In this document: in pieces, positions 1-47,818 of the stretch | How positions within the stretch are numbered: the stretch's first letter is position 1 | Layout: each line of letters begins with the position of its first letter | IMG/VR virus record: IMGVR_UViG_3300045993_000018 | Span: 1 to 47,818 of that record | Direction: 5' to 3' (one strand) | Length of the DNA stretch: 47,818 nucleotides | From: a virus | The notes under the pieces: model-generated | Seen by the model: the letters and a program-made list of their open reading frames with translations, nothing else | What the model was told of the DNA's origin: nothing | The model's database searches: none | Program-made: the position numbers and the translations under genes

Positions 1-1
1 C

Positions 2-1123
2 CACATCGCTGGTGAAGGCTCCGGCAACGGCAAGTCCTATGTGATCGCGATGGCTAACTCCATCTACGGCAACCCCAAGTCGTATGCTGTTCCGCCAGAT
101 ACGTCCCACACAACGCTTATGCAGCGGGCGGGCTTGCTAGGCTCTCTCCACCTAGGCGTGGATGAAATCACCAACCAGCAGCGCGCGGCGGATCGGGAGT
201 TCGTACCGAAGCTGATCTTCGCCTACTCAGCCGGCGCACACAAGATCAAGGGCAGCAACATCGCCAACGCTGAAATTCGCAACGACCTGTTCTGGACAGG
301 CTTCATGCTGATCTCGTCGAACACCCCTGCAATGGAGGCGATGATGGGGGCGCGTGGCACGACGTCGAACGGCGAAGCCCGCCGACTGCTGGAGTGGGCA
401 GTGCCCAGCTCCACGGCGATGAACTGGACGCCGGAGGAGGAAGCAGAGGCGCAGATGCTCAATACTAACTACGGCGTTGCAGGTGCGCGTTTCATTGAAT
501 GGTGCGTAACGCATCAGGACATCGTCAAGGATGTCTGCGAGAAGTCGCTCATCGCTTGGCGCAAGCACGCAGGTGCTCCAGCTACCGAACGATTCTGGAG
601 TAATGGGTGTGCCGCCAGTGTCGCTGCGGTTATCCTCATCGGCCCGAAGTACGCCAACATACTGTCCATACCTGCCAGCGAGATCATGAACTTCTGGATG
701 GATAGAGTCATCACCCAGCAGCGCAAGATCATCGACGAGACGCAGGTGACTGCCACCGACGTACTTAATTCTTTCATCCGCGACAACAACCACAACTTCA
801 TCCGTGTATCAGCCAATATCGTTGTGGGCGGGCTTAGCGGCGGGGATGTGGAGAATAACCGCAGGCAGGTGAAGGGGCGCGTGGAGTTGGACATCGCGGC
901 CGGTGTGGAGAATACCTACATCGAAGTCGCCTTGCTGCGAACCTATTGTGCCCAGCGCAATGTCGGGTTCTCCGGATTCATACAGGATCTGCAGGCTACC
1001 GGCGCGGTGAGTCAGGGGCGTAAGAACCTGACGGCAGGCACCTCCGGTGCGGCAGTGCGGGTGCTGTGTATGTGCGTCTCCCGGCAGATAAAGAACGGGA
1101 AACGTCCCGGTGCTGGAACGTGA
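2..1123 (+). CDS. DUF927-like phage helicase/primase ATPase, 5' end outside window
   Basis: The frame is open from the first bases, so the N-terminal part lies outside the window. The visible part begins HIAGEGSGNGKS, a P-loop-like motif with one more residue than a strict Walker A, followed about 45 residues later by LHLGVDEIT, a Walker B-like DE. Then come the pattern KIKG..., a SSN sensor-like motif, and a winged-helix-like C-terminus with R-x-E and LTAGT. This order matches the DUF927 family of superfamily helicases/primases found in phages and mobile elements, where the protein acts in DNA replication. It is the only sizeable gene on this strand at the left end, so it is probably the last gene of an early/replication transcript, converging with the late block. 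Family assignment is from remembered motif patterns. The exact C-terminus is uncertain: a GC-rich frame continues to 1304 in the +1 register. Confidence 0.6.
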   Translation, partial: HIAGEGSGNGKSYVIAMANSIYGNPKSYAVPPDTSHTTLMQRAGLLGSLHLGVDEITNQQRAADREFVPKLIFAYSAGAHKIKGSNIANAEIRNDLFWTGFMLISSNTPAMEAMMGARGTTSNGEARRLLEWAVPSSTAMNWTPEEEAEAQMLNTNYGVAGARFIEWCVTHQDIVKDVCEKSLIAWRKHAGAPATERFWSNGCAASVAAVILIGPKYANILSIPASEIMNFWMDRVITQQRKIIDETQVTATDVLNSFIRDNNHNFIRVSANIVVGGLSGGDVENNRRQVKGRVELDIAAGVENTYIEVALLRTYCAQRNVGFSGFIQDLQATGAVSQGRKNLTAGTSGAAVRVLCMCVSRQIKNGKRPGAGT

Positions 1124-1134
1124 TGAGTTCCCTT

Positions 1135-1149
1135 GGCGGACACTCCGCC
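1135..1149. other. Small hairpin in the convergent gap
   Basis: The 167 bases between the plus-strand ATPase stop (1123) and the minus-strand giant gene stop (1291) contain a perfect 6-bp stem with a 3-base loop, GGCGGA-CAC-TCCGCC. No U-run follows on either strand, so it is not a standard intrinsic terminator. Nothing else convincing is visible in this gap except an open plus-strand frame of 64 codons (1110-1304). Confidence 0.3.
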
Positions 1150-1290
1150 CGGGGAGCTGTTTCTTCATCCTGTCGCTGAACGTGCACGACACCGCATTTC
1201 GTGGCTTGCGCGCAGGCTACTCCATGCTAGGCCGCAACGCGCGGATCTCCGCCAAGCCCGGGGTATTCAACGGGCACTTGGGCGTGCTCT

Positions 1291-4200
1291 TCAGTAGGCG
1301 CTAGCCGCCATACTCTCGCGTTTCTTCTCCAGCACAGTTCTGAACCGTTCCGCAAGCGCAGCCCTACGCCGCAGTATGGCATCTATCTGTTCCTGCTTGA
1401 CGTCCGGGTCCATGTTCGGCTTATTACGGATTACCTGTTCCTTCAGAGACAGCTCACTGAGGGGCTTTTTGAAGTCCGCTGCCACCGATGCTGCCGCCAT
1501 CTCGAACCTGTGATCGTTAATATACGCTCTCGCCTCCGTCCCACGTCCGGAGTTTTCCATCTTGTCTACGGTACTCTTGATCTCCATTGCCTTGTTCTCG
1601 ATCTCGTAGAGGTGGTCCATGTCGTCCGTGCCAACTGCCTTCTGGAAGAAGCGGCTCATCGGACCAGCAGACAGGTGCTTGGTGGGTTTCTTCACATCCG
1701 CAGGTAGCGTGGACACCATGTCGTCGGCCATCTTGGCAAGCATCAATGGCATCTGCCCGAAGTATGACTGCGCCAGATAGTCGCACTGCACCGGGGAGAG
1801 GCGTATGCCTGCGTCCACCAGCCGCTTGCTGAACTGTTTGCATATCTCGCTGGTGTTGGCGGAGTAGCGCTGCTCGGGCGACAGCCGCTGCATGGCGGCA
1901 GACTCGATGGGAGCGCCCATCGACATATCGTAGTTGGCGATAACGGACGACGTACCCTTGAGTATCTGTGCATCGAAATTAGGCACAAACTCCGACGCGA
2001 ACAAACCTGCTACGGTTTTGAAATCTTCTCTGGAAAACTCTTTCTTCCAGTTCTCCACCAGCGCGATCGGCAGCGAATAGAACATGACACCGGGCTGGAA
2101 TGGGATGCCGATCTTGACCTTCTCTCCGTTCCACGTACCGAGCGGCAAGTGGAAGTATTCCATCTTATCGCGCAGAGACATCTGCTTCCACTCGTCGTCG
2201 TCCTCCATCATCAGCGCGTAGGTAACCGCGAAGCCGCCCATCGCTATCGCACGCTGCGCCAGCATCGTCCTGCTCTTGAGCAGATCGTTGGCCGTCATGT
2301 CGCCCTTCATGGCGTGTATGAAGTTGTTTATGCCAGTCATACTGGAGTGGAAGAACGGCACCATCTGACCGACAAAGCGCACCGCAGGATCAGCACCCTT
2401 GGCCCCGAAGTCCATCGACTGCGCCGCCTTGTATACCGCTTCCAGATCAGACCCACCGCTCTTCTTCACATCCTGCAGGATCTGCGCACGAGTAGCACCT
2501 TCGGCTGCGGTAGCCGTGGTATCCATAATCACCTTGAACTTGTCCCAGCCAGACTCACCCTTGCCCGCAGTCATCTGCAGCATGATCTTGTGCATGTCGC
2601 CTGCGTCACTGATGACGTTGCTGCTCGTGGCGCTGCCATACTTCTGCATCATGTGGTGCTCGGGGCTTGTGTTGGCATAGCCCTTCATCAACTGGATGGC
2701 AGACTTGTACGCTGCGCCTACCGGATTGGTCTTGACGCTGCCCAGCATGGAGGCGTTCATCGCGTCTTTCAGCGTCTGGCTTATCACGTACGATGGCATG
2801 CGTGTAACACCCGAGCGCAGCAGCCCGTTTATGGAGCTGGCGATCTTCAGCAGCGGGGAGTTGATCTGGTGGATGCCTGCCAGCGAGCGCACCAGCAAGT
2901 CCGTGGGGATCCCTTCTGCCGAAGTGCCCTTGGTGTCGATGACGATGTAGCGGTCGCCTTTGTCGTCTGGGCGCGTAGGATCAGGCTTCTGTGTGAAGCG
3001 AACCACATCTGCACCAGCGCCACCAGTACCGCGCTTGATCTGCATGACTCCGGCGTCCTTGCCGATCGACTGCAGGTGGTACGCAGTCTGCGTGCTGGCG
3101 TGATTACGCAGGGCCAGCCCCGTAAGGACGGACGTGTTGCGTATGATGGCTTCTTCCAACGGCATCAGCTTGTCCGAGCCACCCGCCAGCTCATGCAGCC
3201 ACGGCTGCTTGCGTATATCCCCGATGACCCTTGGGCCTCCGTTGAGCCCGAGCAGTTGCAGCGAGTCACCGTTGACGCGGTACATAGGGATGTAGTTCTT
3301 CAGCTTGCGCATATCCGCGATAACGTCTGGCGGCAGAGAATGTGTCTCAGCTACCAGATCAACCAGTGCCCGGTTCATCCCCTGATACACCTTGTTGGCT
3401 TCCTCGAACGCATGTTTAACTTCGGGGTGCGCGTCGATGTACTGTTTGTTTGCAGCGTATTCTTGGCGCAGCTTGGCAGGATCTTTGAAGTCGAGCTTGT
3501 CCCAGCCAACCTGCTCAGCGTGCAGGCCCATCACTAGACTCTGGAAACCGTCCATGTTGTTCTTGGAACTGCCGAGGTTCAGCTTGCTTATCTTCTCTGC
3601 GAGTTCCGAAAACGCCGGGCCGTGGCCGGGAGCCAGCACCTTGTTGCCGAGGTCATCCTTGATGAAGCCGTATGCGCCATCACTGATACTGGAGTGCACC
3701 ACGTTCATCAGGTGCGCAGCTTGGTACTGCGCGTATGCGGCGTAGACGCCAGAGTTTTTGAAGTCGCCGTGCTGCTCCAGCACCTTGTACACGCTGGCGA
3801 GGTGGTTGAACATCGCTTGCTCAGTAGCTAGCCACCGCGCACCCTTGGCGTTCTTGAACTTCTCCAGCTTGCTGCTCCGATCCACGAAGCTGTTCTGCAG
3901 CGGGGACTCCTTAGTGCTGCCCCACATCCGCAGCTTGGCTACGTCCGTGCCACCGCCGCTACCTTCCGGGGCTTTCATAAACTTCTCTGACAGCTCCAGC
4001 ATCCGATCGAGCATGGTGCCGTTCGGCGGCGTCTTGATACCCAGCAGATTGAAAATAGCTCGCTTGAACCCCTGCCACATGGTCAGCTTCGGTTGCCACT
4101 CGGCTTTTCCCATCAACTCCTGCACAGGACGACTGGAGTGCCCTTCGGCTACAAACTCGTGGAGATCGCCCTCATTGATAACGGCGTTGTCGAACCCGGG

Positions 4201-7200
4201 CAGTTCCTTGACGGCAGCATGCAGCGCTTCCAGCTCGCGCTTGGCCGCTAGCTGATCTTTGGTCAACTGATCTTCCGGCTTACTCAGCTCGTGCATGGTA
4301 GCGGCGTGCACATTCTCATGCAGCACGCTTTCCTCAGACAGCCCGGTTTCGCGATTGAGCGAAACTGTCTTGCCGTCTTTGGAGATACCACCGGGGGCGT
4401 CGGGGTAGTCACCGGGCATCTCGTCCACCAGCCGCGTCTTGACGTCGCCAAGCAGTCCTTCGATACGCGCAGCCACACGGCGTGCGATCGGGTTGGAGCT
4501 GTTCTCTGCGATGTCGGCTACGACGCTGCGCGTGTCGCCCTTGTTGAGCGAGCTGATATTCTTGACCGACAGCGGTGTGTCGTTCGCACCGGAAGTTCCC
4601 CGGAAGCGTTGGGGGTCGTCGTTCTCGGCCTGCGCGGAGGTGTCTGCCTGTTTCGTGCCCTCGACTAGCGCCTTGTCAGCAGCTTTCGCTGCGGCCTTCG
4701 CCTGCTCCAGTAGCGCGGTGACGTTCTTCTTCGCGTTCTCTGATGCGTTGGGGGCCTTCATCACGATGTCATAGCGGTTCTGCGCTTCGCCCCGCGCCTT
4801 CTGCGCTGCGTCTGCCTCGCGCTCAAGCTGCGCCTGCTCCATCGTGTGCCGCAGGGCCATGCCCTTGCCCGTGTCTTTGTTGGCCTCCGTGACTACCTGT
4901 TTGAACGAAGGCTCGTCAGGCGCTGCTTTTCTTTCTTTGGCGGGGTTGCCCGTACCGCTCTTGTTCTCGCGGTTCTTGCTTTCCTGCGTCCCTGTGCGTG
5001 GATCACCTGCGGTGCGTTTGTTGCGCGTAACCTGCTCACGCACGCCTTCGCTTGGCTGTGTGCTTACGAGGCGCTGCAGTGTGGGTTTGCGCCCTGTCTT
5101 GAGTTCTTCGATCTTGTCTTCGAGGAACCGGATGCGGTCCTGCAATGGGATCAGCCGATTCTTGGTGTGGGTGTTCACCGTCGCATCTGCGATCCCTCTG
5201 GAGAATGTAGACTGCTTCGAGATACCGCTGAACGCTTTGGATACGGCTACGGAGGCTTTGGATATTTTGCGCTCACCCGACTTCGCATCCTGATGCGCTT
5301 CCATGATCCCTTCGAACTGCGAGCGCAAGCTGCCCACTTCCTTACTCAGCTCGCCGATCAGCTGGTGTACCTGCCTGCGCCCCTGCACAGAGTCGCGATC
5401 GCCTATCGCTTCTTCGCGCGCTGCTACACGCTCCTTGGTAGCTGTCAGTGCGGGATCTTCTGCTGTACTCTCTGGGCCCTTGGCTACGCCCGACTCCAGC
5501 TCCTGCGTCATGCGCTCGAAACCCTTGTCCACCGTCGTAGTATCTTCCGCCGTCTCACGGGATGGTGTACGGTTTTCGTTGTCTTTCGGTAGCGGCTTGA
5601 CTACCTCTTTCACAGGCTTTTCTTTAGCCTTCATCAGCTCTTTCGCCATCTCAAGCTGCTGGCGCTCAAGGTACATCAAGTGGTCGTGCAGCGTTGCGCG
5701 GCTGTCCACGGCATCGCGATAAGCGTTGCGTGCGCGGATGTAGGCATCCCGCAATGTAGCCCGCTCAGACAGATCGGAGTTCTCGAACACCTGCCGCTGT
5801 GCGTCGTGCATCTTGTTGTACGCATCATCGACTTGCTTGTCAGCCTTGGCTTCCTCGGTGCGCTGGTGCTCCAGCGACTTAAACAGGGCAGCGCGTATCG
5901 CTGGCGCAGACTGCTCCCGATCGCTCAAACCCAGCCGGCGCATCGTCTCCAGCTTGGACTCGCCTTGGTCAGACAGACGTTTGATGGCATCGTTGCGTGC
6001 CTTGTACAGCCGGTCTAGTTGGGCATTGATGTCGTCCAGCATCACCTGATGCCCGCGCTGCGCCGCCTTGAGATTCTCCAAACTCTCGACAAGACGCCCA
6101 CGCACTTCCGGATCGGGAGCGGTGTCGCGTTCGGGTTCGAGTTTGCTCTGGCGTTCAGCAAGCTCGCCTAGGCGTTTGGCGAAGAACCCGGCCTTCTCTT
6201 CCCGCAGACGGGTGAGGCGGGCTATCTGTTCTTCCAGCACCGGGGTGCGTTTCTCTACCGCCCTGTTGGCTTCCAGTTGCTTGTCGAGGGTGCCGAGCAC
6301 CGTATCGCGTTGCGTCTTTGTGCGTGCCGTCTCCGCAGCCAAGTGCCGCAGCTCGGCGACTGTCATCGCCTTGTCCGCTACGCGCTGACCACCTTCGACG
6401 TCTGTGCCCGGGATGTCGCTGGAGAGCAGGGCGTTGGAGTCGATCAGTGTCTGCACCTTATCCTGCGCATCCATGAACGTGTGCATGTTCTCTTGCAGCA
6501 GGCCGGTAAGCTTTTCTTCCAGCGCATCCAGCCCCTCGATGTGCCTCTGCAGGGTGGCTGCATCGACGCGATCGTCGTTCACATCGAACTGATAGATTTC
6601 GCGAGTCTCTTTCATGTCTTCTGCGACACGATCGTGGCTCAGCTTCACATCACGCGTTTGCTGATGTATCCGGTCCAGTAGCGGCAGTGTCTTGCCCTCG
6701 CGCGCGGCCTGCTCATTCTCGAACAGCATCTTGCGGGTATCTTCCGCACGCTGCACATTCGTCTGCGCTTCCGCGATTTTGGACGATGCCTGCAACTGCT
6801 CGATACGCACGTTCTGCTCCGCGCGGCCGACGTTTTCTTTTGCTGTTTTGACGTTGTTCTGTTCAGCCGACACGGGCGTAGCCGCCACCGCATCCTCGAT
6901 CTTGGTACGCAAGTCTGTCAGCGTCTGCATCGCGGACTCGGCCTCATGGCGGAGGATCTCAGCACGGACATTAGCCTGCGATACGGTACCGTGCGCGGCC
7001 TCGATAGTCTTGATAGCAGACTGTGCTTTCTCTGCAAGTGTCTGCTGCTTGGCCGCTACGTCCTGCAGCAGTGCCTCGTGTGCATTTGCCAGTCGCTGCG
7101 CTTCGCCGACAATGCCGTGCGCTACGCGCAGTTGCAGTACGTTGCTGACAAGCTGTCCAACACGCGGCCCCATGAGCTGCGTAACCTTGGGCACTTCCTT

Positions 7201-10200
7201 GCCCAGCACGTCCACCAGCGTCTTGGCTGCTTCCCCGGGGTGTGCCGACAGGCGGGTACCGATATGCAGCATGCGCTTTTCGATCTCGGCAGCTTGCAGC
7301 TTCGCGGGGGAGCGCGACAGCACATCTTTAAGCGCCTTCTCAGCCTCGGCCAGCTCTACGCCGACGTTCTGGTGCTTGTACATGTACTCCATGAACTCGG
7401 GCGTGAGATCACCGGAGCGCTGGATGCGCAGCCATTCTTTCTTGAACTCTCCCAGCGCGTCTGCGGCCTGCTTCTTCGCCGTCTCAACCGCTTCGCGCGC
7501 GTATGTCGCGCGGAGCTGGGCTTCCTTGATCTGCGAGTCCGCAGTCCGCGTAGTGACCTTCGCCACTTCCTGTGCGGTGTCGAGCCGGTGCTGTGCGCGT
7601 TCTGCCGCCCGCTGGGTCTGCAGCTCCTGCCCTTGCAGTATGCGGGCGGGTGCCAGTTCGGGGCTACTCCGCATAGCCTTTTTCAGCTTGGCCTCGGCCA
7701 GCAGCAACGTAGACTGCGCATCGCCCAAGGCTTTCTTGGCGGTATCGACAGCGGCCACGGTCTTGTCTAGCCCAGCGCGGGCCTGCACAACCATGTTGTT
7801 GGCGGGGGAGTCTGCGCCGAACACCTCGTCCCAGATGCCCATCGTGTGCTGATCTTCGGGAGACAGTCCACGCATCTCGTGGCGGAACGACGCATCATCG
7901 GGGCCGGCGCGCTCAACACCAAGGACATCCCTGCCACCGCGCTCGACGCGCGTAGTGCCCTGCCCAGCGTTGGGTTGCTCGGCATTGATGCGCTCCTTTG
8001 GAGATTCACCACCTTCCCAGCGCTTCGTTGTGGTGGGCTCCTGATTGACGTGCATGACCTCGTTGCCTGACAGGAACGGGTGGGACGGCTTTGCGCCCGT
8101 ACGCGCGGCTTCTTCCGCGTTGCCCTGCTCCATCTTGGACTTCTTGGCCCACTCTTCGTTCAGGTGCGTCTGCAGCGTTGTCAGATCCTCCTCGGAGGCG
8201 TTATCAAGCTGCCATTTAGATAGCACGTCTCCCGCGCGGGGGGCTGCGCCTTCGATCCACTTCTTCGAGTTGTCGGTCTGCTTCTCGGTTACTGGCTCGC
8301 CCCCGGCGACTGCTTGCTGGAGTGGCTTGTCATACGTAAGCGTGTCTGTCTTGCGTCCGGTGCTCACCAGTTGCGACATCTGGGTCGCGAGATCCTTCCC
8401 ACGCTGTACCGACGCCTCGTAGGCTTTGCGCTGCATGGGCTGCTGCTCGAATGGCGCGGACTCCAAGTCCTTGCGCATCTGTAGCTGGTCGGTATTGTTC
8501 TGGTCGATGCGATCGCGTAGTGTCTGTATCTGCGAGTCCATCTCGCTGCGAACCATCGGACGCACAACACCCTGCCCTTCGCCACGGTAGGCGATACGGT
8601 TCACGTTGTCTTTGATGTCCTCCAAGGCATTCTGTGCACGCTGGTTGTTGGGGTCGGCCATCGCCGGGTGCTCCAGCGCCTTTGCGTAGTTATCGAGCTG
8701 CGTCTTGGTGGCGTCAGGCAGGTTGGGGCGAAGCGTGAGCTGCTGTATCTGCGTGCGCAGCGTATTGATAGGGTTGTTCTTATCGGGTAGATTGCTCTCG
8801 ATACCCGGGCGATCCGGGTACATGTCGCTTGTGTACGTGTCCTTATTTCCGGGTTGCAGAACATCCCCGAACAGCCCTTGCTGCTCCTGCTCCGTAGTGC
8901 CCGGGCGGTTGCGAACCTGAAATGTGCGCTTGTACTCATCAGAGCCTATGCCTGTCCGCAGGGCATCAGAGTCCGCCATGAACTGCGACATGGGGTTGTG
9001 CGGTTGATCGCCAACCGTCTGATCCTGCATATCCTGCTGGCGCTTTGCCAGCTCGGCTTCGTTCGCCTTGGCGGCGTCCAACTGCTGCCTGAGATTCTGC
9101 AACTCTTGCAGGTGGGCGTTGGCCGACGCCATGTCGTTCATGCGCAGCGCTTGTGCGTACTTGCTCTGCAGCGATGTCACTCGCTTCTCAAGCTCGCTGG
9201 CGGGCATGTCCCGGGGCACGGGAGCCTTCGGAGTCTGTAGCCGCTGCAAAGCAGCAAGGCGCTGCGCGTGTTGTGTCACTTCAGCTTGTGCTGCGGTAGC
9301 GGTATCAAAGTCTCCCGACTGTGCGGCCTTTGCTGCCCGATTGATAGCATCCGTATGCGCTGCCCGTGTCGTAGCCAGTGCATCGTCAAGCGCATTCTGG
9401 TTAGCGTTAAATTCTGTAGGTGGCTGCTCGGCAGGCGGTTGGGGTACCCGATCGGCCTTGACCAGATCCATGTACGGTGCAGCCAGCTCATCGCGCTGAT
9501 TCTTCAGATCAGCCAGCCGCTCTTCGTTCTCCTTGTAGCGCAGTTGGTCTGCTGCATACGTAGGCGAGGCTGCGTCCGGTTTGGTATGGGCATCCTTGGC
9601 CTGCTGGTACGCCTTCTCGGCGGCGAGGTAGTCGTTTGTTACCTGCTGCGCGTACTCCGGGGAAGCCAGATGCTGCTGTTGCTGCTGGTCCGCCTTGTCC
9701 TTGATGTCCTGTGCAGCTTTCGCAGCGGCCTTATCCTGCTCTGCTTTCGCAGCAGCTTTCGCCGGGGCACCCATCGCCATGTGCGCACCACGGATGAACG
9801 GGAACGCCGCAGCACTGACTGCCGCATCTTCTGCGGAGGGGAGCCATGAGGACTCGTCCTTCTGCCCAGCCACCTCGTTGATGCCCTTGTGCAGCGCTGT
9901 GTCTGCAGCGGTGAAGCCCACACCTTCGGCAGCGGATAGCCCCAACTGCGTCATCGCACCTTCGCCCCCGCCGACCAGTTTGTTGAGCGCCTTGGAACCC
10001 TTGGACGCCACGCCCGGCATGAACATGTTGACACCGCCAGCCAGCGCGGCGTGGGCTGCAGCTAGCCCGTCGCTCATACCCTCTTTCTTCTTCTCGTCGT
10101 AGGTATCCCTGACTGCGGGGAAAGCAAACAGCCCCGCAGTCATCACCATATTCGGAATAGCCGCTTCGGGGAACAACAGCGCTGGCGCGATGGAACCTAC

Positions 10201-10512
10201 AGTACTGGCTACCTTGCCCGTGAACGTGTCGCCGCCGTACTGCTTCTGCTTCTCTTTCCAGTAGTCCCGGCTGGCATCCAGCGACTGCGAAACGTCATCA
10301 GCACCTACCATACTGGCAAGCGTAGCCCCTGCTCCAGCCACCGTACCCGCCGCTCCACCGACTAGGTTCATGCCTATGGTGGACGCCATCCCGGGCTTGG
10401 GTGCAAACTGTGGGTACGCTGTCAGTATCCTAGAACGTACCTCGTCCTTCGGCATGTCGTCTGGTATATCGGCGACTACTGTTCCATCGGGTAGCTGCAC
10501 ATCATATGGCAT
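1291..10512 (-). CDS. Giant polyvalent virion (ejection) protein with zincin motif and LPD38-like C-terminus
   Basis: This 3073-residue protein is the last and largest late gene. Residues 1-40 form a short domain (MPYDVQLPDGTVV...) that I associate with phage internal virion proteins. Residues 41-75, 105-137 and 155-171 are Gly/Ala-rich and hydrophobic. About 250-1950 is Ala/Gln/Glu/Lys-rich and heptad-like, a very long coiled coil. A zincin motif HENVH lies at 2065-2069, with a downstream HEFVAE whose E2123 could be the third zinc ligand. About 2690-2940 (PFF near 2715, PEQRY near 2880, SPVQ-DYL near 2910) matches large polyvalent protein-associated domain 38 as I remember it. Such proteins are packaged in the capsid and injected with the DNA; the metalloprotease could act in the host or on virion precursors (inference). 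The gene starts 10 bases after the upstream stop, with only a weak GTAGAAAG ribosome site. Confidence 0.75.
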   Translation of the reverse strand: MPYDVQLPDGTVVADIPDDMPKDEVRSRILTAYPQFAPKPGMASTIGMNLVGGAAGTVAGAGATLASMVGADDVSQSLDASRDYWKEKQKQYGGDTFTGKVASTVGSIAPALLFPEAAIPNMVMTAGLFAFPAVRDTYDEKKKEGMSDGLAAAHAALAGGVNMFMPGVASKGSKALNKLVGGGEGAMTQLGLSAAEGVGFTAADTALHKGINEVAGQKDESSWLPSAEDAAVSAAAFPFIRGAHMAMGAPAKAAAKAEQDKAAAKAAQDIKDKADQQQQQHLASPEYAQQVTNDYLAAEKAYQQAKDAHTKPDAASPTYAADQLRYKENEERLADLKNQRDELAAPYMDLVKADRVPQPPAEQPPTEFNANQNALDDALATTRAAHTDAINRAAKAAQSGDFDTATAAQAEVTQHAQRLAALQRLQTPKAPVPRDMPASELEKRVTSLQSKYAQALRMNDMASANAHLQELQNLRQQLDAAKANEAELAKRQQDMQDQTVGDQPHNPMSQFMADSDALRTGIGSDEYKRTFQVRNRPGTTEQEQQGLFGDVLQPGNKDTYTSDMYPDRPGIESNLPDKNNPINTLRTQIQQLTLRPNLPDATKTQLDNYAKALEHPAMADPNNQRAQNALEDIKDNVNRIAYRGEGQGVVRPMVRSEMDSQIQTLRDRIDQNNTDQLQMRKDLESAPFEQQPMQRKAYEASVQRGKDLATQMSQLVSTGRKTDTLTYDKPLQQAVAGGEPVTEKQTDNSKKWIEGAAPRAGDVLSKWQLDNASEEDLTTLQTHLNEEWAKKSKMEQGNAEEAARTGAKPSHPFLSGNEVMHVNQEPTTTKRWEGGESPKERINAEQPNAGQGTTRVERGGRDVLGVERAGPDDASFRHEMRGLSPEDQHTMGIWDEVFGADSPANNMVVQARAGLDKTVAAVDTAKKALGDAQSTLLLAEAKLKKAMRSSPELAPARILQGQELQTQRAAERAQHRLDTAQEVAKVTTRTADSQIKEAQLRATYAREAVETAKKQAADALGEFKKEWLRIQRSGDLTPEFMEYMYKHQNVGVELAEAEKALKDVLSRSPAKLQAAEIEKRMLHIGTRLSAHPGEAAKTLVDVLGKEVPKVTQLMGPRVGQLVSNVLQLRVAHGIVGEAQRLANAHEALLQDVAAKQQTLAEKAQSAIKTIEAAHGTVSQANVRAEILRHEAESAMQTLTDLRTKIEDAVAATPVSAEQNNVKTAKENVGRAEQNVRIEQLQASSKIAEAQTNVQRAEDTRKMLFENEQAAREGKTLPLLDRIHQQTRDVKLSHDRVAEDMKETREIYQFDVNDDRVDAATLQRHIEGLDALEEKLTGLLQENMHTFMDAQDKVQTLIDSNALLSSDIPGTDVEGGQRVADKAMTVAELRHLAAETARTKTQRDTVLGTLDKQLEANRAVEKRTPVLEEQIARLTRLREEKAGFFAKRLGELAERQSKLEPERDTAPDPEVRGRLVESLENLKAAQRGHQVMLDDINAQLDRLYKARNDAIKRLSDQGESKLETMRRLGLSDREQSAPAIRAALFKSLEHQRTEEAKADKQVDDAYNKMHDAQRQVFENSDLSERATLRDAYIRARNAYRDAVDSRATLHDHLMYLERQQLEMAKELMKAKEKPVKEVVKPLPKDNENRTPSRETAEDTTTVDKGFERMTQELESGVAKGPESTAEDPALTATKERVAAREEAIGDRDSVQGRRQVHQLIGELSKEVGSLRSQFEGIMEAHQDAKSGERKISKASVAVSKAFSGISKQSTFSRGIADATVNTHTKNRLIPLQDRIRFLEDKIEELKTGRKPTLQRLVSTQPSEGVREQVTRNKRTAGDPRTGTQESKNRENKSGTGNPAKERKAAPDEPSFKQVVTEANKDTGKGMALRHTMEQAQLEREADAAQKARGEAQNRYDIVMKAPNASENAKKNVTALLEQAKAAAKAADKALVEGTKQADTSAQAENDDPQRFRGTSGANDTPLSVKNISSLNKGDTRSVVADIAENSSNPIARRVAARIEGLLGDVKTRLVDEMPGDYPDAPGGISKDGKTVSLNRETGLSEESVLHENVHAATMHELSKPEDQLTKDQLAAKRELEALHAAVKELPGFDNAVINEGDLHEFVAEGHSSRPVQELMGKAEWQPKLTMWQGFKRAIFNLLGIKTPPNGTMLDRMLELSEKFMKAPEGSGGGTDVAKLRMWGSTKESPLQNSFVDRSSKLEKFKNAKGARWLATEQAMFNHLASVYKVLEQHGDFKNSGVYAAYAQYQAAHLMNVVHSSISDGAYGFIKDDLGNKVLAPGHGPAFSELAEKISKLNLGSSKNNMDGFQSLVMGLHAEQVGWDKLDFKDPAKLRQEYAANKQYIDAHPEVKHAFEEANKVYQGMNRALVDLVAETHSLPPDVIADMRKLKNYIPMYRVNGDSLQLLGLNGGPRVIGDIRKQPWLHELAGGSDKLMPLEEAIIRNTSVLTGLALRNHASTQTAYHLQSIGKDAGVMQIKRGTGGAGADVVRFTQKPDPTRPDDKGDRYIVIDTKGTSAEGIPTDLLVRSLAGIHQINSPLLKIASSINGLLRSGVTRMPSYVISQTLKDAMNASMLGSVKTNPVGAAYKSAIQLMKGYANTSPEHHMMQKYGSATSSNVISDAGDMHKIMLQMTAGKGESGWDKFKVIMDTTATAAEGATRAQILQDVKKSGGSDLEAVYKAAQSMDFGAKGADPAVRFVGQMVPFFHSSMTGINNFIHAMKGDMTANDLLKSRTMLAQRAIAMGGFAVTYALMMEDDDEWKQMSLRDKMEYFHLPLGTWNGEKVKIGIPFQPGVMFYSLPIALVENWKKEFSREDFKTVAGLFASEFVPNFDAQILKGTSSVIANYDMSMGAPIESAAMQRLSPEQRYSANTSEICKQFSKRLVDAGIRLSPVQCDYLAQSYFGQMPLMLAKMADDMVSTLPADVKKPTKHLSAGPMSRFFQKAVGTDDMDHLYEIENKAMEIKSTVDKMENSGRGTEARAYINDHRFEMAAASVAADFKKPLSELSLKEQVIRNKPNMDPDVKQEQIDAILRRRAALAERFRTVLEKKRESMAASAY

Positions 10513-10522
10513 AGCGTACTTT

Positions 10523-12541
10523 CTACTTTGGCAGACTGCTAAAAGAAACTCTTTGGTTTTGCGATGCGGGGGCAGGTGCCGTTATACCCGCTAAACCTTT
10601 CAGTTTAGGGTTCTGTGCGATGAATGCAGATATCTCTGCAAAACGCTGTTTTGCGGTTGCGTATGCAGCCTTGGCTTCGTCTGTAGGCACTTGATTCTTG
10701 GAGAAGTCCTCAATAATACGCCCGTAAACCTGCATCTCTGTAGTGAGTTCCTTGCTTGCCGCCTGCATTTGTGCTATATCGTTGCGTTGCTCGCCCAGAT
10801 GGTACTGGTTCATGCTGGCCTTGTAGCCCATGTCTGCGCCGTAGCGGCTGGCGGATGCGGCCGAGTTGTACCCGTACAACTGCGAACCGGATTTCGCTGC
10901 CTCTTCGGCCGACTTCAGTGCGCCCGTATACCCGGACTGCCCTGCGTCAAACAGCTTGGTCTGATCGGCACGCATGCCCGTGTCCACGCCCTGCTGCGCG
11001 GTGATGATCGGCACGGTAGCTGCAGCACGTTCCTTGGCTGCGTTCCGGTTGTATGCATTCATACGCTCCATACCGCTGCCTATAGCCGCCAGCCCGTTCT
11101 CTCCGGGGCGCGGTACGTGCGCGCCCACGTTGCGTGCGAAGTCCGCGAAGCGTGAGAAAGGATCGGCCTGCTCGCCTTGATTTACGTTCTGATCCCGCTG
11201 CGCCTTCAGATACGCAATGTTTGCTTTCTGCTCGTTGAATGTCTGCGCTGGCAGCATCTTATTGGCGTACCTCTCCGCTTCGGTACGTTGCGCAGTGGGG
11301 TAACCTTCGGCAGTCACACGGTCGATGTACCCCGTAAGGCCACTCGGAATATCGGGTTGCGTGTTGGTGCTTTGCGGCGCTGGCGCTGCAGGTTTAAGCC
11401 CGCCCTGCTCCATAAGGGCCATTACGTTGGCCCGGTCTGTTGGGTCTGGTATCTTAGACGCGGTATCCCACAAGGTATCCGTAGGCGTGAAGTTCCCCGT
11501 AATGGGTTGTTTAGGATCAATCGGCGGCGTGGTTCCGTTGGGGTCTGGCGCGGGGGCGCTAGCTGCATTGGAATCTGCAGCGCGAGAGTACCGCGTGGGA
11601 TACGCATTGGGATCAGCCGCAGGAGCAGCAGGGCTCGGTGCAGGAGATGGGGCTGCGGAAGCCGCGAGCGCAGGCAGTCCGACAGGCGTAGCCAAGCTGT
11701 GCCGCTCTTCACGCCCTCTGTTGCTTGTCTGTGTTCCGATACCAAACGTATTCTTGAACTTATCTACGATCTGCTGCGAGGATGCCGGAGGGTTATCTTC
11801 TCGTGCTTGGCGCATTGCCTGCTGCCGCGCAGCCTCTTTCATGTCCTTGTCAAGCTGTATCCGATTCGCCAGCGCATCCCGCTGCGCATGTTTTTCGGCA
11901 CGTTCCTCAGTAGTATCTGTGCTCTTATCCACGAGGGCGGGATCTATCTCTGGAAACCAAGAAGATCCACTAGGAACAGCACCGTCACTTGCAAACCCCA
12001 GAATCCCACCCTTGGCGAACCCTTGGATGTTGGAGCGTGCCTGCATCAGCCCACCGCGTGCGGCCATTTGAGGCGGCTGTGCCTGCGGATCGGGCTGCGG
12101 GGGATTACCCGGAGGCCCCATAGGGGGTTGCTGCTGCGCCATCCCCACCTGCGCCATCTGCATCTGCACCATGTCGCCCTGCCCTACCTGCTTGGCAAGT
12201 TCTGCCTGCTTACGCGCTTCTTCCTGCTGCGCCATCTGCGCAATTTGCTGGTGCATCTTTTCCACTACGGTCAGTGGCTTCTGCGTTTGCGGATTCTGAG
12301 GAAGCGACAACTGCTGCTGTATCGCCATCGCCCGCTGTGATGCTTGCTGTGCCTCCAACTGCGCGGCTACAACCAACTGCTGCTTCAGGTCCGGAGGTAC
12401 GTTGTTAATGCCTCCCTGCGGAGGTGCGCCGGCCGCACCGGGGGGAGGCGCTTGCGGCGGTCCCGCCATCGGGGCAGGGTTACCCATGAGTGCTGCGATA
12501 CCTTGGGATGCCTGTGGCGCTTGAGTGGCTTGCATGGTCAT
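10523..12541 (-). CDS. Pro/Gln/Ala-rich probable internal virion protein (672 aa)
   Basis: No enzymatic domain is recognised. Residues 1-60 are Pro/Ala/Gly-rich; about 55-150 is Gln/Met-rich and helical; near 158-185 there are two Ala-x-Gly-Gly elements (MAARGGLMQ and GFAKGGILGF). A Pro/Ala/Thr-rich linker follows at about 285-390, then a helical, Ala/Gln-rich C-terminal half. This composition and the position between the 667-residue protein and the 3073-residue giant suggest a member of a three-protein ejection (internal core) complex. AGGA lies just before ATG 12541; an in-frame ATG two codons on is the alternative start. The Ala-x-Gly-Gly element recurs in two other proteins of this window. 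Confidence 0.65.
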   Translation of the reverse strand: MTMQATQAPQASQGIAALMGNPAPMAGPPQAPPPGAAGAPPQGGINNVPPDLKQQLVVAAQLEAQQASQRAMAIQQQLSLPQNPQTQKPLTVVEKMHQQIAQMAQQEEARKQAELAKQVGQGDMVQMQMAQVGMAQQQPPMGPPGNPPQPDPQAQPPQMAARGGLMQARSNIQGFAKGGILGFASDGAVPSGSSWFPEIDPALVDKSTDTTEERAEKHAQRDALANRIQLDKDMKEAARQQAMRQAREDNPPASSQQIVDKFKNTFGIGTQTSNRGREERHSLATPVGLPALAASAAPSPAPSPAAPAADPNAYPTRYSRAADSNAASAPAPDPNGTTPPIDPKQPITGNFTPTDTLWDTASKIPDPTDRANVMALMEQGGLKPAAPAPQSTNTQPDIPSGLTGYIDRVTAEGYPTAQRTEAERYANKMLPAQTFNEQKANIAYLKAQRDQNVNQGEQADPFSRFADFARNVGAHVPRPGENGLAAIGSGMERMNAYNRNAAKERAAATVPIITAQQGVDTGMRADQTKLFDAGQSGYTGALKSAEEAAKSGSQLYGYNSAASASRYGADMGYKASMNQYHLGEQRNDIAQMQAASKELTTEMQVYGRIIEDFSKNQVPTDEAKAAYATAKQRFAEISAFIAQNPKLKGLAGITAPAPASQNQRVSFSSLPK

Positions 12542-12556
12542 AGTCCTAAATCAGAA

Positions 12557-14560
12557 TCAAGGTGTAGTGCCCGTGCCGGTTGTAGTGCCGGTAGTTGCTG
12601 CCGCTGTCTGCGGTGTGTATAGGCCGAGTTTAGTCAGCAGATCAATGGCGCTACCTGCGCCTGATATACCGGCCTGCACCCCACTAGGCTGCGTAACAGA
12701 ATAGCTCTGCGCTGCGAGCGGGAGCCCTTGCAGCAGCGACTGCTGGTACTGCACCATCTTGTACGGGTTATCGCGCTCAGCATTGAACGCTGCCTGCTGT
12801 GCGTTGAGCGAATCGGACTCGATACCGCGCTGGGTAGCCCCCTGCGCAGCCTGCGCATTCATATTGCCAAGGTCGATGTTGTTCTGCATCTGTCCGATAC
12901 CTGCCGCCGTCTGTGCCGCCGTCGCACCTGCAGTGGAAGCGTTAAGCCCATACTGTGCCCCGAACTGCGCGTTCTGCATATTGGACTGGCTGGCCTGCAA
13001 CTGGCGCTGCTGATCTGCATTGAACTGTTGCTGCGCGTTCTGGTAGGCAGTGTCATAGCCCTTGCCTGTTATATTGGCTAGGTTATCCCCGAGGTTGCGC
13101 TGTGTTTCCGTGTTCATCAGCGCCTGACGGCTGCCGCCGAAGGCCCCCGCCTGCGTAGCCTTGGCATCGTTCCCGGTCTGTGTAATCTGCGATTGCCTCC
13201 GGGCTTCCGCGATCTGCGGATTCAGCGACTGCTGCAGGTACGGATTCATGTACTGTTGTGCCTGCGCGGAACCAAAAATACCCGTATTTACGTTGGTCCC
13301 TGCAGTGTCGTACCCCGTAGCAGCCGCGGTATTCAGCGCACTCGATGCATTATTCGCGTTGGTTGCGGCCGTACCTATCGAGGACGGTGTAGTGAGGCTC
13401 GACGCAGAGTTGAATGCCTGATCCTGTAGCGGCGAGGAGCCAGCGGTCAACTGCCCCTGATACGCTTGGTAGGGCTGGTTAGCCAGCGCAGCGCCTTGGC
13501 CCAGCATGTTGGTGACGTATGGCCCGGCCCAGTTGGATAGGTTGGACTCCGTACCAGTGGTACCTGCAGGCACCGTAGAGCCCGTGGTACCGTCGAAGCC
13601 AATAACCCCGCCCTCTGCATACTTGGAAGCGGCCAAGCCACCCGTGAATTTGGCAGGGTTGATCTCCTTGCCTTGCTTCTTGGTGCCGGTACGCGCCTTG
13701 CGCACACGATCCATCATGGAGTACAGGTGCTGCGCGCCTGCGTCGGAGTTGCCGTTACCAAGGTGGCTGACTACGTCTGCCGGAACTACAAACTCACCGT
13801 GCGACAGCTTCGCCGGCCGCTGCCCGTCGATGGATGCCGGGAGCTTGTCCGCCATACCATCGGTACTTCCTTGGAGATAGCGCGGGTGCCCCGCCTGCCC
13901 GCCTGCGGCGAGCCCCATCAGCCCACCGTGCGCTGCCTGCACCGTGTTGGTAGTATTGTTGGTACCTGTGCCTACCGTATTCGCCGCAGTTTGTGCGGCA
14001 GCGGCCTGTGCAGCAGCAACAGCGGGGTTATTCAGTGCGGCAGCTTGGTTTGTCGCAGCCGTCTGTGCGGCAGCTAACGCAGGCGCATCTCCAGCCTTGG
14101 TGTACTGCGTATCCGTGAAATAACGCTGGCCCATAGCAGGAGCGCCATAGGCGTGAGGCGTCGGTTGGGAGGCGGGAGGAGCTGCCTGCTGGCGTGTGGC
14201 TACGAGACTGGGGATGCCGCCCTGATACCCGGTAGGGGTAGCGGGCTTGTTGTTCAGCATGCCGTAGAGTGATCCCGCAGCCGCGCCGCCCGCACCGAGG
14301 GCTTTGTTCCAGTCGATAGACCCATCGGGTTTACTGAAAGTAGCCTTCAGCAGATTCTTCGCGTCTTGGCCCAGTGTTTCATACCACGCGGGTAGTGTTC
14401 TATTAACCGTAGCATCTGCGCCAGCATTGGGATCTGCTGTGTTTGGCGCGTTTGGGTCCGCGACAAACACAGGAGGGGTTGTTGGAATCCCGTTGTCGTC
14501 CAGATATTCCCATGTAGGATCCTCGCCGGGGCCGTTGGAGTACCAGTCGTATCCAGCCAT
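12557..14560 (-). CDS. Ala/Gln-rich probable internal virion protein (667 aa)
   Basis: The N-terminus is acidic and Trp/Tyr-rich (WYSNGPGEDPTWEYLDDNG), followed by an Ala-rich stretch (about 155-205) and an AAHGGLMGLAAGG segment near 208. A compact central part (about 235-300) contains KLSHGEFVVPADVVSHLGNG and a basic DRVRKARTGTKKQGK stretch, and ends in YAEGGVIGFDG. The second half is Gln/Asn/Ala-rich and predicted helical (RRQSQITQTGNDAKATQAGA, then many Gln/Asn). I recognise the KLSHGEFVVPADVV region as recurring in environmental phage virion proteins but know no biochemical role. A strong ribosome site (TTAGGAG) precedes ATG 14560. Its place in the run of large late proteins suggests a capsid-internal protein ejected with DNA, or a tail protein. 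Confidence 0.65.
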   Translation of the reverse strand: MAGYDWYSNGPGEDPTWEYLDDNGIPTTPPVFVADPNAPNTADPNAGADATVNRTLPAWYETLGQDAKNLLKATFSKPDGSIDWNKALGAGGAAAGSLYGMLNNKPATPTGYQGGIPSLVATRQQAAPPASQPTPHAYGAPAMGQRYFTDTQYTKAGDAPALAAAQTAATNQAAALNNPAVAAAQAAAAQTAANTVGTGTNNTTNTVQAAHGGLMGLAAGGQAGHPRYLQGSTDGMADKLPASIDGQRPAKLSHGEFVVPADVVSHLGNGNSDAGAQHLYSMMDRVRKARTGTKKQGKEINPAKFTGGLAASKYAEGGVIGFDGTTGSTVPAGTTGTESNLSNWAGPYVTNMLGQGAALANQPYQAYQGQLTAGSSPLQDQAFNSASSLTTPSSIGTAATNANNASSALNTAAATGYDTAGTNVNTGIFGSAQAQQYMNPYLQQSLNPQIAEARRQSQITQTGNDAKATQAGAFGGSRQALMNTETQRNLGDNLANITGKGYDTAYQNAQQQFNADQQRQLQASQSNMQNAQFGAQYGLNASTAGATAAQTAAGIGQMQNNIDLGNMNAQAAQGATQRGIESDSLNAQQAAFNAERDNPYKMVQYQQSLLQGLPLAAQSYSVTQPSGVQAGISGAGSAIDLLTKLGLYTPQTAAATTGTTTGTGTTP

Positions 14561-14562
14561 AT

Positions 14563-17500
14563 CTATGCTCCTAACAATGCAATCAAATCATCAATACTGC
14601 CGCCTGTTGCCGCAGTAACGTGGGCCACATTCGGATCCGGTTTGGCGCTGGGAGGTAGCCCGAGCGCTGTCAAATAGTGCTCAAGATCCAGTTCTCCGAA
14701 CAGGTCGTTCATCAAGCTGATGTGCGCCAACTCTGTCGGGTTTGCGCTGGAAGTAATTGTAGACGGGGCAGCAGCTCCCGGCGCACCATTCGTGCCATTG
14801 GTTCCGCTCTTCCCAGAGGCACCCGTAGCCCCGGTAGCGCCTGCTGCTCCGTTTGTCCCGTTGGACCCATTGGTTCCGTTCGTCCCCGCAGCACCGTTGG
14901 TTCCGTTAGTGCCGTTCGTACCGTTGGTTCCGTTCGTCCCGGCAGTACCTGTGTCGCCCTTGGCTCCATCTGCTCCATTGGTTCCATTCGTGCCATTAGT
15001 ACCGTTCGTACCATTGGCACCGTTCGTGCCTGCAGCGCCGTTGGTACCGTTCGTACCGTTGCCGCCTGCGGCACCCGTTGCACCGTTAGTTCCATTTGTT
15101 CCTGCAGCGCCGTTGGTACCGTTAGCGCCATTCGTACCGTTCGTACCATTGGTTCCGTTGGTGCCGTTGGTGCCGTTGATGACTGTGGTGCCTCCGTTAT
15201 TCACAGTCCCGCCGCTAGTATCGCCACCGTTGTTCACAGTACCTGTAGTGCTGGTTCCGCCGTTGTTAACTGTACCCGTAGTATCCCCGCCGTTATTCAC
15301 CGTGCCCGTGGTACTGGAGCCACCATTGTTGACGGTTCCCGTAGTGCTGGAGCCACCGTTATTCACCGTGCCCGTGGTACTCGACCCGCCATTATTAACT
15401 GCGCCATTACCACTACCGCCACTAGCGATGACAATATCGCCATTGTTGGTTTGGGTAAGTCCCGCGTCAGTCAGTACCTGCGTTATATCCGTACTGCCAC
15501 TACCCGATGCGCCAGAAGCGCCGGAGGCACCCGATGCGCCAGAAGCACCGGAGGCACCAGAAGCCCCGGAGGCACCCGAGGTCGCACCGCCTGAAGTCGA
15601 TCCACCCGAGGTAGAACCCCCTGACGTAGATCCGCCCGAGGTAACCGTAGTCGCGCCGTCAGCAGTAGTTCCACCTGCGGTAGATCCGCCCGTAGTCGTG
15701 GTATTCTGCGCAGTCTGGTTGGCCGTCGTGGTGTTGTTAGCCGCTGTAGTGTTATTCGTGTTGGTCAAGCCCGCGTCGTTGAGCACCTGCACGCCGCCTG
15801 TATTAGTTTGCGTCAATCCCGAATTGTCAAGCCACACTACTTGACTGTTATCCTGCTGCGTAGCGCTGCCCGGTAGATTGATTAGGGTATTTCCGCCGCC
15901 AGAACCATCTGCAACCGCGCCTGTCTGCGTTATCAGTCCACCGCCATTGGGGTCACCGTTAGCATTTCCGTTGCCTATCAGTACCGTGTTGTTCGTGTTA
16001 GCGCCACCCGTAGTGGAGCCGTCCGCATTCCAAACGGTTGTGTTCCCTGTACCTGCAGCAGCGCCCGTACCGCCTGTTCCTTGGATGGTGCCCGTGCCTG
16101 TCGCAGCGGTTCCCGCCCCACCTGTTCCTACGGTCAAACCAGCATCAGCCAAAGCCTGTGTTATGTCAGTGGTGCTACCGCCCACCATTGTCGCGTCTCC
16201 GGTGGAAGTGCCGGTTCCTTGGATGGTGTTCGCATTACCTGCGTTTGCTGTACCTGTTCCAGTGCCGCCCGTACCGTCTATGACGGTGCTACCAGTTCCG
16301 CTGGTAGCACTGCCTTGTGCATCTCCGGCTAATACCGAGAGCATGTCAGGATGGTCCTGCATAAGCTGCACAAGTGCATCTATCTGTTCTTGTGGCAGTG
16401 CCCCTGCCTGCCACTGATCCAGCAGCTCAGTAATCTGCGCCGCCTCGGCGGGGGTTTCAGTAGCCGCAGCAAAGTGGGATAGTAAATCGTAGAAAGGCGT
16501 CTGCCCAACAGCGGGCATACCATTTCCTGCATCACTGACCACATTGTTATTGACCGCCGCAGTCTGCGTACCCGTGCCCGCATCTGCGATGCCGGTAGCA
16601 CTAGCTTGATTAACCGCGTCTACAAACGCCTGCGTGCTATCCGCATTCGCATTCGTACTCGTCAGCCCAGCATCAGCCAGTACTGTATCTGTAGTACCTG
16701 CATCCGCATGTGTGCCGCCTGTAACATCCGTCGTGCCTGCAGGGGGCGTGGTTACGCTGCCCTTGATAGCGTCCCAAGTGGTGTTCAGGCTGTCATCGAC
16801 AGTCTTGCCCAGCGCCTTGCCCTGCGAAGTGTTTGCTAACCCACTGGCTATCTGTGCACCCGTGATCGGCTGGCCGCTGACAAGATCCTTGGCAACCACG
16901 CTGGCTAGGTTACCGTAGCCGGGATCGCCTGTTAGCTGCGTGCCAGTGCTGTTAGCCAGCGCCCCCGCGCCGCCGATGAGCGCAGCCTTGCCTGCGTCCC
17001 CACCCATAACTGCTGCGGCCGTACCAGACGCGGCGGCATTACCGAGCGTATTTGAGAGCACGCCCCCGTCGTTGCCTATAGCGCTCTGTACCAGCGAGTT
17101 AGCACCGCTTCCAAGCCCGCCTGCGGCGGCTCCAGTAAGTGCAGCACTAGCATCCCCTCCGGTGAGAATAGCCCTTGTCCCACCTACGCCTGCAGCATTG
17201 ATCGCGTTCGCAGTGCTCTGGCTTATTGTTCCGTCCGCGACGGAGCCTGCAGTAGCATTGTTTATGGCCCCGCTAACCTGTCCGGTACCGTAGCCTACGG
17301 CGGCATTCCCAATCGCAGTATTGGCCGCTTTCCCCACATCTCCACCATTGAGTGCGGTCTGTACGGCGGTGCCGCCTACGGCGTTATTGATCGCGTTGGC
17401 CGCAGCCGTATTGGTAACGCCGAGTTTGCCTGCTACATCTACATAGTTGCCTATGGTCTGCGCGGGATTCTTTAGCAACGCCCCAAAGCCGGGCCCGCTG

Positions 17501-18597
17501 CTGGCAGCTACAGTGCCCTGTCCAAGCCCATCGGCCAAGTTACTGACAGGTATCTGCGAAGCTGCAGAGGGAAGGCCCGTATTCGTAAGCCCCGCGCCGT
17601 CTAGCACGGCGTTACCCCCGCTTGTACCTGCGTTGACTACACCCGTGCCGTCCAGTACCGAATCAGGAGTACCCGTCGTACCGGCAGGCATCATCTGCTG
17701 CCCAGCATAGGTCATCAGCCCTGCTTTCAGGCCCCCTACAGCGGCATCGCCGAAGTTGGCCCCGGCGTTCATCGCCCCGACAGCGTTAGTGCCCCCGACG
17801 AGATAGGGGGCCAGCGGGGGAGCTATTATGCTTCCCACTACGGCGATGGCCTGTAACGCGGCGTTAGCGGGGTCAGCGTTGGGGTTACGCAGGTGGCTCT
17901 GCTGATTTATTTGCTCGTTCGTCCAGCCGTTCTGCAGCCCTTGAATAATCTTGTCAGGCACCCCGTAGGTAGAAGAAGGCTTGGCCCCATAGTTCGTACC
18001 CGTAGCGTCCTGCCCCGCTTCTTGTGCAGCAGAGAATGCAGACAGTGTGTTCAGACGCGCAGTATCAATCTTGAGGTCTGCGGGGGCCTGCTGCAGTGTC
18101 TGAAAAACAAGTGTCTGCGATTCCGGATTGGTGGGTATCGTTGCGGGATCTGCTCCCGCTGCCTTGTATGCTGCCGTAAGCGCTGCCTGCATGTCCATAG
18201 GCTTGCCGCTGGCATCAATCAGGGTCATGGGCCTATCAGCTACAAAGTTCTCAGCATCCATGCTCCACTTTGTATCAGCGGGGTACCCTATCGTGGCTCC
18301 GGGGTACAACTGCTTAAGTGCGGACTGCGGAGTTACCGTGCCCGCAGGTACCTGCATGGACTGTTGGTAAGCGGCCATCGCAGCGTCTTGCTGTTGCTGT
18401 GCCGATAGCGCTGCAGGAGCAGCGGCTGCTACCTGATTGGCGAGGCTACCAAACATTCCGCCGCTAGACGTTGCAGCCGGAGCCGTAGTCGCCGCAGGAG
18501 CGGCTGTGTTCGTAAGCCCGGTACCCGCAAAAACAGGATCTCCCCCGCTGTCCGTAGTTAGCGCGTCTTCGCTCAAGGCCAAATTACGTATCGGCAT
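14563..18597 (-). CDS. Large virion protein with collagen-like C-terminal region (1344 aa)
   Basis: Residues 1-330 are Ala/Gln/Thr-rich with little recognisable structure. About 330-640 is Gly/Ala-rich with repeated short helices (GGDAGKAA, GGDASAAL type). Then come low-complexity linkers carrying a recurring DAGLT-x-TN motif (at least six variants), eight GAS triplets, seven copies of a VNNGGSSTTGT-type unit and about 45 uninterrupted Gly-X-Y triplets (about 1140-1274; mostly GTN and GAA, one GDT and one GAK). A compact C-terminus of about 70 residues ends DDLIALLGA. Collagen-like Gly-X-Y stretches in phages form trimeric fibres, so this is a candidate trimeric fibre or adhesin, or an internal protein with a fibrous tail. 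The start overlaps the previous stop (TAATG), with AAGGTG as ribosome site. Confidence 0.75.
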   Translation of the reverse strand: MPIRNLALSEDALTTDSGGDPVFAGTGLTNTAAPAATTAPAATSSGGMFGSLANQVAAAAPAALSAQQQQDAAMAAYQQSMQVPAGTVTPQSALKQLYPGATIGYPADTKWSMDAENFVADRPMTLIDASGKPMDMQAALTAAYKAAGADPATIPTNPESQTLVFQTLQQAPADLKIDTARLNTLSAFSAAQEAGQDATGTNYGAKPSSTYGVPDKIIQGLQNGWTNEQINQQSHLRNPNADPANAALQAIAVVGSIIAPPLAPYLVGGTNAVGAMNAGANFGDAAVGGLKAGLMTYAGQQMMPAGTTGTPDSVLDGTGVVNAGTSGGNAVLDGAGLTNTGLPSAASQIPVSNLADGLGQGTVAASSGPGFGALLKNPAQTIGNYVDVAGKLGVTNTAAANAINNAVGGTAVQTALNGGDVGKAANTAIGNAAVGYGTGQVSGAINNATAGSVADGTISQSTANAINAAGVGGTRAILTGGDASAALTGAAAGGLGSGANSLVQSAIGNDGGVLSNTLGNAAASGTAAAVMGGDAGKAALIGGAGALANSTGTQLTGDPGYGNLASVVAKDLVSGQPITGAQIASGLANTSQGKALGKTVDDSLNTTWDAIKGSVTTPPAGTTDVTGGTHADAGTTDTVLADAGLTSTNANADSTQAFVDAVNQASATGIADAGTGTQTAAVNNNVVSDAGNGMPAVGQTPFYDLLSHFAAATETPAEAAQITELLDQWQAGALPQEQIDALVQLMQDHPDMLSVLAGDAQGSATSGTGSTVIDGTGGTGTGTANAGNANTIQGTGTSTGDATMVGGSTTDITQALADAGLTVGTGGAGTAATGTGTIQGTGGTGAAAGTGNTTVWNADGSTTGGANTNNTVLIGNGNANGDPNGGGLITQTGAVADGSGGGNTLINLPGSATQQDNSQVVWLDNSGLTQTNTGGVQVLNDAGLTNTNNTTAANNTTTANQTAQNTTTTGGSTAGGTTADGATTVTSGGSTSGGSTSGGSTSGGATSGASGASGASGASGASGASGASGASGSGSTDITQVLTDAGLTQTNNGDIVIASGGSGNGAVNNGGSSTTGTVNNGGSSTTGTVNNGGSSTTGTVNNGGDTTGTVNNGGTSTTGTVNNGGDTSGGTVNNGGTTVINGTNGTNGTNGTNGTNGANGTNGAAGTNGTNGATGAAGGNGTNGTNGAAGTNGANGTNGTNGTNGTNGADGAKGDTGTAGTNGTNGTNGTNGTNGAAGTNGTNGSNGTNGAAGATGATGASGKSGTNGTNGAPGAAAPSTITSSANPTELAHISLMNDLFGELDLEHYLTALGLPPSAKPDPNVAHVTAATGGSIDDLIALLGA
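14764..15180 (-). repeat. Collagen-like Gly-X-Y coding repeat
   Basis: About 45 consecutive Gly-X-Y codon triplets (9-bp period) inside the 1344-residue protein. X is mostly Thr or Ala and Y mostly Asn. Synonymous codons vary between copies, so the repeat is kept at protein level rather than being a fresh DNA expansion. Confidence 0.85.
15181..15420 (-). repeat. VNNGGSSTTGT-type tandem repeat
   Basis: Seven near-identical units of about 10-11 codons (VNNGG-S/D/T-STTGT) lie directly before the collagen-like region. Variants include GGDTTGT and GGDTSGGT. They probably form a flexible or beta-structured linker. Confidence 0.75.
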
Positions 18598-18848
18598 TAT
18601 GGTTTCACCTTGAGCACGTGGCTGGCAGTTGTATCCCGGTACACATCACCGGAGCGCAGGGTAGCCAGTGCGGCTTCCGTAGGCAGCGTGCCAATATCCA
18701 GATTGATACCCGCGAGGGATAGTGCCTGAACGGCATTGAGATCATTGAAGAACAAGCGCAGCGTCAGTGTCATCTGGTTCATGAACTGCGCGTCGTACTC
18801 CTTCGGAGCCGCCGTAAGCACTGGGGGGCTTTTCTGCAACATGCCCAT
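18597..18848 (-). CDS. Small conserved virion-region protein (83 aa)
   Basis: The protein has a helical N-terminal half (QFMNQMTLTLRLFFNDLN) and a C-terminal half reading LPTEAALATLRSGDVYRDTT...LKVKP. I recognise this layout from small proteins in the tail regions of environmental phages, with no known function. The ribosome site GGGGAG is inside the end of the upstream HNH gene, two bases from its stop, and the stop overlaps the next ATG (TAATG), so it is translationally coupled on both sides. It is probably a structural or assembly factor for the large protein that follows. Confidence 0.75.
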   Translation of the reverse strand: MGMLQKSPPVLTAAPKEYDAQFMNQMTLTLRLFFNDLNAVQALSLAGINLDIGTLPTEAALATLRSGDVYRDTTASHVLKVKP

Positions 18849-18850
18849 AG

Positions 18851-19477
18851 CTATGCTCCCCAGTATGTAAGCTCTAACTGCTTACGTGCAACTATAGCGG
18901 CTTCTAGTGTGTCACACACCCTAGAATAGTATTTCTTGCGTTTTACCGTGACTTCCGCGAGCCACTTTTTATTTCTAAAATGTACCCCGGTTACACCCGA
19001 TTTAGAGGATGGCCGTATACGTACATTTCTAGTTTGCACAGTAGGACTGGCCCACCTACAGTTTTCCTTGGTGTAATTACCATAGGTATCAATTCGATCT
19101 AACGTCTGTACGCCGCACGGCTCTCCCATATCGGCAACAAAAGCAGTGTAGTCATGCCACGCCAAACATACGGTAACGCCGAGTGCCCCATATTTAGGGT
19201 AGTCCTTATCCTTGGGGTTAGTACACCTGCGCATAACGGCTCTCCATGTGTTATACGATCCTTTCCCCGTACCGCCGTGCGTAGTTATCTTTTCTTTCAG
19301 GTAGCAGCCGCAGGACTGTGTATTGCCTGTTGACAAGCTACAACTATCAACTTTGGCGGATCGCCCGCAGTCACACAAACACTCCCAAAGCGTTTTCTTG
19401 CTGGCTGTGATTCCGGCTCTAGAAAGCACTACTAGCCTTCCATAGCGTAGCCCCGTCTTATCAATAAACTTAGGCAT
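18851..19477 (-). CDS. HNH homing endonuclease with AP2-type DNA-binding domain
   Basis: 208 residues starting at ATG 19477, chosen because ACAGGAG lies 6 bases upstream; an open frame extends further 5' without a better site. A Cys-rich zinc-binding N-terminus (C33, C35, C37, C46, C56, C58) is followed by an HNH-like core (HGG...YNTW...MRRC...YGALGV-V-C-W-F...LDRID-GNY-EN-RWA, about 67-143). A C-terminal AP2-like domain (about 159-200, SGVTGVHFRNKKWLAEV) would contact DNA. Enzymes of this type make site-specific breaks and spread as freestanding homing genes. It sits between the gp10-like tail gene and a small structural gene with which it shares no function, consistent with later insertion. 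It has its own promoter. Confidence 0.85.
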   Translation of the reverse strand: MPKFIDKTGLRYGRLVVLSRAGITASKKTLWECLCDCGRSAKVDSCSLSTGNTQSCGCYLKEKITTHGGTGKGSYNTWRAVMRRCTNPKDKDYPKYGALGVTVCLAWHDYTAFVADMGEPCGVQTLDRIDTYGNYTKENCRWASPTVQTRNVRIRPSSKSGVTGVHFRNKKWLAEVTVKRKKYYSRVCDTLEAAIVARKQLELTYWGA

Positions 19478-19499
19478 TGTCGCTCCTGTAAAAGCGCTT

Positions 19500-19529
19500 A
19501 GTGTACGTTGTATGCAGTGCATAAGTCAA
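19500..19529 (-). promoter_or_regulatory. Sigma70-type promoter of the HNH/AP2 gene
   Basis: On the minus strand TTGACT (19524-19529), an 18-base spacer and TACACT (19500-19505) form a promoter 20-50 bases before the HNH start. The -35 overlaps the stop codon of the upstream tail gene. Inside the spacer is a palindrome TATGCA-C-TGCATA (19511-19523), operator-like in placement. Confidence 0.55.
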
Positions 19530-21370
19530 CGTCGGCCATCTTGTCTGATATCAATACGGGGCGATCCTAGTTGCCAAGCAACCCCAATGGCTGTGGATTC
19601 TACCTTCATGGACATTTGCCGTCCACGGATTCTTATGTACACCTGTCCGGTGAATTTCTCGATAGGAACCACAGCGGTACGCGTCACCGTGGCCGAAGCG
19701 GACCCCGCCACAGACTCTGGGGAGTTGAACCCGGAACCCGAGTTTGTCATGGGGTCCAGATACAGCGTAACGCTGGGCGAATCTATCGTGGAGCCCGCGA
19801 AGGAGATATCCGGCAGTATCCGGCGCACGAAGCCGAAGCGATCCCCATCGTCGATATCAAATTCAGCAGATTGAACGTAAGCGGGTACCGGATACGTAAC
19901 CGTAGTGGTGTTATCGTCTACGCCATTCTCGTGGTACACCACGTTGTTGCTGTACGTAGCCGCCATAGGGTAGTTGGCGATACCACTATCCAGCCACGCC
20001 GTGCGTGCCATGCTGCCGTAGTACCAGACGTTTTCTTCGTAGTTGAAGATCACATAGCGGTCTACGGAAGACGAGGAAGCGGAGCAGTAGAACCACCACA
20101 CCTCATTGAACCCTTCGTTGGTTCCTGCGAACACCTGCCCCGCTTGGTACTCGTTTATATCCCCGAACACATACTGGCGCAGATCACATTTGAGGGAGTC
20201 CACGCGGCCGTCATACTTGTAGAACTTGTCGATCCCCATCCAGTACACAACCCCTGCAGCCCCGGCTGTCGCGTTAGGCGAGATGATGGAAGTGTTGCTG
20301 CCCAGCAGCGTAGAGCCCCAGACGATAGGTGGTCCAGCATACTGCAGCGAGTAGATAGCGGCGTCTGTCCAAACCAGAATCTCCTGCCGGGTCTGCATGG
20401 CGGCAACGATGGTGGAGCCTATGGACAGTCGCAGATCCCCTGCCTGATTGGTAACGGCCGGCGTCCACTGGGTAGCGTTTTCCTGATCTGACCAGCGGAT
20501 CAGCATCGGATCCTGTATAGCGGACCCCAGCGTGTTGGAGCCAAAAGCGAAGACGAACCGGCTTACGTCAGACACAAGCAGTACGTTCTGGATGATAGGT
20601 ACATCCGAAGCCCCGCCCATAGAGGTAAGCGCGACGGAACGAACGGATAGCCCGGTTGTGGCATCCCAGTAGTAGATAGGCCCCCCGCGTGGGCCGAAGA
20701 TAAGATCCTCTCCAAAGTTGGTCTGGCTCCATAGGCGAAGCTGCTGGGTGCTTGCTGCACTGAAGCTCCACGTACCGCTAGACCACGCCCCTGAACTCCA
20801 CCCTGATACGGGAGCCGCGATGGTCAGTCCGGGTATGAGTTGGTATGCCGCCGATACGACTGCGCCCCCTCCAGTGGCGTTAGCTCCTGCGACAGTCGCC
20901 GTGATAGTGTATGTGCTACCAACCACCGTCTGTATAACGTACTCTCCGACAACAGTAACGCCACCCACCGCAGTAGCACCACTAAAAGTAACGTATTGGC
21001 CCGGAACATATCCTGTAGTAGCATCTGTTATGGTGACCGTAGCGGAGCTAGCTACCGTAGCGATTGGGTTGCTGCCCAGCGTGCGCGTAGCAATTACCGG
21101 GGTCACATCGTTGTAATACCCACCGCGCTCGATGTAAAATTTCTTCTCAGTACCGACACCTACTAGGTTATCCCCAGCCAGCGTCACCCAGTTCCACAGG
21201 GACCGGCACAGTCCTATGAAGGTATAGTCTGATATGCGCTGCCAGCCACCAATCTTCTGTGGCGTACCTTGCCGAAAGCGGATATTGTTGGAGTCGTACC
21301 AGCCGTTCTCGTTAGTGTACCGGGTGTTTTCTCTGTTTACACCGGCCTTAAGCGTGAGTTTCTTGAGCAT
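19526..21370 (-). CDS. P22 gp10-like tail/neck structural protein
   Basis: 614 residues. The N-terminus (LKAGVNRENTRYTNENGWYD, then IRFRQGTPQKIGGW) and the body (WSDQENATQW near 300, later NYEENVWYYGSM) are the layout I know from P22 gp10-like 'phage stabilisation' proteins of short-tailed phages. These plug the neck and carry the tail needle and spikes. A Thr/Val/Gly-rich insert at about 98-175 looks like an added beta domain. The start overlaps the endolysin stop (TAATG), and AGGGG is the ribosome site. Its position right after the lysis cassette rather than next to the gp4-like gene is unusual for P22 but common in mosaic phages. Family call is from pattern memory only. Confidence 0.65.
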   Translation of the reverse strand: MLKKLTLKAGVNRENTRYTNENGWYDSNNIRFRQGTPQKIGGWQRISDYTFIGLCRSLWNWVTLAGDNLVGVGTEKKFYIERGGYYNDVTPVIATRTLGSNPIATVASSATVTITDATTGYVPGQYVTFSGATAVGGVTVVGEYVIQTVVGSTYTITATVAGANATGGGAVVSAAYQLIPGLTIAAPVSGWSSGAWSSGTWSFSAASTQQLRLWSQTNFGEDLIFGPRGGPIYYWDATTGLSVRSVALTSMGGASDVPIIQNVLLVSDVSRFVFAFGSNTLGSAIQDPMLIRWSDQENATQWTPAVTNQAGDLRLSIGSTIVAAMQTRQEILVWTDAAIYSLQYAGPPIVWGSTLLGSNTSIISPNATAGAAGVVYWMGIDKFYKYDGRVDSLKCDLRQYVFGDINEYQAGQVFAGTNEGFNEVWWFYCSASSSSVDRYVIFNYEENVWYYGSMARTAWLDSGIANYPMAATYSNNVVYHENGVDDNTTTVTYPVPAYVQSAEFDIDDGDRFGFVRRILPDISFAGSTIDSPSVTLYLDPMTNSGSGFNSPESVAGSASATVTRTAVVPIEKFTGQVYIRIRGRQMSMKVESTAIGVAWQLGSPRIDIRQDGRR

Positions 21371-21822
21371 TATTCAACCCCTAGAAGCAGCGCCTCGGCT
21401 GCTCTGCGTTTAACTAAACCGGGGAGAATTTTCCCACCTCCGCGAACCCACTTAGTGAGTTCAGAGGTAGCCGCATCCCAATCTTCTTCATTTACGCGCT
21501 TGCGCAATGTGGATGACTGTAACCTACCTGCCCCTAGGTTGTAAACAAAGTCGATCAGCGCCGCAGCCGTCTTAACCCCAACTCCGGGGCAGTATTTCTC
21601 TACAGCGGGTATGCACTGCTTCTGCAGTTCCCACATCAGAAAGGTCGTGGCGAGTTCCGGCGTGATGGGCGGATCCAGTAGGCTGACCCTGATCCCATTC
21701 GGATAGCGTGTCGTTCCGTACCCAATCGTAGGAACCCCCGCAGGACATAGATAAGGGCGCAGAAACAACCCTTCAAATCTACGGCACAGGGCCGCTGCAA
21801 TGATGACGGCTTCATTTTCCAC
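21370..21822 (-). CDS. Endolysin, GH24 (T4-type) lysozyme
   Basis: This protein hydrolyses peptidoglycan to release progeny. The GH24 signature is clear: RRFEGLFLRPY...GVPTIGYGTT. Spacing E17-x8-C26-x5-T32 matches the catalytic E-D-T triad of T4 lysozyme, with Cys in place of Asp, a variant known in this family. Length (150 residues) is normal. There is no N-terminal signal or anchor beyond a short hydrophobic run (VIIAAAL), so export probably depends on the holin. The start is GTG at 21822, overlapping the end of the holin-like gene by 11 bases; no better start exists. The stop overlaps the next gene. Confidence 0.9.
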   Translation of the reverse strand: MENEAVIIAAALCRRFEGLFLRPYLCPAGVPTIGYGTTRYPNGIRVSLLDPPITPELATTFLMWELQKQCIPAVEKYCPGVGVKTAAALIDFVYNLGAGRLQSSTLRKRVNEEDWDAATSELTKWVRGGGKILPGLVKRRAAEALLLGVE

Positions 21823-22276
21823 GCTTCGCTAGCCCACGGTCTGCGAAAAAGAACCCAAGCACGACCCCGCTTATCTCCATGTCGTAGGTATCCATCTTCC
21901 AGTCCTGCGCCAGCAGCTTTAAAGACCAGAGCAAGAGAACGATGGTGGCCGCAGCGGGGCGGATTACCCCATTCCAAGCGTCTACAAACCAGATGCCGCT
22001 TGGTTTAAATGCGTTCTTCATGGCTTCTGTAAAGGCGTCTGCATCGCCCTGCTCAATAGCCATCTCCTTCTGGGACTCAGCTACCTTGATGCCCAATTCG
22101 CTCTGCAGGCGCAGGGACTCCATCGTATTTGCGTGATGCTTGTCTTCTAGCTCAAGCTGGACGCGCATCATGGATATCTCCATCTCGTGATCCTGCTTCT
22201 TGTTCATGAATGAGGCAACCTCGCCCCAGATCATGCGGAAGACTGACCCACCCAAGAAACTGAATAGTGCGCCCAT
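21812..22276 (-). CDS. Holin-like protein (GTA_holin_3TM type)
   Basis: 154 residues: an amphipathic/hydrophobic N-terminus (MGALFSFLGGSVFRMIWGEV), a charged helical section (about 25-85) rich in Glu, Lys and Met, then two hydrophobic segments (RPAAATIVLLLWSLKLLA, about 106-123, and GVVLGFFFADRGLA near the end). The WFVDAWNGVIRP motif before the membrane segment is typical of the holin-like family next to endolysins in phages and gene transfer agents. Immediate overlap with the lysozyme gene supports a role in timing membrane permeabilisation. The ribosome site GGAGG is inside the preceding 33-residue gene, so the two are coupled. Confidence 0.7.
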   Translation of the reverse strand: MGALFSFLGGSVFRMIWGEVASFMNKKQDHEMEISMMRVQLELEDKHHANTMESLRLQSELGIKVAESQKEMAIEQGDADAFTEAMKNAFKPSGIWFVDAWNGVIRPAAATIVLLLWSLKLLAQDWKMDTYDMEISGVVLGFFFADRGLAKRGK

Positions 22277-22377
22277 TAGTCATCCCTCCACGCTTTAAAC
22301 TCTGTGTATATGAACACGCCAACCAGTATCGCAATGAATATGAGAAACGCGATTGTGGCAGCGACAGCGATCAACAT
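22276..22377 (-). CDS. 33-residue single-pass membrane peptide in lysis cassette
   Basis: A gene of only 33 codons, ATG 22377 to TAA 22276-22278. It begins four bases after the stop of the upstream coiled-coil membrane protein and its stop overlaps the next ATG (TAATG). AAGG lies 7 bases before the start. Residues 2-24 are hydrophobic (AATIAFLIFIAILVGVFIY region), followed by a short charged tail (EFKAWRDD). The arrangement suggests a single-span membrane peptide with its charged end in the cytoplasm or periplasm. It could be a small holin, antiholin or spanin partner. The function is inferred only from context. Confidence 0.65.
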   Translation of the reverse strand: MLIAVAATIAFLIFIAILVGVFIYTEFKAWRDD

Positions 22378-22378
22378 A

Positions 22379-22663
22379 TCACTGCCTTGAACTCCGCTCA
22401 ATCAGGCGATCCAACTTGGCATCTATGCGATCCATCTGTGCGCGTACCTGCTCCACGATCAGCCGATTATTCGCCTCCTGCGCGTTATCCCGATCATGGA
22501 GTACGGTTATCTGCGTCTTAAGTACCTCAACATCCTTTTTGATATCGGCTATGGCCCAGATGACCATACCGGCCTGAACAAGGATCGTGAAGATAAGCCC
22601 CAAGGGCACCTTCTTATCGAGATGCCATCCGTCTTGGTGGTGAAGTGGTGCGGAATCAGTCAT
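22379..22663 (-). CDS. Membrane-anchored coiled-coil protein of the lysis region
   Basis: 94 residues with a short soluble N-terminus (His-rich HHQDGWH), one membrane segment (about 20-42, VPLGLIFTILVQAGMVIWAI) and a C-terminal heptad-rich helix (DIKKDVEVLKTQITVL...VEQVRAQMDRIDAKLDRLIE). This is the architecture of phage Rz/i-spanin-like proteins and of small proteins often beside holins. It probably inserts in the inner membrane with the coiled coil facing the periplasm. It is the first gene of a lysis cassette ending with the endolysin. AAGG precedes ATG 22663. A holin accessory role is the alternative. Confidence 0.65.
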   Translation of the reverse strand: MTDSAPLHHQDGWHLDKKVPLGLIFTILVQAGMVIWAIADIKKDVEVLKTQITVLHDRDNAQEANNRLIVEQVRAQMDRIDAKLDRLIERSSRQ

Positions 22664-22676
22664 CTCGTTGCCTTAT

Positions 22677-22865
22677 TTAAACGGGGGTTTCTACGGGATG
22701 TAGCTCAGTGAACAGCGTGGTAGCTCCTTCTAGCTGCTGGGTCAGTTCGTCGATCATGTGCTTGGACACCGCCAGTTCACCCATCAGGTTAACTACGGTG
22801 TTTAAAGCAGCATTCCGCTGCTCTATCAAGGCATTGATCTGGGCTTGGGCAGCTACTTCATTCAT
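22677..22865 (-). CDS. Small helical protein (62 aa)
   Basis: Nearly the whole chain is predicted helical with heptad spacing (INALIEQRNAALNTVVNLMGELAVSK...MIDELTQQLEGA). It lies between the tail-fibre-like gene, whose stop is 6 bases upstream, and the lysis cassette. The ribosome site is weak. It may be a chaperone or assembly factor for the neighbouring fibre, or a structural protein; no family is recognised. Confidence 0.6.
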   Translation of the reverse strand: MNEVAAQAQINALIEQRNAALNTVVNLMGELAVSKHMIDELTQQLEGATTLFTELHPVETPV

Positions 22866-22870
22866 GATGC

Positions 22871-24154
22871 TTACCAGTAGGGCATGTACCGGGCTGTGCC
22901 GTTTACTTTGACCTTGAGCCAGCCAACGATGGTTGCGCTGGCACCCGTAGGCCCGAAGTTCGACATGATCGTGGCGACTGCGCCATTGGCTACATCGCAG
23001 TTCACAAAGTTGACTGCTCCGTTGGAGGAGCCAGTTCCGGGGGTGATGACGATATCACCGCCAACAGCAGAGTTCCCATTTCCAGAGGTAATCGCTACGT
23101 TGCCGCCAGCACCAGAAGCGCCACCGTTCCCGCCCTTTAATGTTGCTACGCCACCGGCAAGTGCCAGCCCCCCGTTCCCTGCAGTGATAGTCACTGCGCC
23201 GCCGATGCCACCTGTGGTGGTTGTGGAGCCTACTCCCCCCGTAATAACTACGGGTCCACCTGCCATAGAGGCCACGGTGCCTGCCGCGCCGCCAGTAATG
23301 ACTACGCCACCAGAGTTGCCTGTCTGCGCAGCACCAGAGATGCCACCTGTGATTTGGACGATTCCTGCAGCTACTCCAGTGCCTGCCCCTACGGTAAGGG
23401 ATAGATTGGCCCCTGATCCGGTCTGGATGGCGGCAGAGGAGGTGGCAGAAACAGAGAAGGAGGAGGGTGTAAACACTGCGCCGCTGCTCCGATTTACACG
23501 GAACACATCTGCGCCCAGCGCCTGAACCAAGAACGGATCAGAGGTGGAGGTTGCCAGTGTACCTATCTTCACCAGAACCTGATTGCCTGCGCCATTGATA
23601 GCTGCAGTGGTTTCCCCGAAGTTGAAGGCATTCTGCGAGGCCGCAGTCTGCGCCCAGTTCCATGTGATCGCGTTGACGCCGTTGGCATTGGTTACCGATC
23701 CAGTAGCCGCTGTGATAGCGTCTAGTGTTGATGTGACTCCGGGTACGTAGTTAAACGCTTGAATAACGTCTGTACCTGTGGCGTATACCGCCATCGTCTT
23801 GCCATTCGGGATAGTCGTGCCCGTGCTGGTTCCGATGCGTATATTGATACTCTGCCCACCCGTGGTGCTGTTCTTGATGAGGTACATCTTCCTGATCGCC
23901 GGGACGGTCAGGTTGCGGGTTGCAGAGATGGTTCCAGTGACAAGGAAGTACAGGCAGCGGAACGTCTGCGCTGCGTTGGAGTCGGAGTATGTAAGCGTGT
24001 AGTCAGCGTCAGACGGGTATGCCGGGTTGCCGTAGCCGCCGATGGCTTCTTCCATCGTGGTGCCGAGATTGGTGTTGACGGTAGCGCCCCACGTACCGCT
24101 CTGGTCACCCGCTCCGGGCATTTCTATCTTGAATGTTGAGTAGGTACTAGACAT
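22871..24154 (-). CDS. Tail-fibre-like protein with Gly-rich beta repeats
   Basis: 427 residues. The N-terminal STYSTFKIEMPGAGDQSGTW-GATVNTNLGT pattern is a module I know from tail-associated proteins of many aquatic phages. About 250-390 is a run of Gly-rich hexapeptide-like repeats (GGxVxITxGxGG, VVITGG, VTITAG), typical of a beta-helix or triple-stranded beta fibre. The C-terminus, GWLKVKVNGTARYMPYW, is a common end for such proteins. It follows the six-LamG protein after 9 bases, with a good AAAGGA ribosome site. Most likely a tail fibre or virion surface protein involved in receptor contact. Confidence 0.75.
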   Translation of the reverse strand: MSSTYSTFKIEMPGAGDQSGTWGATVNTNLGTTMEEAIGGYGNPAYPSDADYTLTYSDSNAAQTFRCLYFLVTGTISATRNLTVPAIRKMYLIKNSTTGGQSINIRIGTSTGTTIPNGKTMAVYATGTDVIQAFNYVPGVTSTLDAITAATGSVTNANGVNAITWNWAQTAASQNAFNFGETTAAINGAGNQVLVKIGTLATSTSDPFLVQALGADVFRVNRSSGAVFTPSSFSVSATSSAAIQTGSGANLSLTVGAGTGVAAGIVQITGGISGAAQTGNSGGVVITGGAAGTVASMAGGPVVITGGVGSTTTTGGIGGAVTITAGNGGLALAGGVATLKGGNGGASGAGGNVAITSGNGNSAVGGDIVITPGTGSSNGAVNFVNCDVANGAVATIMSNFGPTGASATIVGWLKVKVNGTARYMPYW

Positions 24155-24163
24155 GGAGTTCCT

Positions 24164-27100
24164 TTATGTGCTTACATCAGTCCACATAGATGGCTGATTA
24201 TCGTTTACATCTACCCATCCAGCAATAGCATCCGGGTTAATTGGCGTCCACGGGCCTGCCTGCGTGGTGTTGATATCTGCCCACAGGGACACGAAATCCG
24301 GGGCTTCGTGGATATCAGCAGTACAGATTGCCAGAGAGCGGACATTACACACCGAGCCGCACACATCAGGTGCCTCGTAGATAAAGGCGTTCATCACCGG
24401 GATGATGATGACGAAGACGGTGGCTGCTACGGTGTCCGGGGCGTCTTGGATGGCTGCGGAGGCAGCTTCGGAGATCCCGGCTACCCCGCCTGAGACTGAT
24501 GCAGACCCAGTGTACGCCGTGGAGAATGCCACCGTAGGTGCGGTGAAGGTGGATGTGTATCGGGCTACACCCTTAGTAACACGGATTTCGTCTGTGTAGC
24601 CGTAGCCGCTGTTATACTGCCACCTCACATAATCGCCTGCGATAAGGGACGCGAATGCTGCGGAGACAGTTTGGGGTGTTCCCGCCACCCCGTTAAAGTA
24701 GGTCTTAAGCGTAGTTGCTCCGTCATAGACTACTGCGTAGTGGCACCATCCTCCGGCAGCAGTAAGGACTACAGAAGAGAACTCATTAGCGGTGCGAGCT
24801 ACGTTACTCTTGGATACCAGCAAGTCTGCGCCGGAGTTATTACGCAGGATACTGAGCGGGAGGTACGTAGCTCCGCCCTCGCCTATAGCTAGTACGCCTT
24901 GGAAGGATGCCCCTCCAATATTCAGCATGTTATGCCAGAACTCAATGGTGAACGCAGATGTGCCGAAGTTAAACTCGCCATTTAAATCTGCAAAAGCAAG
25001 CTGCACCATAGGCCCGCCACCGCTCATGCCAAACCCTGCAGACCAGCCGCCGAATTTAGAATCTACCGTGGTTACGGTAGCCGAAAGTATCGGTATCCCC
25101 TTCAAGCTACTGTCAAACGCAGTGCCGCCGTCTAAGTGACTCAGAAATACAACTTGCGGGAAATACGTATCTGTATACGCAGCCATTGCCTCTGGGAACG
25201 CAGCAGTAGCTGGCGTGAAGGCAGTGGTGTAGCGGCAGTAGTCCTTCGTGATGCGAATATCGTCAAGGTATCCGTTGAGCGGATAGGCAGCCAGTGAGTT
25301 AGCCCCAATACAAGTAAGTCCACTCCCGAGGAAAAAGGACTCGGCGTTAGTAGCAGTTCCAACCGCCGCTCCATTGAGCCAAAAATATACCGTGCTGGGA
25401 ATCTGCCGACATACAGCTATGTGATACCACTGCCCGGTAGACACTGCGATAGCGGATGAGTCTAAGGGGCTAGTCCATGCTGCCCCGCTGGTGGAAGTCT
25501 GTAAACGTAGGGTATATACCCCAGCAGTGTTAAATAACTGAACTGATATTTCCGCATTAGAACTAGCGGTGGCTCCACGATGGAAGAACACGGCTCCCAC
25601 GGCATCCCCCGGAAGGGCATTAAAGTACACCCAGCACTCTACTGTGAAGTTCCTATTCTTGAACTGGAACGCTGCATTACTGGGAACTGTTATGTAGTCC
25701 GTAGTGCCGTTCAGAAGCAAGGATGCTGTTCCAAACTTCACCTGCGCTGTACTCAACTTGGCCCCAGAAACTGCGGTAACCGTCTTCGGTGTTGGACTAC
25801 TATCGGTGATAGTCGTGCTCAGGTTCGATCCGTCGCAGTGTAGGAGAAGTCCTACGTTTGTCCATGCCGGATCGTAGTAGGCGATGGTGGATAGGGTGTC
25901 TGCGGCCTCAGTTATTGCAGCGGTGCAAGTGACTACGTTGGCTACGGTTGCATAGCCACTTCTATACGCGAATGCTGCCGTTGGCGGAGTGAAGTTGCTG
26001 GTATAGCGAACCGTATTGGAGATGCGGAACTCGTCTATCCGAGCTTGCTGTAGCGTAGCTACGTCTGTGGCAACAGAACCGGCTAGGGCTATTTGCGTAG
26101 ACGCGACATCTAGCGTGCCTGTGCCAGAGGCACTATTCACCCCATCTACATACAGAATGAATGAGGTACCTGATTTAGTAATTGCTATATGGTGCCACGT
26201 ATCTAGCGTAACTGGAGAAGAGTTTATACTAACTACCCCCCCAATCGCAGATAGACCTATCTGGTATAGATTATTTATCTGACAGAAAAAAGCACCTGTG
26301 GTACCCCAGTTAAACAGCGCTCTATAAGAATCTCCAGAAGCCTGCGGGTATAGCCAGAACTCCACAGTAAAATCTGCTGCGTGAACCGCATACGCTGCAT
26401 TCGTACTAATGAGCGCTCCCAGTGTTACACGAGCATTTAGCTTCCATGCTGCGGTGCCAAACTTGACGATATCTGTTGCTAGATTAGGAGCGCTATTAAA
26501 GGAAGTAGAAACCCACGTAATACCAGATACAGCGTCAGTATAGGTAGTGCTTCCATTAGCCCCATCAAAATGCAGGAGAGACAGCGTGTTGCTGTCGTTG
26601 GGCATAGTATCCGCAGCTTCCGTGATGTTCGCATCAGCGAAGCAGTAGGGGTAGCCTGTTATGGATGCTGTCCCTGCGGAGGCGACGAAGGTATCTGTAG
26701 GAAGCGTGAAGTTTCCGACATACCGGGCTACGCCTTTGGTTACACGGAGATCGTCTATATACCCTTTGAAATACGCCGGATAGAGCGGAGCAAAGTAGTT
26801 GAAGCCAATATACACCGAAGCGGTTGTGTCGGGTATAGCGATGGTTACTGTGGTCGTACTGACCATCGCTCCGTTCTTAAATACATAGACTGTATTTCCA
26901 GACCGCGTCACTGCTACGTGATACCACGTATTTAGACTAAACGAAGTTGCCGCAGAGCAGTCGGATACGGCTCCGCCTGCATCAAACAGATAGACGGCAA
27001 GCGCATCAAACGAGGATGCAGTGCCATCCAAACATACACGAAACTCGCGGCTACCAGACACTTCTTTAGTTATAAGCGCGCATTGATATACGCCACTATG

Positions 27101-29116
27101 TACCGTGGCATATCCGGTTAGATAGAACCATGTTTCTATCGTGAAAGCACCTGATCCAAACTCAAACTCAGCGCCATCTGCTATCCATAGCTGACTATCT
27201 GTTCCATTTAGCAGCAGGGATGCAGATCCGAATTTAAACTGTGCTGTACTGGTAACTATCGTTCCTGTAGGAACAGCGATGTGATTGTAGGTAGACGAAT
27301 CCTTGAAGATAACCCCATTATTTGCTCCATCCATGTGCATCGCAAGAACCGTATTACTCCAATACGGATCCTCAACGTAGTCAGGAGCCTCATATACTGG
27401 CCCTGCAGTTATAGCTACTGATCCGCTGCCTGTATCTGGTGCTTCTGTTACTGCAAGGGTACAGAACTGAGGAGTTATCACTACTGCCGCGCCACTCAGC
27501 GTGTCTGCAGCTTCTGTTATGGACGCCGAGAAGCCATCAGTAATCCCTGCAAACGATATGCCTACGACAGGAAATGCCGCAGTTGGTGCAGTGAAGTTGG
27601 ATGTATACCGTGCTACCCCCTTGGTGACTCGTACATCGTCCAGATACCCATTAAGGAAGTAGTCGTAGTACCCGCCGCTTCCAGAGTAGTATCTGGATCC
27701 CATATCGAAGGGACGGTTACTTAGCGTTACCGGATAGGTGTATGTACCGGCACCAACATTTGTTCCGTTGACATAGAGCGTCAATGCCGATCCAGACCGG
27801 ACAAACGCAATGTGATACCACACATTCTCCGACAGGTTATACGCAGTCTGCGCATAGTTAGGTCCGCTTGATGCTTGCAGGGATATGGCAGTGCCGCTAG
27901 ACAGGTAGCGTATTTCAAAATCATACGCCGACGCATCGGCATCGTAGATATTGATTAGTGATCCGGCAGTCCCTACTGAAAGGCTTATCCATGCCCACAG
28001 TTCGACAGTGAAGTCTCCGCCAGCAAATTGATAGGCTGAATTTGTGCCAGTCTCGACATGGGCGTTGTGCAGGAACATGCCAGAAGCAGTTCCGTACTTA
28101 ATATTAGACGTGCTTGTAGTAGCATTAACCCGACTCAGCGCACTAGCGATAGGAGACTTATCTAGGAACGTGGTTCCGCCATTGGCCCCGTCCATCGGAA
28201 CCAGCAGGATCACCCGGTTGAAATACGTATCGCCTGTAGTAGATACGTCTGCAGCTTCTGTGACGGCTAAGTTGCCGGATATGAAGGAGACTGCGGATGC
28301 TGCTGCAGTGAGCGTGTCTGGAGACTCTGTGATGGATGCAGTAGTCCCTAGAATAATGCTTGCGACACTGGATCCGTATGTAGGGCAGGCTGGAGCAATC
28401 GACGGCACATAATATCCGTTGTACCGCGCCACTCCTCTGGTAATACGTACATCATCTAGGAACCCGTTGAAGTAGTAGTATGCATACCCGCCGTACCCGC
28501 CGCCAGAATCCCAAGCGCCACCGATAGTGAACGGCGCTGTACCCATTGTATGATAATAGGTCGGCGTATTCTGCGGATACTGAATATACCCATCTACCTG
28601 TAAGGTAATCTGCCCGTTGTGCTGTACTACCGATACATACTGCCAAAAATTAGTTGCATAGTTGCCCATGCTCTGTGCAACCTGCTGTTGATCTATGTAT
28701 ACGTGATACCGAACAAAAGATCCCTCATAGGTAGCAAGCAACTGAAAATCTAACCCGTTCCCAGATACATCTACCCTAGATACTATGGACTGATTGGAGC
28801 TTGTGGGGCCAGCGTTATACACCCAAGCCTCGACTGTGAAGTCTCCGCGCTCTATTTGATATAGCGCGTTATAGGGTGTGGCTTTTAGCCATCCATTAGC
28901 AGGACAGTACCCAGAAGTTCCCCCAAACTTGCTCTGGGCATTACTGATTATCACCCCGCCATTTGAAAATCCAGCGTATAGCGGGGATCTATCTGTAATA
29001 TACGTTGACCCGCTGGTGCCGTCAAAAGGCACCAGCATTACGACATTACTGAAGTACGGATCGCCTTCCGTCGATACGTCATTAGCCTCAGTTACTGCCA
29101 GATCGGCAGTAGGCAT
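24164..29116 (-). CDS. Giant six-LamG-domain virion adhesin (1650 aa)
   Basis: Six concanavalin/LamG-type domains are arranged in tandem. Their starts (about residues 20, 294, 585, 835, 1080 and 1314) share LLxxxDGxNGxTxxxD-SP, and their ends (about 240, 515, 805, 1050, 1305, 1530) share D-D-I/VR-ITKGVARYTxxFTxPTAAF. Linkers carry a short repeat, ITEAADTLS or EAPD, in about ten copies. The C-terminal 120 residues (W-PI...GWVDVNDNQPSMW) are distinct. LamG domains bind carbohydrates, so this is a probable surface protein for host glycan or matrix binding. The start overlaps the preceding stop (TAATG). No catalytic motif is visible. Confidence 0.8.
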   Translation of the reverse strand: MPTADLAVTEANDVSTEGDPYFSNVVMLVPFDGTSGSTYITDRSPLYAGFSNGGVIISNAQSKFGGTSGYCPANGWLKATPYNALYQIERGDFTVEAWVYNAGPTSSNQSIVSRVDVSGNGLDFQLLATYEGSFVRYHVYIDQQQVAQSMGNYATNFWQYVSVVQHNGQITLQVDGYIQYPQNTPTYYHTMGTAPFTIGGAWDSGGGYGGYAYYYFNGFLDDVRITRGVARYNGYYVPSIAPACPTYGSSVASIILGTTASITESPDTLTAAASAVSFISGNLAVTEAADVSTTGDTYFNRVILLVPMDGANGGTTFLDKSPIASALSRVNATTSTSNIKYGTASGMFLHNAHVETGTNSAYQFAGGDFTVELWAWISLSVGTAGSLINIYDADASAYDFEIRYLSSGTAISLQASSGPNYAQTAYNLSENVWYHIAFVRSGSALTLYVNGTNVGAGTYTYPVTLSNRPFDMGSRYYSGSGGYYDYFLNGYLDDVRVTKGVARYTSNFTAPTAAFPVVGISFAGITDGFSASITEAADTLSGAAVVITPQFCTLAVTEAPDTGSGSVAITAGPVYEAPDYVEDPYWSNTVLAMHMDGANNGVIFKDSSTYNHIAVPTGTIVTSTAQFKFGSASLLLNGTDSQLWIADGAEFEFGSGAFTIETWFYLTGYATVHSGVYQCALITKEVSGSREFRVCLDGTASSFDALAVYLFDAGGAVSDCSAATSFSLNTWYHVAVTRSGNTVYVFKNGAMVSTTTVTIAIPDTTASVYIGFNYFAPLYPAYFKGYIDDLRVTKGVARYVGNFTLPTDTFVASAGTASITGYPYCFADANITEAADTMPNDSNTLSLLHFDGANGSTTYTDAVSGITWVSTSFNSAPNLATDIVKFGTAAWKLNARVTLGALISTNAAYAVHAADFTVEFWLYPQASGDSYRALFNWGTTGAFFCQINNLYQIGLSAIGGVVSINSSPVTLDTWHHIAITKSGTSFILYVDGVNSASGTGTLDVASTQIALAGSVATDVATLQQARIDEFRISNTVRYTSNFTPPTAAFAYRSGYATVANVVTCTAAITEAADTLSTIAYYDPAWTNVGLLLHCDGSNLSTTITDSSPTPKTVTAVSGAKLSTAQVKFGTASLLLNGTTDYITVPSNAAFQFKNRNFTVECWVYFNALPGDAVGAVFFHRGATASSNAEISVQLFNTAGVYTLRLQTSTSGAAWTSPLDSSAIAVSTGQWYHIAVCRQIPSTVYFWLNGAAVGTATNAESFFLGSGLTCIGANSLAAYPLNGYLDDIRITKDYCRYTTAFTPATAAFPEAMAAYTDTYFPQVVFLSHLDGGTAFDSSLKGIPILSATVTTVDSKFGGWSAGFGMSGGGPMVQLAFADLNGEFNFGTSAFTIEFWHNMLNIGGASFQGVLAIGEGGATYLPLSILRNNSGADLLVSKSNVARTANEFSSVVLTAAGGWCHYAVVYDGATTLKTYFNGVAGTPQTVSAAFASLIAGDYVRWQYNSGYGYTDEIRVTKGVARYTSTFTAPTVAFSTAYTGSASVSGGVAGISEAASAAIQDAPDTVAATVFVIIIPVMNAFIYEAPDVCGSVCNVRSLAICTADIHEAPDFVSLWADINTTQAGPWTPINPDAIAGWVDVNDNQPSMWTDVST

Positions 29117-29310
29117 TACTGCACCGTTTGGTCAGCGGGGGCTTTGATCGACACATCCGTTACACGGGCTGCATCGTCCTGCATCAGGACCGTATTCCCG
29201 TAGGCGTACAGTTCATCCAATGCTGCTTGCTTCTCCGCGACGGAACTCAGTCCCATTGCGATGAAAGCAATATGCTGTTTCGCCAGCTTCATTTTTTCTT
29301 GCAGAGTCAT
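29116..29310 (-). CDS. Small hypothetical protein (64 aa)
   Basis: A helical N-terminal part (TLQEKMKLAKQHIAFIAMGL, then AEKQAALDELYAYGN) is followed by a short polar tail. ATG 29310 has AGGGG upstream and the stop overlaps the start of the 1650-residue LamG gene, so the two are translationally coupled. It could be a small chaperone or assembly protein for that adhesin. No family is recognised. Confidence 0.65.
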   Translation of the reverse strand: MTLQEKMKLAKQHIAFIAMGLSSVAEKQAALDELYAYGNTVLMQDDAARVTDVSIKAPADQTVQ

Positions 29311-29322
29311 TCTGTGCCCCTA

Positions 29323-29724
29323 TCAAGTGTTGGCTGCGGTCAGCGTGAAGCTCGACACCGTGACCGTCTGGCCGCTGGTAATCGTACCGTTAACTTGCAA
29401 GTCACCAGAGCCGATGCCCGAGGTGCCCTGTACGTGGCAGACCGTTGCACCCGAGTTCCAGATGCGGAAGTGGGTGGGCGTTGCTGCAGAGCCTGCGCTG
29501 GCCGTACCAGACCATGTGCCCAGAAGCGTCTTGGTCGTGCCGGAAGCAGCGTTCATCCAGTCAGCGGGGAGCGTGATCGTGCAGAGAAGCGTGCCGGAGT
29601 CGGCAGCAGCGCAGTTGGCTGGCTGTGATCCAGAGAAGATACGAAGCAACGGAGAAGCGCCAGTGGACACTTCAACCTGATCCAGTCGGGCCAGATAAAT
29701 GGTGGATGAGTATTGAATTGCCAT
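29323..29724 (-). CDS. Conserved virion structural protein (133 aa)
   Basis: A beta-rich protein: LARLDQVEVSTGASPLLRIFSGSQP near the N-terminus, then PADWMNAASGTTKTLLGTW, THFRIWNSGATVCHVQG and a Thr/Val-rich end. I recognise this layout as a recurring small structural protein in environmental phages, often paired with a protein like the upstream 140-residue one. There is a strong ribosome site (CAGGAG) before ATG 29724. Probably part of the tail or head surface; the exact role is unknown. Confidence 0.7.
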   Translation of the reverse strand: MAIQYSSTIYLARLDQVEVSTGASPLLRIFSGSQPANCAAADSGTLLCTITLPADWMNAASGTTKTLLGTWSGTASAGSAATPTHFRIWNSGATVCHVQGTSGIGSGDLQVNGTITSGQTVTVSSFTLTAANT

Positions 29725-29737
29725 GACTTACTCCTGT

Positions 29738-30160
29738 TTAAGCATTACGAATGATAGCATTGGATGCGTCATTTAAAGGCATCCGTATGGCAAATGTCTG
29801 GTTGACACTTACCTTATCCGATCCAAAATCCAGCACTGCCACAGCCCGGTTAGCTTTACTGTAGTTGTATATCAGCGCACCCCGTGCAGTGAACGTGGCG
29901 ATGCCCCACGAAGGGTCTGAGAAGTCAACATACGCCGTGGTCCCGGTCAGGCTTACAGTGACTCCGGTAAGCGCGATACCGCCTGCAAGATAGCCTCCGC
30001 CATCTGGGACTTCGCCTGTGGTCGTGTAAACGGTAGTCGTGGAATCAAGCGATGCGGCGCTGGTATACAGGGCAATCTTGAAGGTGTCTGTACCAAATGC
30101 ATGGATTGCCTGATACAACTCCTGTTTAAAGCTGCTGCACTGTGTTTGGGATATTGCCAT
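29738..30160 (-). CDS. Conserved virion structural protein (140 aa)
   Basis: The pattern FKIALYTSAASLDSTTTVYTTTGEVP...GGYLAGG...YVDFSDPSWGIATFTARGALIYN...FAIRMPLNDASNAIIRNA is characteristic of a phage structural family known from many aquatic and soil phages, with no defined function. Beta-rich, no membrane segment. It sits between a neck-adaptor-like gene and another small beta-rich structural gene, consistent with tail or head-tail interface. GAAGG precedes the ATG. Confidence 0.75.
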   Translation of the reverse strand: MAISQTQCSSFKQELYQAIHAFGTDTFKIALYTSAASLDSTTTVYTTTGEVPDGGGYLAGGIALTGVTVSLTGTTAYVDFSDPSWGIATFTARGALIYNYSKANRAVAVLDFGSDKVSVNQTFAIRMPLNDASNAIIRNA

Positions 30161-30161
30161 G

Positions 30162-30821
30162 TCAGCTTACCTTCGCACGCGTCTGCCCATTGCGGTACGC
30201 ATCTTGCCGCTGCTTGCCATCACCCAGATTCTTGAGCAGCGTGATGGACTGCAGATACATGTCGTTGTACAGCTTGACCATATCCTCTTCGCCTTTCATG
30301 AAGCGAATCGCCTCTACCAGCGTGCGATTGAGCAGTGCCGAGTCGAAATTGTCACCGAGCCACGTATGCGCAGCCGTGACGATGGACTCCGGATAGAAGT
30401 TGTAGTGCAGTTCCGCTACGTACGCTGCATCTGGTGTGGGGCCGAGGATGAACGACAGTTCCGCAGGAGAGGCCGACTGCGGCCCAAAGATGGAATAGTA
30501 CTTGGGTGTCCCGGTAGCGGTGGGAGACGGGTATGCCTCCCGTATGAAGTTCACATCCTTATCGACAAGGTACGTGTACTCGCCCGTCAACGGAGCCATC
30601 ACCGCTAGGGAGAAGACGGACAGGAAATCATCGGGCGCACTCAGATACTTGTTGCCTGCAGTAAGACTGCCGGTCACGTTTCTCCGCAGCGCGGGCAACT
30701 GCACCGTATTGTAGATAGCCTGTTCTGCCTGCTGAATAAGCAGGTCCATGTCCGTAGTTGTGAAAGAGTTTTCGCAAACGTCCGAGACAGCCGTTACAAG
30801 CGTAGCGTACGTAAGGCTCAT
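30162..30821 (-). CDS. Probable neck/tail adaptor protein (219 aa)
   Basis: An N-terminal helical part (LVTAVSDVCENSFTTTDMDLLIQQAEQAIYNTVQLPALRRN) leads to a beta-rich middle (LSAPDDFLSVFSLAV...DVNFIREAYPSPTATGTPKYYSIFG) and a helical end (DNFDSALLNRTLVEAIRFMKGEEDMVKLYNDMYLQSI). The pattern is that of head-tail adaptor proteins of short-tailed phages, similar in layout to the 230-residue protein upstream. It starts three bases after the stop of a 58-residue gene. Probably a dodecameric ring component below the portal; this is inference from layout. Confidence 0.6.
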   Translation of the reverse strand: MSLTYATLVTAVSDVCENSFTTTDMDLLIQQAEQAIYNTVQLPALRRNVTGSLTAGNKYLSAPDDFLSVFSLAVMAPLTGEYTYLVDKDVNFIREAYPSPTATGTPKYYSIFGPQSASPAELSFILGPTPDAAYVAELHYNFYPESIVTAAHTWLGDNFDSALLNRTLVEAIRFMKGEEDMVKLYNDMYLQSITLLKNLGDGKQRQDAYRNGQTRAKVS

Positions 30822-30824
30822 GGT

Positions 30825-31001
30825 TTATGCCATTGGGCCCCGTGCAGTCCGCCCTTTGGTAGCAGCGCCGTTGCCGCGCGTTACGATGCCGGCCGTCTTG
30901 GTTCCCGTCTGCGGGTATCCGCCCGTAGCAGGCGTGGCTACCGGGGTAGGCTTGAACTTAGCATCTCCGGGCCGTGTGGATTTGTTGGATTCTGTTGCCA
31001 T
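30825..31001 (-). CDS. Small conserved basic protein (58 aa)
   Basis: A short gene starting MATESNKSTRPGDAK and ending GAATKGRTARGPMA. The RG-x-GAATKG-x-x-x-RGPMA ending is one I have seen in small proteins near the neck genes of other environmental phages. The region between is Thr/Pro/Gly-rich (FKPTPVATPATGGYPQTG). AGGA lies 6 bases before this ATG; another ATG one codon upstream (31004) is less well spaced. It is packed between the zinc-ribbon and adaptor genes. Function unknown; the basic, disordered look would suit a minor virion or nucleic-acid-contacting protein. Confidence 0.7.
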   Translation of the reverse strand: MATESNKSTRPGDAKFKPTPVATPATGGYPQTGTKTAGIVTRGNGAATKGRTARGPMA

Positions 31002-31036
31002 CATGCTTCCTAAGTAATAAGTGACACTTATGCGTC

Positions 31037-31384
31037 TTACGACATAACCACTGTGACGGTGCCTACGTACCCCGTAGCAACCAGTGCGTTGGGGGTTCCA
31101 CTGAGTGCGTTACCGCCGCCCACCGGGGCCCAACCCCATTGTATCTGCCGACTCTGCGCGTACGTGGTGTCGGGCCGTGGGTTGCGTATGGCCTGCGGAT
31201 CATTGACCGGGTACATGCCCAGTTTCAACTGCGGATGATCCGGATCCCAGCATTCTGGGCAGGCCATGATATTCGTTTTCTTCGTCTTGACTACCAGTTC
31301 CTTCAGCTTCTTGAGCTTGAACTGCTGCCCACACACATCGCACATCGCGATGCTGTTTTTACCCGATGCAAAAGGGGTTCCCAT
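31037..31384 (-). CDS. Zinc-ribbon virion-region protein (115 aa)
   Basis: CDVCGQQFKLKKLKELVVK and, 16-20 residues later, CPECWDPDHPQLKLGMYPVN form a CxxC...CxxC zinc ribbon (Cys pairs near residues 15/18 and 42/45), followed by DPQAIRNPRPD. This motif order is familiar from a small protein encoded in the late region of many phages. The C-terminal third is Gly/Val/Ala-rich. It lies directly after the gp4-like gene, with its ribosome site (GGGTG) at that gene's stop. Possibly a minor structural or assembly protein; no DNA-binding evidence beyond the ribbon. Confidence 0.7.
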   Translation of the reverse strand: MGTPFASGKNSIAMCDVCGQQFKLKKLKELVVKTKKTNIMACPECWDPDHPQLKLGMYPVNDPQAIRNPRPDTTYAQSRQIQWGWAPVGGGNALSGTPNALVATGYVGTVTVVMS

Positions 31385-31387
31385 ACG

Positions 31388-32080
31388 TCACCCGATATAC
31401 GCTTGACGCGGAACAAGCCGTGTTTCTGCTTTGTCCCGATCCTCAGAAGAAGCCGTATCCCACGCCTCATCGTACTGGGCTTTGAGTTCCTGCAGCCGAT
31501 CCATGCCACCGGGAACTTTCAATGCGAGATAGTACGATAGCCCTGCGACTAGAACGGGCAGGAAGCGAAAAGGAACGTCTGGGGTATTCACCCCATTGCC
31601 TGCATCCTGAATGCGCCGTAACCGCCAATAAACCAGTGTGTACACCCCTGTCTGGTCAGGGATGGGCCAGACAGTCACCGAGGGGGTCGCCTGCTCGCGG
31701 TTAATGACCAACTGGATCGGCCGCGCCTGCGTTAGCTTGTTCGGGATAGATGCGTATGTGGGAAGGCTGATGCGGGTAATACTGAGGTCCGCCTGCGTGG
31801 ACATGCTGCCTGCGCCAGTACGGATGACATGTTCCAGAAGGTCTACGGTGTCGGGTAGCAGATCGTAGTCCGAAGTGCCTTGGATGAGCGGGATGCTTCC
31901 CTGCTCAAATGTCCACATGTTGATGCCTCGATTGGCCCAGTCTGCGAAGAGTAAGTTCAGCGATCGCCGTGCGGTACGAAGGTCGTACCCCGAACGCATT
32001 TCTGACCCCGCACGTTCGAATGCCTCCTCAACTACTTCCGTGAGGTCTAAGGAGAAAGTAGCTGTACCCGAGGTGGTCAT
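31388..32080 (-). CDS. P22 gp4-like head-to-tail adaptor (230 aa)
   Basis: The N-terminal helical region LTEVVEEAFERAGSEMRSG-YDLRTARRSLNLLFADWANRG, then WTFEQGSIPLIQGTSDYDLLPDTVDLLEHV, is the signature I know for phage neck proteins of the P22 gp4/T7 gp11 kind. These form the ring below the portal. The middle has WPIPDQTGVYTLVYWRLRR and the end is helical (YYLALKVPG...ELKAQYDEAW). The start ATG 32080 has only a weak ribosome site after the lysine-rich small gene. Its partner is the gp10-like protein at 19526-21370. Family call from pattern memory. Confidence 0.7.
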   Translation of the reverse strand: MTTSGTATFSLDLTEVVEEAFERAGSEMRSGYDLRTARRSLNLLFADWANRGINMWTFEQGSIPLIQGTSDYDLLPDTVDLLEHVIRTGAGSMSTQADLSITRISLPTYASIPNKLTQARPIQLVINREQATPSVTVWPIPDQTGVYTLVYWRLRRIQDAGNGVNTPDVPFRFLPVLVAGLSYYLALKVPGGMDRLQELKAQYDEAWDTASSEDRDKAETRLVPRQAYIG

Positions 32081-32095
32081 CTGACTCAGCGCATG

Positions 32096-32296
32096 TTAGC
32101 AGCGCCCGCCCTTTTTCATAGTGATCTGGGTGGCCTTGGTCTTGCCACGTTGCGCAACACCATCAATGGACCCGCCCTTGGCAAACTTCATCTGCTTCTT
32201 GTCGAAGGCTTCCTCTTTCTTGGAGCCCTCTTTCGAGCCTTTAGGCTCTTTGTCCTTGCCGGATTTTTCGAACGCGGCGAACGGGTTTTTTGCCAT
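32096..32296 (-). CDS. Lysine-rich small protein with KGG motif (66 aa)
   Basis: Starts MAKNPFAAFEKSG (ATG 32296, AAAGGACTCATC upstream); a longer reading from 32347 lacks a ribosome site. The middle is Lys/Glu-rich (KDKEPKGSKEGSKKEEAFDKK) and the end is KFAKGGSIDGVAQRGKTKAT followed by a KKGGRC terminus. I recognise the GGSIDG-x-x-x-RGKTKAT ending from small proteins of other environmental phages. It is highly basic overall, so it may contact DNA or a negatively charged partner in the virion. The FAKGG element also occurs in the 672-residue protein. Confidence 0.75.
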   Translation of the reverse strand: MAKNPFAAFEKSGKDKEPKGSKEGSKKEEAFDKKQMKFAKGGSIDGVAQRGKTKATQITMKKGGRC

Positions 32297-32350
32297 GATG
32301 AGTCCTTTCAGATTTTGCGATTGTATATCACACAGATATGCCGTCAATAC

Positions 32351-33427
32351 CTACAACATAATGCCTGTTTTAGGCCCTAATATCTTCACCAGATTCCCAG
32401 AATCTAGGTCGATCACGATGCTCAGTGTTCCGGTGTATTCTGTGCCTGTTGGCCCATACTGGATTCCAGACAGCACATACGCAGGGTTAGGGTAAACCCC
32501 AGCACCTCCGCTAATACGAGTAGCTGCTCCGACTATCTGCGCCCCGGCAGTAGTTAGTGCGCCTGCAGTTCCAAATGCGCGGAAGCGTGTGGCTGCACCC
32601 GCCACTGCTGCCCCGGATGTAGTTAGCGCCCCGGTGGCGGTATGTACGCCTATGTGCGCTGCCGCACCGACAATAGCCGCTCCAGCAGGCGCAAGCGCCC
32701 CGGTGGACCCAAAGGCATGGAATCTGTTTGCAGCGCCTGCAATGGCCGCTCCTGCCGTCCCCAATGTGCCTGTGGAGTCATGTGAAGCGTTGCGCGTAGC
32801 TGCGCCAACGATTACTGCCCCGGTATTTGTCAGGGTACCAGTTGATGCGAAAGCGTGGAACCTATTCGCTGCTCCAGTAATCACTGCACCTGTGTTGGCG
32901 AGTACCCCCGTGGTGGAGTGTGTAGTCGGTCCGCCGATCCTGTTAGCCGATCCAACTATGGATGCGCCAATATTCGTCAGGTCGCCAGAAGATCCGAATG
33001 CTCTGAACCTGTTCGCAGATCCCGTAACGACTGCACCAGATGTAGCTAGTACACCCGTGCCGGTATGGGTAACTGCGCCTGTGGATCTAGCCGCAGCGCC
33101 TACGATAACTGCGCCGGTAGGAGCGAGTACGCCTGTGGAGCCGAAGGCTCTGAATCTATTGGCTGCGCCAGTGACCGTAGCCCCTGCAGTCGCCAAGGCT
33201 CCCGTAGTGCCGTGTACCGCTATGTGCGCTGCCGCACCGACAATAACTGCGCCAGATGCAGCTAGTGCGCCTGTAGATCCATGTAAAGCACTATGCGCCG
33301 CTGCGCCAGCTATGGCTGCGCCTGCAGTTGCTAATGCGCCTGTCGCAGTATGTGTTGTTGGTCCGCCGCCTCCCGATACTGGGAGACTGCTGATTGGCAG
33401 ATCCGATATTGTGGAGAGGCCCAGCAC
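32351..33427 (-). CDS. Twelve-repeat (23-residue) surface protein candidate (358 aa)
   Basis: Residues 26-307 are twelve tandem units of 23 residues (two have 26) with consensus HGSTGALATAGAxIxGAAxR followed by three residues. Units alternate between His-initial (ending in short residues) and Phe-initial types from unit 3 onward, giving a 46-residue double repeat. The N-terminus is short (LSTISDLPISSLPV-SGGGGPTT) and the C-terminal 51 residues (GVYPNPAYVLSGIQYGPTGTEYTGTL...GIML) are unique. Regular Gly/Ala/Thr/Val periodicity suggests a beta-solenoid or beta-fibre. The start is GTG 33427. Context among adhesin genes suggests a fibre or decoration; the role is unknown. Confidence 0.75.
   Translation of the reverse strand: MLGLSTISDLPISSLPVSGGGGPTTHTATGALATAGAAIAGAAAHSALHGSTGALAASGAVIVGAAAHIAVHGTTGALATAGATVTGAANRFRAFGSTGVLAPTGAVIVGAAARSTGAVTHTGTGVLATSGAVVTGSANRFRAFGSSGDLTNIGASIVGSANRIGGPTTHSTTGVLANTGAVITGAANRFHAFASTGTLTNTGAVIVGAATRNASHDSTGTLGTAGAAIAGAANRFHAFGSTGALAPAGAAIVGAAAHIGVHTATGALTTSGAAVAGAATRFRAFGTAGALTTAGAQIVGAATRISGGAGVYPNPAYVLSGIQYGPTGTEYTGTLSIVIDLDSGNLVKILGPKTGIML
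32507..33352 (-). repeat. Twelve 69-bp coding repeats
   Basis: Tandem units of 69 bp (two of 78 bp) encode the 23-residue repeat of the 358-residue protein. Third positions differ freely between units, so selection is on the protein. GGPTTH occurs both at the array start and at the junction between units 6 and 7, which suggests a past block duplication. Confidence 0.85.
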
Positions 33428-33431
33428 GGCA

Positions 33432-34337
33432 TCACCACGCTATGATAATTACTATCCCAGATCCGCCTTTGCCGCCCACGCCGGGGGTTTGTCCTGTGAT
33501 TGTCCCGCCGCCACCGCCACCGCCAGAGCCATAGCCGCCGTTGCCGCCAGCCCCACCGGGGGATGCTGTAGCAGTAGGGAACCCAGAACCGCCTCCACCG
33601 CCGCCAGTAGAAATACGCAGGCGTTGGGGGAACCACAGGCCGTGACCGCCATTACCCCCGGCTACGCCTGATGTACCCGCTGCTCCGCCCAACGAGTTAG
33701 GTGCGAAGGTGGGGAAGGTAGATGTGCAGTTTCCGCCAGCAGCCGTAGCCGCAGCAGACATACCACCTCCGCCCCCGCCCCCTTGAGCAAGCTGTCCTGC
33801 TGTACCCGCAGCCGCCGCAGTGCCTGCGGTTGGGGTAACAGCACCAGCAGCACCACCAGCAAGCCCCACAAGGAATGTGGCGATACCCAAACCAGAAAGT
33901 AAGCATCCTGAAGCCGCACCGGCAGCACCGGCAGTAACTGCGTTGCCGATAGCCCCGGGGGCTGCAAGCACTAGGTCTGCCGCGACAGGTGCTGCGTTGT
34001 ACGTCGCCCCATAGGGTTTGACGGCAACCATAGTTGTCAGTACCGCGCCTGCGCCTGCCACACCCCCGCCGATGTAAAGCACGTCTGGTAGAGATAATGC
34101 AGACCCGATCCAAGACGCTTGTGAGCCTGATCCACCTCCCGCGCCCCCGGCAGACGTCGCTCCCGCTGTTGCAGTCACGCCGTTACCGCCGCAGCCCAAC
34201 ATAAACATCTTGACCATCGACACGCCACGGGGCTTAACCCATACCTGCGTCAATGGCTGAGTAACCGCAGTATTGTTACCAATGAAGGTCTGAATATCCG
34301 CGATACCCGGAGTTGGGATATGGCTAAAGTCAAGCAT
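33432..34337 (-). CDS. Glycine-rich tail adhesin candidate (301 aa)
   Basis: The N-terminal part (residues 1-50) carries TFIGNNTAVTQPLTQVWVKPRGVSMVKMFMLGCGGNG. The rest is Gly/Ala-rich with GGGGGGG tracts and ends GGKGGSGIVIIIAW. The start and end patterns (a 'W-KP-G-M...GCGGNG' opening and a 'G-SGIVIIIAW' close) are typical of phage glycine-rich fibre or receptor-binding proteins, where poly-Gly II sandwiches form the tip. The ATG overlaps the preceding stop. Likely a tail fibre tip or adhesin, next to the 23-residue-repeat protein. Confidence 0.7.
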   Translation of the reverse strand: MLDFSHIPTPGIADIQTFIGNNTAVTQPLTQVWVKPRGVSMVKMFMLGCGGNGVTATAGATSAGGAGGGSGSQASWIGSALSLPDVLYIGGGVAGAGAVLTTMVAVKPYGATYNAAPVAADLVLAAPGAIGNAVTAGAAGAASGCLLSGLGIATFLVGLAGGAAGAVTPTAGTAAAAGTAGQLAQGGGGGGGMSAAATAAGGNCTSTFPTFAPNSLGGAAGTSGVAGGNGGHGLWFPQRLRISTGGGGGGSGFPTATASPGGAGGNGGYGSGGGGGGGTITGQTPGVGGKGGSGIVIIIAW

Positions 34338-34502
34338 TTAAACAGCCCACACAGGACGCAGCGTTGTGTCCGTCACGCTGTAGGTGAACGCACCCGTAAG
34401 GGGTACATTGTCATCATCTACAGTTACGGCATTATTTAGATTGGCGTCCATGACTTGCCAGCCAGTACGCCCATCTTCAAGGAGAATGCGCCAGTAAATC
34501 AT
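34338..34502 (-). CDS. Small hypothetical protein (54 aa)
   Basis: Starts MIYWRILLEDGRTGWQVMD and ends LTGAFTYSVTDTTLRPVWAV. The start ATG overlaps the TAA of the upstream gene (TAATG), which I prefer over an upstream in-frame ATG at 34535 lying inside that gene. Beta-rich, no recognised family. It is translationally coupled to the structural protein before and the glycine-rich adhesin after. Confidence 0.65.
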   Translation of the reverse strand: MIYWRILLEDGRTGWQVMDANLNNAVTVDDDNVPLTGAFTYSVTDTTLRPVWAV

Positions 34503-34966
34503 TAGTATTTCCCCGCAATAGCCGATACGTTCCAACCCGTAGTACCCGCTCCAGTAGAGGTTCCAAAAGTAACACAGATACGGTAGCCGGGAGGAATTGC
34601 CATGTTCATCATCAGTTCCAAGTGCGGCGATGCCTGCACTTGCGACACCGTAACGGCGGGTAAGTTAAACTCTTGGATCAGGTGGGTATTGGCAGATGTA
34701 TTGCTGACCAGTGCGCCGGATGTAACTGTTGGCGTTGTGTCAGATATGAATATCCGCATCACCGTTGCCGCTACCGTACTGATGGACTGCATCATCAGCT
34801 TTTGCAAATACCCGCCGTTAGTGGCGTCTGCCGTATAGATTGGGTAGATCGTCCCAGTGCCGTCCTGCGCCGTATTGGCAGTTGGGCCAAGCAGAGTTGC
34901 AGCAGCCAGCGTATCCGTCTGGATATCTGCTACACGACTATAGATCGGATCTGAATTTCCTGCCAT
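34502..34966 (-). CDS. Beta-rich structural protein (154 aa)
   Basis: Starts MAGNSDPIYSRVADIQTDTL at ATG 34966, chosen because CTAGGAG lies 8 bases upstream; a longer reading from 34993 has no such site. The body is beta-rich: TIYPIYTADATNGGYLQKLMMQSISTVAATVMRIFISD, IQEFNLPAVTVSQVQASPHLELMMNMAIPPGYRICVTFGT. I recognise this layout from minor structural proteins of environmental phages. No enzymatic motif. The stop overlaps the next start. Confidence 0.7.
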   Translation of the reverse strand: MAGNSDPIYSRVADIQTDTLAAATLLGPTANTAQDGTGTIYPIYTADATNGGYLQKLMMQSISTVAATVMRIFISDTTPTVTSGALVSNTSANTHLIQEFNLPAVTVSQVQASPHLELMMNMAIPPGYRICVTFGTSTGAGTTGWNVSAIAGKY

Positions 34967-34977
34967 GCTGTTATCTC

Positions 34978-35976
34978 CTAGGGCATGGGCCAACTACGCA
35001 CTTGCGCGTATATCTGCCCTACGTTTGCGTTATCCAAAAGCTCTGCTGATGCGGTACAGAACACTGTCTTCGTTCCTGCGCCAAAATTTACAAGACTGTT
35101 ATTGTTGCTGCTAGACCTAACAATCTCGCGTGTAAGCGTCTGTGGGATGGTAACCGCGTCTGGGGCTGCTGTAGTAGGAACAGAGTATGCAAGCGTGTGC
35201 CTGCATACGTTCTGAGTAATACGGAAGTCATCAATGTACCCTGTCCATACCCCTGATGCAGGAGATAGCGTACAAACCGCTCCGGTGGTATAGCTAGATG
35301 CCACTGCACCTGACGCAATCAACGCACCATTGAGGAAAATATACATCGTCGTGCCCTGCCGCCCTACCTCAATGTAGTTCCACTGCGAGGTTGGTATTGC
35401 AGTGGAAGATGTTAAGTCCCACGCTAACCCCTGTCTCGCTACTCCAAGACTTCCAGCGTTCTGCCCAATCTGCAGACCGCCAGAGGATAGGTTGGCAAAC
35501 AACTGAGCGCCAGCGGCAATGGTCGCTGCATAGCACCAGAAGTCCACCGTGAAGTCACCGGCAAACGCCATGTCTGCCGCGTTAGGCCACTGTAGTCCAT
35601 TCCCCACAGAGTTCATGAACATAGACGTAGTTCCGAACTTTACCTGTGTACTGGACGTTGTGACTCCGGCAGTGGGAGTGCAGGTACGGGCTATCGTGGA
35701 TGAGTCGGTGAATGTAGTACCTCCGTTGGTGCCGTCGCCGTGCAGCAGTACCTTGACATTAGACCAGTAGGGATCCCCAACAGAATTAAAGTACCCCTTA
35801 CCGACTTCCCAATTACCTGCTCCGTCATCAATACAGTACCCAACCATAGATACAGTTGACGCGCCGAAACCTGTTGCAAAAGACTGGTACCCTGTAGGAG
35901 GACTGCTGGCTAAAGTTATAGCCGTAGTCCCTGTACTGGTGGTCGTGTCCTTTACTCTGTCTGCAATGTATGGCAT
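34978..35976 (-). CDS. Tail protein with an inserted LamG domain (332 aa)
   Basis: The first 60 residues (ADRVKDTTTSTGTTAITLAS...GYCIDDGAGNWEVGKGYF) and the last 60 (PQTLTREIVRSSSNNNSLVN-FGAGTKTVFCTASAELLDN) are two halves of a compact tail module that is normally continuous in phages. Between them, at about 65-275, lies one LamG domain (DPYWSNVKVLLHGDGTNGGT-TFTDSS ... YIDDFRITQNVCRHT) closely like those of the 1650-residue protein. The LamG part probably binds carbohydrate; the outer module probably fixes it in the tail. The upstream stop is one base before the start. Confidence 0.75.
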   Translation of the reverse strand: MPYIADRVKDTTTSTGTTAITLASSPPTGYQSFATGFGASTVSMVGYCIDDGAGNWEVGKGYFNSVGDPYWSNVKVLLHGDGTNGGTTFTDSSTIARTCTPTAGVTTSSTQVKFGTTSMFMNSVGNGLQWPNAADMAFAGDFTVDFWCYAATIAAGAQLFANLSSGGLQIGQNAGSLGVARQGLAWDLTSSTAIPTSQWNYIEVGRQGTTMYIFLNGALIASGAVASSYTTGAVCTLSPASGVWTGYIDDFRITQNVCRHTLAYSVPTTAAPDAVTIPQTLTREIVRSSSNNNSLVNFGAGTKTVFCTASAELLDNANVGQIYAQVRSWPMP

Positions 35977-35977
35977 A

Positions 35978-36367
35978 TCACGCCGGGATAGCTTTGTACG
36001 TCAGGGAGGAGCAGGCAACTGTATCGCCAGAGGCTACAGTCAGGCCGTTGGTCATATTGATATCGGAGGCAGAAGCTGCAACTGCGCAGTGAACCACAAC
36101 CGTACCACCAGAAGTCTGGAGCGTGGCCGTTGCAACTGGAGACGCATTCCCAGTTGCTGCCGTATCGCTGGTGATGGTATTGGCTGTAGCCAATCCGTTG
36201 GTCGATGCCGGGAATGCCGTAGCCGACAGACTGAGCGTAGCAACTACAGTGCCGGGAGCGCCGACAGTTCCGGTCAGACGGAACGCCAGCTTGCCAGAAG
36301 CGCCGATAAGCGCCGTAACTGCGTCAGTCGCTGCCGACAGCGCCGTGTTTGAGTGTGTGACTGCCAA
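35978..36367 (-). CDS. Thr/Ala-rich structural protein (129 aa)
   Basis: Beta-rich, Thr/Ala/Ser-rich chain (TVVATLSLSATAFPASTNGL, TLQTSGGTVVVHCAVAASAS, TVACSSLTYKAIPA) without a recognised family. The start is TTG 36367, preceded by a very strong AAGGAG six bases away; the frame overlaps the 3' end of the previous gene by 44 bases. Context suggests a tail or virion decoration protein. Confidence 0.65.
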   Translation of the reverse strand: MAVTHSNTALSAATDAVTALIGASGKLAFRLTGTVGAPGTVVATLSLSATAFPASTNGLATANTITSDTAATGNASPVATATLQTSGGTVVVHCAVAASASDINMTNGLTVASGDTVACSSLTYKAIPA

Positions 36368-36509
36368 TTTCGGCTCCTTCGGTTAGTTTCTTCAATTCCT
36401 CTGGATCGGCATGGCCGATCATCTCAAATGTCTCGGTCTTGCCCGTAGCCGCCCTAGTCACCTCAAGGGTGAAGAAGAGATTTGCTGGCTGTCCGTTTAA
36501 CTCAATCAC
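36324..36509 (-). CDS. Small hypothetical protein (61 aa)
   Basis: MIELNGQPANLFFTLEVTRA, then ATGKTETFEMIGHADPEELKKLTEG, with a hydrophilic end. The start is GTG 36509 with GGGAG upstream, just after the previous stop. The 3' end overlaps the next gene by 44 bases, so the two frames are read together over that stretch. No family is recognised; it resembles small tail-region proteins that carry an 'EVTR-TGK-E' beta hairpin. Confidence 0.6.
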   Translation of the reverse strand: MIELNGQPANLFFTLEVTRAATGKTETFEMIGHADPEELKKLTEGAEIGSHTLKHGAVGSD

Positions 36510-36510
36510 T

Positions 36511-36777
36511 TTAAACTCCCGTCAGGGTTTGATACCCGCCGTAGGTCAACGATGCATATGCCGCCCATGCTGCAGTGTATGTAGTGTAGCTGGAGTTGTT
36601 GGACAAATTAGCATACCCCATCACTCCGGTAGTGGGGCTGAACTTGATAACAAGCCATGTGCCATCTGGTGCAGCTTTGCCGATATACATCGGGTCGCCA
36701 TCCACGAAGTTGTTGACCGCATAAGGGGCCAGCGCATCGTTGACGTAGACATAGCTTACACCTCCAGCTACGCTCAT
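36511..36777 (-). CDS. Small structural protein (88 aa)
   Basis: Aromatic and Gly/Thr-rich (YVYVNDALAPYAVNNFVDGDP-MYIGKAAPDGTWLVIKF...YTTYTAAWAAYASLTYGGY), beta-rich, no membrane segment. The MYIGKA-DGTWLV-KF segment resembles a small domain found in phage minor structural proteins. It starts one base after the upstream stop. The role is unknown. Confidence 0.65.
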   Translation of the reverse strand: MSVAGGVSYVYVNDALAPYAVNNFVDGDPMYIGKAAPDGTWLVIKFSPTTGVMGYANLSNNSSYTTYTAAWAAYASLTYGGYQTLTGV

Positions 36778-36778
36778 A

Positions 36779-37321
36779 CTACTCGGCTGTCAGTGCCGCC
36801 GCAAACTTCTGTGCTTGTGACTGCAAGGATGCCAGCTTCTTGGTCAGCGCGTCCACGGATGCCTGCAATGTGGCCTGCTGCGAATCCAGCAAAGCCACTG
36901 CGGCCTCACTGTCTGCGCGTGTCTGCGCCAGAGTCGTAGCGTCTGCTTGCAGTGATACAGCCAGATCCGAGGCAGACTGAGCCATCGCGGCAGCAGCATC
37001 CTGCTTGGCAGTGACTATCTTCGCGCCTAATTCTGCAGCGATCTTGGCGATAGCGCTATCGGCAGCATATTGCGCCTTCTCTACAGAATCAGCCTCCTGC
37101 TGAAGTGCCGCCTGCTTCAGAGCGATATCCGCATCCAGTTGCTCTATCGCAGCCTGCTTGGCTGCAACTTCTGCCTCCAAGGAGACGCGATACGCATCTG
37201 CGTTCAGGATCACTCCGAACACTTGGTCTGCCTGTTTTAAAGCAGTCAGCATCGGCCCGGCCACGTTTAAAGCACCGACCAGCGCAGCACGCGCTCCATC
37301 TACATCTTCTTTGATGGTCAT
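36779..37321 (-). CDS. Ala-rich coiled-coil protein (180 aa)
   Basis: Nearly the whole chain is a helical heptad region (LEAEVAAKQAAIEQLDADIALKQ, EADSVEKAQYAADSAIAKIA, LAQTRADSEAAVALLDSQQATL). The start ATG 37321 overlaps the TGA of the preceding gene and begins MTIKEDVDGARAALVG; a longer frame to 37372 lies inside that gene. Such proteins in tail regions may act as chaperones, spacers or fibre stalks. No known family. Confidence 0.7.
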   Translation of the reverse strand: MTIKEDVDGARAALVGALNVAGPMLTALKQADQVFGVILNADAYRVSLEAEVAAKQAAIEQLDADIALKQAALQQEADSVEKAQYAADSAIAKIAAELGAKIVTAKQDAAAAMAQSASDLAVSLQADATTLAQTRADSEAAVALLDSQQATLQASVDALTKKLASLQSQAQKFAAALTAE

Positions 37322-37653
37322 AGTGGTATCCCCGACTGAATCACCGTGATGGTGGCTGTGCCAGAAACCCACGTAGTCACATTCAGCCGGATCGCCATCA
37401 CAGGAGCAGAGTAGTTTCCATCTTTGCTAGTTGTCTGTGCTGTCAATCCGGAGTTCTGAAACCACGTAGCCGTTCCGGCGTTGAAGGTCGAAGCGTTGAT
37501 ATCGTCAAAGGTGTGTTCCACCGAGTACGTCAGAGACGCACCAGCGGACAGAACAACACCCACGCCAACATTGAACGTGTTCGCCGCATGATTCATAGGC
37601 ATCGGTGCCGTTACCGTCACCGAGCCTAGAGAAGCGCGTACAGGCCGTGCCAT
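37318..37653 (-). CDS. Beta-rich small structural protein (111 aa)
   Basis: PMPMNHAANTFNVGVGVVLSA, then GASLTYSVEHTFDDINA...TWFQNSGLTAQTTSKDGNYSAPVMAIRLNVTTWVSGTATITVIQSGIP. The 'YSVEHTFDD...W' and 'IRLNVTTW-SGTATITVIQ' patterns are familiar from small structural proteins near the capsid genes of other phages. AAGGTG precedes ATG 37653. Probably virion surface or head-tail interface; unproven. Confidence 0.7.
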   Translation of the reverse strand: MARPVRASLGSVTVTAPMPMNHAANTFNVGVGVVLSAGASLTYSVEHTFDDINASTFNAGTATWFQNSGLTAQTTSKDGNYSAPVMAIRLNVTTWVSGTATITVIQSGIPL

Positions 37654-37664
37654 GCTAGATCACC

Positions 37665-38129
37665 TTAAGGAGTTGCAGGGAACGAAGACCCGTCTGCGTT
37701 GCGAACCATATAGTGAATAACCAGCGTACCTGCACCAGCCGAGGAAGCGCCGACAGACATATCGTAGGTTACCAGCACATCCGTAGTGGTAGGAACCAGC
37801 AGCAGGCCGACAGCTTGCGACTGCAGGATCGTCACTGGGTACATGCCACCAGTGGTGATCGTAGTGGCCGTGTTGATCGCGGTACCGCTGATCTTCACAA
37901 CGATGGTCGATGCTGCTGTAAACGTGGTGGTCGTGATGAACGATACGCCAAGAACCACTGCGCCGGCAGGCAGTGCAAAAGCTGCTACACCCGTAGTATC
38001 CGTATAAACGACAGCCTTCGATTGGGCTACAGTAGTGCAGCCGGTGTTGCGTACCGCTCCGGCAGCGGAGCCGGTGGTGTCTTTGACCGTGCCGAGTAGC
38101 CACGGGCCGAGGTGAGTTGCAAATCCCAT
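37665..38129 (-). CDS. Probable head/decoration-like structural protein (154 aa)
   Basis: Begins MGFATHLGPWLLGTVKDTTG, followed by a Thr/Val-rich beta part (VVYTDTTGVAAFALPAGAVV-LGVSFITTTTFTAASTIVVKISG) and an end with VLVTYDMSVGASSAGAGTLVIHYMVRNADG. The pattern recurs in aquatic phages next to capsid genes; its role is unproven. A strong GTAGGAG precedes ATG 38129, and the reading frame here is clearly better than the overlapping 37660-38103 frame. Likely a capsid surface or neck protein. Confidence 0.7.
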   Translation of the reverse strand: MGFATHLGPWLLGTVKDTTGSAAGAVRNTGCTTVAQSKAVVYTDTTGVAAFALPAGAVVLGVSFITTTTFTAASTIVVKISGTAINTATTITTGGMYPVTILQSQAVGLLLVPTTTDVLVTYDMSVGASSAGAGTLVIHYMVRNADGSSFPATP

Positions 38130-38190
38130 TTCATTCTCCTACGTTGAGGTACTGCAACTTGTAGGTGATCTGCCGGGGCAGTTTGCAATA

Positions 38191-38203
38191 CCGGGATACC
38201 CGG
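38191..38203. other. Small hairpin in gap after the first HNH gene
   Basis: CCGGG-ATA-CCCGG (5-bp stem) lies in the 82-base gap between the HNH stop and the next gene. No U-run follows on the minus strand (TATTGC), so termination is doubtful; it may stabilise the HNH mRNA end. Confidence 0.3.
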
Positions 38204-38211
38204 ACGTCTGT

Positions 38212-38799
38212 TTATAGCACATGTCTATTTGACTTGGCAAGGTTTTCCTCCTGCGTGATAACGCGCAGATTCCACGGCACATGCAGCCCGCAAACAACGT
38301 CGCTGCGCAGCGGAACTATGTGATCGACTACGTACCGCTCCCCTGTTGTCTTGGTCATCGTGATGGCGATAATGTATAAATTACGTATCTCGGCCTTCTG
38401 TCGGGCAGTTAGCCATTTAGGCGTTGCTTCCCGGTGTTTTCTCCTACGCGCCTTGGTGTCTGCCCGCACCCAGTCTGTATTGTTTTCACGCCATGCTGCG
38501 CGATATGCATTCTTCAAATCATTCGGTGTACTCCGCGCCTTCGCAATAATCGTTTCTTTGTTTCTCTGGTAGTACGCCTCCTTAGCATCTTTACCCGCCT
38601 CTGACTTGTTATACGCAGTAAAGTACTCTGCGCGTTTATCTAGCGCCACCTTCCACTCTAGCTGTACACAGGTTAAACACGCGCCCTTGGTTTTGCGCGG
38701 GGCAATATGCCCGTGCTTGCAGGGCTCTCCCGTGAAGTAATACGGCAGTCCTAGTGTTTTTGCTTCTTTCCGTGTTTTTGGTAGCCCCGTAGTGTCCAT
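38212..38799 (-). CDS. HNH endonuclease (195 aa), freestanding
   Basis: Start ATG 38799 is chosen for the strong AGGAG six bases upstream; a longer reading from 38853 runs through the promoter. N-terminal Cys/His motif GEPCKHGHIAPRKTKGACLTC (C27, H29, C41, C44) probably binds zinc. The middle is a basic helix (YNKSEAGKDAKEAYYQRNKE, then RRRKHRE). The catalytic region is at the C-terminus: VVDHIVPLRSDVVCGLHVPW-NLRVITQEENLAKSNR, with DH near 159-160 and the terminal N of the HNH fold. Such enzymes act as homing endonucleases. It lies between the capsid terminator and the next structural gene, with its own promoter. Confidence 0.9.
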   Translation of the reverse strand: MDTTGLPKTRKEAKTLGLPYYFTGEPCKHGHIAPRKTKGACLTCVQLEWKVALDKRAEYFTAYNKSEAGKDAKEAYYQRNKETIIAKARSTPNDLKNAYRAAWRENNTDWVRADTKARRRKHREATPKWLTARQKAEIRNLYIIAITMTKTTGERYVVDHIVPLRSDVVCGLHVPWNLRVITQEENLAKSNRHVL

Positions 38800-38825
38800 A
38801 AATGCTCCTGTGGTTTGATACGGGT

Positions 38826-38853
38826 AATATAGCAAAACAAAAGCGAAAGTCAA
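38826..38853 (-). promoter_or_regulatory. Sigma70-type promoter of the HNH gene
   Basis: On the minus strand TTGACT (38848-38853), a 16-base T-rich spacer and TATATT (38826-38831) make a near-consensus promoter (five of six bases in each box). It lies between the capsid-gene terminator and the AGGAG of the HNH gene. The -35 is identical to that of the second HNH gene's promoter. Confidence 0.7.
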
Positions 38854-38863
38854 GCGGGCATGA

Positions 38864-38887
38864 AAAATGGCCCCGAAGGGCCATTTT
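38864..38887 (-). terminator. Capsid-gene hairpin terminator with UUCG loop
   Basis: A 10-bp perfect stem AAAATGGCCC/GGGCCATTTT follows the major capsid gene by 20 bases. Read on the minus strand, the loop is UUCG closed by C-G, a very stable tetraloop, and the stem ends in a run of five U. It is also symmetrical enough to act on the plus strand. It separates capsid from tail genes, like the leaky terminator after the T7 capsid gene. Confidence 0.85.
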
Positions 38888-38907
38888 CGTTGCTGTATTG
38901 CTACAGA

Positions 38908-39825
38908 TTAGGTCGAACCGGGGCTTCCGTAGATGCCGAGTGGATCAGATACGCCGAAGCTGTAGCGCTCTCTTGCCTTGTACCTTACGTTACCCGTATC
39001 GAAGTCTCCATCCATTCCGGTAGCCATAGGCGTGCGGACGAAGTGCTTCATACCGTTGGGCACATCCGTCAGCAGGAACCAAGCGTTCGTGTCAGTCAGG
39101 AAGTGGTTGATGGTATAGCCACCGGGGATAGAACCGTTGCTCTTCAGCGCATTGATATCGTTGTCGGTAGTTCCGACGCGCTGTGTGGTTTCCAGCAAAC
39201 GAGTAGCAACGAACATCAAAGCAGGCGGGATCACCAGCTTCTTGGGCTTGGCAGCGATCAGCAGGCCGCGCTCATCCGTCCATGCAGCGATCTGAATAAC
39301 GGCGTTTTCCAACGCAGTTTCGTTCAAATCAGTGCCGGTTGTGGGGCGGTTGCTGTTGGTTGCTCCGTTGACCAACGGGTGCGCGGTGGAGAACAGAACC
39401 TGACCATCGCCATACACGGGGTTACCCGTTCCGGTGAAGCCCGTGTTCAGTACGTATGCGCCTTTAACCTGCTTGGTGTAGGCCATGCCACGAGCCAGCG
39501 CCTTGGTATAACGAGCCGACAGGGAGTCGTACAGGTTATCTTCAATGGCTTCTTCCGTGATGGCGAAGCCCAAGGCGATGGTTTCATGGGTGTAACGCGC
39601 GGTCCATGCTTCCTGCGCATTGTCATACGCGATAGCAGCACCTTCGTTCTTCACCGGAGCAGCGCCGAGGCCGGACAGCTTGGTTTCTTCTTCGAAGGAA
39701 CGCTCAGAACTCTCGATGTCGTAGAGTTCCTTGTGCTCTTCGCCGTACTTGGAGTACTCCAAACCAAACAACGCGTTGAGGCCGGGAAGGAGTTCCTTCA
39801 GTAGTTGGGCACGAGAAATTGCCAT
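38908..39825 (-). CDS. Major capsid protein (305 aa), Mu gpT-like HK97-fold
   Basis: Conserved pattern: MAISRAQLLKELLPGLNALFG at the N-terminus, YTHETIALGFAITEEAIEDNLYDS (about 78-101), STAHPLVNGATNSN in the middle, and TDERGLLIAAKPKKLVIPPA-LMFVATRLLETTQRVGTTDNDIN (about 181-222). This last segment is the signature I know from major capsid proteins of the Mu gpT/environmental phage type. No propeptide or separate protease is evident. A strong TAAGGAG precedes ATG 39825. A hairpin terminator follows the gene, as expected for a strongly expressed capsid gene. Confidence 0.85.
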   Translation of the reverse strand: MAISRAQLLKELLPGLNALFGLEYSKYGEEHKELYDIESSERSFEEETKLSGLGAAPVKNEGAAIAYDNAQEAWTARYTHETIALGFAITEEAIEDNLYDSLSARYTKALARGMAYTKQVKGAYVLNTGFTGTGNPVYGDGQVLFSTAHPLVNGATNSNRPTTGTDLNETALENAVIQIAAWTDERGLLIAAKPKKLVIPPALMFVATRLLETTQRVGTTDNDINALKSNGSIPGGYTINHFLTDTNAWFLLTDVPNGMKHFVRTPMATGMDGDFDTGNVRYKARERYSFGVSDPLGIYGSPGST

Positions 39826-39836
39826 GATTTAACTCC

Positions 39837-40460
39837 TTAGACGCCGAGGGCTGCGTTGTACGAATGAGCGCCGAAGTTCCACTTCACCAGAAGTTCTGGA
39901 TAAGTATCATTTTCAGTACCCGCTACCACGCCGATGACGCGAACCGCCAGCGTGTTGGTGCTTGCCAACGAAGCCCCGTTTGTGCCAACAACCACGTTGA
40001 CTGCAGAGTTACCCGTTGCCGTGTTACCTGCGCCAAAGTTGCCGAGAGCAGCGTTCTTGCCGACAGCGCCAGCAGCGCCATTGGTAAGCGATCCGAAGGC
40101 TGCGGAGCCTTGGATTTGCATGACCAGATCAGGATCATCAGCCACCATCACAAACACGTTGGTGTAACCATTCGTGATCGAGTTGGCAGGCAGATATTGT
40201 GCCCAAAGAGGTTGCTTGGTGGCCGGATTCACGTAGCGCACGCCGACGCAAACACCGATAACGCCGGCAGTGGTGCCGGTGGTAATGGTTGCGGCGAGGG
40301 GCTGCGGGTTGCCAGCAGAGGACAGTTGCACGATGTCACCAGCGAAAATAGCCGTCGAGTTGTTGGTCGATACGGCCACCTCACGGGTGGAACCTGCGTA
40401 GGGCTGTCCACCGATCAGATTTACGGGCTTTAGCCCGTAGGGGGATGCTACAAGGGACAT
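39837..40460 (-). CDS. Capsid decoration/head-associated protein candidate (207 aa)
   Basis: Begins MSLVASPYGLKPVNLIGGQPYAG, then FAGDIVQLSSAGNPQP, VGVRYVNPATKQPLWAQYLP, and ends with PELLVKWNFGAHSYN. The 'ASPYGL-PVN-IGG' opening and the GD-V-L pattern are typical of proteins encoded just upstream of the major capsid gene in many environmental phages. These probably decorate or stabilise the capsid. Beta-rich and without membrane segments. GGAG lies 6 bases before ATG 40460. Confidence 0.65.
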   Translation of the reverse strand: MSLVASPYGLKPVNLIGGQPYAGSTREVAVSTNNSTAIFAGDIVQLSSAGNPQPLAATITTGTTAGVIGVCVGVRYVNPATKQPLWAQYLPANSITNGYTNVFVMVADDPDLVMQIQGSAAFGSLTNGAAGAVGKNAALGNFGAGNTATGNSAVNVVVGTNGASLASTNTLAVRVIGVVAGTENDTYPELLVKWNFGAHSYNAALGV

Positions 40461-40475
40461 TTATTGCTCCAAAAA

Positions 40476-40934
40476 TTAAGTGCCTTTGCCGAAAGTCACC
40501 TTGGACGCGCGTTCTTTGAAAAGCGGCATCCTAGGGTCGTTCTCGCGCATAAACGTGTTGTCCACAGACTGCATCTGAGACTCCGCCTGCTGGCGATAGT
40601 ACTCGTCACGCTGCTCCGTAAACTCCACAGGGGTCTTGCACAGCAGCAATCCACCGACCTCAATACAGTCAGGAAAGCGGCCACCGGGGGTCGCAAACAA
40701 CTGCATTGCGGGCTGCGAAGCTGCCTTGACAGGCTCCCAACCTTCACGAAGTTTGGAAGAAATATTGACAGGGTCCGCCTTGTCGAGCGTGCTCAGACGA
40801 ATCCAGCGAAACGCGTACCCAGCTTCCGGTTCCGGATCCGGTAACAATGCGGGAGGTGACCATTTTTTTGGTCGCTCCGTGGTGTCCCGTTTAGCCATTC
40901 CCCGAGGGGCGCGTGTGTCTACTGTTGGTTCCAT
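40476..40934 (-). CDS. Conserved head-region protein (152 aa)
   Basis: A basic, Pro-rich N-terminus (RAPRGMAKRDTTERPKKWSPP) is followed by FRWIRLSTLDKADPVNISSK, LREGWEPVKA, GRFPDCIEVGGLLLCKTPVEF and a helical end (RDEYYRQQAESQMQSVDNTF). The 'W-R-S...N-S-K-REGWEPV' pattern occurs in proteins encoded between scaffold and capsid genes of other phages; the function is not known to me. AGGAAATAAAC precedes ATG 40934. It may be an assembly or minor head protein. Confidence 0.65.
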   Translation of the reverse strand: MEPTVDTRAPRGMAKRDTTERPKKWSPPALLPDPEPEAGYAFRWIRLSTLDKADPVNISSKLREGWEPVKAASQPAMQLFATPGGRFPDCIEVGGLLLCKTPVEFTEQRDEYYRQQAESQMQSVDNTFMRENDPRMPLFKERASKVTFGKGT

Positions 40935-40936
40935 GT

Positions 40937-41872
40937 TTATTTCCTCATTTCTTCAGCAACCTTGCGAGCATAGAGATCCAGCGGGATCCCCAGCCGTTTG
41001 GCGAGACTAACCGATGTTTTCGTGAGCACGATCTTTCGAGGCGCTGTGCTACGAGTGGCCGGAGCCACCACACCATTTTTGGAGCGTTGAGATTTCGCAT
41101 CACCGCCCGTACGATCCGAGAACCGTTCCTTCATTTCCGAGTCAATACGTTTATAGTACTGCTCGCTTCCAACTGGAATACCCTCATCAGCAAGCTCTTG
41201 GTGTAACCCAAGCGCGTAGGCAGTCATCTTGCGATCCTGCCCAAACCACTGATTCTTATCCTGCCACGCAAGGAGATCGGGATCAGACACCGGCTGCGGT
41301 GCTTGCTGTTGTGCCGGTTGTACTATGTTTTGGGTAGGTTGTAAAGAGGCTGGCCGATAGGCTTGGATTTTCTCCATCCTATTCTGTGCTTCCCTCAGTG
41401 CTTCCTGTGCCTCAATAGACGCGTCCGAGTCGAAAGAATCCATTGCCTCCTTGTACTTGGCCTTGGCTTTCTCGATCTCAACTTGCGCGTTCTTCTTGGC
41501 CTGATCCAGCAGCGCGGTCTGACTTTTGGTCAGGTTACCCTTGAGCTGGTTGTTCTCTTCGATGATGGCCTGCGCGATGCGCACCGCCTCGTCCTTCTCG
41601 CGCGTGGCGGCTTCTTTAGCCCGGCGCTCCTCGTGATAGCCCTTGGTAAAGTGCTTGAAACGGTTGCGCACGCTCTCGGAGTAGCTGGCTAGCTCTTCTT
41701 CGGAAGGCTCCGAAGGGGGCTCAATCATCGGCTTGCGGTTGCGATCCTTCTCGGGGGTGTCATCGACTATCTCAATCTCGACCTTCTCATCACCCTCAAT
41801 CTCGATCTCCAGCTTCTCTTCTGCTTCGTCGGCGTTCTTTTCGTCCGGAAATTTGTAGGCTGCTTCTGGCAT
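40937..41872 (-). CDS. Scaffolding/capsid assembly protein candidate (311 aa)
   Basis: Acidic N-terminus (residues 1-45, EKLEIEIEGDEKVEIEIVDD), then a helical, highly charged coiled coil (about 60-170: VRNRFKHFTKGYHEERRAKE, ATREKDEAVRIAQAIIEENNQL, AQVEIEKAKAKYKEAMDSFD). A Pro/Gln linker (about 175-195) and a compact C-terminus with RKMTAYALGLHQELADEGIP, KERFSDRT and KKTSVSLAKRLGIPLDLYAR-type motifs follow. This composition and position before the capsid genes fit a phage scaffold, which organises capsid assembly and is then expelled. No protease domain is visible. Confidence 0.75.
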   Translation of the reverse strand: MPEAAYKFPDEKNADEAEEKLEIEIEGDEKVEIEIVDDTPEKDRNRKPMIEPPSEPSEEELASYSESVRNRFKHFTKGYHEERRAKEAATREKDEAVRIAQAIIEENNQLKGNLTKSQTALLDQAKKNAQVEIEKAKAKYKEAMDSFDSDASIEAQEALREAQNRMEKIQAYRPASLQPTQNIVQPAQQQAPQPVSDPDLLAWQDKNQWFGQDRKMTAYALGLHQELADEGIPVGSEQYYKRIDSEMKERFSDRTGGDAKSQRSKNGVVAPATRSTAPRKIVLTKTSVSLAKRLGIPLDLYARKVAEEMRK

Positions 41873-41874
41873 GG

Positions 41875-42285
41875 CTACACCCGGCTAATGCCACGAGGAT
41901 CCTGCACAACCGCTTCGACGCTGTCGTCGTTAATCAAGCGGAACTCACGGCCGTGGATCTTCATGCGCGTGCCCGTATTCGGACGCACCAGCACGAAATC
42001 GCCCTCCTTGCAGGACGGGCCACTGGGGAAACGCTTATCGTCCTTGTAGGCGTCGGGGCCGACTTTGACCACAAAAAGCACAGGAGACAGCAGTTCTTCG
42101 AACTGGATCGTCTTGTCTGCCTTGATAAGCCCGCTCGCGTAGGCGTCCTCCGCTTCCGGCAGTACGCACAGGATATGGTAGGTTGCCGGTGCGGGTAGCT
42201 GCTTCGCCTTTTCCTCACTGGTACTGGGCAGTACCGATACGGGGCCTTGCGGCTCCAGCGTTTGCCCAATCAAGATTTCAGTCAT
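41875..42285 (-). CDS. GroES-like co-chaperonin (136 aa)
   Basis: The C-terminal half has the Cpn10 pattern: VVKVGPDAYKDDKRF...CKEGDFVLVRPNTGTRMKI, GREFRLINDDSVEAVV. The first half, PATYHILCVLPEAEDAYASG, then LIKADKT, corresponds to the first strands and mobile loop that docks on GroEL. Phage GroES homologues (such as T4 gp31) replace the host co-chaperonin to enlarge the folding chamber for the major capsid protein. It lies between portal and scaffold genes. AAAGGA precedes ATG 42285; it overlaps the preceding gene by 8 bases. An N-terminal extension of about 30 residues is unusual. Confidence 0.75.
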   Translation of the reverse strand: MTEILIGQTLEPQGPVSVLPSTSEEKAKQLPAPATYHILCVLPEAEDAYASGLIKADKTIQFEELLSPVLFVVKVGPDAYKDDKRFPSGPSCKEGDFVLVRPNTGTRMKIHGREFRLINDDSVEAVVQDPRGISRV

Positions 42286-42478
42286 CGTCAGAGTCCTTTA
42301 ACTTACGCACGAGGTCAGCAATTTCAAACTGCGCGGTCTGCAGACCCCGGATAAATCCGCACAGTTCCCGGTAGGCGGCGTAGTCAGCAACCGCACCCCC
42401 AGCCAGATTCTCAACCAGCTCTAAACGTCTGTCCTCCAGCTTCTTGTGAAGCAATCCCAGTATCCGCTCGTCCATCAT
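42278..42478 (-). CDS. Small helical hypothetical protein (66 aa)
   Basis: Helical and charged (ERILGLLHKKLEDRRLELVEN, then FIRGLQTAQFEIADLVRKLKD), ending SDDD. It overlaps the end of the portal gene by 4 bases and the GroES-like gene by 8 bases, so all three are translationally coupled. It may be a head assembly helper or a chaperone. No family is recognised. Confidence 0.65.
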   Translation of the reverse strand: MMDERILGLLHKKLEDRRLELVENLAGGAVADYAAYRELCGFIRGLQTAQFEIADLVRKLKDSDDD

Positions 42479-45168
42479 TTATCTCCTGCGGGTTTGGCCT
42501 TCGCCGCGATCTTCGCTGCGTTCTTGGCCGCTTCCTCTGCGTGCGTCAGCTTCTGCTTGTGCGCTTCCTGCGCGTGCGTGACCTTCTGTGCTTGCTGCAA
42601 CTGCTTCAGCGCATGCTGCTGCGCCTGCTTGACTGACTCGCTCTGCTGGCCCTGTGCTGCCTGCGTTAGACTCTGCGCATGCGAGTTCTGCGCCTGTGCT
42701 ATCTCCTGCTGATGCTTCTGTGCCTGCTGTGCAAGGGCCTGCTGGTGCTGCTGTTGCGCCTGTGTCAACTGCTGCTGATGGGCCTGCTGTGTCTGCTGCA
42801 GCTCCTGCTGGTGCTGCTGCGCTAGCATTTCAGGAGTGGGTTGTGCCGGCTGGTTCTGCAGCTCCTGCTGCTTCAACTGCAGCTCGCCCTGCTTGATAGC
42901 CAGCTCGCCATCGACCTTCTTGGCCGCTGTCTGCGCCTGCTGACCCTTGATCTGAACTTCCTGCATCTTGGCCTGAACCATCGGATCCTGTGCCTGCTGC
43001 TGCGCTTGCTGCTGTGCAGCGTTACCCTTGTTGACCGTGAGTAGCTGCGTTGCCGCCTGCGCGACGAGTTTACTAAGCTGTACCTCAACATCGGGCGTCA
43101 GTTCAACGTCAGGTTCAGGCAACGTGGCACCGAGCTGCTCCTGCAGTTTAGTACGGTACTGATACGCGACGTGCTCGGCAACGTGCGCCATGATCGACGC
43201 TTGGATCTGCTGCGCCTGCGGGGTCTGGCCGATCTGCCCCATTACCAGCGGATCCTGCATCATGGTGGTGTGCACGGCGATGTGCGCGTCGTGGTCCTGA
43301 TAGATAAACGCCTTGGTCGGCTTGCCCGTCAGGAATGACATATTCTCGCTCACCGGGTCGCGCGGCTTCATGTCGTCGTCCATCGGCACCAGCTTCTCGG
43401 CGTTCTTCACACCCAGCACCGCGATCATCTGCCGGTGCAGGTAGGGCAAGTCGTATATCTGCGGAGCGCCGGTCGCCATCTGCATCACCGCTTGGTACTG
43501 CATGATCCGCTGCGCCATCGTCGCATTGTTCGGGTCCGACACCGGGATCACGTTGACCAGCGCGTAGTCGGCCTTCTTCGCCTTGGAGTCTGCCCGTACC
43601 GGCGTGTAGCTGTACTCGTCGGGCATGTTGTCTTCGATGATGTCCTTGAGCAGTTTGAACTCCTGCTTCATCGAATAGTGGACCCGCGCCTGCACCGCGC
43701 TCATCGTCTTCAACTGGCGCTCCAGCAGAGCCAGCGTGGTGCCGACCGGCGCGTTGGCGCTCATGTCGCTGATGTTCATGTCCGCGATGGAGCCCAGCCT
43801 GCGGCCCTCATCCGTGATCTGGTTGAGCAGCCCGACAAGAACCTGACTCGGCTCCTTGTACGGCAGCATCATGATGTTGTCTTTAACCGTACCGGATGGC
43901 ACGTCCACGTCACGGAAGGTTCCCGGCGCGATCGGCGTCTCGTCGCCCTTGATCCGCAGCCCCCGGGATTTCAGCCCGCCCGGCAGGTTGGACAGGGTGC
44001 CGGCGTCGATCAGTTGTCTGATGAGCGATGTGCCCCCGCGCGCGTAACCGCCGATCAGGTGGATAAGGCCAAGGCCGTACGCGCCGAACCCGGGGATGTA
44101 GGTGTACTGGACGAAGTGCTGGCGCTTGAGTTTGAGGGCATCGCCCTCCTTCCAGTTACGCCGGATCGCCAGAATCTCCTCGGAACTCTTGTCGATCGTG
44201 ATGACGTATGGCAGGGCGATGCCGTCCTCGTCCTCATACCCCGGCAGATCGTAGTCCACGATGATCTCGTAGAGCTGGTACCGATCGTCATCCGTAAGGG
44301 AATACCCTTGGTCTTCGGCCTTTTTCTTGTCGATCTCGCTGTGGATCGTCTTGGGATCACCCAAGTCCACGTCCCGGTAGAACCCGCTCACCTGCAGTTT
44401 CTTCACCTCATTCTTGGTCTTGCGCATGATGTGCGTAAGCCGCTCGGACGTCTGTGCGCTGCTGCACCCGTAGGGGATCACTACATCTTCGGCCGCGCAG
44501 AATATGGAAGTCTGCCGTCCCAGCGCGTCGTCCTTGTACACTTTCTTGAACGCCGCCCCGGCCAAGCCCAGCGCAAACAGCATGCGCTCATGCTCCGGAC
44601 GATACTCGGGCATCTCCTCGGTCAGCCGGAAATTCATGTCGTCGCCAACCCGCTGGGCCGCGTCTTTGGTTTCTGGCGTCTCGTCGCCGATGATCTCGGT
44701 CTTGACCGGCCCGGCCGCTGGGAATGTCTCGGTGATCGTCTCTGACTGGAACCGCACTGCTGCCTCGGTCAGGATCGTCGAGTACACCCCGCACGCGCCC
44801 TCCCACGGTTCGGTGCGCTCCTCGTACTTCATCCCAAGGACGTCCAGCCCCTTGATGTACATCTCCACCCAGTCCTTGCGCGAGGCTATGTCAGCGTCCA
44901 CTAACTCCATCAGGTCAGACGCGATGGCAGACAAGTCCTTGTCGTCCATGTCCTCGGCCAGATTCTCGCCGAACTCACCGTCCGCATCCTCCGCGCCCGT
45001 GTCATCCGGATCCTCGCCGCCACCCAGAATAACCACGACGCTGCCATCCTCCCCGGGTTCACCGATACTAGCGTCCGATGCAAGGTCATCATCCGTCAGA
45101 TCGTCGCCATTGGCGTTAGGTGGAAGTAGCGAAAGGCCGCGTGGGGCACGGTTCAGGGCTTTGTCCAT
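42475..45168 (-). CDS. Portal protein (897 aa)
   Basis: The acidic N-terminus (1-80, many Asp/Glu) precedes a conserved core: ASRKDWVEMYIKGLDVLG, WEGACGVYSTILTEAAVRFQSE, FALGLAGAAFKKVYKD, HFVQYTYIPGFGAYGLGLIH, GGYARGGTSLIRQLIDAGTL. Later segments include MNISDMSANAPVGTTLALLE and HIAVHTTMMQDPLVMGQIGQ. The remainder, about 715-897, is a Gln/Ala-rich coiled coil of QAQ/QQL heptads. The core matches portal proteins of podovirus-like environmental phages. It forms the dodecameric DNA channel at one capsid vertex. AAGGATTCGAG precedes ATG 45168, ten bases after the terminase stop. Confidence 0.85.
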   Translation of the reverse strand: MDKALNRAPRGLSLLPPNANGDDLTDDDLASDASIGEPGEDGSVVVILGGGEDPDDTGAEDADGEFGENLAEDMDDKDLSAIASDLMELVDADIASRKDWVEMYIKGLDVLGMKYEERTEPWEGACGVYSTILTEAAVRFQSETITETFPAAGPVKTEIIGDETPETKDAAQRVGDDMNFRLTEEMPEYRPEHERMLFALGLAGAAFKKVYKDDALGRQTSIFCAAEDVVIPYGCSSAQTSERLTHIMRKTKNEVKKLQVSGFYRDVDLGDPKTIHSEIDKKKAEDQGYSLTDDDRYQLYEIIVDYDLPGYEDEDGIALPYVITIDKSSEEILAIRRNWKEGDALKLKRQHFVQYTYIPGFGAYGLGLIHLIGGYARGGTSLIRQLIDAGTLSNLPGGLKSRGLRIKGDETPIAPGTFRDVDVPSGTVKDNIMMLPYKEPSQVLVGLLNQITDEGRRLGSIADMNISDMSANAPVGTTLALLERQLKTMSAVQARVHYSMKQEFKLLKDIIEDNMPDEYSYTPVRADSKAKKADYALVNVIPVSDPNNATMAQRIMQYQAVMQMATGAPQIYDLPYLHRQMIAVLGVKNAEKLVPMDDDMKPRDPVSENMSFLTGKPTKAFIYQDHDAHIAVHTTMMQDPLVMGQIGQTPQAQQIQASIMAHVAEHVAYQYRTKLQEQLGATLPEPDVELTPDVEVQLSKLVAQAATQLLTVNKGNAAQQQAQQQAQDPMVQAKMQEVQIKGQQAQTAAKKVDGELAIKQGELQLKQQELQNQPAQPTPEMLAQQHQQELQQTQQAHQQQLTQAQQQHQQALAQQAQKHQQEIAQAQNSHAQSLTQAAQGQQSESVKQAQQHALKQLQQAQKVTHAQEAHKQKLTHAEEAAKNAAKIAAKAKPAGDK

Positions 45169-45177
45169 CTCGAATCC

Positions 45178-46701
45178 TTAGTAATACTGCACTTTGCGGG
45201 GGCGTCGAGGCTTGTCATCTTCCTCGTAGCCTTCGTCGGAGTTTAGCCGAATGAACCCGCCTTGTCGAAATCTCATCAGCGCCATCGACGCACAGTCCAC
45301 CATTTCATCGTGCTCGCCGTTGGGAAACTCCGCAATCTCATCAATAACGCCGTGCGCCCAGCGCCGATCAGGTGCCCAGACCATGCCGGAAGCAAAAATG
45401 TCAGCTACTGCGTTGATTCTGACTCTTTTGTCAGCTCCCCGGCTCGGGGAATACTCCGCAACGGGCACTCCGATGGCGCGCATCTCCTGAATAAGCGGTG
45501 CGCCGGCCGCTTTCTTCTCGATTATGACCATGTCGGGCTTCCATTCCCGGTAATACTCGATCGCGAACTTCTTCAGCTCCGGAAACTCCTTGCGTCCTAT
45601 CCACGCGTCCAGCAGAATCAACTGATCCTGCCCAACTTTGTCGTTGTGCCAGATCCCCCACGTCTGAACGCCGCTCGGATCAGCCGCATCGTCCTTGCCG
45701 TGGGCCGTATCCCAACTCTGCAGGATAATTTCACACTCCGGAGGCTCCTCGGGCTCCCAAATCTTCCACCATTCGCGTTTTACCAGCGCTCCTTCCTCAC
45801 TTGTGGGCTCCTGCATGTATTGCGCGGCCCAAAACTGGGGAAACATCGACGCTTTCTTGGCTAAAAGCTGCTCAACCGGCCACTGTTCGGGCCAAAGTGA
45901 CTTGCCCGAGGGCAAAACAGCCGGAAATCGCACCTCGTGCCACGGCAAACTGTCCGGATTGTTCTGCGCCCACAGCAGCGCGCGCCCAATCGGGTCTTTT
46001 TTACCCCATCTGGTGCCAATCATGATGATCCGGCCGTTGGGCATGAGCCGCTGGAGCGGTCCAACCTGCATATACTCCCACGCCTGCGCGAAAATCTTGT
46101 CCGGATCGGACGCCAGCACCGCCTGCTCCGACACCAAGTCGTCCCCGATCAGCAAGTCGGCACCGTGCCCGGCCACGTTTGCCCCGATCCCGATGGCTAG
46201 GTACTTCCCCCCGGCCAGCGTGGACCAGTTAGCCGCTGCGCTCTTGTCGCGCGCCACCAGCGTTGCGGGGAAAATCTCGGCGTAGACGGCCGAGTCGATC
46301 AGATTTCTTACCTTGCGCCCGAAGTCGGCTGACAGGTCTGCCGTGTGCGTTGCCATCATGATCTGGTGGCTGGGGTTGTGGCCTAAATACCACGCCACGA
46401 ACAGGTATGCGATGGTTTCCGACTTCCCGAAGCGTGGGGGCATGCTCACGGTCAGGCGTGGTTTAGTCCCGGCGAGCACCTCGTGCAGCAACGGGCGCAG
46501 GTGTTTATGGTGTGGCCCGACCTTGAACCCCGGGTAGACCTTGACGCAGAACGCCAGAAAGTCGTCCTTGGCTGCGGCGATCTCCCGCTTGTGCTCCAGC
46601 ATGTCCAAGTCCGCCAGCAACTGCTCCTGCTCCCGGCGCGGGAGCGTGGGGAGGGAAGCCAGCAGGGCGGTTATCTCCTCCGGGGAGACGGTGTCTAGCA
46701 T
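45178..46701 (-). CDS. terL: Terminase large subunit (507 aa)
   Basis: ATPase motor: Walker A PPRFGKS (88-94), Walker B DLLIGDD (182-188), coupling motif IMIGTRW (226-232). Nuclease motifs: D331 in SWDTAHG, E395 in MVIIEKKAAG, D465/D469 in EHDEMVD. These are in the correct order for a packaging ATPase-nuclease. The length is typical. It cuts concatemeric DNA and pumps it into the prohead through the portal encoded next. The ATG overlaps the end of the small subunit gene (ATGCTAG), giving coupled expression. Headful or cos packaging cannot be decided from the sequence. Confidence 0.95.
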   Translation of the reverse strand: MLDTVSPEEITALLASLPTLPRREQEQLLADLDMLEHKREIAAAKDDFLAFCVKVYPGFKVGPHHKHLRPLLHEVLAGTKPRLTVSMPPRFGKSETIAYLFVAWYLGHNPSHQIMMATHTADLSADFGRKVRNLIDSAVYAEIFPATLVARDKSAAANWSTLAGGKYLAIGIGANVAGHGADLLIGDDLVSEQAVLASDPDKIFAQAWEYMQVGPLQRLMPNGRIIMIGTRWGKKDPIGRALLWAQNNPDSLPWHEVRFPAVLPSGKSLWPEQWPVEQLLAKKASMFPQFWAAQYMQEPTSEEGALVKREWWKIWEPEEPPECEIILQSWDTAHGKDDAADPSGVQTWGIWHNDKVGQDQLILLDAWIGRKEFPELKKFAIEYYREWKPDMVIIEKKAAGAPLIQEMRAIGVPVAEYSPSRGADKRVRINAVADIFASGMVWAPDRRWAHGVIDEIAEFPNGEHDEMVDCASMALMRFRQGGFIRLNSDEGYEEDDKPRRPRKVQYY

Positions 46702-47303
46702 GCGGCGACGTCTTTGGGTTCAGCGTCTTGGACTTCCATTACTGGAGGCAGCAGGGATTTTAATCTTGTGCGGATGCGCTCGGTAAGCTCTTCGGAACTT
46801 GCATCCTTGATCGTGATCTCCTTGCGTTCGGTGAAGGAGGCCACCTCTGTCAATTTCCCGATCATCTCCAAGGAGCGCAGGCGGATCTTGGCGTCGGGGT
46901 GTTTGCTCTCTTCCAAGAGTTTCGCGACCACGTAACCCCGTAGCTCCTTGGCGTGCTCGACGTACTCCCAGTCATACTGGGTGAGCATCCCGGCAAGATG
47001 GCGTACCGCCTGCGGCGCGCGCAGAGACAGGATGGCCTCCTTGCGTTCCTTGTCCTTCAGGTCTATCGTTGTTATTTTGCCAAACACTTCACGAACCTGC
47101 ACGGCGCGGTCCTCGTCGAGGATGTGCTCGGGGCTACCCATCTGCAGGAGCATCTCGTGCGCGGTAGCAGCCTGTGCGTCAAGCGTGCCTTGGGAGTCCA
47201 CGTCGTCCAGTGGCATAAAAAGCGCCGGATCTAGCACGGCGATGTGCGCAAGTATGTGCGGTGTCATACCCTCGATGATATACTGCGCCCACTGATACCG
47301 CAA
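46695..47303 (-). CDS. Terminase small subunit candidate (202 aa)
   Basis: Helical protein with LKDKERKEAILSLRAPQAVRHL, LTQYDWEYVEHAKELRGYVV, KHPDAKIRLRSLEMIGKLTEV and a charged C-terminal region. Its overlap with the terL start and the helical layout match terminase small subunits that recognise phage DNA for packaging. The start is uncertain: TTG 47303 is the longest reading; ATG 47267 (MTPHILAHIAVLDP) is 12 codons later. AAAGGAGAG lies about 20 bases before the TTG, too far for normal spacing, and overlaps a tiny leader frame. Confidence 0.7.
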   Translation of the reverse strand: MRYQWAQYIIEGMTPHILAHIAVLDPALFMPLDDVDSQGTLDAQAATAHEMLLQMGSPEHILDEDRAVQVREVFGKITTIDLKDKERKEAILSLRAPQAVRHLAGMLTQYDWEYVEHAKELRGYVVAKLLEESKHPDAKIRLRSLEMIGKLTEVASFTERKEITIKDASSEELTERIRTRLKSLLPPVMEVQDAEPKDVAAC

Positions 47304-47321
47304 TATCAGTGGTTTGTGTTG

Positions 47322-47411
47322 TTACTCTCCTTTTGCAGTTTTGCCACTGTACTTCAAAGCCCCGGACACCCCGGGGCTTTTTTTTGGAATTTTTTTTGCT
47401 ATAAATTTCAT
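47322..47411 (-). CDS. Possible 29-residue basic leader peptide
   Basis: ATG 47411 opens MKFIAKKIPKKSPGVSGALK, with nine Lys in 29 residues, and stops at 47322-47324. AAGGGGTGG lies six bases upstream. Its stop directly follows AAAGGAGAG, close before the terminase small-subunit frame. Its coding sequence runs through the GC-rich hairpin at 47356-47380. It could be a leader peptide coupled to terminase expression, or just a chance frame. Its first six codons are the second copy of the duplicated element that also starts a 12-codon frame at 47474. Confidence 0.35.
   Translation of the reverse strand: MKFIAKKIPKKSPGVSGALKYSGKTAKGE
47356..47388 (+). terminator. Intrinsic terminator in the divergent region
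   Basis: AAAGCCCCGG-ACACC-CCGGGGCTTT is followed by a long T run on the plus strand, a canonical intrinsic terminator. No plus-strand gene is nearby to the left, so it would stop stray antisense transcription before the early promoters. On the minus strand the same hairpin is followed only by UUUGAAG, so it would be weak for the late transcript. Confidence 0.8.
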
Positions 47412-47415
47412 AGCA
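47397..47415 (+). promoter_or_regulatory. First copy of the 19-base palindromic element; possible extended -10
   Basis: TGCTAT-AAATTTC-ATAGCA is a 6-bp inverted repeat. Read on the plus strand it contains TGCTATAAA, an extended -10 motif (TG-C-TATAAA), right after the terminator. Read on the minus strand it begins the MKFIAK frame. Operator, promoter and coding readings are all possible. Confidence 0.4.
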
Positions 47416-47435
47416 TACCACCCCTTACCAATTTC

Positions 47436-47474
47436 TTACAAAACTCCCTTCGCCATTTTTGCTATAAATTCCAT
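47436..47474 (-). CDS. Possible 12-residue leader peptide
   Basis: ATG 47474 opens MEFIAKMAKGVL then stop. CGGAGGG lies eight bases upstream, a very good ribosome site that can pair with CCCTCCG at 47514-47520. It is the first copy of the M-E/K-FIAK start. Whether it is translated is unknown. Confidence 0.3.
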   Translation of the reverse strand: MEFIAKMAKGVL

Positions 47475-47478
47475 AGCA
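47460..47478 (+). promoter_or_regulatory. Second copy of the 19-base palindromic element; possible extended -10
   Basis: TGCTAT-AAATTCC-ATAGCA, 63 bases after the first copy and differing by one base. It again carries TGCTATAAA on the plus strand, a candidate extended -10 for the rightward genes. No good -35 is visible upstream, as is usual for extended -10 promoters. Confidence 0.4.
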
Positions 47479-47482
47479 AATG

Positions 47483-47520
47483 CCCTCCGTTTGTGAGGAA
47501 CAGTGTTTATGTGCGGAGGG
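47483..47520 (-). promoter_or_regulatory. Hairpin able to sequester a ribosome site
   Basis: CCCTCCG (47483-47489) and CGGAGGG (47514-47520) form a perfect 7-bp stem with a 24-base loop. In the minus-strand transcript the CGGAGGG arm is the ribosome site of the 12-codon frame at 47436-47474. A transcript starting upstream would be able to hide that site. Confidence 0.35.
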
Positions 47521-47649
47521 GTGCTCGCATGTAGCAAGTGGGGATACGGGTGTAGTGGGTCGCTGCTAGGAGAGTGTTTTAACCCCCCATTGGTAATGTA
47601 GTAACTGTTGGCTGCGAGGAAGAGGCCAGCAACTACGACTAACCTTCCT

Positions 47650-47666
47650 GCCTAGAAGTTCTAGGC
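47650..47666. promoter_or_regulatory. Operator-like palindrome before the rightward gene
   Basis: GCCTAGAA-G-TTCTAGGC is a perfect 8-bp inverted repeat with one central base, 19 bases before the ATG of the rightward gene. As DNA it is a good dimer-binding site; as RNA it would form a 6-bp hairpin with a five-base loop just upstream of the AAGGAG. Confidence 0.5.
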
Positions 47667-47685
47667 GCAACAAGGAGAGATACAC

Positions 47686-47818
47686 ATGGCTAAGACATTC
47701 AAGACAATCACTGAGTTCGCATATGCACTTGGTAGTAGCGACCGCATCACCATCGAGGAGGCACACGCATGGCATGTGAAGTACGTTGGTGCGAGTGAGG
47801 ACAAGCAGGCAGAGACAC
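47686..47818 (+). CDS. Early-region gene, 3' end outside window
   Basis: ATG 47686 follows AAGGAGAGATACAC, an excellent ribosome site. The first 44 residues (MAKTFKTITEFAYALGSSDR, then ITIEEAHAWHVKYVGASEDK) run off the window without stop. No family is recognised. It opens the rightward, probably early transcript, and an operator-like palindrome lies just upstream, so it could be a first-expressed host-interaction or regulatory gene. This is inference from position only. Confidence 0.8.
   Translation, partial: MAKTFKTITEFAYALGSSDRITIEEAHAWHVKYVGASEDKQAET

Follow-up and report, generated by a model that had tools for sequence, protein, structure and literature searches.

A giant putative ejection protein with a zincin-type domain and an LPD38 module in a podovirus-like phage

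The giant gene and its neighbours

We analysed a 47,818-base stretch of viral DNA (the window), which is an entire virus record, and found in it a single uninterrupted open reading frame of 3073 residues, with an ATG start, that runs from 10512 to 1291 on the minus strand (1291..10512). The first-pass annotation had likewise described one gene of this length and position, taking about 19% of the window; we add that its strand is minus, the same as that of the other identified genes. These include genes for terminase, portal, capsid, lysozyme and virion proteins, and identify the window as a tailed phage with a podovirus-type portal. The named relatives of the portal, each less than 45% identical to it, belong to Planktothrix/Synechococcus phages, Pelagibacter phages HTVC023P and HTVC027P, Roseobacter phages CRP-901 and CRP-902, and Caulobacter RW-type phages. 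A scan of genome contigs gave four weak matches and no host assignment. The features of the giant protein and its two neighbours are collected in Table 1.

Table 1. Features of the giant protein and of the two genes upstream of it
Feature	Residues	Position in window	Strand	Basis
N-terminal tag (MPYDVQLPDGTVVADIP...)	1-37	10402..10512	minus	Common to the N-termini of many related giants
Ala/Gly-rich hydrophobic N-terminal domain, candidate membrane-active region	~43-230	9823..10386	minus	
Charged, Ala/Gln-rich, probably helical linker	~250-1980	4573..9765	minus	Composition; heptad test; no match in other giants
Zincin domain	1988-2185	3958..4551	minus	PDB profile matches; AlphaFold of the isolated domain (topology, pLDDT 87.5); 60-sequence alignment
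HENVH, predicted two His ligands and general-base Glu	2065-2069	4306..4320	minus	
E2119, most likely third metal ligand (candidate)	2119	4156..4158	minus	Conservation in close and solved relatives
E2123, ligand proposed by the first-pass annotation; more likely a second-shell residue	2123	4144..4146	minus	Not kept in solved relatives
Conserved C-terminal module	2358-3044	1381..3441	minus	tblastn and BLAST to phage giants; AlphaFold; BFVD matches
LPD38 (PF18857)	2772-2945	1678..2199	minus	Pfam E=2e-23
672-aa gene, putative second ejection protein		10523..12541	minus	Position between the 12557 gene and the giant
667-aa gene, putative first ejection protein		12557..14560	minus	Weak match to PHROG 4287 'DNA ejection protein'

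The giant is the last and largest of three clustered putative ejection genes, although we infer the ejection role of the upstream pair as well; the 672-aa product gave no family match. Among the 81 loci with enough upstream DNA to be testable, 46 have a homolog of the 12557 gene that ends 1.5-2.7 kb, approximately one gene, upstream of the giant's gene; in the other 35 it was not found. The gene order in the window parallels that of gp52-gp51-gp50 in N4, and T7 has a parallel order in gp14-gp15-gp16 (PMC8954989). Moreover, purified virions of phage JC1 yielded 51 unique peptides of gp69, an LPD38 giant with the same gene order (PMC9144972).

Several other features of the window are recorded here as observations. 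Within the 12557-14560 product, an island of about 79 residues (227-305) is 72-78% identical to distant phage contigs, and its flanks diverge. A 1650-aa protein (24164-29116) has six Laminin_G_3 (lectin-like) repeats, and the product of a separate gene (34978-35976) matches the same families once. An HNH-endonuclease-like gene (18851-19522) lies amid the virion structural genes, and a plus-strand open frame of 373 aa (2-1123), opposite to the identified genes, runs off the start of the window. We also noted that three differently named cyanophages (OQ594354, OL906435 and PP438419), each 65014 long, gave identical match scores and are probably one virus deposited three times.

The zincin domain and its predicted metal ligands

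The HENVH motif lies at exactly the residues at which the first-pass annotation had placed a zincin metalloprotease site. Profile searches matched solved ejection proteins and AlphaFold gave a confident model, both of which support a zincin-type domain. Relatives of residues 1988-2195 with the pattern LHExVHAAT are common, with 267 confirmed among viral contigs. A profile of nine sequences matched four kinds of solved virion protein in the PDB: 9sfn (E=3.8e-23), a phiKMV-type internal virion protein that corresponds to gp37 in LKD16 by tblastn; 23sg (2e-10), whose gp10 is a Klebsiella phage internal core protein by tblastn; 8vb2 (7e-10), the tetrameric ejection protein gp48 of PhiM1 (PMC11440229); and the N4 virion RNA polymerase entries (3e-6 to 6e-5). 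Comparison with the MPTase region of N4 gp50 by hhalign gave E=1e-8, indicating homology to a zincin-like MPTase, and an HExxH motif has been noted in domain C1 of that protein (PMC12633501). The predicted topology (two helices, three strands, the HExxH helix, a further helix and the Glu helix) agrees with the description of the zincin-like MPTase by Iyer et al. (PMC5512222), in that the HExxH helix follows a three-stranded sheet and the Glu lies in a later helix. A Foldseek search of the PDB with the isolated domain, which is a small query, was not significant (PhiM1 8vb2 at E=1.2); thus, the family assignment relies on sequence profiles and topology. Pfam did not recognise the zincin of the window, and its best match among members was SprT-like (4e-4, in two members).

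The first-pass annotation had proposed E2123, at the end of an HEFVAE stretch, as the third metal ligand. We confirmed HEFVAE at residues 2118-2123, but the conservation pattern points to a different residue within it. Of the 60 close relatives in the alignment, 59 have E at residue 2119 and one has D; 54 have E at residue 2123. E2119 lay outside the search pattern used to collect these relatives, whereas H2065, E2066 and H2069, which are invariant in all 60, are so partly because the pattern contained them. The equivalent of E2119 is E in all four solved kinds (N4, PhiM1, phiKMV-type and Klebsiella), while that of E2123 is W, W, G or Q; likewise, a Limnohabitans and two Vibrio phage proteins have E at 2119 and another residue at 2123. 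Thus, because E2119 is kept in distant relatives and E2123 is not, the third ligand is probably E2119. On the predicted helix that carries both residues they are separated by one turn, and E2123 may therefore belong to the second shell.

We considered that the domain might not be a peptidase, but rather a fold that binds metal for stability or performs other chemistry, with a scaffold role. HExxH occurs in non-peptidase enzymes too, as pointed out with the N4 structure (PMC12633501), and some relatives of the C-terminal module lack the motif. However, virtually all of the 60 relatives retain the catalytic-type E2066 and the third ligand (E2066 partly through selection by the search pattern), and we regard a non-peptidase role as unlikely. 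No HExxH activity of N4 gp50 is reported in PMC12633501, and the open-access papers searched contained no activity test of this zincin.

Among 57 non-redundant giants gathered through the C-terminal module alone, 45 have at least one HExxH, compared to a mean of 1.1 expected from shuffled sequences. HExxH is commoner than chance in this protein class, and its occurrences in the 45 giants belong to several zincin types; thus, zincins are a habitual part of the class. Two close relatives of the module (L010 and L011) lack HExxH, and the protease is thus not needed universally.

The start of the zincin precedes that of the C-terminal module by 357-447 aa in 15 non-redundant loci. One subgroup (L095, L096 and L103) has about 700 extra residues between the two; the starts lie about 1070-1170 aa apart in L095 and L096, compared to 357-447 in the others. 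The virion RNA polymerase of the N4-like Vibrio phage phi 1 (L092) has two tandem HExxH zincin-like motifs, at residues 1942 and 2177.

The N-terminus, the middle region and the C-terminal module

The N-terminal tag has invariant M1, P8 and G10 in 15 giants and is 57% identical to that of L075 over 37 aa. The hydrophobic domain that follows has three hydrophobic segments (51-69, 101-119 and 150-168). The equivalent region of relatives matches residues ~240-440 of N4 gp50, its membrane domain: 46 of 138 relatives matched at E<0.01 and 15 below 1e-4, compared to 0-9 and none, respectively, with reversed or shuffled N4 as controls. For the window's protein itself, the match of the N-terminus to the N4-related profile is weak. 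The N-terminal profile found nothing in the PDB; the link to N4 is visible just through direct comparison with relatives. Other giant lineages (L133, L145, L156 and L164) start with short motifs, e.g. FDPDAYL or NPFAKFVQ, repeated two to three times, which are perhaps packaging or ejection signals.

The middle of the protein had been described as about 1700 residues of coiled coil, possibly serving as a trans-envelope conduit. Residues 250-1990 are charged and Ala/Gln-rich, interrupted by Pro/Gly-rich linkers, and show a weak hydrophobic peak at period 3.5. However, only 20% of 28-residue windows in this region exceeded the 95th percentile of shuffles, compared to 79% for tropomyosin, used as the control. 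Heptad periodicity does not extend through most of the region, and we rejected a continuous coiled coil by this comparison; the region looks helical, but the earlier description was overstated. No part of it matched other giants at E<=1e-4, and Pfam, PHROGs and a single-sequence PDB search gave no family match there. Composition and periodicity make a long, fast-evolving and probably helical linker a better description of the middle than a coiled coil, and the region may hide undetected domains.

These results bear on the possibility that the middle forms a coiled-coil conduit across the envelope, for which the long, charged, mostly Pro/Gly-poor stretches and the period-3.5 peak could be adduced. 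We consider this very improbable, based on the heptad signal being far under that of tropomyosin, the variable length of the stretch ahead of the zincin (about 720 to 2000 aa in relatives), and the fact that in T7 and N4 it is the second ejection protein that makes the periplasmic tunnel (PMC8954989, PMC12633501), a gene at that position being present here.

In four related giants (L120, L127, L143 and L172), QGELF/QGDLF-type motifs (QxxLF, resembling sliding-clamp-binding motifs) occur three to four times in the N-terminal linker, at residues ~299-379. The narrow form was observed 20 times compared to about three expected, for a motif picked after inspection. The window has a single QQGLF (8869-8883), and we rejected a beta-clamp-type motif as the function of its linker.

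At the C-terminus, LPD38 scored 83.9 bits against a curated Pfam cut-off of 27, and was the only domain above cut-off in a Pfam scan of the giant. The first-pass annotation had assigned this domain, naming it in advance as a point on which it could be refuted, and the profile search agrees. It had also attributed LPD38 to polyvalent proteins of both phages and plasmids; the phage-type part of this statement stands, but the plasmid part is not supported (Iyer et al., PMC5512222). Its observation that a single enzyme motif is evident holds as well, since Pfam and PDB sequence searches found no second enzyme domain; PHROGs and single-sequence PDB searches with the giant gave nothing useful.

The conserved C-terminal module spans about 690 residues, far wider than LPD38, and covers 2316-3044 in closer relatives. 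With the last 1304 residues as the query, tblastn matched 18 phage records over as many as ~690 residues, including Vibrio phages D274 and 1.232.O, Achromobacter phage CF418P1, Planktothrix phage Pag-Yong1, E. coli phage PTXU04, Aeromonas phage phiARM81mr, Shewanella phage X14 and Bacillus phage Palmer. The matching gene encodes a giant (1678-3292 aa) in all eight records examined. LPD38 was present in six of six relatives scanned with Pfam, most of which add polyvalent-type domains (helicase-methyltransferase, inorganic pyrophosphatase and LPD3), with GNAT and ART domains below cut-off. A single-sequence search for related loci with the whole protein or its C-terminal third found nothing; the alignment query for the module found 488 relatives in viral contigs.

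AlphaFold, using 67 sequences, modelled residues 1988-3073 as mostly helical, with a mean pLDDT of 82.8 and a pTM of 0.69. This model had 88 structural matches in BFVD at E<=0.001, the best of which covers about the whole model. Profiles of the module found no relative, and no solved counterpart, in the PDB. Foldseek of the 1086-residue model against the PDB returned just long helical proteins (E>=0.008), which we dismissed as chance, and comparison with the C2 domain of N4 gp50, considered as a relative of the module, showed no similarity.

A proposed role in ejection and comparison with known systems

We conclude, with a probability of about 0.65, that this podovirus-like phage has the giant as its third and largest ejection protein, in the position of T7 gp16 and N4 gp50, and that the giant is a phage-type polyvalent protein with a zincin. 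That it is an ejected polyvalent protein of this type, as first proposed from inspection, is supported by the gene order, by the homology of the zincin to a domain of solved ejection proteins and by the virion mass spectrometry of JC1 gp69 (PMC9144972).

In the mechanism we propose, the giant would be packaged in the capsid with the two smaller ejection proteins, as the gene order suggests, and would exit through the tail unfolded, its extended, hydrophobic-poor middle being suited to threading. The Ala/Gly-rich N-terminal domain would dock in the inner membrane, the version in sister proteins being related to the N4 gp50 membrane domain. Once in the host, the zincin (H2065, E2066, H2069 and E2119), a fold that the profiles and model support, would refold next to the C-terminal LPD38 module, in an arrangement resembling that of C1 and C2 in N4 gp50, and would presumably hydrolyse a peptide bond. 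Its substrate, more speculatively, would most probably be its own chain or another ejection protein, a class to which we give somewhat less than even odds, and cleavage might free a cytoplasmic module, or gate or dismantle the channel.

The timing and target of such cleavage could be different. Iyer et al. proposed for DdrB of phage P1 that a precursor is cleaved before packaging (PMC5512222); if the zincin likewise cut a precursor during assembly, the fragments alone would be packaged. This would fit the requirement of the MPTase region of N4 gp50 for encapsidation, reported by the same authors. We consider it improbable, and favour action after delivery, because N4 gp50 is reported to be packaged uncleaved (cited in PMC5512222). 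Alternatively, the zincin might be a host-directed effector that cleaves a host protein in the cytoplasm (for instance a defence or regulatory factor), with the remaining chain as its delivery vehicle. Host-directed enzymes are common in polyvalent proteins (Iyer et al., PMC5512222), and the giant's relatives carry helicase-methyltransferase, pyrophosphatase and other enzymes. We think a host target rather unlikely, however, since phages that infect unrelated hosts (Pseudomonas, Klebsiella, Pectobacterium and E. coli) all retain one zincin type in their ejection proteins, which a phage-encoded substrate explains more easily; this is an argument rather than a test.

How a short-tailed phage closes or dismantles its transient envelope channel after DNA entry is an open question (PMC12633501). 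A bolder reading, which we hold only tentatively and think unlikely as a whole, is that short-tailed phages that are otherwise distant from each other (phiKMV-type, Klebsiella phages, PhiM1, N4-like and LPD38 giants) have a zincin of one clade as a common functional element of their inner-membrane ejection protein, and that this built-in protease releases, gates or dismantles the ejection channel after delivery. If true, this would explain closure of the channel. Since the protease-like domain occurs in the largest ejection protein across lineages, some structurally solved and with laboratory hosts, this answer is directly testable.

A 2017 study (Iyer et al., PMC5512222) had described zincins and LPD38 in giant polyvalent proteins of phages. 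The analysis here adds a corrected probable ligand, wider boundaries for the LPD38 module, the finding that evidence for a coiled coil is weak, and a connection between this zincin and ejection proteins from phages for which solved structures and laboratory hosts exist. The giant resembles the phage-type polyvalent proteins of Iyer et al. in its size, LPD38, zincin with HExxH and Glu helix, and phage location, but differs in that no second enzyme domain was detected, the zincin and LPD38 being the only functional domains identified in the chain, and in its very long unassigned helical middle.

The LPD38 giants of podoviruses (the 'DarB-like' Burkholderia JC1 gp69 and Bcep22 gp75, and those of Vibrio D274 and 1.232.O, Achromobacter CF418P1 and PTXU04) likewise have the C-terminal module (20-25% identity in those compared) and are the product of the last virion gene. 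Unlike the window's protein, most carry helicase-methyltransferase, pyrophosphatase, LPD3 or lytic transglycosylase domains, and HExxH is absent from the compared LPD38 giants except those of Pag-Yong1 and X14.

N4 gp50 (PDB 9pnr, 11go; PMC12633501) is similar in being a giant third ejection protein in which a large helical C-terminal domain comes after a zincin (C1), and in its N-terminal domain, which is related to that of the window protein's sister giants. In contrast, it has an RNA polymerase domain, absent here, and its C2 shows no similarity to the LPD38 module. The phiKMV-type gp37 (9sfn), Klebsiella phage gp10 (23sg) and PhiM1 gp48 (8vb2) share the zincin type, with HExxH and the equivalent of E2119, but are 1240-1340 aa long, have another C-terminal region and carry the zincin in their N-terminal third. 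Two uncultured phage contigs share both parts: L105 is 39% identical in the zincin and 35% in the module, with only about 720 aa ahead of the zincin, while L106 (38% and 31%) has nearly the layout of the window's giant.
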